Part shown: in pieces, positions 1-43,028 of the stretch | Layout of the letters: the number at the start of each line of letters is the position of its first letter | Position numbering within the stretch: position 1 is the stretch's first letter | Source of the DNA: a virus | Length of the DNA: 43,028 bases | IMG/VR virus record: IMGVR_UViG_3300014903_000007 | Coordinates: 1-43,028 of that record | Reading direction: 5' to 3' (one strand) | Translations under genes and position numbers: made by a program | Notes under the pieces: generated by a model | The model's input: only the letters and a program-made list of their open reading frames with translations | Told to the model about the DNA's origin: nothing | Database searches by the model: none

Positions 1-125
1 CCACCACAGCGAACGTCTTCATGAGCGGAGAATCATTCTCGCAGTCTAGCGTTCGAGGCATGCTCGGCGCAGTAAACGAAGCACTCGGAGACGGTGCGAC
101 AATCAAGGTAAGGACGGACGTCTGA
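1..125 (+). CDS. Tape measure protein, C-terminal fragment (left edge)
   Basis: Open from the left edge in the frame beginning at base 3, ending at TGA 123-125. The 40 residues contain FMSGESFSQSSVRGMLGAVN followed by EALGDGATIKV. This matches the usual end of siphovirus tape measure proteins, where a short segment of the type GDxFSxxxVRxLIxxINEAxxDGA closes the chain. The gene that starts at 41046 and leaves the right edge is a tape measure gene lacking exactly such an end, so this is most likely its tail end in a circular or permuted genome. Its stop shares a base with the ATG of the next gene (TGATG), as expected for the tail operon. An unrelated tail gene with a similar end is a less likely alternative. 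Confidence 0.75.
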   Translation, partial: TTANVFMSGESFSQSSVRGMLGAVNEALGDGATIKVRTDV

Positions 126-895
126 TGGCTTGCGTATATCCAGCTCTACTTTGGGACTCCGCCATGAGACAGCCAGCATCGCTGGACTATAGCGGGTCCA
201 TCACTTCAGGATTCGAGCCTGCTAATTCTGTCGACTGGCGAGACTTCTCACTATTCCGGACCAGTGGCGTCTCAACATTGGACGCGACTCTGACCGCAGA
301 CACGACTTTGAATATGGCCTGCATATATCCCACTCCAGGAGTGGAGACTGAAATAGTCGTCCAATACGAGACTGCTCCCGGCAGTGATACTTTCAATGAT
401 TTTGCGACCTTTGCCTCGGCGGAAGTGGGTTCGGGTGTCCCACTTGCATCGTTCAATGGTTCCGGTGTGGTTGTGCCCGCCGGGGCGAAGGTTCGCATTT
501 TCTTCAATGGTCCAGCTCTTGACATTCGTCAGGTGGCTGTCGGCCCGTGGCTGGTTCCACAGATAGGTCAGCGTGACGGACTAAACCCCCCGACCCTGAA
601 TCAGGGAGTTGTCCGCACTGTCAGCATCGCCGAGAACGGATCTATCCTCGGCAGTCAGGTCCGCAGGCTGGACAGAAAGAGCGCCATAGATCTCGAATAC
701 CTGTCGGAGGACTGGGTGCGTAATTCGTGGGAGCCGTTCTCGATCCATATGAATCGGTACGCCTGCTTCTACTCCTGGGACTGGCAGGGTCATCCAGACG
801 AAATCACGTTCGCCGCCGCAGCGAAGATCGACGGGCCGAAGAATCAATCCGCCTCATTCATGCGTGTAAGCATGCCTCTTAGGAATATCGTCTAA
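125..895 (+). CDS. Minor tail protein (distal-tail type), hypothetical
   Basis: 256 residues, starting at an ATG overlapping the stop of the tape measure fragment and ending at a TAA that overlaps the next ATG (TAATG). No family is recognised with certainty. The chain is mostly beta-type, with no signal peptide or membrane segment, and has aromatic-rich stretches near the end (CFYSWDWQGHPDEITFAAAA). The place directly after the tape measure gene and before the large hub-like gene is where siphoviruses encode the distal tail protein and small tail-tip components. I infer a structural tail-tip role. The specific function is open. Confidence 0.6.
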   Translation: MACVYPALLWDSAMRQPASLDYSGSITSGFEPANSVDWRDFSLFRTSGVSTLDATLTADTTLNMACIYPTPGVETEIVVQYETAPGSDTFNDFATFASAEVGSGVPLASFNGSGVVVPAGAKVRIFFNGPALDIRQVAVGPWLVPQIGQRDGLNPPTLNQGVVRTVSIAENGSILGSQVRRLDRKSAIDLEYLSEDWVRNSWEPFSIHMNRYACFYSWDWQGHPDEITFAAAAKIDGPKNQSASFMRVSMPLRNIV

Positions 896-2859
896 TGTCC
901 TATGACGTGGTGAAAAAGCAACTAGGTCACGAACCAGTCTACATCGTAGAGCTGGAAATTGACTATTGCTCAAATACTTTCGGCGTGGCGCCATGTCAAG
1001 CGGCATCGGCTCCAGGTCTTGAATGTTTCAACACGTTTCAGACCTGCCTGGACAAGGGGAATTTTGACGCCACTAATCTCGGACCTAATCCGACTGATCC
1101 GATAACTAAGCGCAAGTATCGGTTCGCCTCCAGTCGCGTGGCTTCTGCCATGCAGGAAGCCGGAGACCCGGTAGTGTTCCCCACCCTGATGTCGATAGAG
1201 ACTACTCCGACACGTCTGGAACCGAACCGTGGCTTCGGCATGCGTTCGACATGCGTAGTGAAGTTGAAGGACTCTCCATGGACCGACGTGTCCATCGACC
1301 CGTATGTTTCCACCAGGAATTACGTCCCTGATGACAATGGAACCTTCTGGGGCAAGTGGCTCGCTCGCAATCCATTCTACGAATCCAGGCGGATAAATGT
1401 CTATACTGGATACCTGGACGAAAATGACCAGTTCGATATCAGCAACTTTATCAAGCGCTCGTACATCCTCCACAAAATAGACGGGCCGAGCCCTAGCGGT
1501 GACGTGTCTATTACTGCCAAGGATCCGCTGAAGTTGGCAGACGAGGAGCGTGTCCAGTTCCCTTCTGCACCCACGACCAAGATCACTCAGGACATGTCAG
1601 TCTCATCGGGCTCTGGCGAAGCTGTGACGGTGGACGACCCTCAGGGTCAGATGGCCGCTTGGTTTGCTGACGGTCAAGAGTATGTCCGGATAGATAACGA
1701 GATCATGAAGGTGGTGTCGTTCGTACCTATTCCAGGGACGATGTACGTTGACCGCGCAATTATGCCGTCGTTCTACGAGCAGAACACAAATATTCCAGCT
1801 GATCACAGGTCTGGGGCATCCGTCCAGCTCTGCCATTTATTTGAAGATACCCCGATCCAGGACATAATAAAGTATCTACTCGTAGACGTGTCAGGTATCG
1901 CGTCGGAATTCGTGGACCCACTGAACGAGTGGGACGCGATAATTGCGACAACCGGATACACTTCGTACAGCCTCTCCGCGCTCCTAACACAGCCTTCGGG
2001 CGTCCGAAAATATATGGACGAGCTGAATAAACACAATGTCTACAATTGGTGGGACGAGCGAGAACAGGTTGTCCGACTTGCGACCCTCACGTTCTCAGCG
2101 GTCTTGCCGACAGCGTTGACGGAAGAAGAAAACATCCTGGCCGACACCATAGACGTCGGTCGTGCCGTCGGCAATAGACTCACCCAGGCATGGCTTATGT
2201 ATGGTCATCGCAATCCAACATTCAAGATGGACGAAGACGTCTTTTTCAGCACTTGGTCAGTCTTTGGAGATATCGAAGCCGAGAGCAAGTTTGAAGGAGA
2301 CGGTGCTCGAATATCGAAAGTTCGTTCCAGGTGGGTAACTGCCGGGCAGACTCCAATAGGCAACGAAATCGCCAACCGTACGTTGATCGATAACCGGGAC
2401 ACGAAACTTCGAGTAAGTCTTGGGCTAGATCCGAAGGACGACGACTACTGGACTGGGGACAGCGTCGGACTGAATACTCGACAGGTTCAGAATGAATTCG
2501 GACAGTTTCGGGAACTGAATTACATAATCCTGGAAGCTGCCGAAACTCTCGGGCAATCGGGCGTGAGCTACAGGTATCTCCTGGAAGGGAGAACTACCTT
2601 CAAGCGGACTGGCGTCATTACTCCGAACGACGATCCCACCTCCGGTCCTCAGGGCCTCGTGTTCAACGGGGAGGGGATCGTATTCGACGGTGAGGACGTC
2701 GCCCATTCACTGACTCCGCTCGCACCATTTCCAAACTACTCCGACGCCGACTCTGAACTTCGAAGTCACTACGCATTTATCGCGTACGACGAACCCTTTG
2801 GTGTCGGCAGTGAGCCCGGATTCTCAGACGGAACTCCCGCATACCAGATAACCATTTAG
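895..2859 (+). CDS. Tail-tip hub / baseplate protein, putative
   Basis: 654 residues, the largest product in the tail-tip block. The start overlaps the preceding stop (TAATG). The N-terminal third has a Cys-containing stretch (CSNTFGVAPCQ at about 25-35, and further Cys at about 44 and 51). The middle (about 300-430) has the helical/beta mix DTPIQDIIKYLLVDVSG and YMDELNKHNVYNWWDEREQ, which resembles the hub domains of siphovirus tail-tip proteins. The C-terminal part carries GLVFNGEGIVFDGEDVAHS. Position two genes after the tape measure and length of 600-700 residues fit a central tail hub that anchors fibres and touches the cell envelope. The assignment rests on context and general look, not on a diagnostic motif. 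Confidence 0.55.
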   Translation: MSYDVVKKQLGHEPVYIVELEIDYCSNTFGVAPCQAASAPGLECFNTFQTCLDKGNFDATNLGPNPTDPITKRKYRFASSRVASAMQEAGDPVVFPTLMSIETTPTRLEPNRGFGMRSTCVVKLKDSPWTDVSIDPYVSTRNYVPDDNGTFWGKWLARNPFYESRRINVYTGYLDENDQFDISNFIKRSYILHKIDGPSPSGDVSITAKDPLKLADEERVQFPSAPTTKITQDMSVSSGSGEAVTVDDPQGQMAAWFADGQEYVRIDNEIMKVVSFVPIPGTMYVDRAIMPSFYEQNTNIPADHRSGASVQLCHLFEDTPIQDIIKYLLVDVSGIASEFVDPLNEWDAIIATTGYTSYSLSALLTQPSGVRKYMDELNKHNVYNWWDEREQVVRLATLTFSAVLPTALTEEENILADTIDVGRAVGNRLTQAWLMYGHRNPTFKMDEDVFFSTWSVFGDIEAESKFEGDGARISKVRSRWVTAGQTPIGNEIANRTLIDNRDTKLRVSLGLDPKDDDYWTGDSVGLNTRQVQNEFGQFRELNYIILEAAETLGQSGVSYRYLLEGRTTFKRTGVITPNDDPTSGPQGLVFNGEGIVFDGEDVAHSLTPLAPFPNYSDADSELRSHYAFIAYDEPFGVGSEPGFSDGTPAYQITI

Positions 2860-2866
2860 GAAGATT

Positions 2867-3646
2867 ATGCCTGCCTACAACATTATCGCACCAACAGAAA
2901 CCAATGCCGAACAGCCAATCACACAGAGCCTGATGGAGCGCCTGCGGGACAACCCGCTCGCCATCACCGATCACGATGATACTGGTGATCCTTCTCCCCG
3001 TGTAAAGGCTGACGCAGGCGCAAGTGCAATTTCCTCAACCGCTGCCGTCGGCTCGACGCTGGTGGTGAGCTCCACACCAAGCCCAGACGGTCACGGCAAT
3101 CTTATAATCCCTGTGACTCCGAGCGGGGCGAGTCAAATGCCTGTCCCAGAATTTTCCAGAATTACTAAAGGCTACCACTACGCATCGACGTCAAATCCAA
3201 CCGCGACAGCCACAAGTAACGAGGTGCCTATATGGACGGAAGGCAATTCCTCGAACATAACAACAAAGGCACTTAGGGCTGAAACGTCCTACTGCTGTAT
3301 GGCTTTCGCCAGAAGGTTCCCAGACGGGGGAGGGACCCCGCGATTTACGCACTACTTTATGTGGGACATGAGAGTTACCACCGATGAAGGCACTCTACGC
3401 GTTACAGGTTCGACAGATACAGAATCTTCGCTCCTGAATTTCGCAGTTGATGTCCCGATAGACGATACATGGACGACCGTCGAAACAACAGCCCCGACCT
3501 CAACGAATGTCACCCTACAGATGAAGGCCAGAAAGAACGGCGGACAGGTACTATACCAGACGCGCCTTATAGTCGCCTATGTTTCCGGATCCTCGGATGA
3601 CGACATGGAAGCGTCTGTTGGTCTACACGTAACAGCCTGGAATTAG
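2867..3646 (+). CDS. Virion protein, tail-fibre-like, hypothetical
   Basis: 259 residues, with a GGAAGATT sequence just before the ATG. The first 30 residues (NAEQPITQSLMERLRDNPLA) resemble the short N-terminal attachment segments often found on phage tail accessory proteins. The rest is Ser/Thr-rich and predicted beta, ending in a jelly-roll-like segment. No catalytic motif, signal peptide or membrane segment is seen. It lies in a run of four compact proteins after the tail hub and is most likely an adsorption or tail-tip decoration protein. The function is inferred from place and composition only. Confidence 0.5.
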   Translation: MPAYNIIAPTETNAEQPITQSLMERLRDNPLAITDHDDTGDPSPRVKADAGASAISSTAAVGSTLVVSSTPSPDGHGNLIIPVTPSGASQMPVPEFSRITKGYHYASTSNPTATATSNEVPIWTEGNSSNITTKALRAETSYCCMAFARRFPDGGGTPRFTHYFMWDMRVTTDEGTLRVTGSTDTESSLLNFAVDVPIDDTWTTVETTAPTSTNVTLQMKARKNGGQVLYQTRLIVAYVSGSSDDDMEASVGLHVTAWN

Positions 3647-3656
3647 GAAATAAACC

Positions 3657-4415
3657 ATGACACTCGAAGTATACGAAATCCCAGACCAGCAACTCGCGCT
3701 CCAGCCGACCGACAAGATCCTGGTGAGTGATCAGACCCAGCCGGACGGCTCGGGTTATCGTTCCCACCAGGAACTGCTGGAGACCTACGAAAATGATCTC
3801 AGTACGAACAAGCCGTACATTATTCAGAAGACTGGGACTGTTGATCCGATCGGTAACGTGACCGGCATCGCGGGGGACCTGTATATCCGACAGGGTGGGG
3901 CATTCACGCAGTTCCATCAGAACCTGGGCAGTATCGCGAACGATTCTGACTGGTGTGTGATTCAGCGCGTCTGCGGTGCTTTTCAGGCCAGTGAATCCGG
4001 TAATGCCGTAGAAACAGTGATCAGCACAGTAAGCACGCCAGTTCTCGCCGAGTACGATCTAACTGTGAGCCCCTTGAACTTCAACTTCCAACTTGAAGCT
4101 GACGGGCAGACAATGACCTATGTTGGTCCGGACTCGTTTGAGTTGAGGAACATATACGCTCAAGTTTCCTGTCTCCAGGCGGGCACGGGTGGAGAGACGA
4201 ATTTCGCCGTGTACGTCTATAGAAACCGAGATGGAGCTGGCTTCGTGCAGGAGTCGTCTCCAGGCATCTTTGGCCTGGATGACAGCAACGCCAGGACTAT
4301 GATCACGCAGTCTATCCTTGACCTGGAGAATGGTGATCAATTTCAAATCTGGGTGGCAAACCTCGGAAACACCGCGAACGTTACTCTTGTATCCACTGAA
4401 TTTCTAATGAGGTAA
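3657..4415 (+). CDS. Tail fibre / receptor-binding-like virion protein, hypothetical
   Basis: 252 residues. The N-terminus (about 1-50) contains a segment ending in YRSHQELLETYENDLS. The last ~100 residues form an alternating beta pattern (FAVYVYRNRDG, FQIWVANLGNTANVTLVSTE) like the TNF/C1q-type jelly rolls that trimerise at the tips of phage fibres. Like its upstream neighbour it shows no enzyme motif. The pair probably forms distinct tail-tip or fibre components. Host-range relevance is an inference from the C-terminal fold type. Confidence 0.5.
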   Translation: MTLEVYEIPDQQLALQPTDKILVSDQTQPDGSGYRSHQELLETYENDLSTNKPYIIQKTGTVDPIGNVTGIAGDLYIRQGGAFTQFHQNLGSIANDSDWCVIQRVCGAFQASESGNAVETVISTVSTPVLAEYDLTVSPLNFNFQLEADGQTMTYVGPDSFELRNIYAQVSCLQAGTGGETNFAVYVYRNRDGAGFVQESSPGIFGLDDSNARTMITQSILDLENGDQFQIWVANLGNTANVTLVSTEFLMR

Positions 4416-4418
4416 TCG

Positions 4419-4757
4419 ATGAACCAGTCCGAAAGATCCGAAGTAAAGGCTATGCTGGCTGAAGTCCTGAGTCCATTTCAAATAGAGGTGGTCAGTCGAC
4501 TCTCCGTCGTGGAAACCGTCACCACCGATACAAAGAACTCTGTGGAAGGTATGCGCGTCACTATGGAGGCCCAGAACAGCCGACTGTCTGTCGGCTCTGA
4601 GAAGTTCGCCAATCTAGACGCTCAGGTTCAGACCTTGAAGGTTGAACAGGTTCGCGCTACTAAGGACAAGATTCACAGACTCTGGCAAGTCATCGGGTGG
4701 GTGGCTCCAACACTATTATCTGGATCTGTACTCGCGTACAGCATCCTCAGGTCTTGA
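4419..4757 (+). CDS. Coiled-coil protein with C-terminal membrane segment (XhlA-like)
   Basis: 112 residues. Residues 1-85 are hydrophilic and heptad-patterned (VKAMLAEVLSPFQIEVVSRL and later VQTLKVEQVRATKDKIHRLW), followed by one hydrophobic segment (VIGWVAPTLLSGSVLAYSIL) at the extreme C-terminus. This layout, a short coiled coil with a C-terminal tail anchor, is that of XhlA/hemolysin-type small phage proteins, which cooperate with holins in lysis. It could equally be a tail-associated membrane protein. It sits after fibre-like genes and four genes before the lipoprotein at 6695, so a lysis role is plausible but unproven. Confidence 0.5.
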   Translation: MNQSERSEVKAMLAEVLSPFQIEVVSRLSVVETVTTDTKNSVEGMRVTMEAQNSRLSVGSEKFANLDAQVQTLKVEQVRATKDKIHRLWQVIGWVAPTLLSGSVLAYSILRS

Positions 4758-4769
4758 AAGGACTGAACA

Positions 4770-5108
4770 ATGGCTGATCTCAAAACAGTATCACTAGGCG
4801 CGCTTACCTCCGACGGTAGCACTCCCTGGAAGCAAATCACTCCGTCGCACCGCAATCCTGACGGATATGTGAACATCCGCATTCCAAAGGACAGTCTAGG
4901 CGGCGGCACGCTGACTATTGAGGGCTCTCTCGACGCCGCTACAGAGTACTCCCTCGGCGATGGAGCTGAGTTTCTCGACGATTCTGGCAGTGTGAATCTG
5001 TACTTGCTGGTCGGAGAGTACATCCGAGCGACCCTTGTCAATTCCACCAGTCCGAGCATTGAACCGCTCATCGTCCTCCACGGCACCAACACGCAGCTTG
5101 GAGGCTAG
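4770..5108 (+). CDS. Small beta-rich virion protein, hypothetical
   Basis: 112 residues, with AAGGACTGAACA before the ATG. The chain is Gly/Ser/Thr-rich, with no Cys, no signal peptide and no membrane segment. It includes NIRIPKDSLGGGTLTIEGSL and VNLYLLVGEYIRATLVNS, a pattern typical of small beta-sandwich decoration proteins. It lies within the tail/fibre operon. No specific family is recognised. Confidence 0.5.
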   Translation: MADLKTVSLGALTSDGSTPWKQITPSHRNPDGYVNIRIPKDSLGGGTLTIEGSLDAATEYSLGDGAEFLDDSGSVNLYLLVGEYIRATLVNSTSPSIEPLIVLHGTNTQLGG

Positions 5109-5109
5109 G

Positions 5110-5484
5110 GTGCACAGCTATCTCTACATCACTGACGTCGATGCCTGGGAGTCCTGGATCGCCGCTCGCTATCCGGACGGAGAAGGCGGCCTTGCACTTC
5201 CCAGGGAGGCAGTGGAGATATGGACGGACCCGAAGGCGTACCCACTTCGGGACTCTGGGGAAGTGGGCGAGATGGGCAGCACCATCTACGAACGCGATCC
5301 AACGAGGACCGACTGTCTAGTCCTGTGCGTTGTGCACGATACTGCGTTCTCCGACGAAGTGTCAGCACTGCCGTATGTCACAGCACATGTGGACTGTGAC
5401 ATACTCGAAATCAAAGCGACATATCCAGACCACGAGGCGTTCGGGAATATAATCCCGTACACATGCTGTGAGGAGAAATCATGA
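5110..5484 (+). CDS. Hypothetical protein (GTG start)
   Basis: 124 residues if translation begins at GTG 5110. That codon has GGAGG at 5100-5104, five bases upstream, whereas earlier in-frame ATGs lie inside the preceding gene and lack a good ribosome site. The product starts VHSYLYITDVDAWESWIAAR and ends with a Cys pair (YTCCEEKS). Its stop overlaps the next ATG (ATGA). No family recognised. Trp/Asp-rich, soluble, no membrane segment. The place in the tail/fibre operon suggests a virion or assembly role. Confidence 0.55.
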   Translation: MHSYLYITDVDAWESWIAARYPDGEGGLALPREAVEIWTDPKAYPLRDSGEVGEMGSTIYERDPTRTDCLVLCVVHDTAFSDEVSALPYVTAHVDCDILEIKATYPDHEAFGNIIPYTCCEEKS

Positions 5485-6698
5485 TTCCCCCAACTGTTGT
5501 GAGTACTGCCGAGCAGCCTATTCAGTTCTGTACGAACGTCAGAGCAGGTAGTAGAAGGACTCGTAGACCTGGGTATCGATATATGGTCGGCCCCAATCAG
5601 GTGGATAGATGGCTGGACAATGGTGTATGGCTGGCCTTCCAATCTGTCGGTGCTACGAACCTTGTACCTTCTGATATCGCCCAGTGGGCTCTGAGCAATG
5701 ACGGATCCTCACCTGACCCGGTAATTGTGGACAAGGGTGGTGGCGTCCACGAAGTCACCTTCACTATCATCGGTGCTGGCTGGGGCGCGGCCATCAGCTA
5801 CACTTCAGCCATCGCTATCGCCGGCAGTAATGGGTTCTTCGGGCAGGAGTACCGCGTCACGTCAGGTGTTGGAACTGACATGGCTGTCAAGTTCGCAGCT
5901 GGTGATCCGGGCGGCCATCCTGACTCCTCGCTCGGGCTCGATGACGATGGCAACTGGCACGAGTTCCCAGAAATTCTCCCAATCACAGGACGCACGAGAC
6001 CGGAGATCCAATTACGGGGCCTCGGCGAGGGCGGCACACTTGGTGCCCAGACCGTCGTCGTAGAGGTGCGCGATACCCGCTTCGTGGACAATACATTCTT
6101 CGTCCCATCGTTTAGCGACTACGGGAATGTCGGGGACAGCTACGGAGTCGACAGGTATCTGGCTTCGATGAGCTATCTTACGGAAGGTGAAATCGCAGTG
6201 GACCTCACTCCGGAAGGATGGGGTTCAGATGCCACCACTAAACGGCCGAATTCTGGAGCGAGAGTATGGTCTAACAGCGGTTCCATCATTGAGCTTCGGT
6301 ATTCTGGATCGGTGCTGGATCGGTGGCTGCTTGACGGGACTGCCAATAATCAGTTTGACGGGACTACCCTTGAGGGGGAGAAGGTATACCTCTTCAGCAG
6401 CTGGGACGGAGTGGACACTAGGGCGGAAGGCGTCCCCGGGACTGTGAGTACGTTGGCAGACATAATCCAGCCGACTGGGCCTATCAATCTTGGCAACAAC
6501 TCCGCAGGCACGCGCTCGATTCACGGGACGTTCTCGTGTCTGAAGTCCGACGAGAAGTGGACGGCGCAAGAGCGGACGGACTTCATTGCCTGGAGACAGG
6601 GCGGAGTGCTGTCGTCCGAGATAGGCTCCGTCTCTTCCCAGGTTTCGAGGCCTGCGACCGCCCGAGCGTCCATTCCACTTTCTGGGAGAGTACGATGA
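5481..6698 (+). CDS. Tail fibre protein with LamG-like C-terminal domain, putative
   Basis: 405 residues, starting within the stop of the upstream gene. The N-terminal ~40 residues are basic (VRAGSRRTRRPGYRYMVGPN). The middle contains beta-sandwich-like segments, and the C-terminal ~180 residues resemble a concanavalin A/LamG-type carbohydrate-binding fold (SYLTEGEIAVDLTPEGW, VWSNSGSIIELRYSGSVLDR, IHGTFSCLKSDEKWTAQERT). These domains are common on phage fibres that bind cell-surface glycans. It is the last large protein of the tail block, before the membrane proteins. The receptor-binding role is inferred. The fold call is by eye and not certain. Confidence 0.5.
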   Translation: MIPPTVVSTAEQPIQFCTNVRAGSRRTRRPGYRYMVGPNQVDRWLDNGVWLAFQSVGATNLVPSDIAQWALSNDGSSPDPVIVDKGGGVHEVTFTIIGAGWGAAISYTSAIAIAGSNGFFGQEYRVTSGVGTDMAVKFAAGDPGGHPDSSLGLDDDGNWHEFPEILPITGRTRPEIQLRGLGEGGTLGAQTVVVEVRDTRFVDNTFFVPSFSDYGNVGDSYGVDRYLASMSYLTEGEIAVDLTPEGWGSDATTKRPNSGARVWSNSGSIIELRYSGSVLDRWLLDGTANNQFDGTTLEGEKVYLFSSWDGVDTRAEGVPGTVSTLADIIQPTGPINLGNNSAGTRSIHGTFSCLKSDEKWTAQERTDFIAWRQGGVLSSEIGSVSSQVSRPATARASIPLSGRVR

Positions 6699-7213
6699 AA
6701 TACCTGATGCCGCTATTTTTCACGTTCGCACTGAGCGGATGTGTAAAGGGAGTTCGCGAACTCGCGCCCACCACGGAGGAGAAGGTGGCGGAATGGCTGC
6801 TGTCCCCTGAGACAATCTTATTGGCGTCTGCGAGTGCGGCGGCTGCGATTGGGGCACTGCTGTTCTTTGTCGGGATTGTCTTCTTGTGGCTTGGCTGGCG
6901 CAAGCGGGCGTTCACCGCGCTTGGGCTCTCCGCGTGCCTAGTAGTCGGTGCGCCGATCATGTGGTGGGTAGGTACAAATCTATGGTGGATTGCACTCAGT
7001 GTCGGCGTACTGACTGCCACTGCGTGTGTTTGGTATCTGTGGTCGAATATCGAACACTACGAGCGCAAGTATGGCGTGGACGTACCGGGCGTCGGTCTCA
7101 CGAGAGACCAAATAAAAACATCCCCGACCGAAGTCGAGGATGAGCGCAGTGAGACCGTCCGCGCATTAGAAGAGTCAGAAGTTGCCAATGAGCACCATGA
7201 GGAGCACGCCTAG
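6695..7213 (+). CDS. Predicted lipoprotein with three membrane segments (possible lysis protein)
   Basis: 172 residues from ATG 6695, chosen because it overlaps the preceding TGA (ATGA) and gives a clear secretion signal. MKYLMPLFFTFALSGC carries the lipobox LSGC with the lipidated Cys at residue 16. Three hydrophobic segments follow (about 40-67, 70-93 and 97-116), then a charged C-terminal tail rich in Glu and His. A lipoprotein that is also polytopic is unusual. Its place at the end of the structural operon, near the XhlA-like protein, suggests holin or spanin-like function. No endolysin is visible nearby. Its 3' end overlaps the convergent gene by 39 bases. Confidence 0.55.
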   Translation: MKYLMPLFFTFALSGCVKGVRELAPTTEEKVAEWLLSPETILLASASAAAAIGALLFFVGIVFLWLGWRKRAFTALGLSACLVVGAPIMWWVGTNLWWIALSVGVLTATACVWYLWSNIEHYERKYGVDVPGVGLTRDQIKTSPTEVEDERSETVRALEESEVANEHHEEHA

Positions 7214-7675
7214 CATAAACGCGACGAACGGGACCAGGAGATACATCTCGTGTTTGGTCTTCTCCCACTTATTATCCGGCACTGGTGCAAATACTTCGTC
7301 CTCGTGTCGGATTTTTTCGTTACGAGCCGGTTCAATCTTGCGCCTTAGTTCGTCGGATATGTCGCCGGTTTCCTTCATCAGAAGTAGGTCGTTGAGGATT
7401 CTCCTGTTTTCCACCAGCGCCAAGCCTCGTGGCATCTCGATCGACAGCGTTATGAACTCCCCAACTTCAAGACTGTCTGGGAACTCAGAAGGGTCAAGAC
7501 AGAAGGTGCCTCTTTCCTCACTTACCTCTTCACCGGTCCCGATCTGGAACCCCTGGGGGTTGTGCCCTTCACGAACCATAGTTGGCAGGCATCGCTCGTA
7601 GAATTCTCGAGCTCCATCGAGGCTTGGGAATGGGTACACTACTATGTCCCTCCCCTCGTATGTGTCCCAGCTCAT
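7175..7675 (-). CDS. Hypothetical protein with C-terminal membrane anchor
   Basis: 166 residues on the minus strand, last gene of the leftward unit. Residues 1-140 are soluble (MSWDTYEGRDIVVYPFPSLD, then a charged stretch around LRRKIEPARNEKIRHEDEVF). One hydrophobic segment closes the chain (YLLVPFVAFMLGVLLMVLIG). It looks like a tail-anchored inner-membrane protein with its bulk in the cytoplasm. The start overlaps the stop of the upstream gene by four bases, so the two are probably coupled. No family recognised. Confidence 0.55.
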   Translation of the reverse strand: MSWDTYEGRDIVVYPFPSLDGAREFYERCLPTMVREGHNPQGFQIGTGEEVSEERGTFCLDPSEFPDSLEVGEFITLSIEMPRGLALVENRRILNDLLLMKETGDISDELRRKIEPARNEKIRHEDEVFAPVPDNKWEKTKHEMYLLVPFVAFMLGVLLMVLIGNF

Positions 7676-8007
7676 TTCGCATCCTCCTTGACGATGGTGG
7701 CGATATTGTCGATAGTTTCGAGCAGCTTCAGTTCCCCCAGGGAAGACTCACCGTCAGTGGCCCAGGCGACGAAGTACTCCTCGACCGGGAGGGCCTCCCC
7801 GACAAACATTAGGCGGCTCGGCAGGTCTACACTCTCAGTGACTTCCTTGCTGGACTTTACATGGAGCCCGGCAGCGACAAATATCCCGAGGTAGTGCACA
7901 GCATGCGCGAACCGACTGCACGCTGTCATGGAGTCGAAGGTCATCCGCCCAGAAACTGACACAGCTTCCTTGTCGGCGACTTCATACTGGTGTTTAGATT
8001 TTGGCAT
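7672..8007 (-). CDS. Hypothetical protein
   Basis: 111 residues. The ATG at 8007 is preceded by AAGGAGACCCAAAC, a strong ribosome site sharing the GGAGACC word with several other genes of this unit. The middle (RMTFDSMTACSRFAHAVHYL) looks helical and the end (LKLLETIDNIATIVKED) amphipathic. No known family, no membrane segment. Translationally coupled to the membrane-anchored protein downstream. Confidence 0.5.
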   Translation of the reverse strand: MPKSKHQYEVADKEAVSVSGRMTFDSMTACSRFAHAVHYLGIFVAAGLHVKSSKEVTESVDLPSRLMFVGEALPVEEYFVAWATDGESSLGELKLLETIDNIATIVKEDAK

Positions 8008-8039
8008 GTTTGGGTCTCCTTGAAACAGTGGCCTAGGAA

Positions 8040-8061
8040 TCCCACCGTCGTAACGATGGGA
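8040..8061 (-). terminator. Hairpin between two hypothetical genes, possible weak terminator
   Basis: TCCCACCG at 8040-8047 and CGATGGGA at 8054-8061 pair with one mismatch around a six-base loop. It lies just past the stop of the gene ending at 8073 and ahead of the ribosome site of the gene starting at 8007. There is no clear T run, so it may attenuate or process the transcript and not end it. Confidence 0.3.
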
Positions 8062-8072
8062 AGCCTGGACGA

Positions 8073-8672
8073 CTATTTCTTATTCTGCTTCCCGCGTGGG
8101 GTCAGCTTGGTCTTGATGACAGCCTTCTTCACCTTCTCGCCTTCGTTGGCAAGGAGTTCAAGCTGTAGGGCCTGCGGTGCTTCGCCACTTTCAACCTCGG
8201 TGACGGGACGGCCGGACGAGAACCATGCTGCAAGGTCAGCAGCGGATTCAGGCTTGCGCACCATGAGGTCAGTGATCTTGGACTGAATACGCTTGGCGGC
8301 CGACTTCTCGTCTGGGGCGGAAACTTCCACACCGTCCACACCTTCTGCGACGTACATGTTGTCGTCGTCCTTCATGGTTGTGACGTTGCGGTACTTCTCA
8401 AGGCGTTTGTCGAGCACAACCTGACGACCGCCGTCTTCACGGATGTGGTCGATAAGGACCATGGCACTGTCGGTCTTGTAGGTGCTCAGTTGGCGAGCGA
8501 CCCGGAGACTTTCCTTGGTGAAGGCGGGAGCCTTATATTCAATGAATGTCCACTTGCCGTCCACTTTCTTGAACTTGGCGCAAATGCCACTGGTAATTTG
8601 AAAGTCGCCGGTCATGACGGTGATGGCCGCAGACTTTTCGGTGATAGAATCAAGGCTAAAGAATAAGCGCAT
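8073..8672 (-). CDS. Hypothetical protein, lysine-rich tail
   Basis: 199 residues from ATG 8672, chosen over an upstream in-frame ATG because GGGAGACCCAAC lies directly before it and the upstream extension is low-quality sequence in a regulatory region. The N-terminal 60 residues are beta-type (MRLFFSLDSITEKSAAITVM, then WTFIEYKAPAFTKESLRVAR), the centre is charged, and the end is basic (KKAVIKTKLTPRGKQNKK). No family recognised and no enzyme motif seen. It is preceded by a putative promoter and followed by a hairpin, so it may be its own transcription unit. Confidence 0.55.
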   Translation of the reverse strand: MRLFFSLDSITEKSAAITVMTGDFQITSGICAKFKKVDGKWTFIEYKAPAFTKESLRVARQLSTYKTDSAMVLIDHIREDGGRQVVLDKRLEKYRNVTTMKDDDNMYVAEGVDGVEVSAPDEKSAAKRIQSKITDLMVRKPESAADLAAWFSSGRPVTEVESGEAPQALQLELLANEGEKVKKAVIKTKLTPRGKQNKK

Positions 8673-8797
8673 GTTGGGTCTCCCATGCAGTGTTAGAGCC
8701 AGAATTGGCTTTGGGGCCGTTTGTAGGCTTGGCCGTGCCCGTGTAAGATACGTCAGGTTTGGAGCGGTGCAAGCGCTAATCCCAACTGGTTGATTGG
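8673..8797 (-). promoter_or_regulatory. Intergenic region with putative leftward promoter and inverted motif
   Basis: On the minus strand TTGCAC (8767-8772) is followed after 16 bases by TATCTT (8745-8750), a plausible sigma70-type promoter for the gene starting at 8672. Ten bases upstream of the -35 is CAAC-TG-GTTG (8783-8792) within CCCAACTGGTTG. The same CCCAAC/GTTG(GG) signature flanks two other leftward promoter regions of this phage. A small hairpin, AGCCA-GAAT-TGGCT, lies at 8697-8710. Confidence 0.4.
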
Positions 8798-9010
8798 CTA
8801 GTAGCTGTAGTCGCCAGTTAGCATCCATGTGCTGCCTACACGAACGGCGTCGTAGGCCAGACCGTTATGCTTGTGTGTGGCTGTACCAGTAGCAACGTCC
8901 AGGTTAGACAGCCTCACGACGCTTACAGTAGGCTTGCCGGTGATCTGGCGGGTAACTGGTGCAAGCTTGGCGCGGGTGGCGATTGCTGCTTTGTTTGATG
9001 TGCTGTGCAT
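8798..9010 (-). CDS. Small hypothetical protein
   Basis: 70 residues from ATG 9010, preceded by AAGGGGCATACA. An in-frame ATG at 9109 would extend the protein through the promoter and is rejected. The chain is Ala/Thr/Val-rich (RQITGKPTVSVVRLSNLDVA, GLAYDAVRVGSTWMLTGDY) and looks like a small beta domain. No family recognised. It is flanked on both sides by structured non-coding DNA, each with a putative promoter. A regulatory role or a role early in infection is possible but not shown. Confidence 0.5.
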   Translation of the reverse strand: MHSTSNKAAIATRAKLAPVTRQITGKPTVSVVRLSNLDVATGTATHKHNGLAYDAVRVGSTWMLTGDYSY

Positions 9011-9247
9011 TGTATGCCCCTTGTGTATACCTAAATTGTAGCGTCCCATTTGTTGATTGCAAGGGCTTTCCCAACTGACTGGTTGGGATGGCCTTAGTGT
9101 GTTACACACTGCCCACAGCTAAAGCCAGGCTTTGGGTGCTGCCAAGGGCCGCGAGAAGCTGTCCGGCTGCCTGTGGCTCTGCCTAGGTATGGGGCCGGGC
9201 AGTTAGGCCGCCTACCGCTTCCGGTACAGGCGGCCTGCCATGCTCCC
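9011..9247 (-). promoter_or_regulatory. Structured intergenic region with putative leftward promoter and operators
   Basis: This gap has no gene. On the minus strand TTGCAA (9057-9062), a 16-base spacer and TACAAT (9035-9040) form the best sigma70-like promoter in the window, aimed at the gene starting at 9010. Eight bases upstream of its -35 is the perfect inverted repeat CCCAAC-N6-GTTGGG (9070-9087). Further upstream are the palindrome AGTGTG-TTA-CACACT (9096-9110) and the near-palindrome AAAGCC-A-GGCTTT (9121-9133). The arms CCACAG (9113-9118) and CTGTGG (9171-9176) could close a ~64-nt RNA fold. GA and TC dinucleotides are nearly absent, unlike neighbouring genes. Confidence 0.5.
9206..9235 (-). 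terminator. Strong hairpin after the modification operon
   Basis: GGCCGCCT (9206-9213) pairs perfectly with AGGCGGCC (9228-9235). Inside it ACCG-CTTC-CGGT (9214-9225) makes a second stem with a four-base loop, leaving a two-base bulge. It begins 13 bases past the stop of the kinase fusion gene, the last gene of the hypermodification operon. No T run follows on the minus strand, so it may be a barrier or RNA-stabilising hairpin and not a classic intrinsic terminator. Confidence 0.5.
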
Positions 9248-10120
9248 CTAGCTATTAGCTGGGTTGCTACCGCTAAACCGATAGCGGAGCTCGCTTTCAA
9301 CAAGGGCCAAGTACCGTCGCAAGTCGCCAATGTCGTCCAACAGGCCATCCACTGCATTTGGACCTTCGTCGCCCAATATTGCGAATATGTTGTAGCCTTC
9401 GCGCTTGCCGATATTCTCAATGCGGTCCCACTTACGGGCCAGCATCATGAAGGCACCACAGCCACCACGCTTCTTCCAGGAGTCGCCGTAAGTGCCACCC
9501 TTCGCCAGTAGGACCTTTTCGTCGTTGTCCAGTACTTCGCGGAGGAATTGAAGGTTGTCGCATCCTGGGGGATAGACTGGTTCGACCGGAAGCACAGATT
9601 CAGACAGTCCTTTCGGAACATCCTCCGCCCCTGGTCCATCGCCCTTGATGAACGTACTGTTCCGGACGCCAAGAACATGGATTATTTCCTGCACGTTCTC
9701 CGTGAGAACATCAGTACCGTGTACCTGGAGGTCGTACTGCGCAGGCTTCGAGAACGACATGTCCTCGCCCTTGGCGTATAGACCCTTCGTGTCTCGCCTG
9801 CGGCACACACTGTCCGACGTATGCACGTAGACGAAGACTGCCTGGGGGCACAGCTCCTTGGCCCGTTGTCGTATCTCATGGGTCGGCAGGATGGTCGCGA
9901 TAATGACGTTGTGGGACTGGCGGTGCAGTAGGTTGGCAGTCTCAGCTATCCGCCGATTATTCTCCATCCTATCGTCGTCCGAAAACCCGAGGTCGCTGTT
10001 CAGACCTAGACGAGCTTCGTCTCCATCCAGCAGTACTCCTCCCAGATACTTTTCGAGTAGCTTGGCAGTTGTAGTCTTGCCCGCTCCACTTCTGCCGTAC
10101 AGCCATATGATATCAGACAT
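9248..10120 (-). CDS. APS-kinase-like domain fused to DUF1599-like domain
   Basis: 290 residues. Residues 1-150 match the adenylylsulfate (APS) kinase family closely: P-loop GRSGAGKTT at 9-17, LDGDEARLGLNSDLGFSDDD at 31-50 followed by RMENNRRIAE, and RDTKGLYAKGE at 109-119. All three are signatures of CysC, which phosphorylates APS to PAPS, the universal sulfuryl donor. After a linker, residues 190-280 (LLAKGGTYGDSWKKRGGCGA, DRIENIGKRE, DDIGDLRRYL) resemble DUF1599, a domain associated with phage nucleotide modification. The gene is last in a six-gene overlapping operon and starts eight bases inside the HD gene. It may make PAPS for the sulfotransferase-like neighbour. Alternatively the P-loop kinase may phosphorylate hydroxymethyl-dU in DNA. 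Confidence 0.8.
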   Translation of the reverse strand: MSDIIWLYGRSGAGKTTTAKLLEKYLGGVLLDGDEARLGLNSDLGFSDDDRMENNRRIAETANLLHRQSHNVIIATILPTHEIRQRAKELCPQAVFVYVHTSDSVCRRRDTKGLYAKGEDMSFSKPAQYDLQVHGTDVLTENVQEIIHVLGVRNSTFIKGDGPGAEDVPKGLSESVLPVEPVYPPGCDNLQFLREVLDNDEKVLLAKGGTYGDSWKKRGGCGAFMMLARKWDRIENIGKREGYNIFAILGDEGPNAVDGLLDDIGDLRRYLALVESELRYRFSGSNPANS

Positions 10121-10613
10121 GATTACTCTCCTTCAGTATATCGTTGAATATTGCTTCGACCTTATCATTCCACCAGTCACGATGCTCAGTCATCCACTGC
10201 GCACCACGGTCGAGGACTATGCGGTAGTTCGCGTTTCCCAGCTTCAGCTGAGACACGGTATGGAATAGCAGTTCCAGCATGTCTGCCAGCTTCAGGATTT
10301 TACGCTCTTCCGGACTGAGGTCGATATCGATTCCCATGTCCACTTCGACCTTCTGCTCAATCCGGTCGAGCAATTCCTTGAGCTCGGGGTTTCCCCACTT
10401 GGCGTGAGCCGGCACGTCGCCGGTGAACATTTCCGCGCAATCGTGAAAGAGCGCCTTCTCAATCAGCGCCGAGGGAACACTAGCCGTCGGCCAGATTTCC
10501 AGACAGATAATCGCCACTCCCCAGGAGTGGTCGGCCACGGTTTGATGTCGTGTGGATTCTACGGTGTGATACCTTAGTGTCTTGCCGCTTTCCATGACGT
10601 GCTTGATATTCAT
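10113..10613 (-). CDS. HD-domain nucleotide phosphohydrolase (YfbR-like)
   Basis: 166 residues from ATG 10613, which overlaps the stop of the thymidylate-synthase-like gene (TAATG) and has AGAGGAAG upstream. The metal-binding HD signature is complete by eye: RHQTVADHSW at 22-31, ALFHDCAEMFTGD at 54-66 with the HD pair at 57-58, and a later Asp in KLADMLELLF. YfbR-type enzymes dephosphorylate deoxynucleoside monophosphates. In phages that replace thymine such enzymes remove the competing normal nucleotide or adjust pools. Here it sits between the dUMP-modifying enzyme and the kinase fusion, so I infer a pool-shaping role in thymidine modification. Confidence 0.8.
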   Translation of the reverse strand: MNIKHVMESGKTLRYHTVESTRHQTVADHSWGVAIICLEIWPTASVPSALIEKALFHDCAEMFTGDVPAHAKWGNPELKELLDRIEQKVEVDMGIDIDLSPEERKILKLADMLELLFHTVSQLKLGNANYRIVLDRGAQWMTEHRDWWNDKVEAIFNDILKESNHV

Positions 10614-11638
10614 TACTTCTTCCTCTTGTTCAGCCAAGTAGTCGCGGCCGCTTTCCAGTCGTTGTCGATAGGCATCTTCATGACTTCCATACATGCTGCA
10701 TCGTAGTTGCCCGCCTTGTGGAAGAACCACGCGTTCTGCATAGGGATTGCGACCTGTGGGAAGAAGTCGTTGAAATAGGTGCGCTCTTCGTCACCCTCCA
10801 TGAAGGCTCGGAGATCCTCGTCGAAGTACTGCGGAATGTCAATAAGGTTGCGAGGGCGGAGCTTGTCCTTTTCATATCGATTCTCGTGTCCCAGTAACAA
10901 GTCCTCGAACTTCCTATCGAAGATTTCCTGGTACGCATGGAAGTCAGTAGAAATCTGCCAGTACTTGCCGATTTCAACTCCGATCATCTGCGCCACATAT
11001 TCCTGGAAGAAGCTGAAGTGAACGGCGTTCGCTCCGTAGCATCCCCAGATGGCGTCGTTGGACCGATTGAACACGATCATGTCGAGACGACCGTGCCGTA
11101 TCGAGAACTTGATCATGTCGTTACATGGAATATCTTTGCTGTCCGTAGCGAGATCATCTTCCGGACACCAGATGCTGCAGACCACCCGACGGTTCGATGG
11201 ATCTTTCTTCAGCATGTCGATGACGACTTCTAATTGATCCAGGGTAGCGTATTCGACCTCTTCAACTTCAACTCCTACATCGCCAATAATGACGCCGGTG
11301 GGGACCAGCCAGTTTCGCAGTCGATGTCCGTACGCTCCGTGGAAGGTCTCGCCGTCATCGGAGAATTCCTTCATGCGCTTATTATATTGGGCAAGCCATT
11401 CCACATCATTACGACCAGCCAGCATCCACAGGGACTCCATCAGGTGGAAGAATGGATTGGCATCGCGGAACCGATGAAACAAGACTCGTTCCTGAGGGTT
11501 CCGATAACAGGTGGTCACCGGCACTTGAATGGAGTATACGTCTCCAGCTCGTGAGCCGGCTGGTAAGCCGGACTCCTTCAACAGTTGCATACCAAATAGG
11601 TACGCATCGTTCACGTTTTCTGCGTATAGGGTAATCAT
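10613..11638 (-). CDS. Thymidylate synthase family protein, probable dUMP hydroxymethylase
   Basis: 341 residues with the thymidylate synthase core: ANPFFHLMESLWMLAGRND at 60-78, FHGAYGHRLR at 99-108, the dUMP phosphate-binding SNRRV at 148-152, catalytic Cys172 in DIPCND, and NRSNDAIWGCYGANAVHFSF at 191-210. Standard synthases read RSxDxxLGxPFNIAxY in the last motif. The GANxVHFS version seen here is, as I recall, typical of phage synthase homologues grouped with dUMP hydroxymethylases, which make 5-hydroxymethyl-dUMP for modified DNA. The ATG overlaps the glycosyltransferase stop (ATGA) and has GGAGACC upstream. Ordinary thymidylate synthesis cannot be excluded, but the neighbours favour hydroxymethylation. 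Confidence 0.85.
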   Translation of the reverse strand: MITLYAENVNDAYLFGMQLLKESGLPAGSRAGDVYSIQVPVTTCYRNPQERVLFHRFRDANPFFHLMESLWMLAGRNDVEWLAQYNKRMKEFSDDGETFHGAYGHRLRNWLVPTGVIIGDVGVEVEEVEYATLDQLEVVIDMLKKDPSNRRVVCSIWCPEDDLATDSKDIPCNDMIKFSIRHGRLDMIVFNRSNDAIWGCYGANAVHFSFFQEYVAQMIGVEIGKYWQISTDFHAYQEIFDRKFEDLLLGHENRYEKDKLRPRNLIDIPQYFDEDLRAFMEGDEERTYFNDFFPQVAIPMQNAWFFHKAGNYDAACMEVMKMPIDNDWKAAATTWLNKRKK

Positions 11639-12465
11639 TGGAAAAGGTCTCCTTCTTTCCGTAAGGTGAATCGCTTCTTCTTACCCTGTTCAAAGGCTTT
11701 CTTCCATGAGATGCGGACGTCCACACGACTCCCACCTCCCCAGGAAGATTTCGTCTTCTTTTCAACTACCTTCACAAATCCTGGATGCAGGTCGGCCAGC
11801 TTGTGCGCCTGCTCTTCCATCATTTCATGAGTCCTAAATCTGGAGCATCCACCTTCCGTGTTTGACCCTGCCTGATTGTGTGCGTATTTGTAGATAACGG
11901 CGTTCCGGTATCCAGCTTTCAACAGGGTTAGGGTCAGGTGGAAGTCTTCACGGATAATCACGTCTCGATAGTCGAAGCTCAATTTGCGGACGATATCTGC
12001 ATCGTAGAAGTTCGCTCGAATAGCCCGCGTATTGTAGACAATGTCCTCCTCCACTCGATTATTTCCTTCACGGGCGGAAACTGCACCGTGTGCAACTCCA
12101 GCATCCATCAGGGTGACTATGTCCTCGATCAATGTTTCGACGTCCACGAGCTCGGCGGTGACAAGCTTTGCCGATCCCACTTCTTCGCGGACGTAGAGGG
12201 CCAAGTCGTCGTCAAGTACGAGGTGTCGCCCTCCCCACCCTGTCAGGATCGACTGCCGGATATCACTGATTCTGTACTCGTCAGGAATAGCGATCACTTC
12301 AAATCCTTCGGGTATGTCTATTTCCGCCCACGCGAAGGCTTCACATACTGGAACGACCACTGTAACTTCGATGTCGCCACACGCAACCATCTCGTCCAGG
12401 AACCATCTCTCCAGAGTTGCCTGCCGCCCTAGCCTGCCTCGCGTGGGTACGAATACATGTATCAT
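11635..12465 (-). CDS. GT-A glycosyltransferase, TAGT-like, putative
   Basis: 276 residues. The chain opens with MIHVFVPTRGRLGRQATLER, like the start of TET/JBP-associated glycosyltransferases (TAGT). It carries HLVLDDDLAL at 81-90, the metal- and sugar-nucleotide-binding acidic motif of GT-A folds. Downstream come FDYRDVIIREDFHLTLTLLK with an acidic pair suitable for catalysis, and a basic C-terminal tail (FEQGKKKRFTLRKEGDLFQ) that could contact DNA. Overlaps of four bases on both sides tie it to the modification operon. The likely job is glycosylation of a hydroxymethylated base in DNA. Sugar and exact target cannot be read from sequence. Confidence 0.65.
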   Translation of the reverse strand: MIHVFVPTRGRLGRQATLERWFLDEMVACGDIEVTVVVPVCEAFAWAEIDIPEGFEVIAIPDEYRISDIRQSILTGWGGRHLVLDDDLALYVREEVGSAKLVTAELVDVETLIEDIVTLMDAGVAHGAVSAREGNNRVEEDIVYNTRAIRANFYDADIVRKLSFDYRDVIIREDFHLTLTLLKAGYRNAVIYKYAHNQAGSNTEGGCSRFRTHEMMEEQAHKLADLHPGFVKVVEKKTKSSWGGGSRVDVRISWKKAFEQGKKKRFTLRKEGDLFQ

Positions 12466-13193
12466 CTCAAACCTCCAAACTCTGCGTTCATCAGTAGATT
12501 CACTTCGTCTGAGAACTCCGGCGCGTTCACTTCCTTATGCCTGTCGAGTACTCTCATCTCGGACCCCTTCTTCTTGCGTTGAGAGAATGAGGAACCGTTT
12601 CCGTTCTTCGGAACAAAGTCTAGATCGAAGTTCGACACGTATGGCAGGCACAGCCTATTAGCCATCTTCTCTCGAGCGGAGGACGAACGCACCAGCCTGT
12701 CATACTTCAGTCTCTCCCAGGGACCGGACGCTGTAATGTGGTCCACCCAGAGCGGCTCTGTTCTACTGTTCTTCATGTTCCCAGCGTGAAAACTATTTAC
12801 CGAGCCGTCAGAATTGAATTGACGCATATGTCGCGAAGCCCACAAGTTATGGATGGAGCGATTGAACGTCAGAAATAGTGAAGGAAAGCCAGGGCCTACT
12901 TCCTTGTATCGCCCCCAAGCATCGGCAGTCGACAGGTCCTCAAAGGTGAACATGGAGTGAGCATCGCCGACACTCTTACTGTCCATTATTTCCTGGACAG
13001 CCTGGGCTCGCACTTTCCCAGTCAGCTGCTTCCCACCTTCGAACACTTCAGTCGCCGATTTTCGATCCCAGATACTCTTACCGCCCTTGGTGAGTCCATC
13101 GAAGTGGACAAACCTCTCGCGGTAGTGAGACATCAACCAATGTTGGAGGAAGTGGTTTCCACACCTTCTAAGCCCGACTCCTAGAATAATCAT
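12462..13193 (-). CDS. Sulfotransferase-like P-loop protein, putative
   Basis: 243 residues. The N-terminus MIILGVGLRRCGNHFLQHWL fits the 5'-phosphosulfate-binding loop of sulfotransferases ([KR][ST/C]G[TN]xxL in place of a Walker A). Residues 108-121 (LTFNRSIHNLWASR) fit the 3'-phosphate-binding motif, with Arg112 and Ser120 spaced eight residues apart, as in PAPS-dependent sulfotransferases (for example Arg130/Ser138 of human SULT1E1). The C-terminal third is basic. The gene overlaps both neighbours by four bases in the modification operon, and an APS-kinase-like domain lies three genes downstream. A PAPS-using enzyme acting on a modified base is my inference. It could also be a sulfotransferase-fold protein with another donor. 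Confidence 0.55.
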   Translation of the reverse strand: MIILGVGLRRCGNHFLQHWLMSHYRERFVHFDGLTKGGKSIWDRKSATEVFEGGKQLTGKVRAQAVQEIMDSKSVGDAHSMFTFEDLSTADAWGRYKEVGPGFPSLFLTFNRSIHNLWASRHMRQFNSDGSVNSFHAGNMKNSRTEPLWVDHITASGPWERLKYDRLVRSSSAREKMANRLCLPYVSNFDLDFVPKNGNGSSFSQRKKKGSEMRVLDRHKEVNAPEFSDEVNLLMNAEFGGLR

Positions 13194-14173
13194 TGCTGCC
13201 CCCTATACAGTGCCTTCGGTCGTCCATCGCCGTGAAGGGCGCGGAGGTATTTATCGGTCTCGCACAGGCTGTGCTCGATATCTCTCAGTTCGAGCTTCGG
13301 CACATGCTTCCCCGTCTTCTTCCCACTCTTCTCCAGGAGCTTACACATGAAGTTGAGACAATCGCTGTCCGTGACTTTTGCCTTCTTGTCTCCGAAGAAG
13401 ATGCGCCCTATTCCCCGCTTGGCTCCCGGTCCGGTATTGGCCCATCGCATGTGGTCTGATCCGTCGTAGTATCGGGTCCATCGTAAATCGGTGACAACTT
13501 CGTATGCGATGAATTTTCCGAATCCTTGATGTACTCGTAGACCATCCCACATTCCCTGCAGAGGTATAGGTCCTCCCCTCCTGGCAAGGGAAGGAGGTCG
13601 CTTAGCAAGGGATCTGAGAACGTCGTTGCAGGTGTAGTTGTGCTTAGGGCCGCTACGACCGCCCGCTGTGATAATGTAGCCAGCACCGTATATACGAAGA
13701 CCACTACGTTTCCTCGTGCTAAGGCAGTCCAGAAGCCTATCGCAGTACCGATCAAGATTCCCAGTAGGAAACCCAACGGCACCAAGAGTATCAGAAGTAT
13801 TAATTTGACGAGCGACACACATAGCAAACCAAAGATTCGGGTGATCATGATAGGGTTCCCTCCAATTCTCCCGCAGCCAGACAGTTTCTCGATCCAGTTC
13901 GCGGAAGACATTTGTGAATTTGTACTTGTCTAGGATTTGGTCTTTCGTCCACGGACGAGCTTGACCTTCTTCTTTCTTTTGATAGATGCGGTGTCTTTCG
14001 TTGATCCAGTACCAGAAGACGTCTTCTGCTTTCCAATTCTCAGTTGGGGTCCCTGATAGAAGGGATCGTTTCTTGGTAATTTTGAGAACAGCTTTGACTC
14101 CTTTATTATTCGGATCATCTGCTCTTGGAGAATGTATTGTGAGTTTCCCTCTACGTCCTGTGTTTTTGTACAT
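13190..14173 (-). CDS. DNA base hypermodification protein (aGPT-PPlase / HMUDK-helical superfamily)
   Basis: 327 residues. The core FWYWINERHRIY (about 53-64) then PWTKDQILDKYKFTNVFREL (74-93) is the hallmark of alpha-glutamyl/putrescinyl-thymine pyrophosphorylase-type proteins and the helical domain of 5-hmdU DNA kinases. Further family features are AGYIITAGGRSGPKH and GFGKFIAYEVVTDLRW. Members act on hydroxymethyl-dU or its phosphorylated form in DNA during thymidine hypermodification. ATG 14173 is the only usable start and has AAAGGA upstream, so the gene overlaps the primase-helicase gene by 244 bases in another frame. It opens the six-gene modification operon. Which reaction it performs (pyrophosphorylase or helper of a kinase) is unclear. 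Confidence 0.75.
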   Translation of the reverse strand: MYKNTGRRGKLTIHSPRADDPNNKGVKAVLKITKKRSLLSGTPTENWKAEDVFWYWINERHRIYQKKEEGQARPWTKDQILDKYKFTNVFRELDRETVWLRENWREPYHDHPNLWFAMCVARQINTSDTLGAVGFPTGNLDRYCDRLLDCLSTRKRSGLRIYGAGYIITAGGRSGPKHNYTCNDVLRSLAKRPPSLARRGGPIPLQGMWDGLRVHQGFGKFIAYEVVTDLRWTRYYDGSDHMRWANTGPGAKRGIGRIFFGDKKAKVTDSDCLNFMCKLLEKSGKKTGKHVPKLELRDIEHSLCETDKYLRALHGDGRPKALYRGQQ

Positions 14174-16116
14174 ATCTTCGTCCTTTCAAGCTTTATCACG
14201 ATGTCGCGCATTGTTTCTAGTGAAACTTCCCGAGTGCGCTTGTGCAGTGCCCTGAGTCCAATTGGACTCTCCACATTCGACAGGGCTCTTATCACCTTCA
14301 CAGTCAGACTGTCGGAGGTATGTATTGATATCCGCTTTATCAGTCGGCGTATTCTAATATCGTCCAATGTGTCGAGCCCGTAGTGCAGAGCCAGTCCTTG
14401 AGCCATCTTGATGAACTGCTTCGCTAAGCGGGGCAGGGCTTCTTGGACTGGTGCCATTGCCTGGACTCCAGAATACCTGTCGAAGGGGGCAACCGCCCTC
14501 GCCTTCGCACAGAATTCCGCCATGTCAACGATGAAGGTGTGAAACTTTGTGGTCTGCTCCGAGGCCTGAGGGACCTTATCTGAGTCGAACTTCCTGGCGA
14601 GGGAACGAAGACACGCGTCCTGTAGTTCGGCTCGCATCTTTTCCGATATGTCAGAATTGGCAATAGCCTTGAAGGCTCTATCACGGTCATCATGTCTTGC
14701 GAGTTCTTTATCTGAACGGAATTTGAGAAAGCGCTCACCCATCGCCGCCCCGCCATACGTATCGATCGCAGGAGTGACTCCAGCGATGAGCGAAAAGTTG
14801 AGATTGTTATACTCGCGGCGAACACCGTTTCCGAATAGCTTCTTAGTTTGGCCGTCGTACGCGTCGCGCAGCAATCCAAATACTTCGTCTCGGTCATTAT
14901 CATTCCCCTCCAGAAGTGGCGTCATATCTTTTATTATCAGCGCGGCTTGCTTGCCGTCTATCTCTGCGAACAGACTCGGATCTTCTCCACCCTGACCAGC
15001 GAAGCCGGACATGAGAGCCTTCGCGGTAACGGTGGATACTGGATGCACTGGATGCCAAGCCGAGCATGGAGTGAGACTTTCGGTCTTACTTCCAGATGGT
15101 GGGGCAACGATCAGAATCCAGAGTGGATCTCCTGGGAGGTAGGAAGCCCACAGGCAGCCCATCGTGATATCGATCAGGTCGCAGTTGTCCTGCTTCAGCC
15201 ACTTATTGAATACGTCGTGCAGCTCCAGGTGAGTTATCGGCTCCAGCGATTCTTGCTCGCGTTGGAGTGCGTCGTGATCGTCACCGATTTCTTCTTCTCC
15301 ACCGTCGGAGGTTAGTAGTGACGTGTATTGATTGTCCGAAATGTACTTCCAAGCCGTCTTCAGGCTGGCCATATTCTCGAGGATAAGGTCGTGAGTGTCG
15401 TACCCTTCTTCTTCATCCTCGTCCCACCGGAGAAAGTGCAGGCTCCTACAACTGTGTTTCACGAAGAGCGCGACACGGCGTGAGCCCTTCTGTCCAGGCT
15501 CGTCGTTGTCGTAGCACACGACTACTCTGCGACCTTTGAACCACGGCGACCACTCCTTCTTGAAATTACCTGCTCCAGGAACAGCGATCACAACACCTTC
15601 CTGTCCCATTTTGTGGAGCAGGTAGATCATCGCAATCCTGTCCCACTCACCCTCCACCAAGTACACGGGGTGGTCGTTGTCTGTGAGCTGGTCCGCGCCT
15701 AGTAGGCCTAGGCTTGTCCCCTTCATATTCCGTATCTGATATTTATTACTTCTATAGACTCCATGTCGTAAAGTAACTGAGACCCCTTCTGGGGTTCTTA
15801 TGCACCAGACAGGTTCCTTCCGGCTCTTGTCCCAGCCTAGGGACGGGTCTAACTTGAACGCTTCGGTCGGCAGTCCTCGCCGCGTGGACATTTGCTTGAT
15901 ACTAGCCTTCCGGAGATCGCCCTTGTATACCTGATCGAACATGTGTCCAAGTACCGATATAGAGTTTCCTCGTTCATCGCAGACCTTGCAGTGGTAGGTT
16001 GTCTTCTTTGGATCGACATACATCTTTTCCTTCTGACAGAATGGGCAGAGCCCGATGAGTTGAGAGCCTTCTTTTTCCAGCTCCCACCCAAGTGTTTCGT
16101 AGATTTCTATCGTCAT
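13930..16116 (-). CDS. DNA primase-helicase
   Basis: 728 residues with three parts. A zinc finger (Cys24, Cys27, Cys43, Cys46 in LCPFC and YHCKVCD) reads template. A TOPRIM primase core shows VYLVEGEWDR at 151-160 with catalytic Glu155 and CYDNDEPGQK at 201-210. A C-terminal ATPase has a divergent P-loop (APPSGSKTES, about 335-344) and GGAAMGERFLKFR as likely arginine-finger region. The product primes and opens the replication fork with the polymerase encoded directly upstream, whose stop it overlaps (ATGA). The last ~75 residues are Lys/Ser-rich (IKRKKKVKLVRGRKTKS), and their DNA also encodes the start of the base-modification protein. Confidence 0.85.
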   Translation of the reverse strand: MTIEIYETLGWELEKEGSQLIGLCPFCQKEKMYVDPKKTTYHCKVCDERGNSISVLGHMFDQVYKGDLRKASIKQMSTRRGLPTEAFKLDPSLGWDKSRKEPVWCIRTPEGVSVTLRHGVYRSNKYQIRNMKGTSLGLLGADQLTDNDHPVYLVEGEWDRIAMIYLLHKMGQEGVVIAVPGAGNFKKEWSPWFKGRRVVVCYDNDEPGQKGSRRVALFVKHSCRSLHFLRWDEDEEEGYDTHDLILENMASLKTAWKYISDNQYTSLLTSDGGEEEIGDDHDALQREQESLEPITHLELHDVFNKWLKQDNCDLIDITMGCLWASYLPGDPLWILIVAPPSGSKTESLTPCSAWHPVHPVSTVTAKALMSGFAGQGGEDPSLFAEIDGKQAALIIKDMTPLLEGNDNDRDEVFGLLRDAYDGQTKKLFGNGVRREYNNLNFSLIAGVTPAIDTYGGAAMGERFLKFRSDKELARHDDRDRAFKAIANSDISEKMRAELQDACLRSLARKFDSDKVPQASEQTTKFHTFIVDMAEFCAKARAVAPFDRYSGVQAMAPVQEALPRLAKQFIKMAQGLALHYGLDTLDDIRIRRLIKRISIHTSDSLTVKVIRALSNVESPIGLRALHKRTREVSLETMRDIVIKLERTKICTKTQDVEGNSQYILQEQMIRIIKESKLFSKLPRNDPFYQGPQLRIGKQKTSSGTGSTKDTASIKRKKKVKLVRGRKTKS

Positions 16117-18200
16117 ACTGCTATCTCGTAAGATTCACTCCATCTTTCATCGGCGATCTTCATGCCGATTGGAAATGGGATTGGGGCACCTAAAAACTTA
16201 TAGTCCACAGCCATCGCCAGCGCGATATCCTTCATCACCTTCTCACTGTGTATCTTCTTGTCCTCTTCTATTAGGAGTTCATCGTGGATAGTGAGTAGTT
16301 GATCCAACTTCCCACGGTACTTCTTTTTCTGGCAGAGGTCGTGAGTGGCGATCATGCCATTCTTGAGCAGGTCGGCCGACGAACCCTGGATTAGATAGTT
16401 ACATGCGCGATATTCCAGTCCTCGTTGGATTGGGTACTCGCGTCCATACGGATTTACGACGTACCCGTCAGCTTGCGCCGCCTTCATGGATGAGCGCATG
16501 AATTTTTGAACTGCTGGGAATATCTCAAAGTACTGCGCCTTGAACTTCTTGGCCTCGGCAGTCGTCCGTCCAAGCGCCGTAGCCGTAAGCTCTGCTCCCT
16601 GTCCGTAGGTGATTCCGAAGTTCAACGCCTTGTTGATCTTCCGGTCCATCTTCCGCAGCTTCAGCGCCTTCATCTCCCGCGTAGTCGGCTTCTCACCTGC
16701 TGCCAGCTTCTGCTCGGCTACCCTTGCTGCACCACGGTCGTACTGAACTAGATTGGCCATGTCCGCAACGATTTGGTGAGCATCACCACCCTTGGCCAGC
16801 TCGTCCACGAACTTCCAGTCCTTCGCCAGGAGGGCAAGTACCCATACTTCGATCTGAGAGAAGTCAGGAATCAGGAACCGGCAGCCCTTACGGGGGATAA
16901 AGCATTCTCGCGGGCGGTACGGAATATCTACCTTTTTCTTACCGCTATCGTCTGACGCCACGTTCTGTAGATTTGGATGATGGGCGGAGAATCTTCCAGT
17001 AATTGGCCCCGCCTGCTTATAGTTTGGATGAACTATCCGACCATCCCTAGTCTTGGTGGAGTACTTCAAGTACGACTTGGTGTAGCCTAGCATCGTGGTC
17101 GCGGCACTATTCATCAGCAGGTTGTGCGCCAGCTCATCGTTGACTTTCACAGATCCATCGTCGTTATGCGACAGCGCTATGCTCACCAGGAAGTCGCCTC
17201 CACACTTCGGATTTCTCCCAGTATTCTGACAGACCTTGCATCCCTCACCCTTGCAGTGCATGCAGTCAGTGTAGACTTTCGACTTGCCCTTTCGAGAATA
17301 CTGCTGCGGGGTGTGGCCCAGCTCCCCAAAGAACAGTCCAGTCATCTGCTTCGGCGACCTGGGATTGAATCCTTCTGGTGTCGATTCCGCAATAATATTC
17401 GTGCTATCGTCCTGTATTTTTTCGTAGAAATTGATGACCTCATTCGTACGCTTGCCATCAATTCGGACCCCCTTAGATTCCATCGATTCAATAACACGCA
17501 TGAGTTTTTTCTCACGCTTGTACACGTTGCGGAGACTAGGTCTTCTGTCAAATTCCGTTTCCTGAGCTTGGAATAGAGCCATGGTCCGATAAGCGTCCAG
17601 CTCAGCGTATTTCCGGCATGCTTCCGGGCAACCAAGCGCATAGTCAGCCTTCGTGTCGTCACCGACGGGCCACCCATTCTTTCGGGCATACCTTCTCCCG
17701 GCAGCGACAGATCTCGTAAGGTCTTTTTGATCATCGTCCGAGATTCCAAGATACTTGATCGACAACGGCTTGAGACCATACGAGTGCTCCGCCGGATTGA
17801 GGACATGCATCCGTATGAGTGTATCATGACATTCTCCGCGTATCTTGAATCCGGACTCAACGAGCATGTGATTGTCAAATTGGTAGTTGTGAAAGATCTT
17901 CGAAAGCGTCGGGTCATACAGCAAATCCTGGAGGAGACCGAATGATTTGTTATTCCGTATGACCCGACGGTTCCGGGGATCTATCATCCACCGGACGTAC
18001 GCCATGTTTCCTTCGTAGTCGCACATACTAAATGCGAACGGCCGACATGGCCAAACTTCTCTATCCACACCATATTCACCCCAGGGATCAAGACCGGTTG
18101 TCTCCGTGTCTATCGCGAACATCTTCGCTTTCCGAGGATTGAATTTGCCCATCTCAATTTCGACGCGGCCTATTCGTGGTGGGATAATGAGTTTAGCCAT
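16113..18200 (-). CDS. polA: DNA polymerase I (family A) with zinc-module insertion
   Basis: 695 residues, replicative polymerase. The 3'-5' exonuclease has Exo I DTETTGL at 31-37, Exo II HNYQFDNHML at 104-113 and Exo III YAELD at 198-202. The polymerase has motif A PDFSQIEVWVLALLAKD (Asp446), motif B KINKALNFGITYGQG (521-535) and motif C IHDELLIEE. Motif A carries Trp where most relatives have Arg. At residues 311-335 a Cys-rich insert (Cys313, 316, 321, 324, 333; CMHCKGEGCKVC) like a half DnaJ zinc finger interrupts the thumb, near where T7 polymerase has its thioredoxin-binding loop. Good ribosome site GGAGGCCGC. No 5' nuclease domain. Confidence 0.9.
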   Translation of the reverse strand: MAKLIIPPRIGRVEIEMGKFNPRKAKMFAIDTETTGLDPWGEYGVDREVWPCRPFAFSMCDYEGNMAYVRWMIDPRNRRVIRNNKSFGLLQDLLYDPTLSKIFHNYQFDNHMLVESGFKIRGECHDTLIRMHVLNPAEHSYGLKPLSIKYLGISDDDQKDLTRSVAAGRRYARKNGWPVGDDTKADYALGCPEACRKYAELDAYRTMALFQAQETEFDRRPSLRNVYKREKKLMRVIESMESKGVRIDGKRTNEVINFYEKIQDDSTNIIAESTPEGFNPRSPKQMTGLFFGELGHTPQQYSRKGKSKVYTDCMHCKGEGCKVCQNTGRNPKCGGDFLVSIALSHNDDGSVKVNDELAHNLLMNSAATTMLGYTKSYLKYSTKTRDGRIVHPNYKQAGPITGRFSAHHPNLQNVASDDSGKKKVDIPYRPRECFIPRKGCRFLIPDFSQIEVWVLALLAKDWKFVDELAKGGDAHQIVADMANLVQYDRGAARVAEQKLAAGEKPTTREMKALKLRKMDRKINKALNFGITYGQGAELTATALGRTTAEAKKFKAQYFEIFPAVQKFMRSSMKAAQADGYVVNPYGREYPIQRGLEYRACNYLIQGSSADLLKNGMIATHDLCQKKKYRGKLDQLLTIHDELLIEEDKKIHSEKVMKDIALAMAVDYKFLGAPIPFPIGMKIADERWSESYEIAV

Positions 18201-18217
18201 GCGGCCTCCGCTAACTA

Positions 18218-18760
18218 CTAATCGAGGTCAAGTTGTTCTGGGGTGACGGTTACGATCTTGCCTTCCGGAGTGCGGAGCTTGACCTTACCTTCCTCGTGGA
18301 GGACTTTCTTGACTACGCAGGTTTTCTTCTTCCCGCGAATCTTGCACTTGACTTTCATACCGACTTCGATTTCGACTTCGTCTTCTTCGTCGTCTTCGTC
18401 GTCTTCGTCGTTGGTTTCGACTTCGTCGTCGTCGTCTTCTTCGTCGTCTTCGTCGTTGCTGTCGTAGAGGCCTTCGTCTTCAAGCAGGAGTTTGATGATG
18501 TCCTCTTCCGAGATGCCACGCTTCAGCTTGATGTCGCGCTTCTTGGCCTCCTGGCGCAACTGGCCACGGCTCATGTCAGCGTACTTGTCTTCGCCCTCGT
18601 CTTCGCTCTCGTCCGAGCCACTCTTCTGAGAGGTACCTTTTGTAGAGGACTTCTCCCCTTTCCCAGACTTCGTAGGGTTTTCTACACCGCCAAGCATGGC
18701 AAGCACAGCTGGAAAGATTGGGTCGTCACCGTAGACGGTGATGGATTTTGTTGCGGTCAT
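18218..18760 (-). CDS. Acidic protein with HeH/SAP-like motif
   Basis: 180 residues with GAGGAGGAATAAACC before the ATG. The N-terminal part is followed by a Lys/Ser/Gly linker. A short helix-extended-loop-helix-like unit follows (MSRGQLRQEAKKRDIKLKRG, then ISEEDIIKLLLED). A run of about 40 residues is almost only Asp and Glu. The last ~45 residues form a small beta domain (VGMKVKCKIRGKKKTCVVKK, ending VTPEQLDLD). The HeH-like unit also occurs at the end of the next gene upstream. Placed between polymerase and ssDNA-binding protein, it is probably a replication accessory protein or DNA mimic. No firm family. Confidence 0.55.
   Translation of the reverse strand: MTATKSITVYGDDPIFPAVLAMLGGVENPTKSGKGEKSSTKGTSQKSGSDESEDEGEDKYADMSRGQLRQEAKKRDIKLKRGISEEDIIKLLLEDEGLYDSNDEDDEEDDDDEVETNDEDDEDDEEDEVEIEVGMKVKCKIRGKKKTCVVKKVLHEEGKVKLRTPEGKIVTVTPEQLDLD
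18370..18470. repeat. Low-complexity TCGTCTTCG-type repeat inside the acidic gene
   Basis: The plus strand here is a run of variants of TCGTCTTCG and TCGTCG, encoding the Asp/Glu block on the minus strand. It is a coding simple repeat likely to vary in length by slippage, not a separate element. Confidence 0.7.
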
Positions 18761-18763
18761 GGT

Positions 18764-19420
18764 TTATTCCTCCTCCATGGCTTCACGGATAGCGTCGCGG
18801 AGTGCGTCGTCATCCATTGATTTCTTGATCTTCACTTCGAGGTCGCCTTCGCTGATGAACTTCTTGAGCTGCTTGCGATTCAGCTCGTCAAGTTCGTCTC
18901 CCTCATCCTCACTGTCGTCCTTCTTGGACTTCTTTTTCTTGGACTTCTTACCGTCCGAGAATCCAAGATCTTCGTAGGACTCGTCCTCAAGATAACTCTT
19001 GATATTGCAGAAGCCCTTTGAGTTTGCGCGAACAGAAACGACCGGCTTGTTCGCCTTGATGTCCGACGTAATTTCCTTCAGCAGGTCGTCGTCGAGGTCT
19101 TCGACTTCGTACCCAAGCTTCGAGAACAGACGGAACAGGTGTACCACGCGTTCTTCGTCGAACGAGAACCAGATACCGACCTTGCCGCCGAGGTATTCAG
19201 AATCGCAGTCTTCACCACCAATCTTCACATCCAGGACGAGCTGCGGGCCATTCTTGGTATCTACCCCGCGTGCGTCGACGATGGCACCGATGTAGGACCC
19301 CGGTGGGAGTTCCAGATTCTCCGAACCGTTCGGATCATCCTGGTACGCTTTGCGCCCTGCGGCGAGGGCGTTGCGTGGGATCTTGATTCCGACCCCATTG
19401 CCCTTCTTTGCTTTAGCCAT
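18764..19420 (-). CDS. Single-stranded DNA-binding protein (DUF669-like), putative
   Basis: 218 residues, start preceded by AAAGGAGGCCAATAA. The first ~130 residues fit an OB-fold phage SSB of the DUF669 kind: LPPGSYIGAIVDARGVDTKN, GPQLVLDVKIGGED, then WFSFDEERVVHLFRLFSKLG and the turn after VSVRANSKGFCNIKSY. A Lys/Asp-rich linker follows (DGKKSKKKKSKKDDSEDEGD). The end is an HeH-like unit (LNRKQLKKFISEGDLEVKI) similar to one in the acidic protein next door. It lies between the Sak4-like ATPase and the polymerase, where phages commonly put SSB. The acidic C-terminus EAMEEE is also SSB-like. Confidence 0.65.
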   Translation of the reverse strand: MAKAKKGNGVGIKIPRNALAAGRKAYQDDPNGSENLELPPGSYIGAIVDARGVDTKNGPQLVLDVKIGGEDCDSEYLGGKVGIWFSFDEERVVHLFRLFSKLGYEVEDLDDDLLKEITSDIKANKPVVSVRANSKGFCNIKSYLEDESYEDLGFSDGKKSKKKKSKKDDSEDEGDELDELNRKQLKKFISEGDLEVKIKKSMDDDALRDAIREAMEEE

Positions 19421-20266
19421 TTATTGGCCTCCTTTTTTCTGAAGCTTCTTACGCTTCGGTTTAGTGCTTGGTTCTTGCTTATTACTAAATGCTTGGATCA
19501 AATTATCGTACGCTTCCTGGGAAGAGTTACCCATTGGGATACTCTTCACGCGCTTGCCGTTCGTCTGCAGGAAGTAGTCCTCAATTCGACAGCCAGCGAC
19601 CATTTCCTCAGTCCCATCGATATGTAGAACCCTCTCCCCCGCAGAGTAGGCGTAGTTCCCTATTATGTCCACAACTGCCTCGAGCACCTTCATGGCACGC
19701 TTGTCCATAGTTGGTTGAACCCGGCAGACAGTGTCGCCCTCCCGAGTTTCAATCTCCTTTTCGGTGTCGTGAGAGATAAAGATGACACCGTAGGGCGCCC
19801 GTATGAGTCTCAGGGCGGCTCTTCCAAACTCCTGCTCAATTTCGTCCCATGTCTTGCCGTAGTCATTTTCGTCGCTGGGATGTTCGATCACCTTTTGGCG
19901 GCAGATGTAGCTGAATGCGCACTTGTACGCGATATCAGCGGTGTCCACGACAATGTTTTTGAACTCGTGGTCGCCAGACTCTATCAGGTCGACGTATCCA
20001 AGGAATTCTTCCCAGGTATTTACTGGTCGCTGATATACCTTCAGGGCTTTTGTTCCTGGTTCACAGCTGAGGAAGAACGCGCCTGGGAACTTGGACGCTA
20101 GACTCGTCTTGCCAATCTTCTTCGCACCGTACAGGAGGAAGCTGTAGTCGCGCAGATCCTTGCTCGGAGTATTCAACTTGGTCGGCAGAGACAGCTTAGA
20201 ATCCTTTGTACGTCTCGTCTTCTTAGAATTATTTTTTGCGCCTACGCGTTTCTTGACTAATACCAT
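19421..20266 (-). CDS. Sak4-like RecA-family ATPase (single-strand annealing / recombination)
   Basis: 281 residues. A basic N-terminal tail precedes FLLYGAKKIGKTSLASKFPG, with the Walker A GAKKIGKTS at about 48-56. Walker B is NIVVDTADIAYKCAF, and VIFISHDTEKEIETREGDTV fits the following strand and sensor. The family (AAA_24/Sak4-type) comprises short RecA-like ATPases without the RecA C-terminal domain that help phage SSB in annealing. The adjacent SSB-like and RecB/Cas4-like nuclease genes form the usual phage recombination trio. The basic C-terminus (KPKRKKLQKKGGQ) may bind DNA. Confidence 0.8.
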   Translation of the reverse strand: MVLVKKRVGAKNNSKKTRRTKDSKLSLPTKLNTPSKDLRDYSFLLYGAKKIGKTSLASKFPGAFFLSCEPGTKALKVYQRPVNTWEEFLGYVDLIESGDHEFKNIVVDTADIAYKCAFSYICRQKVIEHPSDENDYGKTWDEIEQEFGRAALRLIRAPYGVIFISHDTEKEIETREGDTVCRVQPTMDKRAMKVLEAVVDIIGNYAYSAGERVLHIDGTEEMVAGCRIEDYFLQTNGKRVKSIPMGNSSQEAYDNLIQAFSNKQEPSTKPKRKKLQKKGGQ

Positions 20267-20301
20267 AATTGCTCTACCTTCATTATTGTACCGGGTGAAT
20301 C

Positions 20302-20328
20302 ATTATAACGTGATATTTTACTTTGCAA
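20302..20328 (-). promoter_or_regulatory. Possible leftward promoter upstream of the Sak4-like gene
   Basis: On the minus strand TTGCAA (20323-20328) and TATAAT (20302-20307) are separated by 15 bases, in an A+T-rich stretch unusual for the coding run and overlapping the end of the nuclease gene. The -10 is perfect, but the spacer is shorter than the optimal 17, so activity is uncertain. The -35 word CTTGCAA recurs at other leftward gaps. Confidence 0.4.
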
Positions 20329-21298
20329 GGGGACGGAATCCTGAACAATCTCCATCGACGCAGACATTCAGATATTCGCACATTCCGTATTTGCTCTCGC
20401 ATGCGCCGGAATTGAACAGTATGTCCCGCTTCTCCAGCTCGGCCGACGCATCTTCCCACCAGTAGTAGAACTCACGAATCAGGTTGCGCAGACGCTTCTT
20501 AGCGTATTTCCGATCATGCTTGGTGAAGTTTACACTGTGCCGTTCGAAGTACCACTTTGGACGCTTCGCTATGTCCGCGACAATACGGTCGCAAAACTCC
20601 GAATACGACTCGCCCTGCTTCCGGCGTAGGCCCGGCTTGCGAATGATGTTATAGTCTACACCTACAGCATCGCTCGCGTAAATATACCCGCCTACCTGGA
20701 GATCCAGAGGCAGACTGTCGATCTTACCGTCCGAAATCTGAGACAGGAACTTATGCTCCATCAGGCGTAGATCGCCCTTCTTTTTATACGACGCGTCTAT
20801 CTTGCCGATAAATGGGATAGTGGTCGTACTGTCGATCTTTATCTCGACTCGGAACTTGCCTTCCACATCGGTCCAGTCTTTGTTGAAGTCTTCCTCATAG
20901 TAGTCGAAATGTTCCGGGACGAGTATCTGTGCGACAGTCGCTGCTTCCCGAACGGCATCGCATGCGGCAGTGGACCCAGGATTCTTCTGGATGTACTTCT
21001 TCACATACTCGTCCATGTGATTCTTCAGCAGCGCTTCGTCCACGCCGACGGCAGCATTATCGCGGATATCTCCGATCGTCACTTCCATCGCTTCGTGGTA
21101 GGTGGATCCCTGCGCGAATGGCAACCTCTCCAGGAGAGGGCGAAGGCCGATAACGTACCGTAGGCGGGCAGCCTCCCGGCAGTTCATCTGCAGACCGAGA
21201 GCGCTCACCGAGACACCATGCTTCAGCGGATCATACGGCTCGCGCTTCCTGGTGGGAATTGCCTTCAGCGGGTTCTTGAGAGATAGTTTGCGCTTCAT
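20318..21298 (-). CDS. PD-(D/E)XK nuclease, RecB/Cas4-like with probable Fe-S cluster
   Basis: 326 residues from ATG 21298, which overlaps the stop of the upstream small gene (ATGA). A longer in-frame ORF exists but its N-terminal part reads like out-of-frame sequence. RecB-type motifs are visible: GSTYHEAME with His68, FIGKIDASYK with the metal-binding Asp, and LMEHKFLS with the E-x-K pair. Cys40 (MNCREAARLRY) near the N-terminus plus three or four Cys near the end (GACESKYGMCEYLNVCVDGDC) match the split four-Cys Fe-S site of Cas4/AddB-type nucleases. It likely resects DNA ends during replication-recombination with the neighbouring ATPase and SSB. Confidence 0.8.
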   Translation of the reverse strand: MKRKLSLKNPLKAIPTRKREPYDPLKHGVSVSALGLQMNCREAARLRYVIGLRPLLERLPFAQGSTYHEAMEVTIGDIRDNAAVGVDEALLKNHMDEYVKKYIQKNPGSTAACDAVREAATVAQILVPEHFDYYEEDFNKDWTDVEGKFRVEIKIDSTTTIPFIGKIDASYKKKGDLRLMEHKFLSQISDGKIDSLPLDLQVGGYIYASDAVGVDYNIIRKPGLRRKQGESYSEFCDRIVADIAKRPKWYFERHSVNFTKHDRKYAKKRLRNLIREFYYWWEDASAELEKRDILFNSGACESKYGMCEYLNVCVDGDCSGFRPLAK

Positions 21299-21486
21299 GA
21301 CTTGACCACCCGATTCACGGTCTCCGCTGCCAGGAGGTCGTCCATGGCGTCTTCCGCCCACGTCCCAAAACCGACGCAGGATTCCTCCGAGTTTTCAAAG
21401 TCTTCGCGAACTGCGCACCAATTATCTCCGTCGATAAAGAGCACGAAAGTCTCAGTGCCCTTCGCCAGTTTTACTTTTACACTCAT
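21295..21486 (-). CDS. Small hypothetical protein
   Basis: 63 residues, joined by short overlaps to the resolvase gene upstream and the nuclease gene downstream. It begins MSVKVKLAKGTETFVLFIDG and has a helix near the end (AEDAMDDLLAAETVNRVVKS). Compact soluble protein with two Cys, no family recognised. Tight coupling suggests a nuclease or resolvase accessory factor. Confidence 0.55.
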   Translation of the reverse strand: MSVKVKLAKGTETFVLFIDGDNWCAVREDFENSEESCVGFGTWAEDAMDDLLAAETVNRVVKS

Positions 21487-22019
21487 CAGAATCTCCCCTG
21501 AACGAAAAGACCGATACCGATAGCGTCGTACTCGTGGTCCTTCGCTTCGAACGGCATGTTGTATTTCGGATAATGCTTCTTCATCTCACGCTTTATTCGG
21601 CGGAGAGAATTGCTCTTGTGGAGCTGCCCCTTCCAATTGGCGACGGGGACTTCAATGCACTGCACTCCATAGATAGAACGGAGCATGTGGACGACCGCTC
21701 CAGCGGCCATCGCAAGCTTGACAACGTCCTGACGCTTGGAGCTGGCATTGTCGACAATAAACGGAAGCTCGTAGAAGCAGATTTCTATCCGGTCTTCCTT
21801 CAGGTAGTCGAACATCTGCTGCGTGATTTCTTCGGTCCGCTGATGCCAGTCACCGCGTCCACCGAAGCTGTCGCTGTCGACTAGCTGACTACCTTCCCAG
21901 CGACCAAAGCCTAGGCCCTGCGTGCCTGGATCGAGACTGAGCCAGCTACTGAGCTCGCTTAGCTCGTATTCTTGCCATAAGGTATTTCGCGTCGGTTTTC
22001 TTTTCTTGGAGGTTTTCAT
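21486..22019 (-). CDS. RuvC-like Holliday junction resolvase
   Basis: 177 residues with the RNase H-type fold of RuvC. The first catalytic Asp is in WLSLDPGTQGLGFGRWEG (about 27-44), the Glu in CFYELPFIVD, and the last acidic pair in AKDHEYDAIGIGLF near the end. VANWKGQLHKSNSLRRIKRE corresponds to the segment before the final helix. Length is typical for phage RuvC-like enzymes, which cleave branched replication or recombination intermediates before packaging. It starts 74 bases inside the helicase gene. Confidence 0.85.
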   Translation of the reverse strand: MKTSKKRKPTRNTLWQEYELSELSSWLSLDPGTQGLGFGRWEGSQLVDSDSFGGRGDWHQRTEEITQQMFDYLKEDRIEICFYELPFIVDNASSKRQDVVKLAMAAGAVVHMLRSIYGVQCIEVPVANWKGQLHKSNSLRRIKREMKKHYPKYNMPFEAKDHEYDAIGIGLFVQGRF

Positions 22020-23328
22020 GCACTGCCTCTTCTATGGTGTCTTTGGTTGTGATATCGAAGATTAGGAGGGGTTCGTCTTTTTCAACGTCGACAACTCGAT
22101 CTTCACTTTGTGCCCGTTCTTCGAAATTGTAAGATGTAGTATAGTAGATGGCGATAGATGCTCTGTCAAGGCGTATTCCGAATTGTCCGAGGGCCATTTG
22201 AACGATAATAGCTCTTGTCTTGCCCGCCTGAAACTCCGCGAGATATCTCTTTCTATTGCGATCAGGAGTTTCTCCATTGAGCTTGCGTGCAAGAATGCCT
22301 CTTCCGCGAAAAGTCTCCGCAATCCCGTCCATGTCAGAATTGAATGCACACCAAACAACGACTGATTCAGTGTCTCCAATGTCATCGAGAATATTGGAGA
22401 GCTCTCCCATTTTCCGCTTGGCGACCCATTGTCGGAGATAAGTTTGCACGCACATCGCATGCTTGGCTGTATACTCCTCAGGGTTAGGTGCTTCCCAGTA
22501 TTTCTCGACATAATCGTAATACTTTCGATCTCTGGGGGACAATTCAATTCCACGTCTTGTTCGGACCTTATTGTCCTTGATTCCTGCCTGGGACCTAGTG
22601 AGAACGTATGCTCGACCATGGAATGCTGCCTTTACTCTTGCTTGCTGCTTTGGGGAGAAGAATTTGTCGTGCTTGTGGAATCCTGTGGTGGTGTTGTCCT
22701 TTTCCCAATTCCAGTAGTTCCCCCGACCCATAAAGTATCCGTCACCGAGGAACGCGCATTGAGAGTAGACATCTTTCCAGGACCTGGGAGTAGGCAGTCC
22801 GGAAAGGCAGATCTTCCTCTCAACATTGTCGCACATGCGAAGAAGGGTCCTAGTAACTCCAGCTCTAGCATTTTTAATTTTAGTTGACTCGTCGCAAATG
22901 ATGCAGTCCGGTCGCCAGTCTTCGATAATTCCTTCCAGCTTCTGCACCGACTCGTAATTGAGGAGCATGAACGGGTACGCAGTAGCGTGCTCCAGTAGGA
23001 ACTCCCGCTCCTTGAGGGTGTGACTAGATAAGTTGAGATATTTATGTCCTTCTTCATCTAGTTCATCCTCCCATGCTAATAGAACGGTCTTCGGTGCTAG
23101 GACCAAAATACGTTCGGCTTTCCACTTTTCCACCAGCCTGATAGCGACCAGTGACTTGCCAAGGCGCATTTCCATCGCCAGGAAAGCCGAACGTTCATCC
23201 TTGAATCGTTTGAATGCCTTCTTTTGATACTTGCGCGGCTTCTTCCTACTTAGGCTTACTGCGCTTTTCTTTTTCTTCCCAAGCAAAACGGGGTGGCGGT
23301 CCTCTCCGCTTCGTGACGACTTTGCCAT
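21946..23328 (-). CDS. SNF2/SF2-type helicase with unusual motif VI
   Basis: 460 residues from ATG 23328, following CCGGAGTTCAACGAAG. Earlier in-frame starts lie inside the upstream gene. The basic N-terminus leads to RKYQKKAFKRFKDERSAFLA. Motif I is EMRLGKSLVAIRL (about 53-65), Ia LVLAPKTVLLAWEDEL, II CIICDESTKIKNARAG, III CLSGLPTPRSWKDVYSQ, and V-like IIVQMALGQFGIRLDRAS. Motif VI reads AQSEDRVVDVEK, where most phage relatives have QxxDRxxRxGQ, so the second arginine is missing. SNF2-type phage helicases remodel DNA at forks or help recombination. ATPase activity may differ because of the motif VI change. Confidence 0.85.
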   Translation of the reverse strand: MAKSSRSGEDRHPVLLGKKKKSAVSLSRKKPRKYQKKAFKRFKDERSAFLAMEMRLGKSLVAIRLVEKWKAERILVLAPKTVLLAWEDELDEEGHKYLNLSSHTLKEREFLLEHATAYPFMLLNYESVQKLEGIIEDWRPDCIICDESTKIKNARAGVTRTLLRMCDNVERKICLSGLPTPRSWKDVYSQCAFLGDGYFMGRGNYWNWEKDNTTTGFHKHDKFFSPKQQARVKAAFHGRAYVLTRSQAGIKDNKVRTRRGIELSPRDRKYYDYVEKYWEAPNPEEYTAKHAMCVQTYLRQWVAKRKMGELSNILDDIGDTESVVVWCAFNSDMDGIAETFRGRGILARKLNGETPDRNRKRYLAEFQAGKTRAIIVQMALGQFGIRLDRASIAIYYTTSYNFEERAQSEDRVVDVEKDEPLLIFDITTKDTIEEAVHENLQEKKTDAKYLMARIRAKRAQ

Positions 23329-23596
23329 CTTCGTTGAACTCCGGCGTTGGGATTTCAGGGGCTGACACCTGACACGGGTATTCCCCCCGGTTGAAGCGAT
23401 TGCGATACATCGAAATGTTCCGCTTGTAATTAGCGTCAACCTCTGGGAACTCGCGCCTTATTACTCCGACCAGTTCTTCGTCGGTCAGCTTCGCGTTCAT
23501 CTGATTCTTGAACAAAGTCACGACGAACTGACCACGCGATAGTCCTGTCGTTATTCCGTAACGTCTTCCGTCACCCTTTTTATCTTCTTCTCGCAT
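23246..23596 (-). CDS. Hypothetical protein
   Basis: 116 residues overlapping the helicase start by 83 bases. The N-terminus is charged (MREEDKKGDGRRYGITTGLS) followed by RGQFVVTLFKNQMNAKLTDE and VGVIRREFPEVDANYKRNIS, a helical pattern that may be a small DNA-binding or partner-binding domain. The end is Pro/Lys-rich (KRRGPPPRFAWEEKEKRSKP). No family recognised. The helicase coupling suggests a replication accessory role. Confidence 0.5.
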   Translation of the reverse strand: MREEDKKGDGRRYGITTGLSRGQFVVTLFKNQMNAKLTDEELVGVIRREFPEVDANYKRNISMYRNRFNRGEYPCQVSAPEIPTPEFNEDGKVVTKRRGPPPRFAWEEKEKRSKPK

Positions 23597-23608
23597 GGTC
23601 AGTTTCCC

Positions 23609-24154
23609 CTACTTCAGCTTCTTGATGGTGGGCTTCTTAGCCTTCTTATCCGAACTGCCCTTGGATGATTTGGAGGTAGCCTTCTGTTTGATCGGCTTTC
23701 CCCCATCATTCTTGATCGCCTCGCGAGCATGGGTCTTGGCTTCACGGAGTTCGAGCTTGGCTTCCCGCAGGTTCTGGCGGATGTCCTTACCTTCGGCGAG
23801 CTTCTCGGCCACCTTTGCGCGAAGTGCAGCAGCCTGCTCCTTGTTCTTCGCGACCTTGTTTTGGATGGAGTCTGCGATCTTCGCCGCAGCCTTCACTTCT
23901 TTGTCCTTAGCAATAAGCTCGGACATTTTTTGTTTCGCCATCTGGTTCTCCTTTGTGTTGGCGGGTTTTATCCATCCGGGCACAAGCCCTTTGGAATTCA
24001 TAGTATTCAAATAGCATGCGTGACGAAAGTCGCATTCCTGGGAGCATCCGCCGCGTGAGTCGGTCCATGGCTTATCCATCTCCATGTACCTCCCGAAGCA
24101 GTCGTGCTTCTCGTACAGCGGTCGTTCATCCGTCAGAGACTGGGACGTATTCAT
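23609..24154 (-). CDS. Cys-rich N-terminal module plus coiled coil, possible internal start
   Basis: 181 residues. Residues 19-47 hold four Cys (DCFGRYMEMD, GGCSQECDFRHAC) that could bind zinc or an Fe-S cluster. From about residue 72 the chain is a long Ala/Lys/Glu coiled coil with a basic tail (KSSKGSSDKKAKKPTIKKLK). The full-length ATG follows GGGAGCAGGGAG. An in-frame ATG at 23941 (MAKQKMSELIAKDKE) has AAAGGAG six bases upstream, better than most true starts here, so a 110-residue coiled-coil form may also be made. No family recognised. Confidence 0.55.
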   Translation of the reverse strand: MNTSQSLTDERPLYEKHDCFGRYMEMDKPWTDSRGGCSQECDFRHACYLNTMNSKGLVPGWIKPANTKENQMAKQKMSELIAKDKEVKAAAKIADSIQNKVAKNKEQAAALRAKVAEKLAEGKDIRQNLREAKLELREAKTHAREAIKNDGGKPIKQKATSKSSKGSSDKKAKKPTIKKLK

Positions 24155-24572
24155 CTCCCTGCTCCCATAAGGTCGTCGTTTCCGTAGACCACGTCACTTC
24201 GAACTTCACATGATTGTCGGTGTTCACGCTGGTGAGCTGATAAGTGTGGAGTCCGTCGACGAACTCCAACCATCTACCGGACTCGGACACTTGGCCGTCT
24301 GTCTTGGTATGGCTTAGTGTCAGCGAGACACCGCTCACTTCCCAGGAAGGGTTCTTGTACACGTCGATCTCGACGGTCAGTAATTCCGGAGCCGATGCGT
24401 GTTCCTGAACAATTGTCCAGCTCACTATGTCCCATGTGTCGATGCCGGAGTAGTCCGGCTCGCTTGGCAGGGTGGGTGCTGGCGCAGGGTCGGGGCTGGA
24501 GCTTGAGCTTGAGCCGCCTGAGCAGGCGACGCATGCAAACGCCAGTATGATAATCGCGAGTAGTTTCATCAT
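24126..24572 (-). CDS. Predicted lipoprotein
   Basis: 148 residues starting MMKLLAIIILAFACVAC, a lipoprotein signal with the likely lipidated Cys at 17, followed by a Ser/Gly/Pro spacer (SGGSSSSSSPDPAPAPTLPS) and a beta-rich domain of ~100 residues. Phages use such lipoproteins for superinfection exclusion (as T5 Llp does) or lysis. Its place in the early replication operon, not the lysis region, favours exclusion, but that is inference. It overlaps the downstream gene by 29 bases. Confidence 0.6.
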   Translation of the reverse strand: MMKLLAIIILAFACVACSGGSSSSSSPDPAPAPTLPSEPDYSGIDTWDIVSWTIVQEHASAPELLTVEIDVYKNPSWEVSGVSLTLSHTKTDGQVSESGRWLEFVDGLHTYQLTSVNTDNHVKFEVTWSTETTTLWEQGDEYVPVSDG

Positions 24573-24844
24573 GTCCTCCGTACGTTCAGGATACTCTGTG
24601 CTTTGTTGATTGCAATGATTAGTTCTTTGACTTCTTCGGGAGTGTCTGGAACTATTATGAGCGGCGGACCTGCGTACCTGTCCCGCATCTTCATGACGAG
24701 TTCGATTGTAGGCCAGTAGACGTCCAGGATCATCCGATAGTTCGGCTCTGGATTTTCTCCGTCCTCGTCGGTTATCACCTGGAGCTCCTTGAACGATTCT
24801 TCCAAGGAATCTACCTTCTTACGAATGTCGTCGAATAAACCCAT
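24569..24844 (-). CDS. Small hypothetical protein
   Basis: 91 residues with CTGGAGGCGTA before ATG 24844. It starts with an amphipathic helix (MGLFDDIRKKVDSLEESFKE), and a second helical part follows (PTIELVMKMRDRY, EEVKELIIAINKAQSILNVR). No family recognised. ATGA/TAATG overlaps join it to the genes on both sides. Confidence 0.5.
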   Translation of the reverse strand: MGLFDDIRKKVDSLEESFKELQVITDEDGENPEPNYRMILDVYWPTIELVMKMRDRYAGPPLIIVPDTPEEVKELIIAINKAQSILNVRRT

Positions 24845-25065
24845 TACGCCTCCAGGTACTTTTCGATCTTTTCAAGGGTCGTCCAGGTTGGAGTCCTAGA
24901 CCCAGATACGAAGCAGCAGATCGAGCCATGGCTAAATCCTACCTCAGCTTCTAAGTCCTTCACCTTCATGTCCGGATTCCTTGCGAGAAGTAGACCGTGG
25001 AGCTCGTTCCACCGCCTATTGCGAGCGACCTTGTCGTTGTTCTGTTTGCTGCTCGTGCGATTCAT
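24844..25065 (-). CDS. Small helix-turn-helix (XRE-like) DNA-binding protein
   Basis: 73 residues. The region KVKDLEAEVGFSHGSICCFV, then SGSRTPTWTTLEKIEKYLEA, matches the Cro/CI-type helix-turn-helix, with recognition helix around SHGSICCFVSG and the usual closing helix. It may control one of the leftward promoters with inverted TTGGG/CCCAA motifs. It starts four bases inside the ligase gene and ends overlapping the next ATG, so it is part of the early operon and not a lysogeny repressor block. Confidence 0.7.
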   Translation of the reverse strand: MNRTSSKQNNDKVARNRRWNELHGLLLARNPDMKVKDLEAEVGFSHGSICCFVSGSRTPTWTTLEKIEKYLEA

Positions 25066-25931
25066 CGATCTTCCTTGAACCCAAGAGCGATTGGGAAACG
25101 TGGAATACCCTTCTTGGTCTTTTCCTGATATTTCACCGTCACCGGCTTGTCGATAAATAAGTGTGGATTACTCCAGACGTGAGCCTTCTCAGCATACTTC
25201 CCTGGAGCAGTTACCTTGAACGTGCGACTACACCGGCCGATCGTGCAGACGAGGATGGCGGTATTCTTGTTCTTGCCGCGACCCTCTTCGATATCTATCA
25301 CCTTGAACTCTTCGTCATACCATCGCTTGTACTTCAGCAGTCCGGGAGAACGGTGTCCTTCGGCGTACACTGCGTCCGGGTCGCGAATGATCATACCTTC
25401 GTATCCACCACCGACGAAAGTCTCCATGTAATACTCGATATCCTTCTTGCACGAGTACATGGTGGCGACGAATTTGATGGCTGGGGTCTTATTCCCGAAA
25501 TGAATGTCGGAGAGAATATCGTAGCGATCCTCGAAGTCCATCTTCGTAGATGGGTCGTGGTAGTCGTAGATGTGGTATTGAAGTTCCAGCTTGTCCTCGG
25601 AGGATGGATCCTGCTTCGAGACCTTACCCTGGATCTCCTGGAATGAGAGTCCGTGGATGTACAGCTCTCCATCCAGGAACACGCCCGGCTTGAGCTTCGG
25701 GTACGCGGCCCTATGTAGGGCCTCCAGCGCCTTGACGAGAGTATCGCCGATAACGAGAGGCTTCTGGTTCCGTGAATAGGCGATCACCTCGCCCCGCTCG
25801 GAAAATTGCACTAAGCACCGAACTCCGTCTAACTTCGGCTGGACGATGAAGCCCTCGTTTCGAGCCATGTACAGCGGGAGCTGTTTCTCTGAGTCGTATG
25901 TTTTTGCAAGCATTGGCTTGATAGTGTTCAC
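25062..25931 (-). CDS. ATP-dependent DNA ligase
   Basis: 289 residues from GTG 25931, preceded by CAGGAGACCAAC. Nucleotidyltransferase motifs are complete: motif I QPKLDGVRCL with adenylated Lys33, motif III VFLDGELYIHG, motif IV YEGMIIRDPD, and motif V LLKYKRWYDEEFKV. A C-terminal OB-fold segment follows (GRCSRTFKVTAPGKYAEKAH, ending in FPIALGFKED). This compact two-domain form is common in phages and seals nicks during replication and recombination. Confidence 0.9.
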   Translation of the reverse strand: MNTIKPMLAKTYDSEKQLPLYMARNEGFIVQPKLDGVRCLVQFSERGEVIAYSRNQKPLVIGDTLVKALEALHRAAYPKLKPGVFLDGELYIHGLSFQEIQGKVSKQDPSSEDKLELQYHIYDYHDPSTKMDFEDRYDILSDIHFGNKTPAIKFVATMYSCKKDIEYYMETFVGGGYEGMIIRDPDAVYAEGHRSPGLLKYKRWYDEEFKVIDIEEGRGKNKNTAILVCTIGRCSRTFKVTAPGKYAEKAHVWSNPHLFIDKPVTVKYQEKTKKGIPRFPIALGFKEDR

Positions 25932-26020
25932 GTTGGTCTCCTGATGTCTTTGGTGAGGACTAGCGTTTTGGTAAGGTCGATATGTCGGTCAACCGAACCC
26001 GCGTACTTCGTTATGGGCAT
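25928..26020 (-). CDS. Possible 30-residue ORF upstream of the ligase
   Basis: A 30-codon frame begins at ATG 26020, begins MPITKYAGSVDRH and its TGA overlaps the ligase GTG (GTGA). AGGGG touches the ATG, which is too close for a good ribosome site. It might act as a translational coupler for the ligase. Support is the overlap pattern only. Confidence 0.25.
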   Translation of the reverse strand: MPITKYAGSVDRHIDLTKTLVLTKDIRRPT

Positions 26021-26069
26021 CCCCTGACCCGTTTTCTCATTTACTGGCAGATCATTTAGTGTCGAAATC

Positions 26070-26249
26070 TCAGTAGAACCCGAAACGCCAATACCCAAAG
26101 GCTGTCTGACTGATTATATCGGGCTGATCTGCGGTTTCACCCGATAGGGTACGGCGCCGAACTGGCGCTAGTTGAACTAGCATTGTTGACAGGACTACCG
26201 TCAACCAGTAAAAGGCACCATAGAAGAGTATGATGAGAAAGTCGTTCAT
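26070..26249 (-). CDS. Small membrane protein
   Basis: 59 residues from ATG 26249, which overlaps the TGA of the upstream Cys-rich gene (ATGA). The first 27 residues form one hydrophobic segment (NDFLIILFYGAFYWLTVVLS). A basic turn follows (PVRRRTLSG), then a short polar tail ending in Trp/Phe/Tyr. Small early membrane proteins in phages often modify host envelope functions. No family recognised. The remaining gap down to 26021 shows nothing else convincing. Confidence 0.5.
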   Translation of the reverse strand: MNDFLIILFYGAFYWLTVVLSTMLVQLAPVRRRTLSGETADQPDIISQTAFGYWRFGFY

Positions 26250-26461
26250 TCATCGACCTTGACGAATATCACATCTTGGCCGTCTTCTCGATATTCGGTG
26301 TTGCAGCTTATACCTTCGTCCTCGACCTGGACGCAGCCGTCAACAAACGAATATGCACACCCAAGACAAGCGTTCATCTCACTGATGGGGTTCGTAGCCA
26401 TCATAAACGGAGGCGCTTCTCTCGGGTCGATATTGCCGATCGGAATAAGTTCGGTGCTCAT
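26246..26461 (-). CDS. Small Cys-containing protein (paralogue of upstream gene)
   Basis: 71 residues. Four Cys lie at about 32-53 (NACLGCAYSFVDGC, GISCNTEYREDGQDV). The end EYREDGQDVIFVKVDE closely matches the end of the next gene upstream (EYRSDNQEVVFAERVDE), so the two are tandem duplicates. Possible metal-binding mini-protein. It overlaps both neighbours by four bases. Function unknown. Confidence 0.55.
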   Translation of the reverse strand: MSTELIPIGNIDPREAPPFMMATNPISEMNACLGCAYSFVDGCVQVEDEGISCNTEYREDGQDVIFVKVDE

Positions 26462-26688
26462 AGTTCGTCCACCCGTTCGGCGAAGACAACTTCCTGATTG
26501 TCGCTGCGATATTCCACTAGGCAGTCACCGTCATCCCCTGGGCATTCGGCGGTCCAGAAGCTTGCCCCTGAACAGTCCCGGTCGTGGTTGCAGCATCCTT
26601 CACAGCACCCACCTATGTCCGGCGCACTAACGGCTATACATCCAAACGGCGCATCATCGTGATCGATCTTGATCGGCTGATCAAGCAT
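26458..26688 (-). CDS. Small Cys-rich protein (paralogue of downstream gene)
   Basis: 76 residues from ATG 26688 (MLDQPIKIDHDDAPFGC). An earlier in-frame ATG at 26727 would overlap the upstream gene more and adds an unlikely N-terminus. Eight Cys, mostly in GGCCEGCCNHDRDCSG and ECPGDDGDCLVEYR, suggest metal binding or disulfides. The last ~17 residues match those of the neighbouring 71-residue protein. Function unknown. Confidence 0.55.
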   Translation of the reverse strand: MLDQPIKIDHDDAPFGCIAVSAPDIGGCCEGCCNHDRDCSGASFWTAECPGDDGDCLVEYRSDNQEVVFAERVDEL

Positions 26689-26911
26689 GCTGCACCGCGA
26701 TGATATGAAAAGGAATAGCCTTATCATTCGCAGAGAAACAAATATTGGCAGTGGTGCGCTGGTTGACTTGCAGGCCCTTCACGCGGTCGTGGTGCTGTGG
26801 CTGAACTAGTGGCATCAGCTCGTGACGTGTGGTGGTCTGGCCGAGTGGGCTGTTGCCTACGCGGACGATGTCGCGCTTCTCGGTAGGGGTGCAGATGAAG
26901 TGACTGGCCAT
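26681..26911 (-). CDS. Small hypothetical protein
   Basis: 76 residues with AAGGAGACCTCC before ATG 26911. His/Gln/Thr-rich (PLGQTTTRHELMPLVQPQHH) with no Trp or Tyr. No family recognised. It is the first gene after a promoter-like gap and may head a transcript for the small Cys-rich genes and the ligase. The gap upstream has features in common with that above the 70-residue gene at 8798-9010. Confidence 0.5.
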   Translation of the reverse strand: MASHFICTPTEKRDIVRVGNSPLGQTTTRHELMPLVQPQHHDRVKGLQVNQRTTANICFSANDKAIPFHIIAVQHA

Positions 26912-27043
26912 GGAGGTCTCCTTGTCCTTGGCAGTTAGTAAAGGTGGTCAGCGGTGCTGGCCTTGGTAGCTAGTAGCCTAAACCCAATTTTGGCATTGCA
27001 AGCCCCTACTTGGGTAAGCTGTAAGTGGCACCCAACACACTAG
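26912..27043 (-). promoter_or_regulatory. Intergenic region with inverted TTGGGT/ACCCAA motif and TTGCAA box
   Basis: No gene. On the minus strand TTGCAA (26996-27001) could be a -35, though no good -10 is seen at 16-17 bases (AGGCTA). Nine bases upstream of it stand TTGGGT (27010-27015) and ACCCAA (27030-27035), an inverted pair like the CCCAAC/GTTGGG repeats by the promoters at 8767 and 9057. By hand count the 130 bases 26931-27060 contain no GA and one TC dinucleotide. The words TAGCTAGTAGC and TAGCTAG also occur. Confidence 0.45.
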
Positions 27044-27289
27044 CTAGGTATTGCTGCCTTGCTGTATTTCTGTATTGCTGCTAATGCTGCGCTCGTACAG
27101 CCAGCCCTCGGTCCAGTAGTAGCGGCTGTGCGACTTATGCCCGTCCGCTCCATGCATGCGCTCAGGTGGGAGGCATGGTGTCCCTTCTCGGAAGTCTCGG
27201 CGCCCTTCGTTATACGCATTTATCGCCTGGATTCTAGTAATATTGGGACTAGTCCATGTGAACTCATAAAACCATTCGGGCTTTATCAT
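27044..27289 (-). CDS. Small RMF/CrpP-like protein, putative
   Basis: 81 residues with CCTAGGAGAAGAC before ATG 27289. Residues 22-66 have AINAYNEGRRDFREGTPCLP and SRYYWTEGWLYER. This is the pattern AxxxGxxxxxxGxxxxCP followed by WxxGW found in ribosome modulation factor and the related CrpP-like small proteins. In bacteria RMF dimerises ribosomes. A phage copy might act on host ribosomes. The match is short, so the family call is tentative. Confidence 0.45.
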   Translation of the reverse strand: MIKPEWFYEFTWTSPNITRIQAINAYNEGRRDFREGTPCLPPERMHGADGHKSHSRYYWTEGWLYERSISSNTEIQQGSNT

Positions 27290-27297
27290 GTCTTCTC

Positions 27298-27729
27298 CTA
27301 GGCGTTGTAATATTCTTCCAAACGCTGACGCTTGGACAAACTCCTCGGACGAGGATTGTTGAATAAATACTTCCCGTATCGAGCCTTACGCCTGGGCAAC
27401 TCCTGGAGGAAGTCTCTCGTGGTCCGGATAATCTCGACACGTCCGTTCGGTCCGATCTGGACGCCGGTATTGGCACGCTCGTCGGACATGAGTATGTCGC
27501 GATCGGAGAACGTCATGGATATCTCCCCAGGAAGACGACGGGCGTTCCAGATCTCAATGTCGTAGCCGAAGAAGTAGAGCCAGTCGTTCACCCTATCGGT
27601 TTGGGACTTGGTCATGGTTAGTCGATGCTTCCCGTGTTCTCGGGCCATCGCTCGACGGGCTCGCCTCCTGGAGTTGTACCGTTCCTTCATCTTGGTCGAT
27701 CGTTGGGCCCATGGTTTCTGCTTAGCCAT
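27298..27729 (-). CDS. Basic hypothetical protein
   Basis: 143 residues, starting eight bases before the end of the upstream gene. The N-terminal 40 residues are strongly basic (KMKERYNSRRRARRAMAREH), suggesting nucleic-acid binding. The centre is a mixed domain (VNDWLYFFGYDIEIWNARRL, FSDRDILMSDERANTGVQIG) and the C-terminus is again basic. No family recognised. Confidence 0.5.
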   Translation of the reverse strand: MAKQKPWAQRSTKMKERYNSRRRARRAMAREHGKHRLTMTKSQTDRVNDWLYFFGYDIEIWNARRLPGEISMTFSDRDILMSDERANTGVQIGPNGRVEIIRTTRDFLQELPRRKARYGKYLFNNPRPRSLSKRQRLEEYYNA

Positions 27730-28249
27730 CGAGCACCATCGCCTGGAAGAATTCGTAGGAATCGCAGTAGTTGCCTTTGACCGGCACCACGGACACGCCT
27801 CCTATAGGTCTGTATCCGTCGGCGATTCTCCGATTGACCTCCTTTTCCAAGTGGTCCGGAGCGCCCGCAGGGACCATCAGGTATTTCGGTCGGAGATCGG
27901 GTTCGGGCTCGACTGTCTCTTCGGTTTCTTCGTCCTCATCAGGCTCGAGACATTCCTCACAGAACCACCCATTCTTCAGAAGTTGGGACACCGGCTTCAT
28001 CTCCCGACATCGGACGCATCTCCCCACGTCCTCGGGCGTGGTGGGAGGATCGAGTTTCGGCGGGCCCTTTGTGCCGTAGAACTTACCATAGCAGTCTCCA
28101 CAGAACCCCTGATAGTGCGCCAATTCCTCTGCGGACTTTTCTGCTTCACAGTAGGGGCAGTCGCTCGTCTCTATCTGGGTGTCCACGATCTCGTCGTTCG
28201 GCTTCAGCTTTGGTGCTGGCGACTTTGGCCTGAATGGGTTGTCGTTCAT
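27722..28249 (-). CDS. Two-zinc-ribbon protein with DUF1737-like C-terminus
   Basis: 175 residues from ATG 28249, with AAGGAGACGGC upstream and a TGA/ATG overlap with the preceding small gene. A longer ORF exists but runs through that gene. Two zinc-ribbon-like units (SDCPYC...GFCGDC and GRCVRC...WFCEEC) are followed by an acidic linker (EPDEDEETEETVEPEPD). The last ~50 residues (YLMVPAGAPDHLEKEVNRRI, GYRPIGGVSVVPV) resemble DUF1737, a small domain seen in phage and bacterial proteins. Probably an early regulatory or partner-binding protein. Confidence 0.6.
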   Translation of the reverse strand: MNDNPFRPKSPAPKLKPNDEIVDTQIETSDCPYCEAEKSAEELAHYQGFCGDCYGKFYGTKGPPKLDPPTTPEDVGRCVRCREMKPVSQLLKNGWFCEECLEPDEDEETEETVEPEPDLRPKYLMVPAGAPDHLEKEVNRRIADGYRPIGGVSVVPVKGNYCDSYEFFQAMVLDG

Positions 28250-28368
28250 GCCGTCTCCTTCGGCTTCAGCGACGCGTAATAGCATGGGGTGCACATCCCC
28301 TTCCGCAGTATAAGCTTCGTTACCGGCTTCCCACACGCCTTACAGGGCGCCCTATCGTTATCGACCAT
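28246..28368 (-). CDS. 40-residue zinc-ribbon protein
   Basis: First gene of the leftward unit. ATG 28368 follows CCAAGGAGTAGAAC, and TGA overlaps the next ATG (ATGA). The sequence MVDNDRAPCKACGKP, then LRKGMCTPCYY, has a CxxC...CxxC zinc ribbon. Similar units occur in the next gene and in two proteins of the rightward unit (29393-29893, 30270-30647). Small size and first position suggest an immediate-early regulator, by inference. Confidence 0.6.
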   Translation of the reverse strand: MVDNDRAPCKACGKPVTKLILRKGMCTPCYYASLKPKETA

Positions 28369-28667
28369 GTTCTACTCCTTGGGTTGGTTGCTACCCCATC
28401 CTAACACCTTATTTCGAAACGCAAGCGAAAAGAATTGGCCGGGTTTGGCCGGGTTGTCTCGCTGTCGGTTCGTCGTTCGAAAGACGTGGCCGGGTTGGTT
28501 GTTGTAGTTGGTACATTGATGTCAATGTTCAATGTGTGAATCGGCCCTGCCACATCTTTATCTCGTTTCTTCATCTTCTTCTACTCTTAACATAAAGATA
28601 TATTTTAAGTTAAACTTAAACATCAATGTATAATGTACAACGTGCTACCCGGCCGGATCTTTCGAAG
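28369..28667. promoter_or_regulatory. Divergent non-coding region: candidate replication origin / early promoter switch
   Basis: Non-coding stretch between divergent units. A 35-base imperfect inverted repeat (28488-28522 and 28620-28654, 27 of 35 matching) starts with GGCCGGGT and ends with TACATTGATGT, enclosing ~97 A+T-rich bases. GGCCGGGT occurs four times, twice in the tandem 10-mer TTGGCCGGGT (28435-28454). TTCGAA occurs three times (28413, 28476, 28661). The palindrome TTTAAGTT-A-AACTTAAA lies at 28604-28620. A perfect TATAAT (28629-28634) could start rightward transcription, with a poor -35. Leftward, TTGCGT (28419-28424) with ATCCTA on the plus strand (28398-28403) is a weak promoter candidate. 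Confidence 0.6.
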
Positions 28668-28805
28668 ATGAACTCGGAACGGAATTCGGAACGGAGATAC
28701 GAACGCGACGAGATGGACGGTATTGCAGCCAGGGCGAGGAAACTGACTGATTGGGTACTGCAAGAAAGACATTGCGACCCAAATTGCAGCCCATATATTG
28801 GGTAG
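28668..28805 (+). CDS. Small hypothetical protein, first rightward ORF
   Basis: 45 residues, ATG 28668 to TAG 28803-28805. It starts MNSERNSERRYERDEMDGIA, with a helical middle and two Cys near the end (RHCDPNCSPYIG). No strong ribosome site is seen (GGATC at -17), but it follows the TATAAT box by about 34 bases. Charged helical character suggests a small DNA- or protein-binding factor. Support is moderate to low. Confidence 0.4.
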   Translation: MNSERNSERRYERDEMDGIAARARKLTDWVLQERHCDPNCSPYIG

Positions 28806-28828
28806 GTCACTAAATAAGTGGGAAACCT

Positions 28829-29038
28829 ATGGACAATCAACTAATTGGGAAACAAGCCGAGCTCCTTGGCGTAGATCCTCCGACAAATGCGGAAGAATAC
28901 GCTCAGTTCATGGCACTTGTTCGAAATTCGGGAACGGAAGAGATATGGCTAAACAACTCGTCATCCGAAAAGGAGCCGCAAAAGCGGTTGAAAGTATCGA
29001 AATCACGCAAGAAGTCATCGCCAAACTCCAAGAGTTAG
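28829..29038 (+). CDS. Small hypothetical protein overlapping the terminase small subunit start
   Basis: 69 residues. The first half looks like a real folded segment (MDNQLIGKQAELLGVDPPTN, then AEEYAQFMALVRNSGTEEIW). The second half is a Ser/Lys tail produced where it overlaps the next gene by 94 bases in another frame. Ribosome site weak (GTGGGAAACC). It may be a real early gene with a coupled end. Confidence 0.35.
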   Translation: MDNQLIGKQAELLGVDPPTNAEEYAQFMALVRNSGTEEIWLNNSSSEKEPQKRLKVSKSRKKSSPNSKS

Positions 29039-29391
29039 GACATGACCCACTTGTGGAGATGGCTCGGTATGCGATCGGCGATGTGGTTGGTCTAGGTTTC
29101 ATGACCCAGGATGAATTCGACGCCGAAGACGAGTATGATGAGGACTTCATGCTACTCACTAGGTCGGGAAGATCGCGAGCGTTGGAGCTTATTCCACCGA
29201 AACTCCGAGCCGAGATGTCTAAGGAGTTGGCCGGGTACATCCATCGCAAACTGAAACCGAATGATAAGGCGCTCGGAGAGGATATCGAGGCGAACGGGAT
29301 GGTATTCTACCTCCCAGAAAACGGTCGGGAAGCCGACGTTTCGCAGTATCAGCCGAAAGCGGTGATAACAGATGAAAGTGATAGGGACTAG
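28945..29391 (+). CDS. Terminase small subunit, putative
   Basis: 148 residues from ATG 28945, preceded by GGAAGAGAT. A longer in-frame ORF from 28798 crosses two other frames and is rejected. The chain has IAKLQELGHDPLVEMARYAI, then a segment with PPKLRAEMSKELAGYIHRKL before KPNDKA. This follows the pattern of phage small terminases (GxDPxxxMxxxA ... xRxxMxxELAxYxxPKxK). Small terminase recognises the phage DNA and loads the large subunit. The large terminase gene is four genes downstream, which is somewhat far, so the call is tentative. Confidence 0.5.
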   Translation: MAKQLVIRKGAAKAVESIEITQEVIAKLQELGHDPLVEMARYAIGDVVGLGFMTQDEFDAEDEYDEDFMLLTRSGRSRALELIPPKLRAEMSKELAGYIHRKLKPNDKALGEDIEANGMVFYLPENGREADVSQYQPKAVITDESDRD

Positions 29392-29392
29392 G

Positions 29393-29893
29393 ATGAATTT
29401 CACATGTCTACTCATGCTGCTCATATTCGCAGTTCTTTCCGTTCGCTGGTATCGGCGAGTATTCCGTAACGACGAGGGAGACTGGGACGGCTGGTGCGAG
29501 TGGGACATACCACGACCATCTCCTCCAGAAAAGGAAGAGGGTGGCTTTTGCGCTCAAGGCTACGATCGTGGTTCGGCTCAGCTTCTCGCCTCCGAAGAGC
29601 TGAGTGTGGATTACAGGATCGGCTATGACCCTGGATCTGAGGAAGGCGACTATACTCCCGAGGCCTGCTGGAGTCCGCGACTCCTAGAGGGTATCGAACG
29701 GAAGAAAGACGAGACTACTAAGATGATCAAGAAGGTAGACTTCGAAATCGGCAAGCGACTATTCAGATGCATCTGCTGCGGTAGGACAGTTCGTGAGAAC
29801 TACACTCCGGGCGAGTTCAAATCGCCGACCTGTTTCGAATGCCGCAACAAATGGAAGCTATTTCCAACCGCCCACGATAGGGAGACTAAGTGA
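29393..29893 (+). CDS. Membrane-anchored protein with C-terminal zinc ribbon
   Basis: 166 residues if started at ATG 29393, which has AGGGACTAGG directly upstream. ATG 29372 in frame is possible but overlaps the previous gene and has no ribosome site. The N-terminus is one hydrophobic segment (MNFTCLLMLLIFAVLSVRWY), followed by acidic/Gly-rich sequence. The C-terminal zinc ribbon RCICCGRT...SPTCFECRNKWK resembles those of the early leftward genes. Stop overlaps the next ATG (TGATG). Function unknown. Confidence 0.5.
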   Translation: MNFTCLLMLLIFAVLSVRWYRRVFRNDEGDWDGWCEWDIPRPSPPEKEEGGFCAQGYDRGSAQLLASEELSVDYRIGYDPGSEEGDYTPEACWSPRLLEGIERKKDETTKMIKKVDFEIGKRLFRCICCGRTVRENYTPGEFKSPTCFECRNKWKLFPTAHDRETK

Positions 29894-30270
29894 TGGACGT
29901 CGAAGTTAGAGGCACACCAATCGGGGAGATGACAGAATCCCTAATGCACGAGTGGCGTAGAAAACACCCTGACGCAGGTGGGAACGAATACTTCCTGAAG
30001 TTCGCTCAGGTCCACGCAGCACTGTCAGAATTGGACGAGCTCTCAATGAGCTCCGTCATGGGCGTATGCGTGGACCTACTGGATCTCGAAGTGATAGTGG
30101 AACCTCGGTCCGTAGTCGACGTGAATCCACTGTGGACTCCGGGCATCGTCTACGACGAGCACGACCACCCTGACTTCCCCCGGAGGAAGCCTCAACGTCA
30201 CGGACGGAATAAGGCAGTCGCACGTCGTAAGAAGATGAAGAAGCATCAGCGTCGGGGAGGGAAGCGGTAA
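29893..30270 (+). CDS. J-domain-like protein upstream of terminase
   Basis: 125 residues. Residues 16-48 (SLMHEWRRKHPDAGGNEYFL, then KFAQVHAALSELDEL) look like helices II and III of a DnaJ J-domain with its HPD tripeptide at about 24-26 and the usual GGxxxFxxxxxAxxxL that follows. The C-terminus is very basic (QRHGRNKAVARRKKMKKHQR). J-domains stimulate DnaK ATPase, and some phages recruit host chaperones for replication or capsid assembly. Placement just before the packaging/head block fits either. GTG 29890 is an alternative start. Confidence 0.5.
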   Translation: MDVEVRGTPIGEMTESLMHEWRRKHPDAGGNEYFLKFAQVHAALSELDELSMSSVMGVCVDLLDLEVIVEPRSVVDVNPLWTPGIVYDEHDHPDFPRRKPQRHGRNKAVARRKKMKKHQRRGGKR

Positions 30271-30647
30271 TGACTACACTATGTAGGTGCTGCGGTGTTG
30301 AACGACCCACAGGGGATGCTCTCAGATATGGAGGTATGTGCAGAATATGCTGGCGAAAGCATTACGGCGGTGGAACAGTGACCGGAGGAACAGTCACCGT
30401 TCTCCTCGAAAAGACTCATCCCGATTACGCGATAGCTGCAAAGGAAGAGGCAATACGTCGGGAGAAGCGGAAGTTTGGCATGACTCGGAACATAACTCAA
30501 GGTCAGTTCATGCCTGACTGGATAAAGTCAGTGATGATCGGAGTTGCTGGAATAGACCACTCGATGAGATTGAAGGCCATCCACGAAACTCCTGCGCACG
30601 TCTTCCTTGAAAGGGCATTGGTCCGTGACTGGAATCCGGAAACCTGA
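30270..30647 (+). CDS. Zinc-ribbon protein, hypothetical
   Basis: 125 residues with GGGAGGGAAGCGGTA before the ATG. The N-terminal zinc ribbon (MTTLCRCCGVERPTGDALRY, then GGMCRICWRKHYGG) resembles that of the 40-residue gene at 28246-28368, down to the GMCxxC. The middle is helical (HPDYAIAAKEEAIRREKRKF), then TQGQFMPDWIKSVMIGVAG. It abuts the large terminase gene (TGATG). It could be a packaging accessory factor. No firm family. Confidence 0.5.
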   Translation: MTTLCRCCGVERPTGDALRYGGMCRICWRKHYGGGTVTGGTVTVLLEKTHPDYAIAAKEEAIRREKRKFGMTRNITQGQFMPDWIKSVMIGVAGIDHSMRLKAIHETPAHVFLERALVRDWNPET

Positions 30648-32008
30648 TGGGCATCAAGATACGAGAACAACGTCCACACATAGGGCCTCAGGAGAAGTTC
30701 CTCAGTAGCGCAGCTGATATCGCTATTTACGGAGGAGCAGCAGGCGGTGGGAAAACATGGTCGCTACTCGCAGAGGCAGGTCGATTCCACTACGTCCCGA
30801 AGTTCTCAGCTGTCATATTCAGACAGACTTATTCGGATGTCACTAATCCGGGCGGACTCTGGGACGAGTCGATGGGCTTCTATCCGTACCTCGGAGCGAA
30901 GATGCGAATGTCGGCTCTCCAATGGGAGTGGCCTACGACCGCGAAGGTTCAGTTCTCGCACTTCCAACATCCGAAATACAAGCTGAATTGGCAGGGCTCG
31001 CAGATCTGCATGATAGGATGGGACGAGCTGACTCACTTCTCCCAGGATATCTTCTTCTACATGCTGTCTAGAAACAGATCGACATGCGGAGTTCGTCCAT
31101 ACGTCCGATGCACATGCAATCCCGACCCCGATTCGTGGGTCAGGGACTTCATCGATTGGTGGATTGGTGCGGATGGACTACCGATACCTGAGCGAGATGG
31201 AGTCATCCGTTACTTCATCCGCGACGGAGATCACCTCGACTGGCGTGATAATCGAGAAGACTTCCCTAAGCGGAAGCGTCGTTTCGCGAAGTCAGTCACA
31301 TTCATCGCAGCCAAGCTGACTGATAATCCGACTCTCATGCGAGCCGACCCGAATTACATGGGCAACCTCATGGCGCTCCCGACTCACGAGCGTGAGCGGT
31401 TGCTCGGCGGAAACTGGAATATACGACTCGCTCCTGGAATGTACTTCAAACGGGAGATGTTCGAGATTGTTCAGGATGCACCACAGACCGGAGATGTCTG
31501 CCGATTCTGGGATAGGGCAGCGACTGAGCCACATGAGACGAACCCCGATCCAGACTGGACTGTCGGACTCAAGATACGGAAGGCGGGAGACGGGTACTGG
31601 TACATCGAAGATGTCGTCCGTGGTCGTTGGAGGCCGAGTAAAGTACGACAAGTCATCCGAAACACCGCATCTCAGGACGGTAGCGGATGTGTTCAGGTAT
31701 TGGAGCAAGAGCCTGGAGCGTCAGGAAAGTCGGAAGTTCAGTACCTCATCGAAGAATTGGAAGGTTTTCACGTTGAAGCCGTTCCCGCGAATAAGTCAAA
31801 GGAAGTGAGAGCTGCTCCTGCTGCGACAGCGGCTGGCGTTGGGAATATCCGAGTTGTCAGAGGATCGTGGAATAAGGCATTCTTTTCGGAGGCTGAGGCC
31901 TTTCCCAATCCAAAAGTGCATGATGATCAGGTGGACGGGTTTAGTGGCAGTTTCAACTACATTGCCCTTGCAATGAAATCGCCGCGTGTTAGAAGAATGA
32001 GCAGGTAG
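30647..32008 (+). CDS. terL: Terminase large subunit
   Basis: 453 residues. ATPase part: Walker A IYGGAAGGGKTWSLL at about 27-41, VIFRQTYSDVTNPGGLWDES, and Walker B ICMIGWDELTHF at 120-131. Nuclease part (RNase H fold): VCRFWDRAATE with the first Asp, then CVQVLEQEPGASGKSEVQYL with Glu, and PKVHDDQVDGFSGSFNYIAL with the last acidic residues. This is the packaging motor that cuts concatemers and pumps DNA into the prohead through the portal encoded next. Length is typical. A small TTGGT/ACCAA hairpin (32009-32025) lies past its stop. Confidence 0.93.
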   Translation: MGIKIREQRPHIGPQEKFLSSAADIAIYGGAAGGGKTWSLLAEAGRFHYVPKFSAVIFRQTYSDVTNPGGLWDESMGFYPYLGAKMRMSALQWEWPTTAKVQFSHFQHPKYKLNWQGSQICMIGWDELTHFSQDIFFYMLSRNRSTCGVRPYVRCTCNPDPDSWVRDFIDWWIGADGLPIPERDGVIRYFIRDGDHLDWRDNREDFPKRKRRFAKSVTFIAAKLTDNPTLMRADPNYMGNLMALPTHERERLLGGNWNIRLAPGMYFKREMFEIVQDAPQTGDVCRFWDRAATEPHETNPDPDWTVGLKIRKAGDGYWYIEDVVRGRWRPSKVRQVIRNTASQDGSGCVQVLEQEPGASGKSEVQYLIEELEGFHVEAVPANKSKEVRAAPAATAAGVGNIRVVRGSWNKAFFSEAEAFPNPKVHDDQVDGFSGSFNYIALAMKSPRVRRMSR

Positions 32009-32039
32009 TTGGTATTTTCAACCAAGCAAAGGATATTAG

Positions 32040-33392
32040 ATGTTTGGGTTGTCGAAGTTATTCGCCAGAGCTAAGAAATCGGTGACATCTTCCCGATTCC
32101 GTACAGGTCTCCAAATGTGGGTGCCTGGAGTACTTCGGCGAATGAGTCGGAATGCGCAGGGATTCGCAGAAGAAGGATACCAGGAAAACGTCATCGCATA
32201 TCGGTGTGTAGACCTTATCGCCAAAGCGGTCGCATCCATCCCAATCAAAGTCGTCGATAAAAACGGAAACCACCTCGAAAATCACGAATTACAGAAGCTC
32301 CTGAATCGGCCGAACCCCTCCGAGGGATACGACGACTGGGTCTATCGCCTCGTCGCTTATCGGTTCCTAGCAGGTACATCATTCACCGAGTCGATTCAAG
32401 ACGGTGGTGGTCAGCCTCGCGAGTTGTGGGTGTGGCAGCCTTATCAGTTCTCAGCGGAAGAGCCGAGTGTCCCACGTCCTCTCCCAGGAGCATGGGAATG
32501 GACGGACGGACGGAATAAGAAGCGATGGGAAGTTGATGTCATTACCGGGCAGGCTATAGCAGTCGACACTCTCGGAATAGGCAAGAGCTCGTTGAATGTT
32601 TGGAAGTCGTTTCATCCGTTCAGTAAGTACTTCGGAATGTCTCCCATTGAGCCTGCCGCTTGGTCCATTGATCAGAATAATGCAGCCTCGAAATGGAACG
32701 CTCGCCTCCTCCAGAATCATGCCGCTCCGGCGGGCACTCTCGAGATAGATGGCAAGCTCGGCGACGATCAATACAATCGCATGTTGAGTGACCTTGAGAA
32801 TAAGAGTGGTGCGGACTCAGCAGGTATGCCACTCCTCCTAGAAGGCGGGGCGAAGTGGACGCAGATGGGTATGACTGCCAAGGACATGGACTGGCTGGAA
32901 GGCAAGAAGGATTCAGCTCGCGATACTGCGGCAGGCTTCGGTGTTCCGACTCAGCTTGTTCCGATCCAAGGCGACCAAACGTTCGCGAACTTCGAACAGG
33001 CCGAACTTCAGTTCTGGGAAGACACAGTTCTTCCGCTCGTCAAGAACATGCTCGGGAATTGGCAGTACTGGCTCGTCCCTCAATATCCGGACGGCGATAA
33101 TATCAAACTGATTCCAGACCTGGAAGAGATACCAGCACTCGAGCCTCGTCGCGCCGAGAAGTGGAAGAAGGCTCAGGACGCCGACTTCATTACTCCGAAT
33201 GAGAAGCGTGAACTTGTAGGTAGAGAACCGTACGAAGCCGCTGCGGAAGATACTGACCCGGCCGATAGGCTCTGGCAGAACAGCGGCATGCTTCCGATTG
33301 AAGAAGCTGGCGACGGGCTCGGCGAAGAGGAAGAGTTCGAAGAAGAACCCGACGAAAAGCCTGACGAAAAGCCCGATGAGGACGAAGAGTAA
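32040..33392 (+). CDS. Portal protein (HK97 family)
   Basis: 450 residues, with AAGGATATTAG upstream. The family pattern is clear: QENVIAYRCVDLIAKAVASI then PIKVVDKNGN, LLNRPNPSEGYDDWVYRLVA, GTSFTESIQDGGGQPRELWV, WKSFHPFSKYFGMSPIEPAA, and GVPTQLVPIQGDQTFANFEQ. Twelve copies form the head vertex through which DNA passes. The C-terminal tail is acidic with short repeats (EEEPDEKPDEKPDEDEE). The stop overlaps the next ATG. Confidence 0.93.
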   Translation: MFGLSKLFARAKKSVTSSRFRTGLQMWVPGVLRRMSRNAQGFAEEGYQENVIAYRCVDLIAKAVASIPIKVVDKNGNHLENHELQKLLNRPNPSEGYDDWVYRLVAYRFLAGTSFTESIQDGGGQPRELWVWQPYQFSAEEPSVPRPLPGAWEWTDGRNKKRWEVDVITGQAIAVDTLGIGKSSLNVWKSFHPFSKYFGMSPIEPAAWSIDQNNAASKWNARLLQNHAAPAGTLEIDGKLGDDQYNRMLSDLENKSGADSAGMPLLLEGGAKWTQMGMTAKDMDWLEGKKDSARDTAAGFGVPTQLVPIQGDQTFANFEQAELQFWEDTVLPLVKNMLGNWQYWLVPQYPDGDNIKLIPDLEEIPALEPRRAEKWKKAQDADFITPNEKRELVGREPYEAAAEDTDPADRLWQNSGMLPIEEAGDGLGEEEEFEEEPDEKPDEKPDEDEE

Positions 33393-34165
33393 TGTCAGTT
33401 TCTCGTACACACGCCTCCTTCCTGCGTATTCAGCAGGGCGAGACAATGCTGTTCAAACGGCAATTGTTGCAGGAGTTTACGAGATTCGGGAATAAGTGGT
33501 CGGCAATGGTCCGCCGCATGCACGAAAACATCGGTGCAACTGAAGACTTTACTTACACTCTGCTCAACGAACATGCTGATCGTCTGAGAGAGATCGTGAG
33601 ACGTAACGATGTACGAATAATGCGAGCGATACATTCTCGCCAGATGGAAATGCTGGGTGAAAAGGGCGGTTCCTCTCTCGACCGTTCTCTTCGTAGTCAG
33701 TACGCCGACATGGCGACCCGTCTGTCGCAGAATGCTGTCGCGGGTACGAGATCTCGAACGCAATCCGTCCTAAATCGTGGTCTGGCTATGGTATCGGAAG
33801 ATGCTGAGCCCGATCGCGGTATTGCGTATGTGCGAGAGCGCTTGTTGGGTGGTATGGGTCGCAATCGTGTTCGTACTATTGCTGAAACGGAAGGCCATCG
33901 TGCCGGAAATGCAGCGATAGAGCTCATCGGAAATGCTTTCGGCGACCGTGGATGGAAGCAATGGCAGACTCGAAAAGACGGCCGTGTTCGTCCGAGTCAC
34001 CGAGCAGTTCGTAATGTCGTGAAGCATACCGGCGAGACGTTCAAGGTCGGCGACTCACAGCTCCTTCACCCAGGAGATCCGAACGGTCCCGCGAAGGAAG
34101 TTATCAACTGTCGCTGCTATTTGAGAGTGACAGCTCGTCGTCCTAGAAATGCAAGGAGTCAATGA
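33392..34165 (+). CDS. Mu gpF-like head morphogenesis protein
   Basis: 257 residues. A helical N-terminal half leads to the MuF core: GRNRVRTIAETEGHRAGNAA, GWKQWQTRKDGRVRPSHRAV, then LLHPGDPNGPAKEVINCRCY. The DxRxRxxHRA...NCRC arrangement is the family signature. MuF proteins ride with the portal into the prohead and in some phages are ejected. Gene order portal-MuF-protease-capsid is standard. Confidence 0.88.
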   Translation: MSVSRTHASFLRIQQGETMLFKRQLLQEFTRFGNKWSAMVRRMHENIGATEDFTYTLLNEHADRLREIVRRNDVRIMRAIHSRQMEMLGEKGGSSLDRSLRSQYADMATRLSQNAVAGTRSRTQSVLNRGLAMVSEDAEPDRGIAYVRERLLGGMGRNRVRTIAETEGHRAGNAAIELIGNAFGDRGWKQWQTRKDGRVRPSHRAVRNVVKHTGETFKVGDSQLLHPGDPNGPAKEVINCRCYLRVTARRPRNARSQ

Positions 34166-34902
34166 TGGACAAGCTTCAATACATGTTTGAAGTGAAGGAA
34201 GTGTCAGACACTGGGGAATTCGAAGGCCTCGGTTCGGTGTTCGGAAATATCGACTTCGGTCTGGATGTTGTCGAAAAGGGCGCGTTCAAGGCCAGTCTGC
34301 GTGAGATGAAGAAGGCCGGTGCAATGCCTGGCCTTTTCTGGCAGCATGATTCCGCTGAGCCCATCGGCGAGTGGATCGAAATGAAGGAGACTGATGAAGG
34401 TCTCTGGGTGAAGGGACAGCTGTGGGTCGAAGGTAATAGCCTCGGTCGCAAGGGTGTTCCAAATGCCAATCTTGCTCACAACATGATGCTGTCTCGCGGG
34501 CCCAAGGGTCTTTCCATCGGCTACGTCGCAGATAAATTCAAGTTTGAGAAGCGTGAGTTCGAAATCCCACGCGGCCCCGGTAAGGGTGAAAAGACAGACA
34601 TGATGGTCCGACTCCTACAGAAGGTGTCATTGGACGAGGTGTCCATCGTTACATTCGCAATGAATAAGGAAGCTATTATCACGAACGTGAAATCAGCTCC
34701 CGACTTTGACAAGCATAATATCAGAGACCTTGAAGGTGTTCTTCATGGTTGTGGATATACCAAGAATGAAGCCAAGCATATTTTATCTAAGGGCTTTTCG
34801 GGGATCGAGTGTGAGGCCGACCCATCGCAGCGTGAGGCTGCGGACGAGAGTGTTAGTGAGAATGATGTGGCCGAATTGAAATCACTGATCGAAAACATGT
34901 AA
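34162..34902 (+). CDS. Prohead maturation protease (HK97 family)
   Basis: 246 residues. The herpesvirus-assemblin-like fold is recognisable: GEFEGLGSVFGNIDFGLDVV, AMPGLFWQHDSAEPIGEW with the catalytic His, and LSRGPKGLSIGYVADKFKF with the catalytic Ser. LLQKVSLDEVSIVTFAMNKE is the usual closing strand region. It cleaves the capsid N-terminal scaffold and itself during head maturation. The C-terminal ~60 residues may help it to be packaged. ATG 34165 is an equally possible start. Confidence 0.9.
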   Translation: MMDKLQYMFEVKEVSDTGEFEGLGSVFGNIDFGLDVVEKGAFKASLREMKKAGAMPGLFWQHDSAEPIGEWIEMKETDEGLWVKGQLWVEGNSLGRKGVPNANLAHNMMLSRGPKGLSIGYVADKFKFEKREFEIPRGPGKGEKTDMMVRLLQKVSLDEVSIVTFAMNKEAIITNVKSAPDFDKHNIRDLEGVLHGCGYTKNEAKHILSKGFSGIECEADPSQREAADESVSENDVAELKSLIENM

Positions 34903-34912
34903 GGAGTAAAAC

Positions 34913-36238
34913 ATGAGCGATCTCCAAGAGCTGAAAGATGCTCTCCAAGAAAAAGGCGCGGCCTGGGGCGAACACAAGAAGACTGTGGACGCTGCAATCG
35001 CTGAACTGAAGAAGGGCGGCGATAAGATCTCCGGCGAAACCGAAGAGAAGCTCCGCAAAATCGACGAAGGCATTCAGACCGCCAACACGCAGAAGAAGGC
35101 CATGGAAGAGCGCCTCGGCCTCCTCGAAACTGCCGTCCAACGCGGTGCAGTCAGTGGTAAGGACGAAGGCAAGTCCGAAGCCAAGGAAGTCACCGAATAC
35201 AAGGCAGCTTTCTGGAAGGCTTTGCAGTCCGGTCATCTTTCCCGCGATACCAAGAACGAAGATCTCATGGACTTGGCCACCAAGGCCGAGGACGCCGATC
35301 CTCAGTTCAAGGCTCTCGCTCGTCAGTCTGAAGCTGATGGCGGCTACCGTGTACCGGCCGACATGTCTGGTCAGATGGTTACTGTCCTTCGCGAAACCAG
35401 CCCGATGCGGACCGTGTCCAGCGTTCAGGCTATTTCCTCTGCTGATGCGCTGGAAGGCCTCGCTGATACTCAGCAGGCGACCTTCGAGTGGGTGAACGAA
35501 ACTGAGTCTCGCAGTGAGACTGGTACTACCCAGTGGAAGAAGTGGCGTATCAACGTCCACGAAATGGCCGCTCGTATTCTGGTTTCTCAGCAGCTCATCG
35601 AAGATGCTGAATTTGACCCCGAAGCCTGGGCCATGGAAAAAGCACAGGACGTGTTTATTCGCGGTGAAAATAGTGCGTTCATCAATGGTAACGGTGACAA
35701 CAAGCCTCGTGGCATCATCACCTATCCCCATTCCGCACCTAATGCCAAGGATCCCACCGATCCTGAGTCCGAGATCCAACCATGGGGTACCATGGAGCGC
35801 ATCCCTACTGGTGTCGCCAGTGATCTGACTGATCCAGAACCGCTGATGGAATTGCAGTACGCGTTGAAGACTCCCTACCGTGCGAATGCTCGGTACATGT
35901 TCAACAACGAAGGCTTCTTCAAGATCCGTCTGATCAAGGACGGCGAAGATCGCTTTATCTGGCAGCCCGGCCTCCAAGCTGGTCAGCCTGATATGATCCT
36001 CGGCTTTCCCACGATCGATATGCCTGATCTGCCTTCGTTTGCTGATGGTGCTGTCATTGGTGGCTTCGGTGATTTCCGCCGGACCTATCAGGTCGTTGAC
36101 CGCATTGCTATGAGCCTGATCCGTGATCCATTCTCGGTCAAGCCTTTCGTCGAACTGTATATGCGCCGCCGTGTGGGTGGTGATGTTATCAACTTCGACA
36201 CCATGAAGCTTCTCGAATCCTCGGTCGCTGTTGCCTAA
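34913..36238 (+). CDS. Major capsid protein (HK97 fold)
   Basis: 441 residues with AAGGAGTAAAAC before the ATG. The first ~100 residues are a coiled coil (LQELKDALQEKGAAWGEHKK onwards) like the HK97 delta domain, which acts as built-in scaffold and is cut by the protease encoded upstream. The shell domain follows, with EADGGYRVPADMSGQMVTVL, ILVSQQLIEDAEFDPEAWAM, AFINGNGDNKPRGIITYP and PDMILGFPTIDMPDLPS, all usual for this family. Codon choice here is more biased to C-ending codons than in neighbours, as expected for a highly expressed gene. Confidence 0.93.
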   Translation: MSDLQELKDALQEKGAAWGEHKKTVDAAIAELKKGGDKISGETEEKLRKIDEGIQTANTQKKAMEERLGLLETAVQRGAVSGKDEGKSEAKEVTEYKAAFWKALQSGHLSRDTKNEDLMDLATKAEDADPQFKALARQSEADGGYRVPADMSGQMVTVLRETSPMRTVSSVQAISSADALEGLADTQQATFEWVNETESRSETGTTQWKKWRINVHEMAARILVSQQLIEDAEFDPEAWAMEKAQDVFIRGENSAFINGNGDNKPRGIITYPHSAPNAKDPTDPESEIQPWGTMERIPTGVASDLTDPEPLMELQYALKTPYRANARYMFNNEGFFKIRLIKDGEDRFIWQPGLQAGQPDMILGFPTIDMPDLPSFADGAVIGGFGDFRRTYQVVDRIAMSLIRDPFSVKPFVELYMRRRVGGDVINFDTMKLLESSVAVA

Positions 36239-36252
36239 GAAAGGGGCGTATT

Positions 36253-36681
36253 ATGCCATCTCGCGATGATGCAGCAAATATGGAGATCGTTGATTCGATC
36301 GCCGCTGGTAATAAGTCCGCAACTGAAGACGGCGCTGCTGTCGATGTTACGGAATGCGATTCTGCTACTGTCACCATTGCATTCGGTGATGCTGCGGCTG
36401 ACGCAGGCGCAACCTATAAGGTCCAGGAACGGGAAGATGGCGGCTCTTGGGTCGACCTCGCGCCTGTGCTGAAGCCTGCTCTCAATAGTAAGCTTCTGGG
36501 TCTGCCCTACGGCGTCCCTTCTGCGAACGAAACCACTCGCTACGCCTATGTCGGCAACGCGAAGGACATTCGTGTCGTGCTCGGTGGCACTGTCGCCGAT
36601 ACCGACATGCATGCTCAGGTCATCAAGACCCGCTTGAATCGTCTTCCTCACCAGGAAGGCTTCACCGTAGCTAACCCCTAA
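36253..36681 (+). CDS. Capsid decoration / structural protein, putative
   Basis: 142 residues directly after the capsid gene, with AAAGGGGCGTATT upstream and the same strong codon bias. The chain is beta-type (VDVTECDSATVTIAFGDAAA, ATYKVQEREDGGSWVDLAPV, KDIRVVLGGTVADTDMHAQV), with the look of a small beta-sandwich that binds capsid hexamers. A UUCG-loop hairpin follows. Role inferred from place, expression signs and fold type. Confidence 0.6.
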   Translation: MPSRDDAANMEIVDSIAAGNKSATEDGAAVDVTECDSATVTIAFGDAAADAGATYKVQEREDGGSWVDLAPVLKPALNSKLLGLPYGVPSANETTRYAYVGNAKDIRVVLGGTVADTDMHAQVIKTRLNRLPHQEGFTVANP

Positions 36682-36690
36682 CGTCTAGAG

Positions 36691-36708
36691 CCCTCCCTTC
36701 GGGGAGGG
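36691..36708 (+). terminator. UUCG-loop hairpin after the head genes
   Basis: CCCTCCC (36691-36697), loop TTCG and GGGAGGG (36702-36708) form a perfect seven-pair stem with the extra-stable UUCG loop, followed by TAATT. It lies between the highly expressed capsid/decoration genes and the connector genes and probably lowers downstream transcription or protects the upstream mRNA 3' end. The T run is short. Confidence 0.7.
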
Positions 36709-36724
36709 TAATTGGAGAACCATC

Positions 36725-37135
36725 ATGAAGCTGAAATTCCTAAAAGCATTTCGGTTTTCTCAGAAAGGCCACAAGATTACGGAAGTCGTCGAAGGCGACA
36801 TAGTCGAGGTCGAACGAGAAGCACAAGCCCTTCGCTTCATCAAGGAAAAGACTGCCGAGGATGTTTCCGAAGCATTCAAACCTGACGAAAACGACGAGGG
36901 TGGGGACGAAGACGAAGCGGACGACCTGACGGTAGTTACGCACATCGGCCCGAAGACCGAAGAAAAGATCAACGCCGAGTTGGATGTTTGGACCTTGGAC
37001 GAGTTGTCCGAGCTACTTGAAACTGAAACTGGCAAGGCTCGTGTTGGCGCTATCGTAAGCGGTGACATCGACGAGGTCATCGAAGGCCTCAAGGAAGTCC
37101 AAGCCGATCGCGAAGAATCTAAAGAAGAGGAGTAA
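36725..37135 (+). CDS. Acidic protein with helix-hairpin-helix-like motif
   Basis: 136 residues with TTGGAGAACCATC upstream. A beta N-terminus (KFLKAFRFSQKGHKITEVVE) is followed by an acidic linker (KPDENDEGGDEDEADDL). A short HhH-like unit comes next (VVTHIGPKTEEKINAELDVW), like those in DNA-binding or capsid-associated phage proteins. Its place between decoration and adaptor genes suggests a head accessory function. The end is acidic (EVQADREESKEEE). Confidence 0.55.
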   Translation: MKLKFLKAFRFSQKGHKITEVVEGDIVEVEREAQALRFIKEKTAEDVSEAFKPDENDEGGDEDEADDLTVVTHIGPKTEEKINAELDVWTLDELSELLETETGKARVGAIVSGDIDEVIEGLKEVQADREESKEEE

Positions 37136-37138
37136 GGC

Positions 37139-37843
37139 ATGTCCTTGCGGGAGCCGAAAGTCGTTACAGCGATGAAACGAGTGCGCGTCACAGTGCCACC
37201 AGCCATATATCCTGTGACTGTTGCGGAAGTGACTGAGCATCTACGTCTCCCAACCCCCTTATCCACCGAGGAGCAGGCGGATATCGAATCCATGATTGCT
37301 GCGGCAACTGACGAGGTCGAAACTTATCTACGAAAAGCGCTAATTACGCGGACCCTCGTACAGACTATGGATTCCTTCTTCTCCTCGGGGGGTATTCCCA
37401 TCTTTGAAGGCGCGATGGAAATATCGCAGTCCGCATTCACGCAAGGCGCCATCAAGCTGCGCCAACCTCCCCTCCAGGAAGTGGTTGAGGTCCGTGTTTA
37501 CGACATCGATAATAACGCCAGCGTCTACTCTGCTTCAAACTATTACGCCGACGTTTCCACCCCGAATGACTATGGTCGCATTGTCCTGAACTATCAAGCG
37601 AATGCACCGACCAATCTCCGGCAGACGAACGCTGTTGAGTACGAATTCAAGGCTGGATATGGTGCTTCTGCTGAGGCCATCCCGCCGATCATTATTCGCG
37701 GCATCCTTCAGCTCATCGGATATCTGTACGAAAACCGTGGAGACTGCACTGGCAATACCACCGACGATGTGGACGGTCCACTGAACGCAAGTGGCGCTAT
37801 GGGCCTCCTTCGCCGTCAACGTATCGAGAGGTTGATAAACTAA
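37139..37843 (+). CDS. Head-tail connector / adaptor (gp6-like)
   Basis: 234 residues. The gp6/gp15-type adaptor pattern is visible: YPVTVAEVTEHLRLPTPL, ADIESMIAAATDEVETYLRK, then RTLVQTMDSF, IKLRQPPLQEVVEVRVYDID, and a C-terminal helix (PPIIIRGILQLIGYLYENRG). These proteins sit under the portal as the first ring of the connector. Stop overlaps the next ATG (TAATG). Confidence 0.8.
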   Translation: MSLREPKVVTAMKRVRVTVPPAIYPVTVAEVTEHLRLPTPLSTEEQADIESMIAAATDEVETYLRKALITRTLVQTMDSFFSSGGIPIFEGAMEISQSAFTQGAIKLRQPPLQEVVEVRVYDIDNNASVYSASNYYADVSTPNDYGRIVLNYQANAPTNLRQTNAVEYEFKAGYGASAEAIPPIIIRGILQLIGYLYENRGDCTGNTTDDVDGPLNASGAMGLLRRQRIERLIN

Positions 37844-38748
37844 TGGAATTCAACGGCACAGACTTTCTGGTGAAGGCAGAGATCAACGGCGAAACTAAGG
37901 TCGTTGGATGTGCTCGTTCGGATTCTATCACGATCAACAACGAAGCGATCGACAGCACATGCAAAGAGGTGGGAGCCCCATCACTGGCTGACTACGGCTA
38001 CATTCAGAGTCCTCACACAGCGTGGTGGTACAAAGGAAGTACCGACACGACGTTCTACAATGCCTTCAAGTCCACTGTTGCGGCTATGGGCGCACAGATC
38101 GCATACATACCGAGTCAGGTGGAGAGCGACTGGGTGGTCGACAACATAGCAATCAGCCCGGTCCGCAATACCGCGTGGATTAGCTATGTTGACCCATCAC
38201 TGACTGGGAACTTCACCTGGGATTACGGCGAACCAAAAGGTTTTGAGGTATGGGGGCCAAACGAGCCATCAGCCGACGCCAATGTGGGGCTCCAGTTTAG
38301 GCCAGCCCAGAATCCAAATGCCTACACATGGAACGCTGTCTCGGACGAGGCTTCATTACGCACCGCCATCATTCAGATCAAAGACCCTTCTACCCTTACA
38401 GAAGCGCAGTGGGCAGCTATCATAGTGGAATCAGGACTGCCCGAAGTTGGGGCAGTAGAGCCATTCCGCAACATCATCTCCGGAGGAATTCGATCTTCTA
38501 CCGTAAATACTGCCGGTGTCGTTGGCTCAGGATACGATACTCATGTATTCTCCGACGTGATGGACCTCTACTGGAATGGGAAGACGGTCCTGGTCACAGT
38601 GGAGAGTGGCGCAGGCGACAGCTTCTCGGGTCTGTATTTCTGCACCAGTTGCGAACGCTCTGGCGAGCATACAGATGCCGAGCAGTATAGTTGCACATTC
38701 GAAAGTGCTGGTGAAATAACCTATTCCGAATCGGGTGGAGGTAGCTGA
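37843..38748 (+). CDS. Tail-tube paralogue with inserted C-type-lectin-like domain
   Basis: 301 residues. Residues 1-47 (CARSDSITINNEAIDSTCK) and 212-301 (SGGIRSS, then ERSGEHTDAEQYSCTFESAG) align with the two halves of the major tail protein at 39959-40375, sharing the 13-residue string ERSGEHTDAEQYS. Between them, at the point before GGIRS in the tube protein, about 164 residues are inserted. Residues ~57-168 of the insert match a C-type-lectin-like fold: AFKSTVAAMGAQIAYIPSQV, AWISYVDPSLTGNFTWDYGE and VWGPNEPSADANVG (WIGL, W-x-DG and EPN-like regions). It is encoded among the connectors, not beside the tube gene. Probably a minor tube or neck protein displaying a lectin-like domain. Confidence 0.75.
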   Translation: MEFNGTDFLVKAEINGETKVVGCARSDSITINNEAIDSTCKEVGAPSLADYGYIQSPHTAWWYKGSTDTTFYNAFKSTVAAMGAQIAYIPSQVESDWVVDNIAISPVRNTAWISYVDPSLTGNFTWDYGEPKGFEVWGPNEPSADANVGLQFRPAQNPNAYTWNAVSDEASLRTAIIQIKDPSTLTEAQWAAIIVESGLPEVGAVEPFRNIISGGIRSSTVNTAGVVGSGYDTHVFSDVMDLYWNGKTVLVTVESGAGDSFSGLYFCTSCERSGEHTDAEQYSCTFESAGEITYSESGGGS

Positions 38749-39098
38749 TGGCCAACTGTACACGACCGCCAGTCTGTTCCGGGCAACTGCGGCAGAACAT
38801 CGCGATTTACGAAGAAGATCTCAGCTCTGACGAATTCGGTGGAGACGAGGTCACATGGGTCGCCTTCAAGGACAACGTCAAGAGTAAGGCGCACCAAATG
38901 TCGGCAGGCGAACGGTTCGCCCATCAGCGCATCCAGTCCGAGGCCACCGACAAGTTCACCTTCCGCTACTTCCCAGGATTGAAGGAGTCCATGAAGATCG
39001 TCTTCAACGGTGTCGACTACAACATCACTGGAATCGACAACTGGGAATATCGCGATCAATGGCTCATCGTTCACGCTAAGCGGGGAGTCGTACAATGA
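38748..39098 (+). CDS. Head-tail joining / head closure protein
   Basis: 116 residues. It fits the phage head-tail adaptor family (SPP1 gp16/HK97-type stopper): a short N-terminus SGQLRQNIAIYEEDLSSDEF, GDEVTWVAFKDNVKSKAHQM, and the closing strands DYNITGIDNWEYRDQWLIVH. It closes the connector after packaging. Overlaps the next gene by four bases. Confidence 0.75.
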   Translation: MANCTRPPVCSGQLRQNIAIYEEDLSSDEFGGDEVTWVAFKDNVKSKAHQMSAGERFAHQRIQSEATDKFTFRYFPGLKESMKIVFNGVDYNITGIDNWEYRDQWLIVHAKRGVVQ

Positions 39099-39556
39099 CC
39101 GCCATGACCGCAACGATAAGTGGAGATAAACGACTTCGCCGGAAATTGGCCAAGTTGCCGAAGGCGTATCGTCATGCTCTGAAGCAGGCAGCCAACAGGA
39201 CCGCCATGAATATCCGTGACGACGCGAAGGAATCCATCAAGGACTTCTCCGGCTCTTATCGCGAATACATCATCGGCAACGGGAAGTCCCACTTCTCCTC
39301 TCCACCAGGAATGCCGCCGAACGAAATCACCGGCTTCTTGCGCAGGTCGATAAAGGTCACCGAGCGCGCGACGATAAGTAATATCACTATTGGAGTTTCT
39401 GTCAACGCATACTACGGACTCTTCTTAGAGCTCGGCACTAGACAGATGGACGCACGTCCGTTCCTGGGGCCAGCGTATCGCAGACACTCACCAGGGTTCA
39501 CGAAGGTCGCTAAGGCGCTCGTTCAAGCCGCAGGGAAGGAGGTAGCTGGATCATGA
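39095..39556 (+). CDS. Tail completion protein, HK97 gp10 family
   Basis: 153 residues. Pattern of the gp10-type family: KRLRRKLAKLPKAYRHALKQ, then AANRTAMNIRDDAKESI, NAYYGLFLELGTRQMDARPF, and a closing helix (SPGFTKVAKALVQAAGKEV). LELGT followed by ARPFLGPAY is the family hallmark. It completes the tail end that docks on the head. Neighbours on both sides are tail completion genes. Confidence 0.85.
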   Translation: MTAMTATISGDKRLRRKLAKLPKAYRHALKQAANRTAMNIRDDAKESIKDFSGSYREYIIGNGKSHFSSPPGMPPNEITGFLRRSIKVTERATISNITIGVSVNAYYGLFLELGTRQMDARPFLGPAYRRHSPGFTKVAKALVQAAGKEVAGS

Positions 39557-39948
39557 TAAAGCAATCTGAAATACTGAAGGCAGTTTTCGAACGCGCCAAG
39601 ACGTCTCCAGCAATAACTCTCGTTCCGCCGGAAAGCATCAAGAGTCACATTCCTCAGGATGCTCCACTTCCATATGTCCGTATCCGTATGGACCAAGCTC
39701 CAAACGACGACAAGACACAGTTCGGGTACGAGACGAATATTACGTTCGACGTATGGTCTAAAAAGCATTCGGACGGGGAGGTCTCGCAAATTGTTGATGA
39801 ACTAATTGAAGCATTTTCAACACCGCTGACTGTAGTCGGTGGTAATAATTTCTACATCCGTCGTGGCAATACCGTCTATCCGGTGGAGCCTGACGGTCAA
39901 ACACATCGTGCATCTCTAGCCTGTAGGCTACTTTCTCACACGGCATAA
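39553..39948 (+). CDS. Tail completion / terminator protein (DUF3168-like)
   Basis: 131 residues. KQSEILKAVFERAKTSPAIT, SHIPQDAPLPYVRIRMDQAP, GYETNITFDVWSKKHSDGEV and ASLACRLLSHTA follow the DUF3168/gpU-type tail terminator pattern. The ring caps the tail tube and stops its growth. ATGA overlap with the gp10-like gene. The tube gene follows. Confidence 0.8.
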   Translation: MIKQSEILKAVFERAKTSPAITLVPPESIKSHIPQDAPLPYVRIRMDQAPNDDKTQFGYETNITFDVWSKKHSDGEVSQIVDELIEAFSTPLTVVGGNNFYIRRGNTVYPVEPDGQTHRASLACRLLSHTA

Positions 39949-39958
39949 GGAGGCAATA

Positions 39959-40375
39959 ATGCCAACTAATTACCAAGGCGCTTTATTTCTCATCGAAATA
40001 GAAGACCCTGAAACCCCGGCGGCATATATACCTGTCGCATGTATGCGCAGCACTACCGTCACTCTGAATAACGAAATGATCGACGTCACGAGTAAGTGCA
40101 ATGATCCATGGCGTCATCTCATGGCAGGCGGCATCCGCTCCCTCACCCTGGCTGGTAGCGGTGTCTTCAACGATGACGCTTCCATGGCAGAACTCATCGC
40201 GGCGAATGTCGAAGGTCGTCATGTGCTTATGAAAGCGACTTCCGACTACGGCGACGAGTTCTCAGGTTCGTTCGCACCCACTACCGTCGAACGTTCTGGC
40301 GAACACACCGACGCCGAACAGTATTCCTTTACCTTTGAGAGTGCTGGCGTAGTCACCTACGCTGCCGCTCCATAA
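39959..40375 (+). CDS. Major tail protein (tail tube)
   Basis: 138 residues with AAGGAGGCAATA before the ATG. The tube-protein pattern is clear: CMRSTTVTLNNEMIDVTSKC, GGIRSLTLAGSGVFNDDASM, GRHVLMKATSDYGDEFSGSF and EQYSFTFESAGVVTYAAA. It polymerises around the tape measure protein. Its two halves recur in the 301-residue protein at 37843-38748, showing gene duplication. Confidence 0.9.
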   Translation: MPTNYQGALFLIEIEDPETPAAYIPVACMRSTTVTLNNEMIDVTSKCNDPWRHLMAGGIRSLTLAGSGVFNDDASMAELIAANVEGRHVLMKATSDYGDEFSGSFAPTTVERSGEHTDAEQYSFTFESAGVVTYAAAP

Positions 40376-40405
40376 CACAAACCACAACCACATCGGAACC
40401 ACACC

Positions 40406-40819
40406 ATGCCTGCCAAACCATCAGTGTCAATCAAACTCGGAAACAAGACGTACCGCATGCGTCCAAACTTCGCCTCTCAGGACGGCATAGAAGAAGACCT
40501 GGGAAGCGACTGCTATAAGTTGCTGGGAATGCTCAGCAGCGGTCAGAATATGAAAATACGCGTGATCGCTACGATCATCTATTGGGGAATAATCGGCCAC
40601 GCTGGCGAGGACGAAGCTCCATCCCTGGAAGAGATCGGCGAGCTCGTGGCGACGGCCAAGGTCATGAACGTCATGGACCCGGTCACCCAATTCCTCCAGA
40701 AATGTATCATGACCGACCAGCAAATAATCGACGCTGAAAAGACGATTGAGGCAGAAAAGGCCGAGGGTCAAGATACAAAGGGAAAACGAAAACAAGGTTC
40801 CACGGTTACTCAGCCGTAG
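40406..40819 (+). CDS. Tail assembly chaperone (zero-frame product)
   Basis: 137 residues. SVSIKLGNKTYRMRPNFASQ opens the chain, followed by a helical domain (MKIRVIATIIYWGIIGHAGE, EEIGELVATAKVMNVMDPVT) as in gpG/GTA-type tail assembly chaperones. Its last part contains the GGGAAAA slip site. Located between tube and tape measure genes, where this chaperone coats the tape measure before tube polymerisation. Confidence 0.8.
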   Translation: MPAKPSVSIKLGNKTYRMRPNFASQDGIEEDLGSDCYKLLGMLSSGQNMKIRVIATIIYWGIIGHAGEDEAPSLEEIGELVATAKVMNVMDPVTQFLQKCIMTDQQIIDAEKTIEAEKAEGQDTKGKRKQGSTVTQP

Positions 40820-41049
40820 AACTGTATGTCAACTCCCTGATAAACGATTACGGATTTCAACCGACGGAGGCGTGGAACTACACTGTCCAGGAATACTGGA
40901 AGCTGCACTACTATAAGAATCGCCTTATTGAGGAGTCGCAGGAAGACAGGACAGTTTCGCGCAATGACGTCAGTGAAATGATTGAAAAGGTCAGGAAGTT
41001 CCAAGAGGCTAGACAGCGAAAGAAGGAAGAAGCAGAGGAATCGAAATGA
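40406..41049 (+). CDS. Tail assembly chaperone, -1 frameshift fusion product
   Basis: The -1 frame is open from 40750 to TGA 41047-41049 and lacks a suitable start codon except a late ATG (40978). A -1 slip at 40780-40786 joins 127 zero-frame codons to 87 more, giving about 214 residues. The added part is well-formed (RFHGYSAVELYVNSLINDYG, EAWNYTVQEYWKLHYYKNRL) and ends in a charged helix. It corresponds to the T extension of lambda gpGT, which binds the tube subunit. Stop overlaps the tape measure ATG (ATGA). Confidence 0.85.
40780..40786 (+). promoter_or_regulatory. -1 ribosomal frameshift slippery site GGGAAAA
   Basis: In zero frame the heptamer reads G GGA AAA, fitting X XXY YYZ and close to the lambda G-T site GGGAAAG. 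Slip to the -1 frame re-reads it as GGG AAA and continues with ACG AAA ACA. The zero-frame stop TAG is at 40817-40819. Confidence 0.85.
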
Positions 41050-43028
41050 GTACTGTACTCGACGAAATGGAAATCCGACTGAATGTCGATAGCACTGGGG
41101 CCATCACTGGCCTCAAGGTTATGGACACTGCTGTGGATAAAACCACGAAGAAAGCGAAGACCAGATTCGCTGCGGCTCGTGGTGCTCTCGGTAAATTTTC
41201 GTCGGGTATTCAGGACACTGTCCGAAAGCTTGGACCGTACATCGCAGCTATGACAGCGGCCGTTGGGATTACGGCTTCATTCGCAGCCATCTTCAAATCG
41301 TTCGCCTCAACTGACGCTCTCGGAAAGACGGCTCAGAAGCTTGGCATAACTACCGAGCAATTGTCCGCCCTACAACTCTCGGCGCAGTTAGCAGGCAACA
41401 CGATCGAAACTCTCAATATGTCCCTGCAGAGGCAGGCTCGCAGAGTTGCTGAGGCAGCTCAAGGAACGGGTGCTGCTGCTGGGGCCATACGTCGACTCGG
41501 CCTGGATGCCAAGACGCTGATACAGCTAGATCCGGCTTCTCAATTCGAAGAAATACGGAAGGCCCTGAAGGGCGTCACAAATCAAAGCGAGCAGCTTGCT
41601 CTCGCTCAGAAGATCTGGGACTCTGAAGGTGTGAACAATGTCCGCATGCTTGGAATGAGTCTTGGAGAAGCTGACGCAGAAGCCAAGCGGCTCGGCATTT
41701 CCGTATCAGCCATCGATGCGGCAAGGGCGGCCGAAGTGCAGGACGCGTTCCTGAGGGTGAAGAGCGCCATTGACGGAGTGGTCCTCAAGATAAGCCAGAC
41801 TTTGCTCCCAGGATTCATACTCATGGCGGAAGTGGCCACCGAAACTGCCTCGATAATTCAGAAGGATTTTGCGAGCTCTGGAAAGACACTGGAGACATTC
41901 TCACAGGTGGTCGGAACAATCGCGCAAATGATCAAGGGAACCGCGATCGCATTCAACCTTGCCAAGGTGGCCGTTGCTAAGTACTTAGAAATCTACTTCA
42001 CCATGGCGAAACCCGTAGTGGAAATCATCGCCGACATAGTGGAGCGAGTCCAGGGAATGGCCGACTTCGTCAGGGTCGCTATGGACTCCCCAGGTACGGC
42101 GTTCAGGATTGCATGGTTGACCATGGAGAAGACAGTCAACCTAGCTCTCGCCGGAATCATGGAGGGATTGAGCGGTGCTGTGAGGGAAATGGCTGTCCTC
42201 GGTGGGGCCTTTGACAAGGAGTTCGGCGCGAAACTCGCTGCCGCGTCGGTATCAGTGCCCGCAATGTTTCGGACTATGGCTGGCGAGTCAACACTGGAAT
42301 TGAAGAAGCTCAGCGATGCTGGAGACCTCGCCGCTGGAATGGTGGAGGCCCTGGACCGAGTAGTGCGAGGCTCCAAGTCGGCGTTCGCCGAGGCGAACCC
42401 AGTTGTCCTGAGCTACATGGACGGACTACTGCAGGGATCGAAGGAGAATGTCGAAGAACAGTGGGAGGGACTCGTTCAGGCCTCCGCGATGTTCGGCGGC
42501 AAGACAGGCTTTCAATGGGTGGATTCTTTTGTCGCATCTGTACAGACACGAATGGCAGCCCTGAAGGAGAAGGTGGAAGAGACCATCCCTGGAGCAACTG
42601 GTGGGGAAGGCGGAGGCGCGCTCACTGCTGCCCAGGAAGCCACGATGAAAGCTCAGATGGACTTCGATCAGATGAAGATTGATCAGGAACAATTAGTCCA
42701 GCAGGAAATCCTCAATATCCAAAAGTCAGCACTTCAAGAACAAATCCGCAACCAAGCTCAGGCGGATGCGTTCTATAAGTCCAGTCTTCAGAATCGACTG
42801 TCAGTCGCCTCCGGTATTATGGCAAGCCTCGCGTCGTTGATGGATTCCAAGAGTAAGAAGTTGTTCAAGATAGGTAAGGCAGCGGCCATATCTCAGGCGG
42901 TCGTGGATACGTTCGCCGGTGCGAACAAAGCTATGTCAACGCTCCCATGGCCCATCAACCTCGTGGCAGCAGCAGCGACCACAGCAGCAGGCATGGTCAA
43001 CGTCCAGAAGATCGCCTCACGTCAGTTC
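41046..43028 (+). CDS. Tape measure protein (N-terminal 661 codons, open at right edge)
   Basis: Open reading frame with ATG overlapping the frameshift product's stop. It starts MSTVLDEMEIRLNVDSTGAI, with Lys/Ala-rich helices (KKAKTRFAAARGALGKFSSG). A conserved tape-measure domain follows (GKTAQKLGITTEQLSALQLS, RLGLDAKTLIQLDPASQFEE). There are hydrophobic segments around IAAMTAAVGITASFAAIF and SQTLLPGFILMAEVATETAS. Towards the edge come a coiled coil and the usual pre-terminal segment LFKIGKAAAISQAVVDTFAG, then ANKAMSTLPWPINLVAAAAT. The short fragment at 1-125 is its likely C-terminus, so the full length would be roughly 700-750 residues. It sets tail length and is released into the cell envelope at infection. 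Confidence 0.88.
   Translation, partial: MSTVLDEMEIRLNVDSTGAITGLKVMDTAVDKTTKKAKTRFAAARGALGKFSSGIQDTVRKLGPYIAAMTAAVGITASFAAIFKSFASTDALGKTAQKLGITTEQLSALQLSAQLAGNTIETLNMSLQRQARRVAEAAQGTGAAAGAIRRLGLDAKTLIQLDPASQFEEIRKALKGVTNQSEQLALAQKIWDSEGVNNVRMLGMSLGEADAEAKRLGISVSAIDAARAAEVQDAFLRVKSAIDGVVLKISQTLLPGFILMAEVATETASIIQKDFASSGKTLETFSQVVGTIAQMIKGTAIAFNLAKVAVAKYLEIYFTMAKPVVEIIADIVERVQGMADFVRVAMDSPGTAFRIAWLTMEKTVNLALAGIMEGLSGAVREMAVLGGAFDKEFGAKLAAASVSVPAMFRTMAGESTLELKKLSDAGDLAAGMVEALDRVVRGSKSAFAEANPVVLSYMDGLLQGSKENVEEQWEGLVQASAMFGGKTGFQWVDSFVASVQTRMAALKEKVEETIPGATGGEGGGALTAAQEATMKAQMDFDQMKIDQEQLVQQEILNIQKSALQEQIRNQAQADAFYKSSLQNRLSVASGIMASLASLMDSKSKKLFKIGKAAAISQAVVDTFAGANKAMSTLPWPINLVAAAATTAAGMVNVQKIASRQF

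Follow-up and report, generated by a model that had tools for sequence, protein, structure and literature searches.

A viral thymidine-hypermodification operon with sulfotransferase-like and APS kinase genes suggests a route to sulfated DNA

The viral DNA analysed here (the window, 43,028 nucleotides) carries six ORFs on the minus strand at 9248..14173 (Table 1). An earlier note had described them as a six-gene operon with overlaps of 1-8 bases (9248-14173), and the junction sequences bear this out, with successive overlaps of 4, 4, 4, 1 and 8 bases. The 4-base overlap is ATGA at the HMUDK_hel/ST, ST/TAGT and TAGT/TS junctions; the TS/HD junction reads TAATG and is a 1-base overlap if the HD gene starts at 10613, and the HD/APS kinase junction is ATGTCTGA (8 bases). 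From the TAATG start, the HD protein comprises 166 aa, compared with 205 aa for the mechanical ORF. The true start of HMUDK_hel probably lies downstream of 14173, because the Pfam match begins only at residue 51 and this first ATG sits well within the primase gene. Two relatives (L104 and L105) have the same gene order as the window, polymerase-primase-HMUDK_hel-[variable gene]-TAGT-TS. An artefact or chance origin of the operon was rejected on the grounds of the gene overlaps and of such relatives sharing the gene order.

Table 1. Positions of the operon genes and of the adjoining replication genes in the window
Feature	Coordinates	Strand	Basis
HMUDK_hel / aGPT-PPlase1 homologue	13190..14173	-	PF18723, phrog_2396, tblastn to M6 ORF055
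Sulfotransferase-like protein (ST), 243 aa	12462..13193	-	family alignment, hhalign, AF2, PDB fold matches
TAGT family DNA glycosyltransferase, DDD motif	11635..12465	-	PF20691, phrog_842
Thymidylate synthase (TS) homologue, inferred dUMP hydroxymethylase	10613..11638	-	PF00303, phrog_5131
HD / YfbR-like 5'-deoxynucleotidase, 166 aa	10113..10613	-	PF12917; TAATG start
APS kinase domain, N-terminal part of 290-aa fusion	9656..10120	-	PF01583, TIGR00455, PDB
Operon-partner domain, C-terminal part of 290-aa fusion	9248..9655	-	homologues in 87/109 operons
Primase + family A DNA polymerase, directly upstream of operon	13930..18200	-	Pfam/PHROG

Five of the family assignments made earlier (aGPT-PPlase/HMUDK-helical, TAGT, TS, HD nucleotidase and APS kinase) hold against Pfam and PHROG. 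The HMUDK_hel protein matches PF18723 (3.7e-49) and phrog_2396 (3.5e-54) and is 33% identical to ORF055 of Pseudomonas phage M6 (tblastn, 9e-34). TAGT passes the gathering score of PF20691 (5e-8, 33.5 bits against a cut-off of 27.5) and matches phrog_842 (5e-35), and the HD nucleotidase belongs to the YfbR-like family PF12917 (6e-17). The TS homologue (PF00303, 4e-24; phrog_5131, 2.5e-110) shares 35-47% identity with the TS of 22 other hypermodification operons and presumably acts as a dUMP hydroxymethylase. The joint presence of TS and aGPT-PPlase1/HMUDK_hel supports the earlier proposal of a hydroxymethyl-dU-based thymidine-hypermodification operon, and together with TAGT and the HD nucleotidase it is characteristic of the pelagiphage-type (TAGT) branch. 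The 5-hmdU DNA kinase HMUDK, which marks the M6/ViI kinase branch, was not convincingly detected in the window with a profile built from 26 HMUDK rows (best E 0.011, in a 61-aa ORF). HMUDK and TAGT are nearly mutually exclusive, occurring together in 1 of 109 distinct operons (Fisher p 1e-6), so that an hmdU kinase is not expected beside the window TAGT. Since HMUDK was not found and the two genes rarely coexist, a glycosylation branch resembling that of HTVC023P-type pelagiphages fits the window better than the M6/ViI kinase branch.

The 243-aa protein on its own had no match in Pfam, PHROG, NCBIfam or PDB sequences and stayed below curated sulfotransferase cut-offs, and single-sequence searches recovered no relatives from PDB, INPHARED or IMG/VR; its assignment consequently rests on family, profile and fold evidence. 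Phage relatives were recovered by a motif scan, and the family alignment of nine sequences (A3) contains an invariant G-L-R-R-x-G-N-H, R112 and S120. In the window protein, the motifs are GLRRCGNH (5'-phosphosulfate loop), R112-(7)-S120 (3'-phosphate motif) and GSSF, and the R10-C-G-N-H loop and R112...S120 are invariant save for C11, in agreement with PAPS-type motifs. A further match, by tblastn, was to L243 (5e-6); matches in the bacterial genomes L240-L242 were rejected as short, local and embedded in unrelated ORFs of ~500 aa. With hhalign, the family aligned to a bacterial sulfotransferase profile with Prob 81% (E 1.3e-5), compared with 0.4-0.9 for kinase, HMUDK_hel and TS profiles as negative controls, and the bacterial profile found ST alone among the window ORFs (E 0.048); the A3 profile gave chance-level matches only against PDB sequences. 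An AF2 model computed without relatives was discarded (pLDDT 32); with the nine sequences it reached a pLDDT of 71.6 and a pTM of 0.73. The best PDB match of this model was 3ap3 (TPST2-PAP, E 8.5e-4), many other sulfotransferases were matched as well, and PAP-bound members head the fold list, consistent with a sulfotransferase fold; the TM-scores with sulfotransferases are only moderate (about 0.33-0.49), and the list includes P-loop kinases as well. In BFVD, the second match was a phage sulfotransferase. Identity of ST with an HMUDK-type kinase was rejected: its match to the HMUDK kinase of L008 is weak (E 0.006, 45 residues), the HMUDK profile does not recover ST, and hhalign gave P 0.9. The protein does not belong to the 5-hmdU DNA kinases, judged by its sequence. 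The earlier description as sulfotransferase-like is thus supported by profile, motifs and the predicted fold with its PAP-bound sulfotransferase matches.

The kinase domain of the 290-aa fusion matches PF01583 (1.1e-31, 110.3 bits against a gathering cut-off of 21.1) and TIGR00455 apsK (1.4e-32), the latter at 112.9 bits and hence under the NCBIfam equivalog cut-off of 138.7, as well as APS kinases in the PDB (down to 1e-20). The APS-binding residues, to which the earlier note had drawn attention, are present in the alignment (DGD..R..L..DLGF....R..N and the KGLY lid), and the segment after the lid with the canonical FTGI is shortened by about 10 residues. The APS-kinase-family protein of L138 is shorter still and does not contain KGLY. 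The C-terminal domain had been taken for DUF1599, and this half of the fusion call was rejected: PF07659 was not found in the fusion, in singly scanned relatives of its C-terminal domain or in 12 viral records. It is nevertheless a real and conserved domain, unnamed in Pfam, with homologues in 87 of the 109 distinct operons, usually as a stand-alone member. Fusion to such a conserved operon partner would tie the predicted PAPS synthesis to DNA modification.

The APS-kinase-like domain might instead serve this operon as its 5-hmdU DNA kinase, with the 243-aa protein as a degenerate P-loop protein devoid of PAPS activity and an M6-type base or plain glycosyl-hmdU as product. In favour of this, HMUDK belongs to the P-loop kinases as APS kinase does, the domain gives a weak match to the HMUDK profile (E 0.022), and its FTGI segment is shortened. 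Against this stand the strong APS_kinase match with its retained binding residues, the near-exclusion of HMUDK by TAGT, and an ST family in which the PAPS-type motifs are invariant and a Walker lysine is missing, and we regard this assignment as quite unlikely.

Sulfotransferase genes inside thymidine-hypermodification operons are a new observation and, by their sequences, occur in four records, namely the window and three further environmental viruses (L007, L008 and L138), of which the window and L138 (2/4) also carry an APS-kinase-family gene. The operon of L138 contains PIG-L, HMUDK_hel, the APS-kinase family (PF01583, 2.7e-12), an adjoining ST, TS, HD and the partner domain. L007 has its ST ahead of TS and also carries TAGT, a further GT-like ORF and a weak match to an NTP-transferase. 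L008 contains, flanked by HD and the partner domain, a PF00685 match that passes the cut-off, and has an HMUDK kinase in place of TAGT. A search of 50 related viral records gave no APS kinase above the cut-off. Other phage APS kinases (L094-L103) lie outside hypermodification operons where checked, one of them (L095) paired with a Sulfotransfer_3 gene. A hypermodification core was not found in other phages with ST-family members; judging from the ORFs around them, the ST relatives in L234 and L239 seem to lie among glycosyltransferase-like genes. These settings, including the pair in L095, would suit a function of ST and APS kinase on a target other than DNA, such as a protein, a small molecule or a glycan on the virion or host surface, with no more than a transcription unit in common with the modification genes. 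Since translational coupling or fusion links the window ST and APS kinase to modification genes, and sulfotransferases recur within such operons in three other records, we hold a non-DNA target to be unlikely.

Our preferred reading is that TAGT glycosylates 5-hydroxymethyl-dU in phage DNA and that the attached glycan subsequently receives sulfate from phage-made PAPS, with some thymine being replaced; in this full form we consider it about evenly poised between right and wrong. It is favoured, among other points, by the family matches, by the fused partner domain and by the fact that the six genes are all translationally coupled. The TS homologue would convert dUMP to 5-hydroxymethyl-dUMP, and the HD nucleotidase would deplete dTMP or some other dNMP that competes with it, allowing 5-hmdU to enter the DNA as the phage replicates. 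TAGT would glycosylate the 5-hydroxymethyl group within DNA, probably together with HMUDK_hel, which would present the modified base or act on it. The APS kinase domain would turn host APS into PAPS, from which ST would transfer the sulfuryl group to a hydroxyl of the TAGT-added glycan. The resulting bulky, negatively charged base should block restriction enzymes. Enzyme families for the TS/HD, TAGT and APS kinase steps are recognisable from sequence and that for the ST step is predicted from profile and fold; substrates, sugar identity and sulfation site are what we infer from them. The earlier note had left open whether sugar or base is sulfated, and the failure to find HMUDK, together with its near-exclusion by TAGT, makes a sulfated sugar likelier. 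In L008, a TAGT sugar is not necessarily the acceptor, because an HMUDK kinase is present there and TAGT is not. In more general terms, we lean slightly towards a sulfate ester, most likely on an hmdU-linked sugar, made by the PAPS-producing fusion and a new ST family, with sulfation as a recurrent branch of thymidine hypermodification that involves at least three sulfotransferase types.

ST could also sulfate the 5-hydroxymethyl group of hmdU itself, and the reactive 5-sulfooxymethyl-dU would be displaced by a nucleophile with the help of HMUDK_hel or another enzyme, replacing the M6-type activation by kinase and pyrophosphate. Sulfate esters of the allylic or benzylic type are good leaving groups, and the window combines an aGPT-PPlase1-type HMUDK_hel with only chance-level matches to HMUDK. 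However, the adjoining TAGT would compete for the same hydroxyl, an amino-acid or PLP-type enzyme was not recognised in the operon, and L008 contains both an HMUDK kinase and ST, which leaves this chemistry very unlikely in our estimation.

If this reading is right, the sulfate ester would be a new chemical group in DNA modification, introduced by a PAPS-dependent step; its added negative charge would help phage DNA against restriction enzymes, and the operon would provide enzymes for putting sulfated handles on DNA. The comparison also shows tailoring genes of hypermodification operons to be exchangeable, with the same slot taken by a sulfotransferase, a radical SAM enzyme or a second glycosyltransferase. 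Neither a sulfotransferase in DNA hypermodification (open-access PMC literature) nor a sulfated DNA base was found in the literature searched.

Thymidine hypermodification in Pseudomonas phage M6 and Salmonella phage ViI was reportedly described by Lee et al. in 2018. These phages share the TS homologue and aGPT-PPlase1/HMUDK_hel with the window, which differs by having TAGT, ST and APS kinase and no recognisable HMUDK kinase. PAPS-dependent sulfotransferases (PF00685/PF13469; TPST, Stf0, SULT, 3-OST) resemble the window ST in the 5'-loop, the 3'-phosphate motif and the predicted fold, whereas the GLRR[SCT]GNH family of the window has no Pfam match. The core operon without sulfation genes has already been published for pelagiphages and M6-like phages, and the HTVC023P-type cluster shares the branch of TAGT, HD, TS and aGPT-PPlase1 with the window; that paper does not mention a sulfotransferase (PMC9599517). 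TAGT of T6-type phages belongs to the same glycosyltransferase family (PF20691) and adds a sugar onto already glucosylated DNA (PMC13216743). While the T6 enzyme extends glucosyl-hmC, the acceptor in the window is likely hmdU, because the operon contains a dUMP-type TS.

The window, a 43,028-bp IMG/VR virus record, contains genes for terminase, portal, major head and tail fibre, along with a family A polymerase, a primase, an SNF2 helicase and an ATP-dependent ligase. All six ORFs proposed in the earlier note were found on the minus strand as placed there, and the claimed end-to-end overlaps of 1–8 bases agree with the junctions, which read in gene order ATGA, ATGA, ATGA, TAATG and ATGTCTGA (4, 4, 4, 1 and 8 bases). 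The start of the first gene (HMUDK_hel) is uncertain because this gene also overlaps the primase gene. The GC content of the operon genes (0.50–0.55) is near that of polymerase and primase (0.51), and thus neither the sulfotransferase (ST) nor the APS kinase gene bears a mark of very recent arrival. Searches of Pfam and PHROG bore out the HMUDK_hel/aGPT-PPlase1, TAGT (DNA glycosyltransferase), TS, YfbR-like HD and APS kinase assignments; the DUF1599 label for the C-terminal partner domain of the fusion found no support in Pfam. Among solved structures, the APS kinase domain matches APS kinases, with a bifunctional CysN/CysC as the best hit (1e-20). In the alignment, it retains the APS-binding motif DGDEARLGLNSDLGFSDDDRMEN and the KGLY lid, and approximately ten residues are missing in the region of the canonical FTGI motif.

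As a single query, the 243-aa protein had no match in Pfam, PHROG, NCBIfam, PDB sequences, INPHARED or IMG/VR. The N-terminal GVGLRRCGNHFLQHW is similar to the 5'-phosphosulfate loop, and in FNRSIHNLWASR the R and S are spaced as in the 3'-phosphate motif, R-(7)-S. A scan of IMG/VR with GLRR[SC]GNH....W yielded ten loci, whose proteins align over the full length with the 243-aa protein (phmmer 1.5e-10 for L234, in a small database). The L234/L243 contig was confirmed independently by tblastn with the window ST (5e-6), and a profile search added one bacterial homologue (2.4e-26). The alignment has 18 invariant columns, including G7 L8 R9 R10 G12 N13 H14, E85, R112, S120 and SSF. In hhalign, the family matched a sulfotransferase profile built from bacterial and phage sequences (81%, E 1.3e-5, 157 collinear columns), compared to 0.4–0.9 for the control profiles of HMUDK kinase, HMUDK_hel and TS. 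An AF2 model from nine sequences (pLDDT 71.6, pTM 0.73) had TPST2 with PAP as best Foldseek match in the PDB, followed by TPST1, olefin-synthase ST, 3-OST, Stf0 and SULT, with modest TM-scores and nucleotide kinases mixed among the sulfotransferases; the second-ranked BFVD match was a phage Sulfotransferase domain protein. Profile, motifs and predicted fold thus back the earlier sulfotransferase-like call, and the protein is likely a divergent PAPS-type sulfotransferase. Members of the GLRRSGNH family of sulfotransferase-like proteins (L230–L239 and L244) come from large phages and from a single bacterium; none of those scanned matched Pfam.

Features of the window and of related loci (L handles)
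Locus	Coordinates	Feature
Window	12462..13193 (-)	243-aa ST
Window	9248..9655 (-)	Partner domain of fusion
Window	18370-18458	Imperfect tandem repeat, period 9/45, TCG-rich, within 180-aa ORF 18218-18760 (-)
L008 (IMGVR_UViG_3300006753_000108)		ST (Sulfotransfer_1 over cut-off, 41.9 bits, 1e-10) between HD and partner domain; with HMUDK_hel, HMUDK (PF18748 1.3e-5, slightly below cut-off), TS
L007 (3300015263_000182)	4108-8397 (tailoring genes)	PF13469-like ST, below cut-off, immediately ahead of TS; with TAGT, further GT-like ORF, HAD-like hydrolase, weak NTP-transferase match
L138 (3300033143_001775)	3-3022 (tailoring genes)	GT-like ORF, PIG-L deacetylase, HMUDK_hel, APS-kinase family (PF01583 47.4 bits), ST (homologous to L007 ST, 5e-40; PF13469 4e-5, below cut-off), TS, HD, partner domain
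L105	10819-12153	Radical SAM enzyme with B12 domain
L104	6649-7647	Second TAGT
L095 (also L097, L098)	9112-10963	ST gene (PF13469 1e-17) overlapping APS kinase gene; no hypermodification core found in these phages
L050	777-1805	Single ORF covering HD and partner domain

The STs of the window, L008 and L007/L138 represent three types, and hypermodification operons therefore seem to have acquired this add-on repeatedly. Across a set of 110 records, APS kinase was confined to two, both among the four that have an ST (Fisher 0.001 with the window counted, 0.03 when it is left out); the numbers are tiny, and the set was collected from the window's own relatives. The position between HMUDK_hel and TAGT, occupied by ST in the window, holds a radical SAM enzyme in L105, and in L104 two TAGT-like genes lie between HMUDK_hel and TS, pointing to an exchangeable tailoring slot. 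The variety of tailoring genes hints at other DNA sugars yet to be described.

In established pathways, TS homologues like this one supply hmdUMP, HD nucleotidases reduce the pool of competing dNMPs and TAGT glycosylates hydroxymethylated bases in DNA. In the window, TAGT would place a sugar on hmdU, the fusion would make PAPS from host APS, and ST may then sulfate the sugar. No ATP sulfurylase was recognised among the proteins scanned. T6-type TAGT adds a sugar to glucosyl-hmC (PMC13216743). We favour the glycan over the base as sulfate acceptor because TAGT adjoins ST, because the L007 and L138 operons contain sugar-tailoring genes and because the ST relatives L234 and L239 apparently lie among glycosyltransferase-like genes; caution is advised mainly because L008 combines ST and kinase without TAGT. 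The sequences show the gene families and their coupling; sulfation of DNA is a prediction.

Searches with the window proteins brought up relatives in IMG/VR records, well above 100 in number, that have TS and HMUDK_hel and usually also the partner domain and HD (87 and 63, respectively, of 109 distinct operons, loci L002–L206, mostly on viral records and for a minority on contigs of bacterial genomes). The TS typical of these operons also occurred on bacterial contigs from GTDB, possibly prophages, including L186, L189, L190 and L206 (Hyphomicrobium and others). TAGT and HMUDK kinase co-occurred once, with TAGT alone in 49 operons, HMUDK alone in 23 and neither in 36 (Fisher p 1e-6, kinship uncorrected and some records fragments). 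This near-exclusivity suggests two chemical branches, one with the kinase and one with the glycosyltransferase, and places the window operon on the second. HMUDK_hel is found in both branches and is therefore not tied to the kinase, suggesting that it is more than just a kinase domain.

The window HMUDK_hel protein is 33% identical to ORF055 of Pseudomonas phage M6. The core operon is ordinary, common and already described, as HTVC023P-type pelagiphages are reported to have this core together with a TAGT-like glycosyltransferase (PMC9599517). New are a sulfotransferase family without library entry and the recurrent ST and PAPS-kinase genes inside the hypermodification operon, one PAPS-kinase as a fusion.

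Follow-up and report, generated by a model that had tools for sequence, protein, structure and literature searches.

A diverged tail-tube paralogue with a probable C-type-lectin-like domain in its inter-ring loop, encoded among the neck genes of a virus

Why would a phage encode a second version of its tail-tube protein among the genes that connect head to tail, and what might the large insertion in that copy do? We examined the question in a window consisting of the whole 43,028-base stretch analysed, from a virus record with a siphovirus- or RcGTA-like structural gene cluster (Table 1). The sequence-only reading of this DNA had placed the paralogue among connectors, and the neighboring genes agreed, with the head-tail adaptor upstream and Hc1, Neck1 and the tail terminator downstream. 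The frame that runs past the window end had no Pfam match, and its label as a putative tape measure therefore rests on position. Elsewhere in the window, a minus-strand cluster (9248-14173) resembled those for thymidine hypermodification, and from these genes the phage DNA may be hypermodified.

Table 1 Coordinates of the features discussed (window positions except in the last row).
Feature	Position	Strand	Basis or detail
Window	43,028 bases		virus record; siphovirus- or RcGTA-like structural cluster
APS-kinase-like	9248-10120	-	
YfbR-like HD phosphatase	10113-10730	-	
Thymidylate-synthase-like	10613-11638	-	
TET-associated glycosyltransferase	11635-12465	-	
5-hmdU DNA kinase	13190-14173	-	
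Terminase	starts 30647		
Portal	starts 32040		
Capsid (MCP)	starts 34913		ribosome site AAGGAG
Head-tail adaptor	37139..37843	+	phrog_442 2.6e-19; stop overlaps paralogue start (TAATG)
Tail-tube paralogue with predicted CTLD insertion, 301 aa	37843..38748	+	ORF; Phage_tail_2 8.8e-10; paralogy
N-terminal tube part, residues 1-44, through NNEAIDSTCK	37843..37974	+	TTP profile positions 4-48, i-E 3.9e-13
Inserted segment, residues 45-205, in putative inter-ring long loop	37975..38457	+	alignment
Predicted CTLD core, residues 63-178: helix FYNAFKSTVAAMG, AWISYVD, GNFTWDYGE, WGPNEPS, YTWNAV, AIIQI	38029..38376	+	viral CTLD profile, alignment, predicted fold
EPS, counterpart of EPN calcium/sugar motif, residues 141-143	38263..38271	+	CTLD alignment
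WNA, counterpart of WND calcium motif, residues 163-165, aspartate lost	38329..38337	+	CTLD alignment
C-terminal tube part, residues 206-301, from EPFRNIISGGIRS	38458..38748	+	TTP profile positions 47-136, i-E 2.7e-31
Head closure protein Hc1	38748..39098	+	Phage_HCP 1.8e-17
Tail completion/Neck1 (HK97 gp10-like)	39095..39556	+	phrog_5 1e-23
Tail terminator	39553..39948	+	Tail_completion_gp17 2e-10; phrog_176
Major tail (tube) protein MTP, 138 aa, sister paralogue	39959..40375	+	Phage_tail_2 3.3e-18; phrog_1407; strong AAGGAGG ribosome site
Chaperone-like gene	starts 40406		
Open ORF, putative tape measure	from 41046, past window end		position
L004 433-aa tube paralogue	L004:5609-6910		adjoins plain MTP

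The paralogue ORF occupied exactly 37843-38748, from ATG to TGA, and encoded 301 amino acids. It matched Pfam Phage_tail_2 at 8.8e-10 (39.2 bits against a curated cut-off of 23.8) and the major tail protein family phrog_1407 in PHROG at 1.9e-12, and a profile search matched both halves of its tube domain to the TTP profile. Two blocks were shared with the major tail protein (MTP): residues 206-295 with MTP 49-135 (47% identity, E 7e-23) and residues 3-41 (42% identity, E 2e-6). The first 47 and last ~90 residues had been read as matching the two halves of MTP; both blocks were recovered, at these measured limits. ERSGEHTDAEQYS was identical in the two proteins, and the ends of the genes had 75% of 72 bases in common at the DNA level. 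A tree of 19 tube domains placed the paralogue sister to MTP with support of 98/98 on a long branch (1.5 vs 0.31), although, as the tree program warned, a branch of this length is placed with less certainty. Sister position and branch length together indicate that the duplication probably occurred in this lineage and was followed by fast change of the copy. The family match, the shared blocks and the tree thus uphold the original description of a duplicated tail-tube protein, and by sequence the paralogue derives from a duplication of this phage's MTP gene, followed by divergence.

All nine positions invariant among eight aligned tube proteins were kept in the paralogue (9/9), which makes it probable that the copy still uses the tube fold. 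A full-length model predicted the tube beta-sandwich, much of the flanks having high pLDDT, and the closest solved fold for the tube part was the RcGTA tube (Z 10.8). As judged by profile matches and predicted fold, the tube part is a Phage_tail_2 domain of the TP901-1 type. Three cysteines in it, C267, C270 and C284 (window 38641-38694), were absent from the matching MTP segment; cross-links involving them are possible.

Tube alignments and the TTP profile placed the insert at residues ~45-205 (about 161 amino acids), between NNEAIDSTCKEV and EPFRNIISGGIRS. EPFRNI, starting at residue 206, aligned with DPWRHL of MTP and WRELL of the RcGTA tube and so belongs to the tube part, which means that the insert does not lie directly before GGIRS. 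The insertion itself was therefore confirmed, but the earlier boundaries (~164 residues, 48-211, exactly before GGIRS) move to ~45-205, ending before EPFRNI. No counterpart of the insert occurred in any other tube protein examined in the alignment or at the tube loci. On the RcGTA tube protein (PDB 6tba; profile E 7e-25), the insertion falls at residues ~46-49, just before W50. The long loop of this protein makes inter-disc contacts (PMC7296036), as does that of the R4C tube (PMC10276861). By alignment and from the RcGTA and R4C papers, the insertion would sit in the long loop with which the tube fold contacts the next ring. A recent foreign origin of the insert was also considered, and its unremarkable GC content and codon usage, neither of which stood out in composition, argue against it.

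The core of the insert had been called C-type-lectin-like, and several searches agreed. Pfam Lectin_C matched the insert at 0.0019 (19.3 bits, below the 22.6 cut-off), and phmmer against PDB lectins found the SP-D lectin domain at 9e-5 and mosGCTL-20 at 1.1e-4. A profile built from six phage C-type-lectin-like domains (CTLDs) matched residues 63-174 at 3.6e-6, the paralogue being its only significant match among the ORFs searched. The real insert scored 26.5 bits against a best of 18.3 among 5000 shuffles. Searched alone against a small preselected set of bacterial CTLD ORFs, it gave a best match of 5.6e-10, and it kept six invariant CTLD columns in a 26-row alignment. Structure prediction, which the sequence-only reading had put forward as the check, gave a divided answer. 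In a full-length model built without CTLD-rich rows, the insert had pLDDT <50 and no confident fold. Aligning tube and CTLD rows together at full length gave misalignment, so we folded the insert alone. AlphaFold2 then predicted a CTLD fold with pLDDT 70.3 and pTM 0.64, a result that depends on a CTLD-rich alignment (26 rows picked by CTLD-like motifs) and is carried by two of the five models, the other three falling below 50. Foldseek with this model gave a probability of 1.00 and 264 PDB chains at E <= 0.001, and the 50 of them that were listed were essentially all C-type lectin domains. From the sequence matches and the model, the insert core likely has a C-type-lectin fold.

Ligand binding is a separate matter. 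In place of the EPN/QPD and WND calcium ligands, the insert has EPS and WNA. The final D of WND was kept in 24/25 bacterial or phage relatives in the alignment, the remaining one having WNN, and in the paralogue the position is alanine. The insert contained no cysteine. Because the calcium motifs are degenerate, calcium-dependent sugar binding by the insert appears unlikely, and the earlier suggestion that it binds glycans is weakened for the usual C-type-lectin mode, with WND aspartate changed to alanine and EPN to EPS. No reverse transcriptase or template repeat of a diversity-generating retroelement (DGR) was found within the window, the record being incomplete.

The adaptor, paralogue, Hc1, Neck1 and terminator genes overlapped end to end (TAATG, TGATG or 4-base overlaps). 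Between the terminator and MTP lay 10 bases, and MTP had a strong TAAGGAGG ribosome site; the paralogue had only a weak AGAGG, far upstream. The overlapping neck-gene run and the weak site would be consistent with low, connector-like expression, and this arrangement suggests that the paralogue is made at low copy. Gene order is a weak guide to virion position, but taken with the translational signals and related phages it makes a special-ring or neck location plausible.

Two related phages also had extra tube genes. L004 (IMGVR_UViG_3300005843_000055) contained a plain tube gene and, directly before it, a gene for a tube protein of 433 aa that carries CHB_HEX and LamG-like domains. L051 contained three tube genes, two of them after the terminator and the third adjoining Neck1 and a LamG-like protein of 491 aa. 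The LamG matches in both were below the Pfam cut-off. Every other tube locus recovered had one tube gene, many of these loci being fragments. L004 and L051 indicate that extra tube copies tied to lectin-like folds recur, in different forms. Within L051:4196-8842, the tube gene between the LamG-like protein and Neck1 lay near a 342-aa gene without a Pfam match. A tail terminator with a ~200-residue C-terminal extension was seen at L010:4915-5943 (MW202897.1).

We searched widely for the same architecture. The full paralogue had no close relatives in viral contigs or in genome contigs; against phage records its tube half matched and nothing more, and a weak plasmid match spanned the CTLD. Among 395 genomes of one phylum we found one plain tube and no instance of the same architecture, and among 398 genomes of another phylum no relative of the full paralogue. 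The insert alone had no significant match in phage records, a consensus CTLD query had no match, and no CTLD was detected in 47 related virus records by a weak search whose control gave no signal either. The degenerate pattern W..G...W..GEPN retrieved many phage CTLD proteins, and the near-variant WxPNEP retrieved many bacterial CTLDs and one chance match in viral contigs; none had a tube domain. An alignment of eight tube sequences was too variable for use in scanning. Across these searches, no second phage with a tube paralogue bearing a CTLD in its loop was found. A ~330-aa phage CTLD protein (GHSYYRSTG...GEPNN; L087:3246-4241), with over 100 similar loci (L088-L205), had intact EPN and WND motifs and no PHROG match.

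Starting from what was computed here (the paralogy, the site of insertion, and a CTLD supported by sequence and by the predicted fold), we think it somewhat probable that the paralogue forms an accessory low-copy ring of the virion, displaying an adhesin-like CTLD, probably at the neck. Under this proposal the phage's own tail-tube gene would have been duplicated, and a CTLD would have entered the long loop that connects strands two and three of the tube fold and through which one hexamer ring would dock onto the next. The tube part would still build a hexameric ring, as suggested by the invariant tube positions and by both loop halves being kept. Made in low amounts alongside the connectors, the protein would enter the virion as a single accessory ring or a few of them, the likeliest place being the neck, the head-proximal end of the tail. 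Six CTLDs per ring, displayed on the outer surface, might then serve as an accessory module for adhesion or display, with ligands on the host surface or in the environment, and any binding would presumably be calcium-independent. Against an accessory ring, the inter-ring loop is an odd site for a domain, which could block stacking.

That loop mediates ring stacking in relatives, and the CTLD might accordingly be a structural or assembly element with no outside ligand, bracing the neck or a capsid vertex or blocking further stacking. CTLDs can be structural, and an insert with degenerate calcium-site motifs and no cysteines would fit. We nevertheless consider this unlikely, because unrelated LamG-type lectin folds occur on or beside the extra tube proteins of related phages, which suggests selection for a binding class and not for one structural contact. 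Co-polymerization with MTP, which would leave the paralogue dispersed over the full length of the tube as a decorated minority component, draws on its sister relationship to MTP, its conserved tube positions and the precedent of TpeX forms, minority MTP copies with a carbohydrate-binding module (CBM) (PMC6669499). We give it only a small chance, however, since the paralogue is a separate gene in the connector run that does not adjoin MTP, and its inserted domain occupies the inter-ring loop, unlike the described tube decorations, which extend the C terminus. The paralogue might instead be a distal ring, similar to Dit with an inserted carbohydrate-binding domain: Dit of RcGTA and R4C is a tube-fold protein with a protruding insertion domain, and in RcGTA the distal side is where the long loop points, so an altered loop would fit a terminal distal ring. 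This is improbable given that the tree groups the paralogue with MTP, that its gene precedes Hc1, far from where Dit usually lies downstream of the tape measure gene (the putative tape measure runs past the window end), and that no Dit family appeared among the Pfam or PHROG matches of a protein that does not classify as Dit.

The accessory neck ring may also be one case of a wider habit. Tail tubes are usually viewed as one repeated subunit. Our tentative suggestion, which we hold as possible though below even likelihood, is that this phage group repeatedly duplicates the tube gene to make a dedicated ring whose lectin folds can be exchanged (a CTLD in this phage, LamG in its relatives). In this phage the displayed domain would lie within the loop used for ring stacking, and the tube would be heterotypic, with an adhesive ring near the neck. 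If true, phages can build specialized rings by duplicating a gene and can accommodate a whole domain where two rings meet, and virion-borne adhesion modules extend to CTLDs on the tail tube or neck.

Decorated tubes and necks, including those with CBMs, are already known, and a CTLD on a duplicated tube protein is apparently unreported: in a literature search that covered few subscription papers, no description of a CTLD on a tail tube or duplicated tube protein was found. The original remark that tube add-ons are known was thus borne out (PMC6669499), and for its claim that a lectin-like domain in a tube paralogue is new we found no CTLD precedent. The RcGTA tail tube protein Rcc01691 (PDB 6tba; TP901-1/Phage_tail_2 family) has its fold and family in common with the paralogue (E 7e-25, Z 10.8), but in it and in the Phage_tail_2 family the long loop is uninterrupted, whereas the paralogue's holds ~161 residues. 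The 936 lactococcal phages carry CBMs on MTP, neck and Dit, and their MTP and neck modules bind host cells when fused to GFP (PMC6669499). Their TpeX with a BppA-type CBM is likewise a decorated version of a tube protein, a minority form shown to bind host cells, but it is a C-terminal extension produced by a programmed frameshift (PMC6669499), and its carbohydrate-binding fold is a different one; here a separate paralogous gene has an internal CTLD. Evolved Dit and the RcGTA and R4C Dit with an insertion domain are, like the paralogue, tube-fold ring proteins with an internal domain, which in Dit faces outward; Dit is at the tail tip with an OB-like or BppA domain, whereas the paralogue derives from MTP and is encoded among neck genes. 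The neck passage structure of lactococcal phages likewise puts an accessory domain at the neck, without a tube paralogue or CTLD, and the R4C adaptor carries an Ig-like domain, an accessory neck domain that is neither from a tube paralogue nor a CTLD (PMC10276861). L004 resembles our phage in that a plain MTP is accompanied by a second tube gene with a lectin-like domain, but its extra domains are C-terminal, unlike the internal CTLD here, and its gene adjoins MTP after the terminator. Phage C-type-lectin folds are familiar from BPP-1 Mtd, a tail-fibre receptor-binding protein diversified by a retroelement, and from other DGR C-type-lectin variable proteins. These have the fold predicted here together with DGR machinery, of which neither reverse transcriptase nor template repeat was found in this window. 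Set beside these systems, the finding is a variation on known virion decorations and not a new kind of system.
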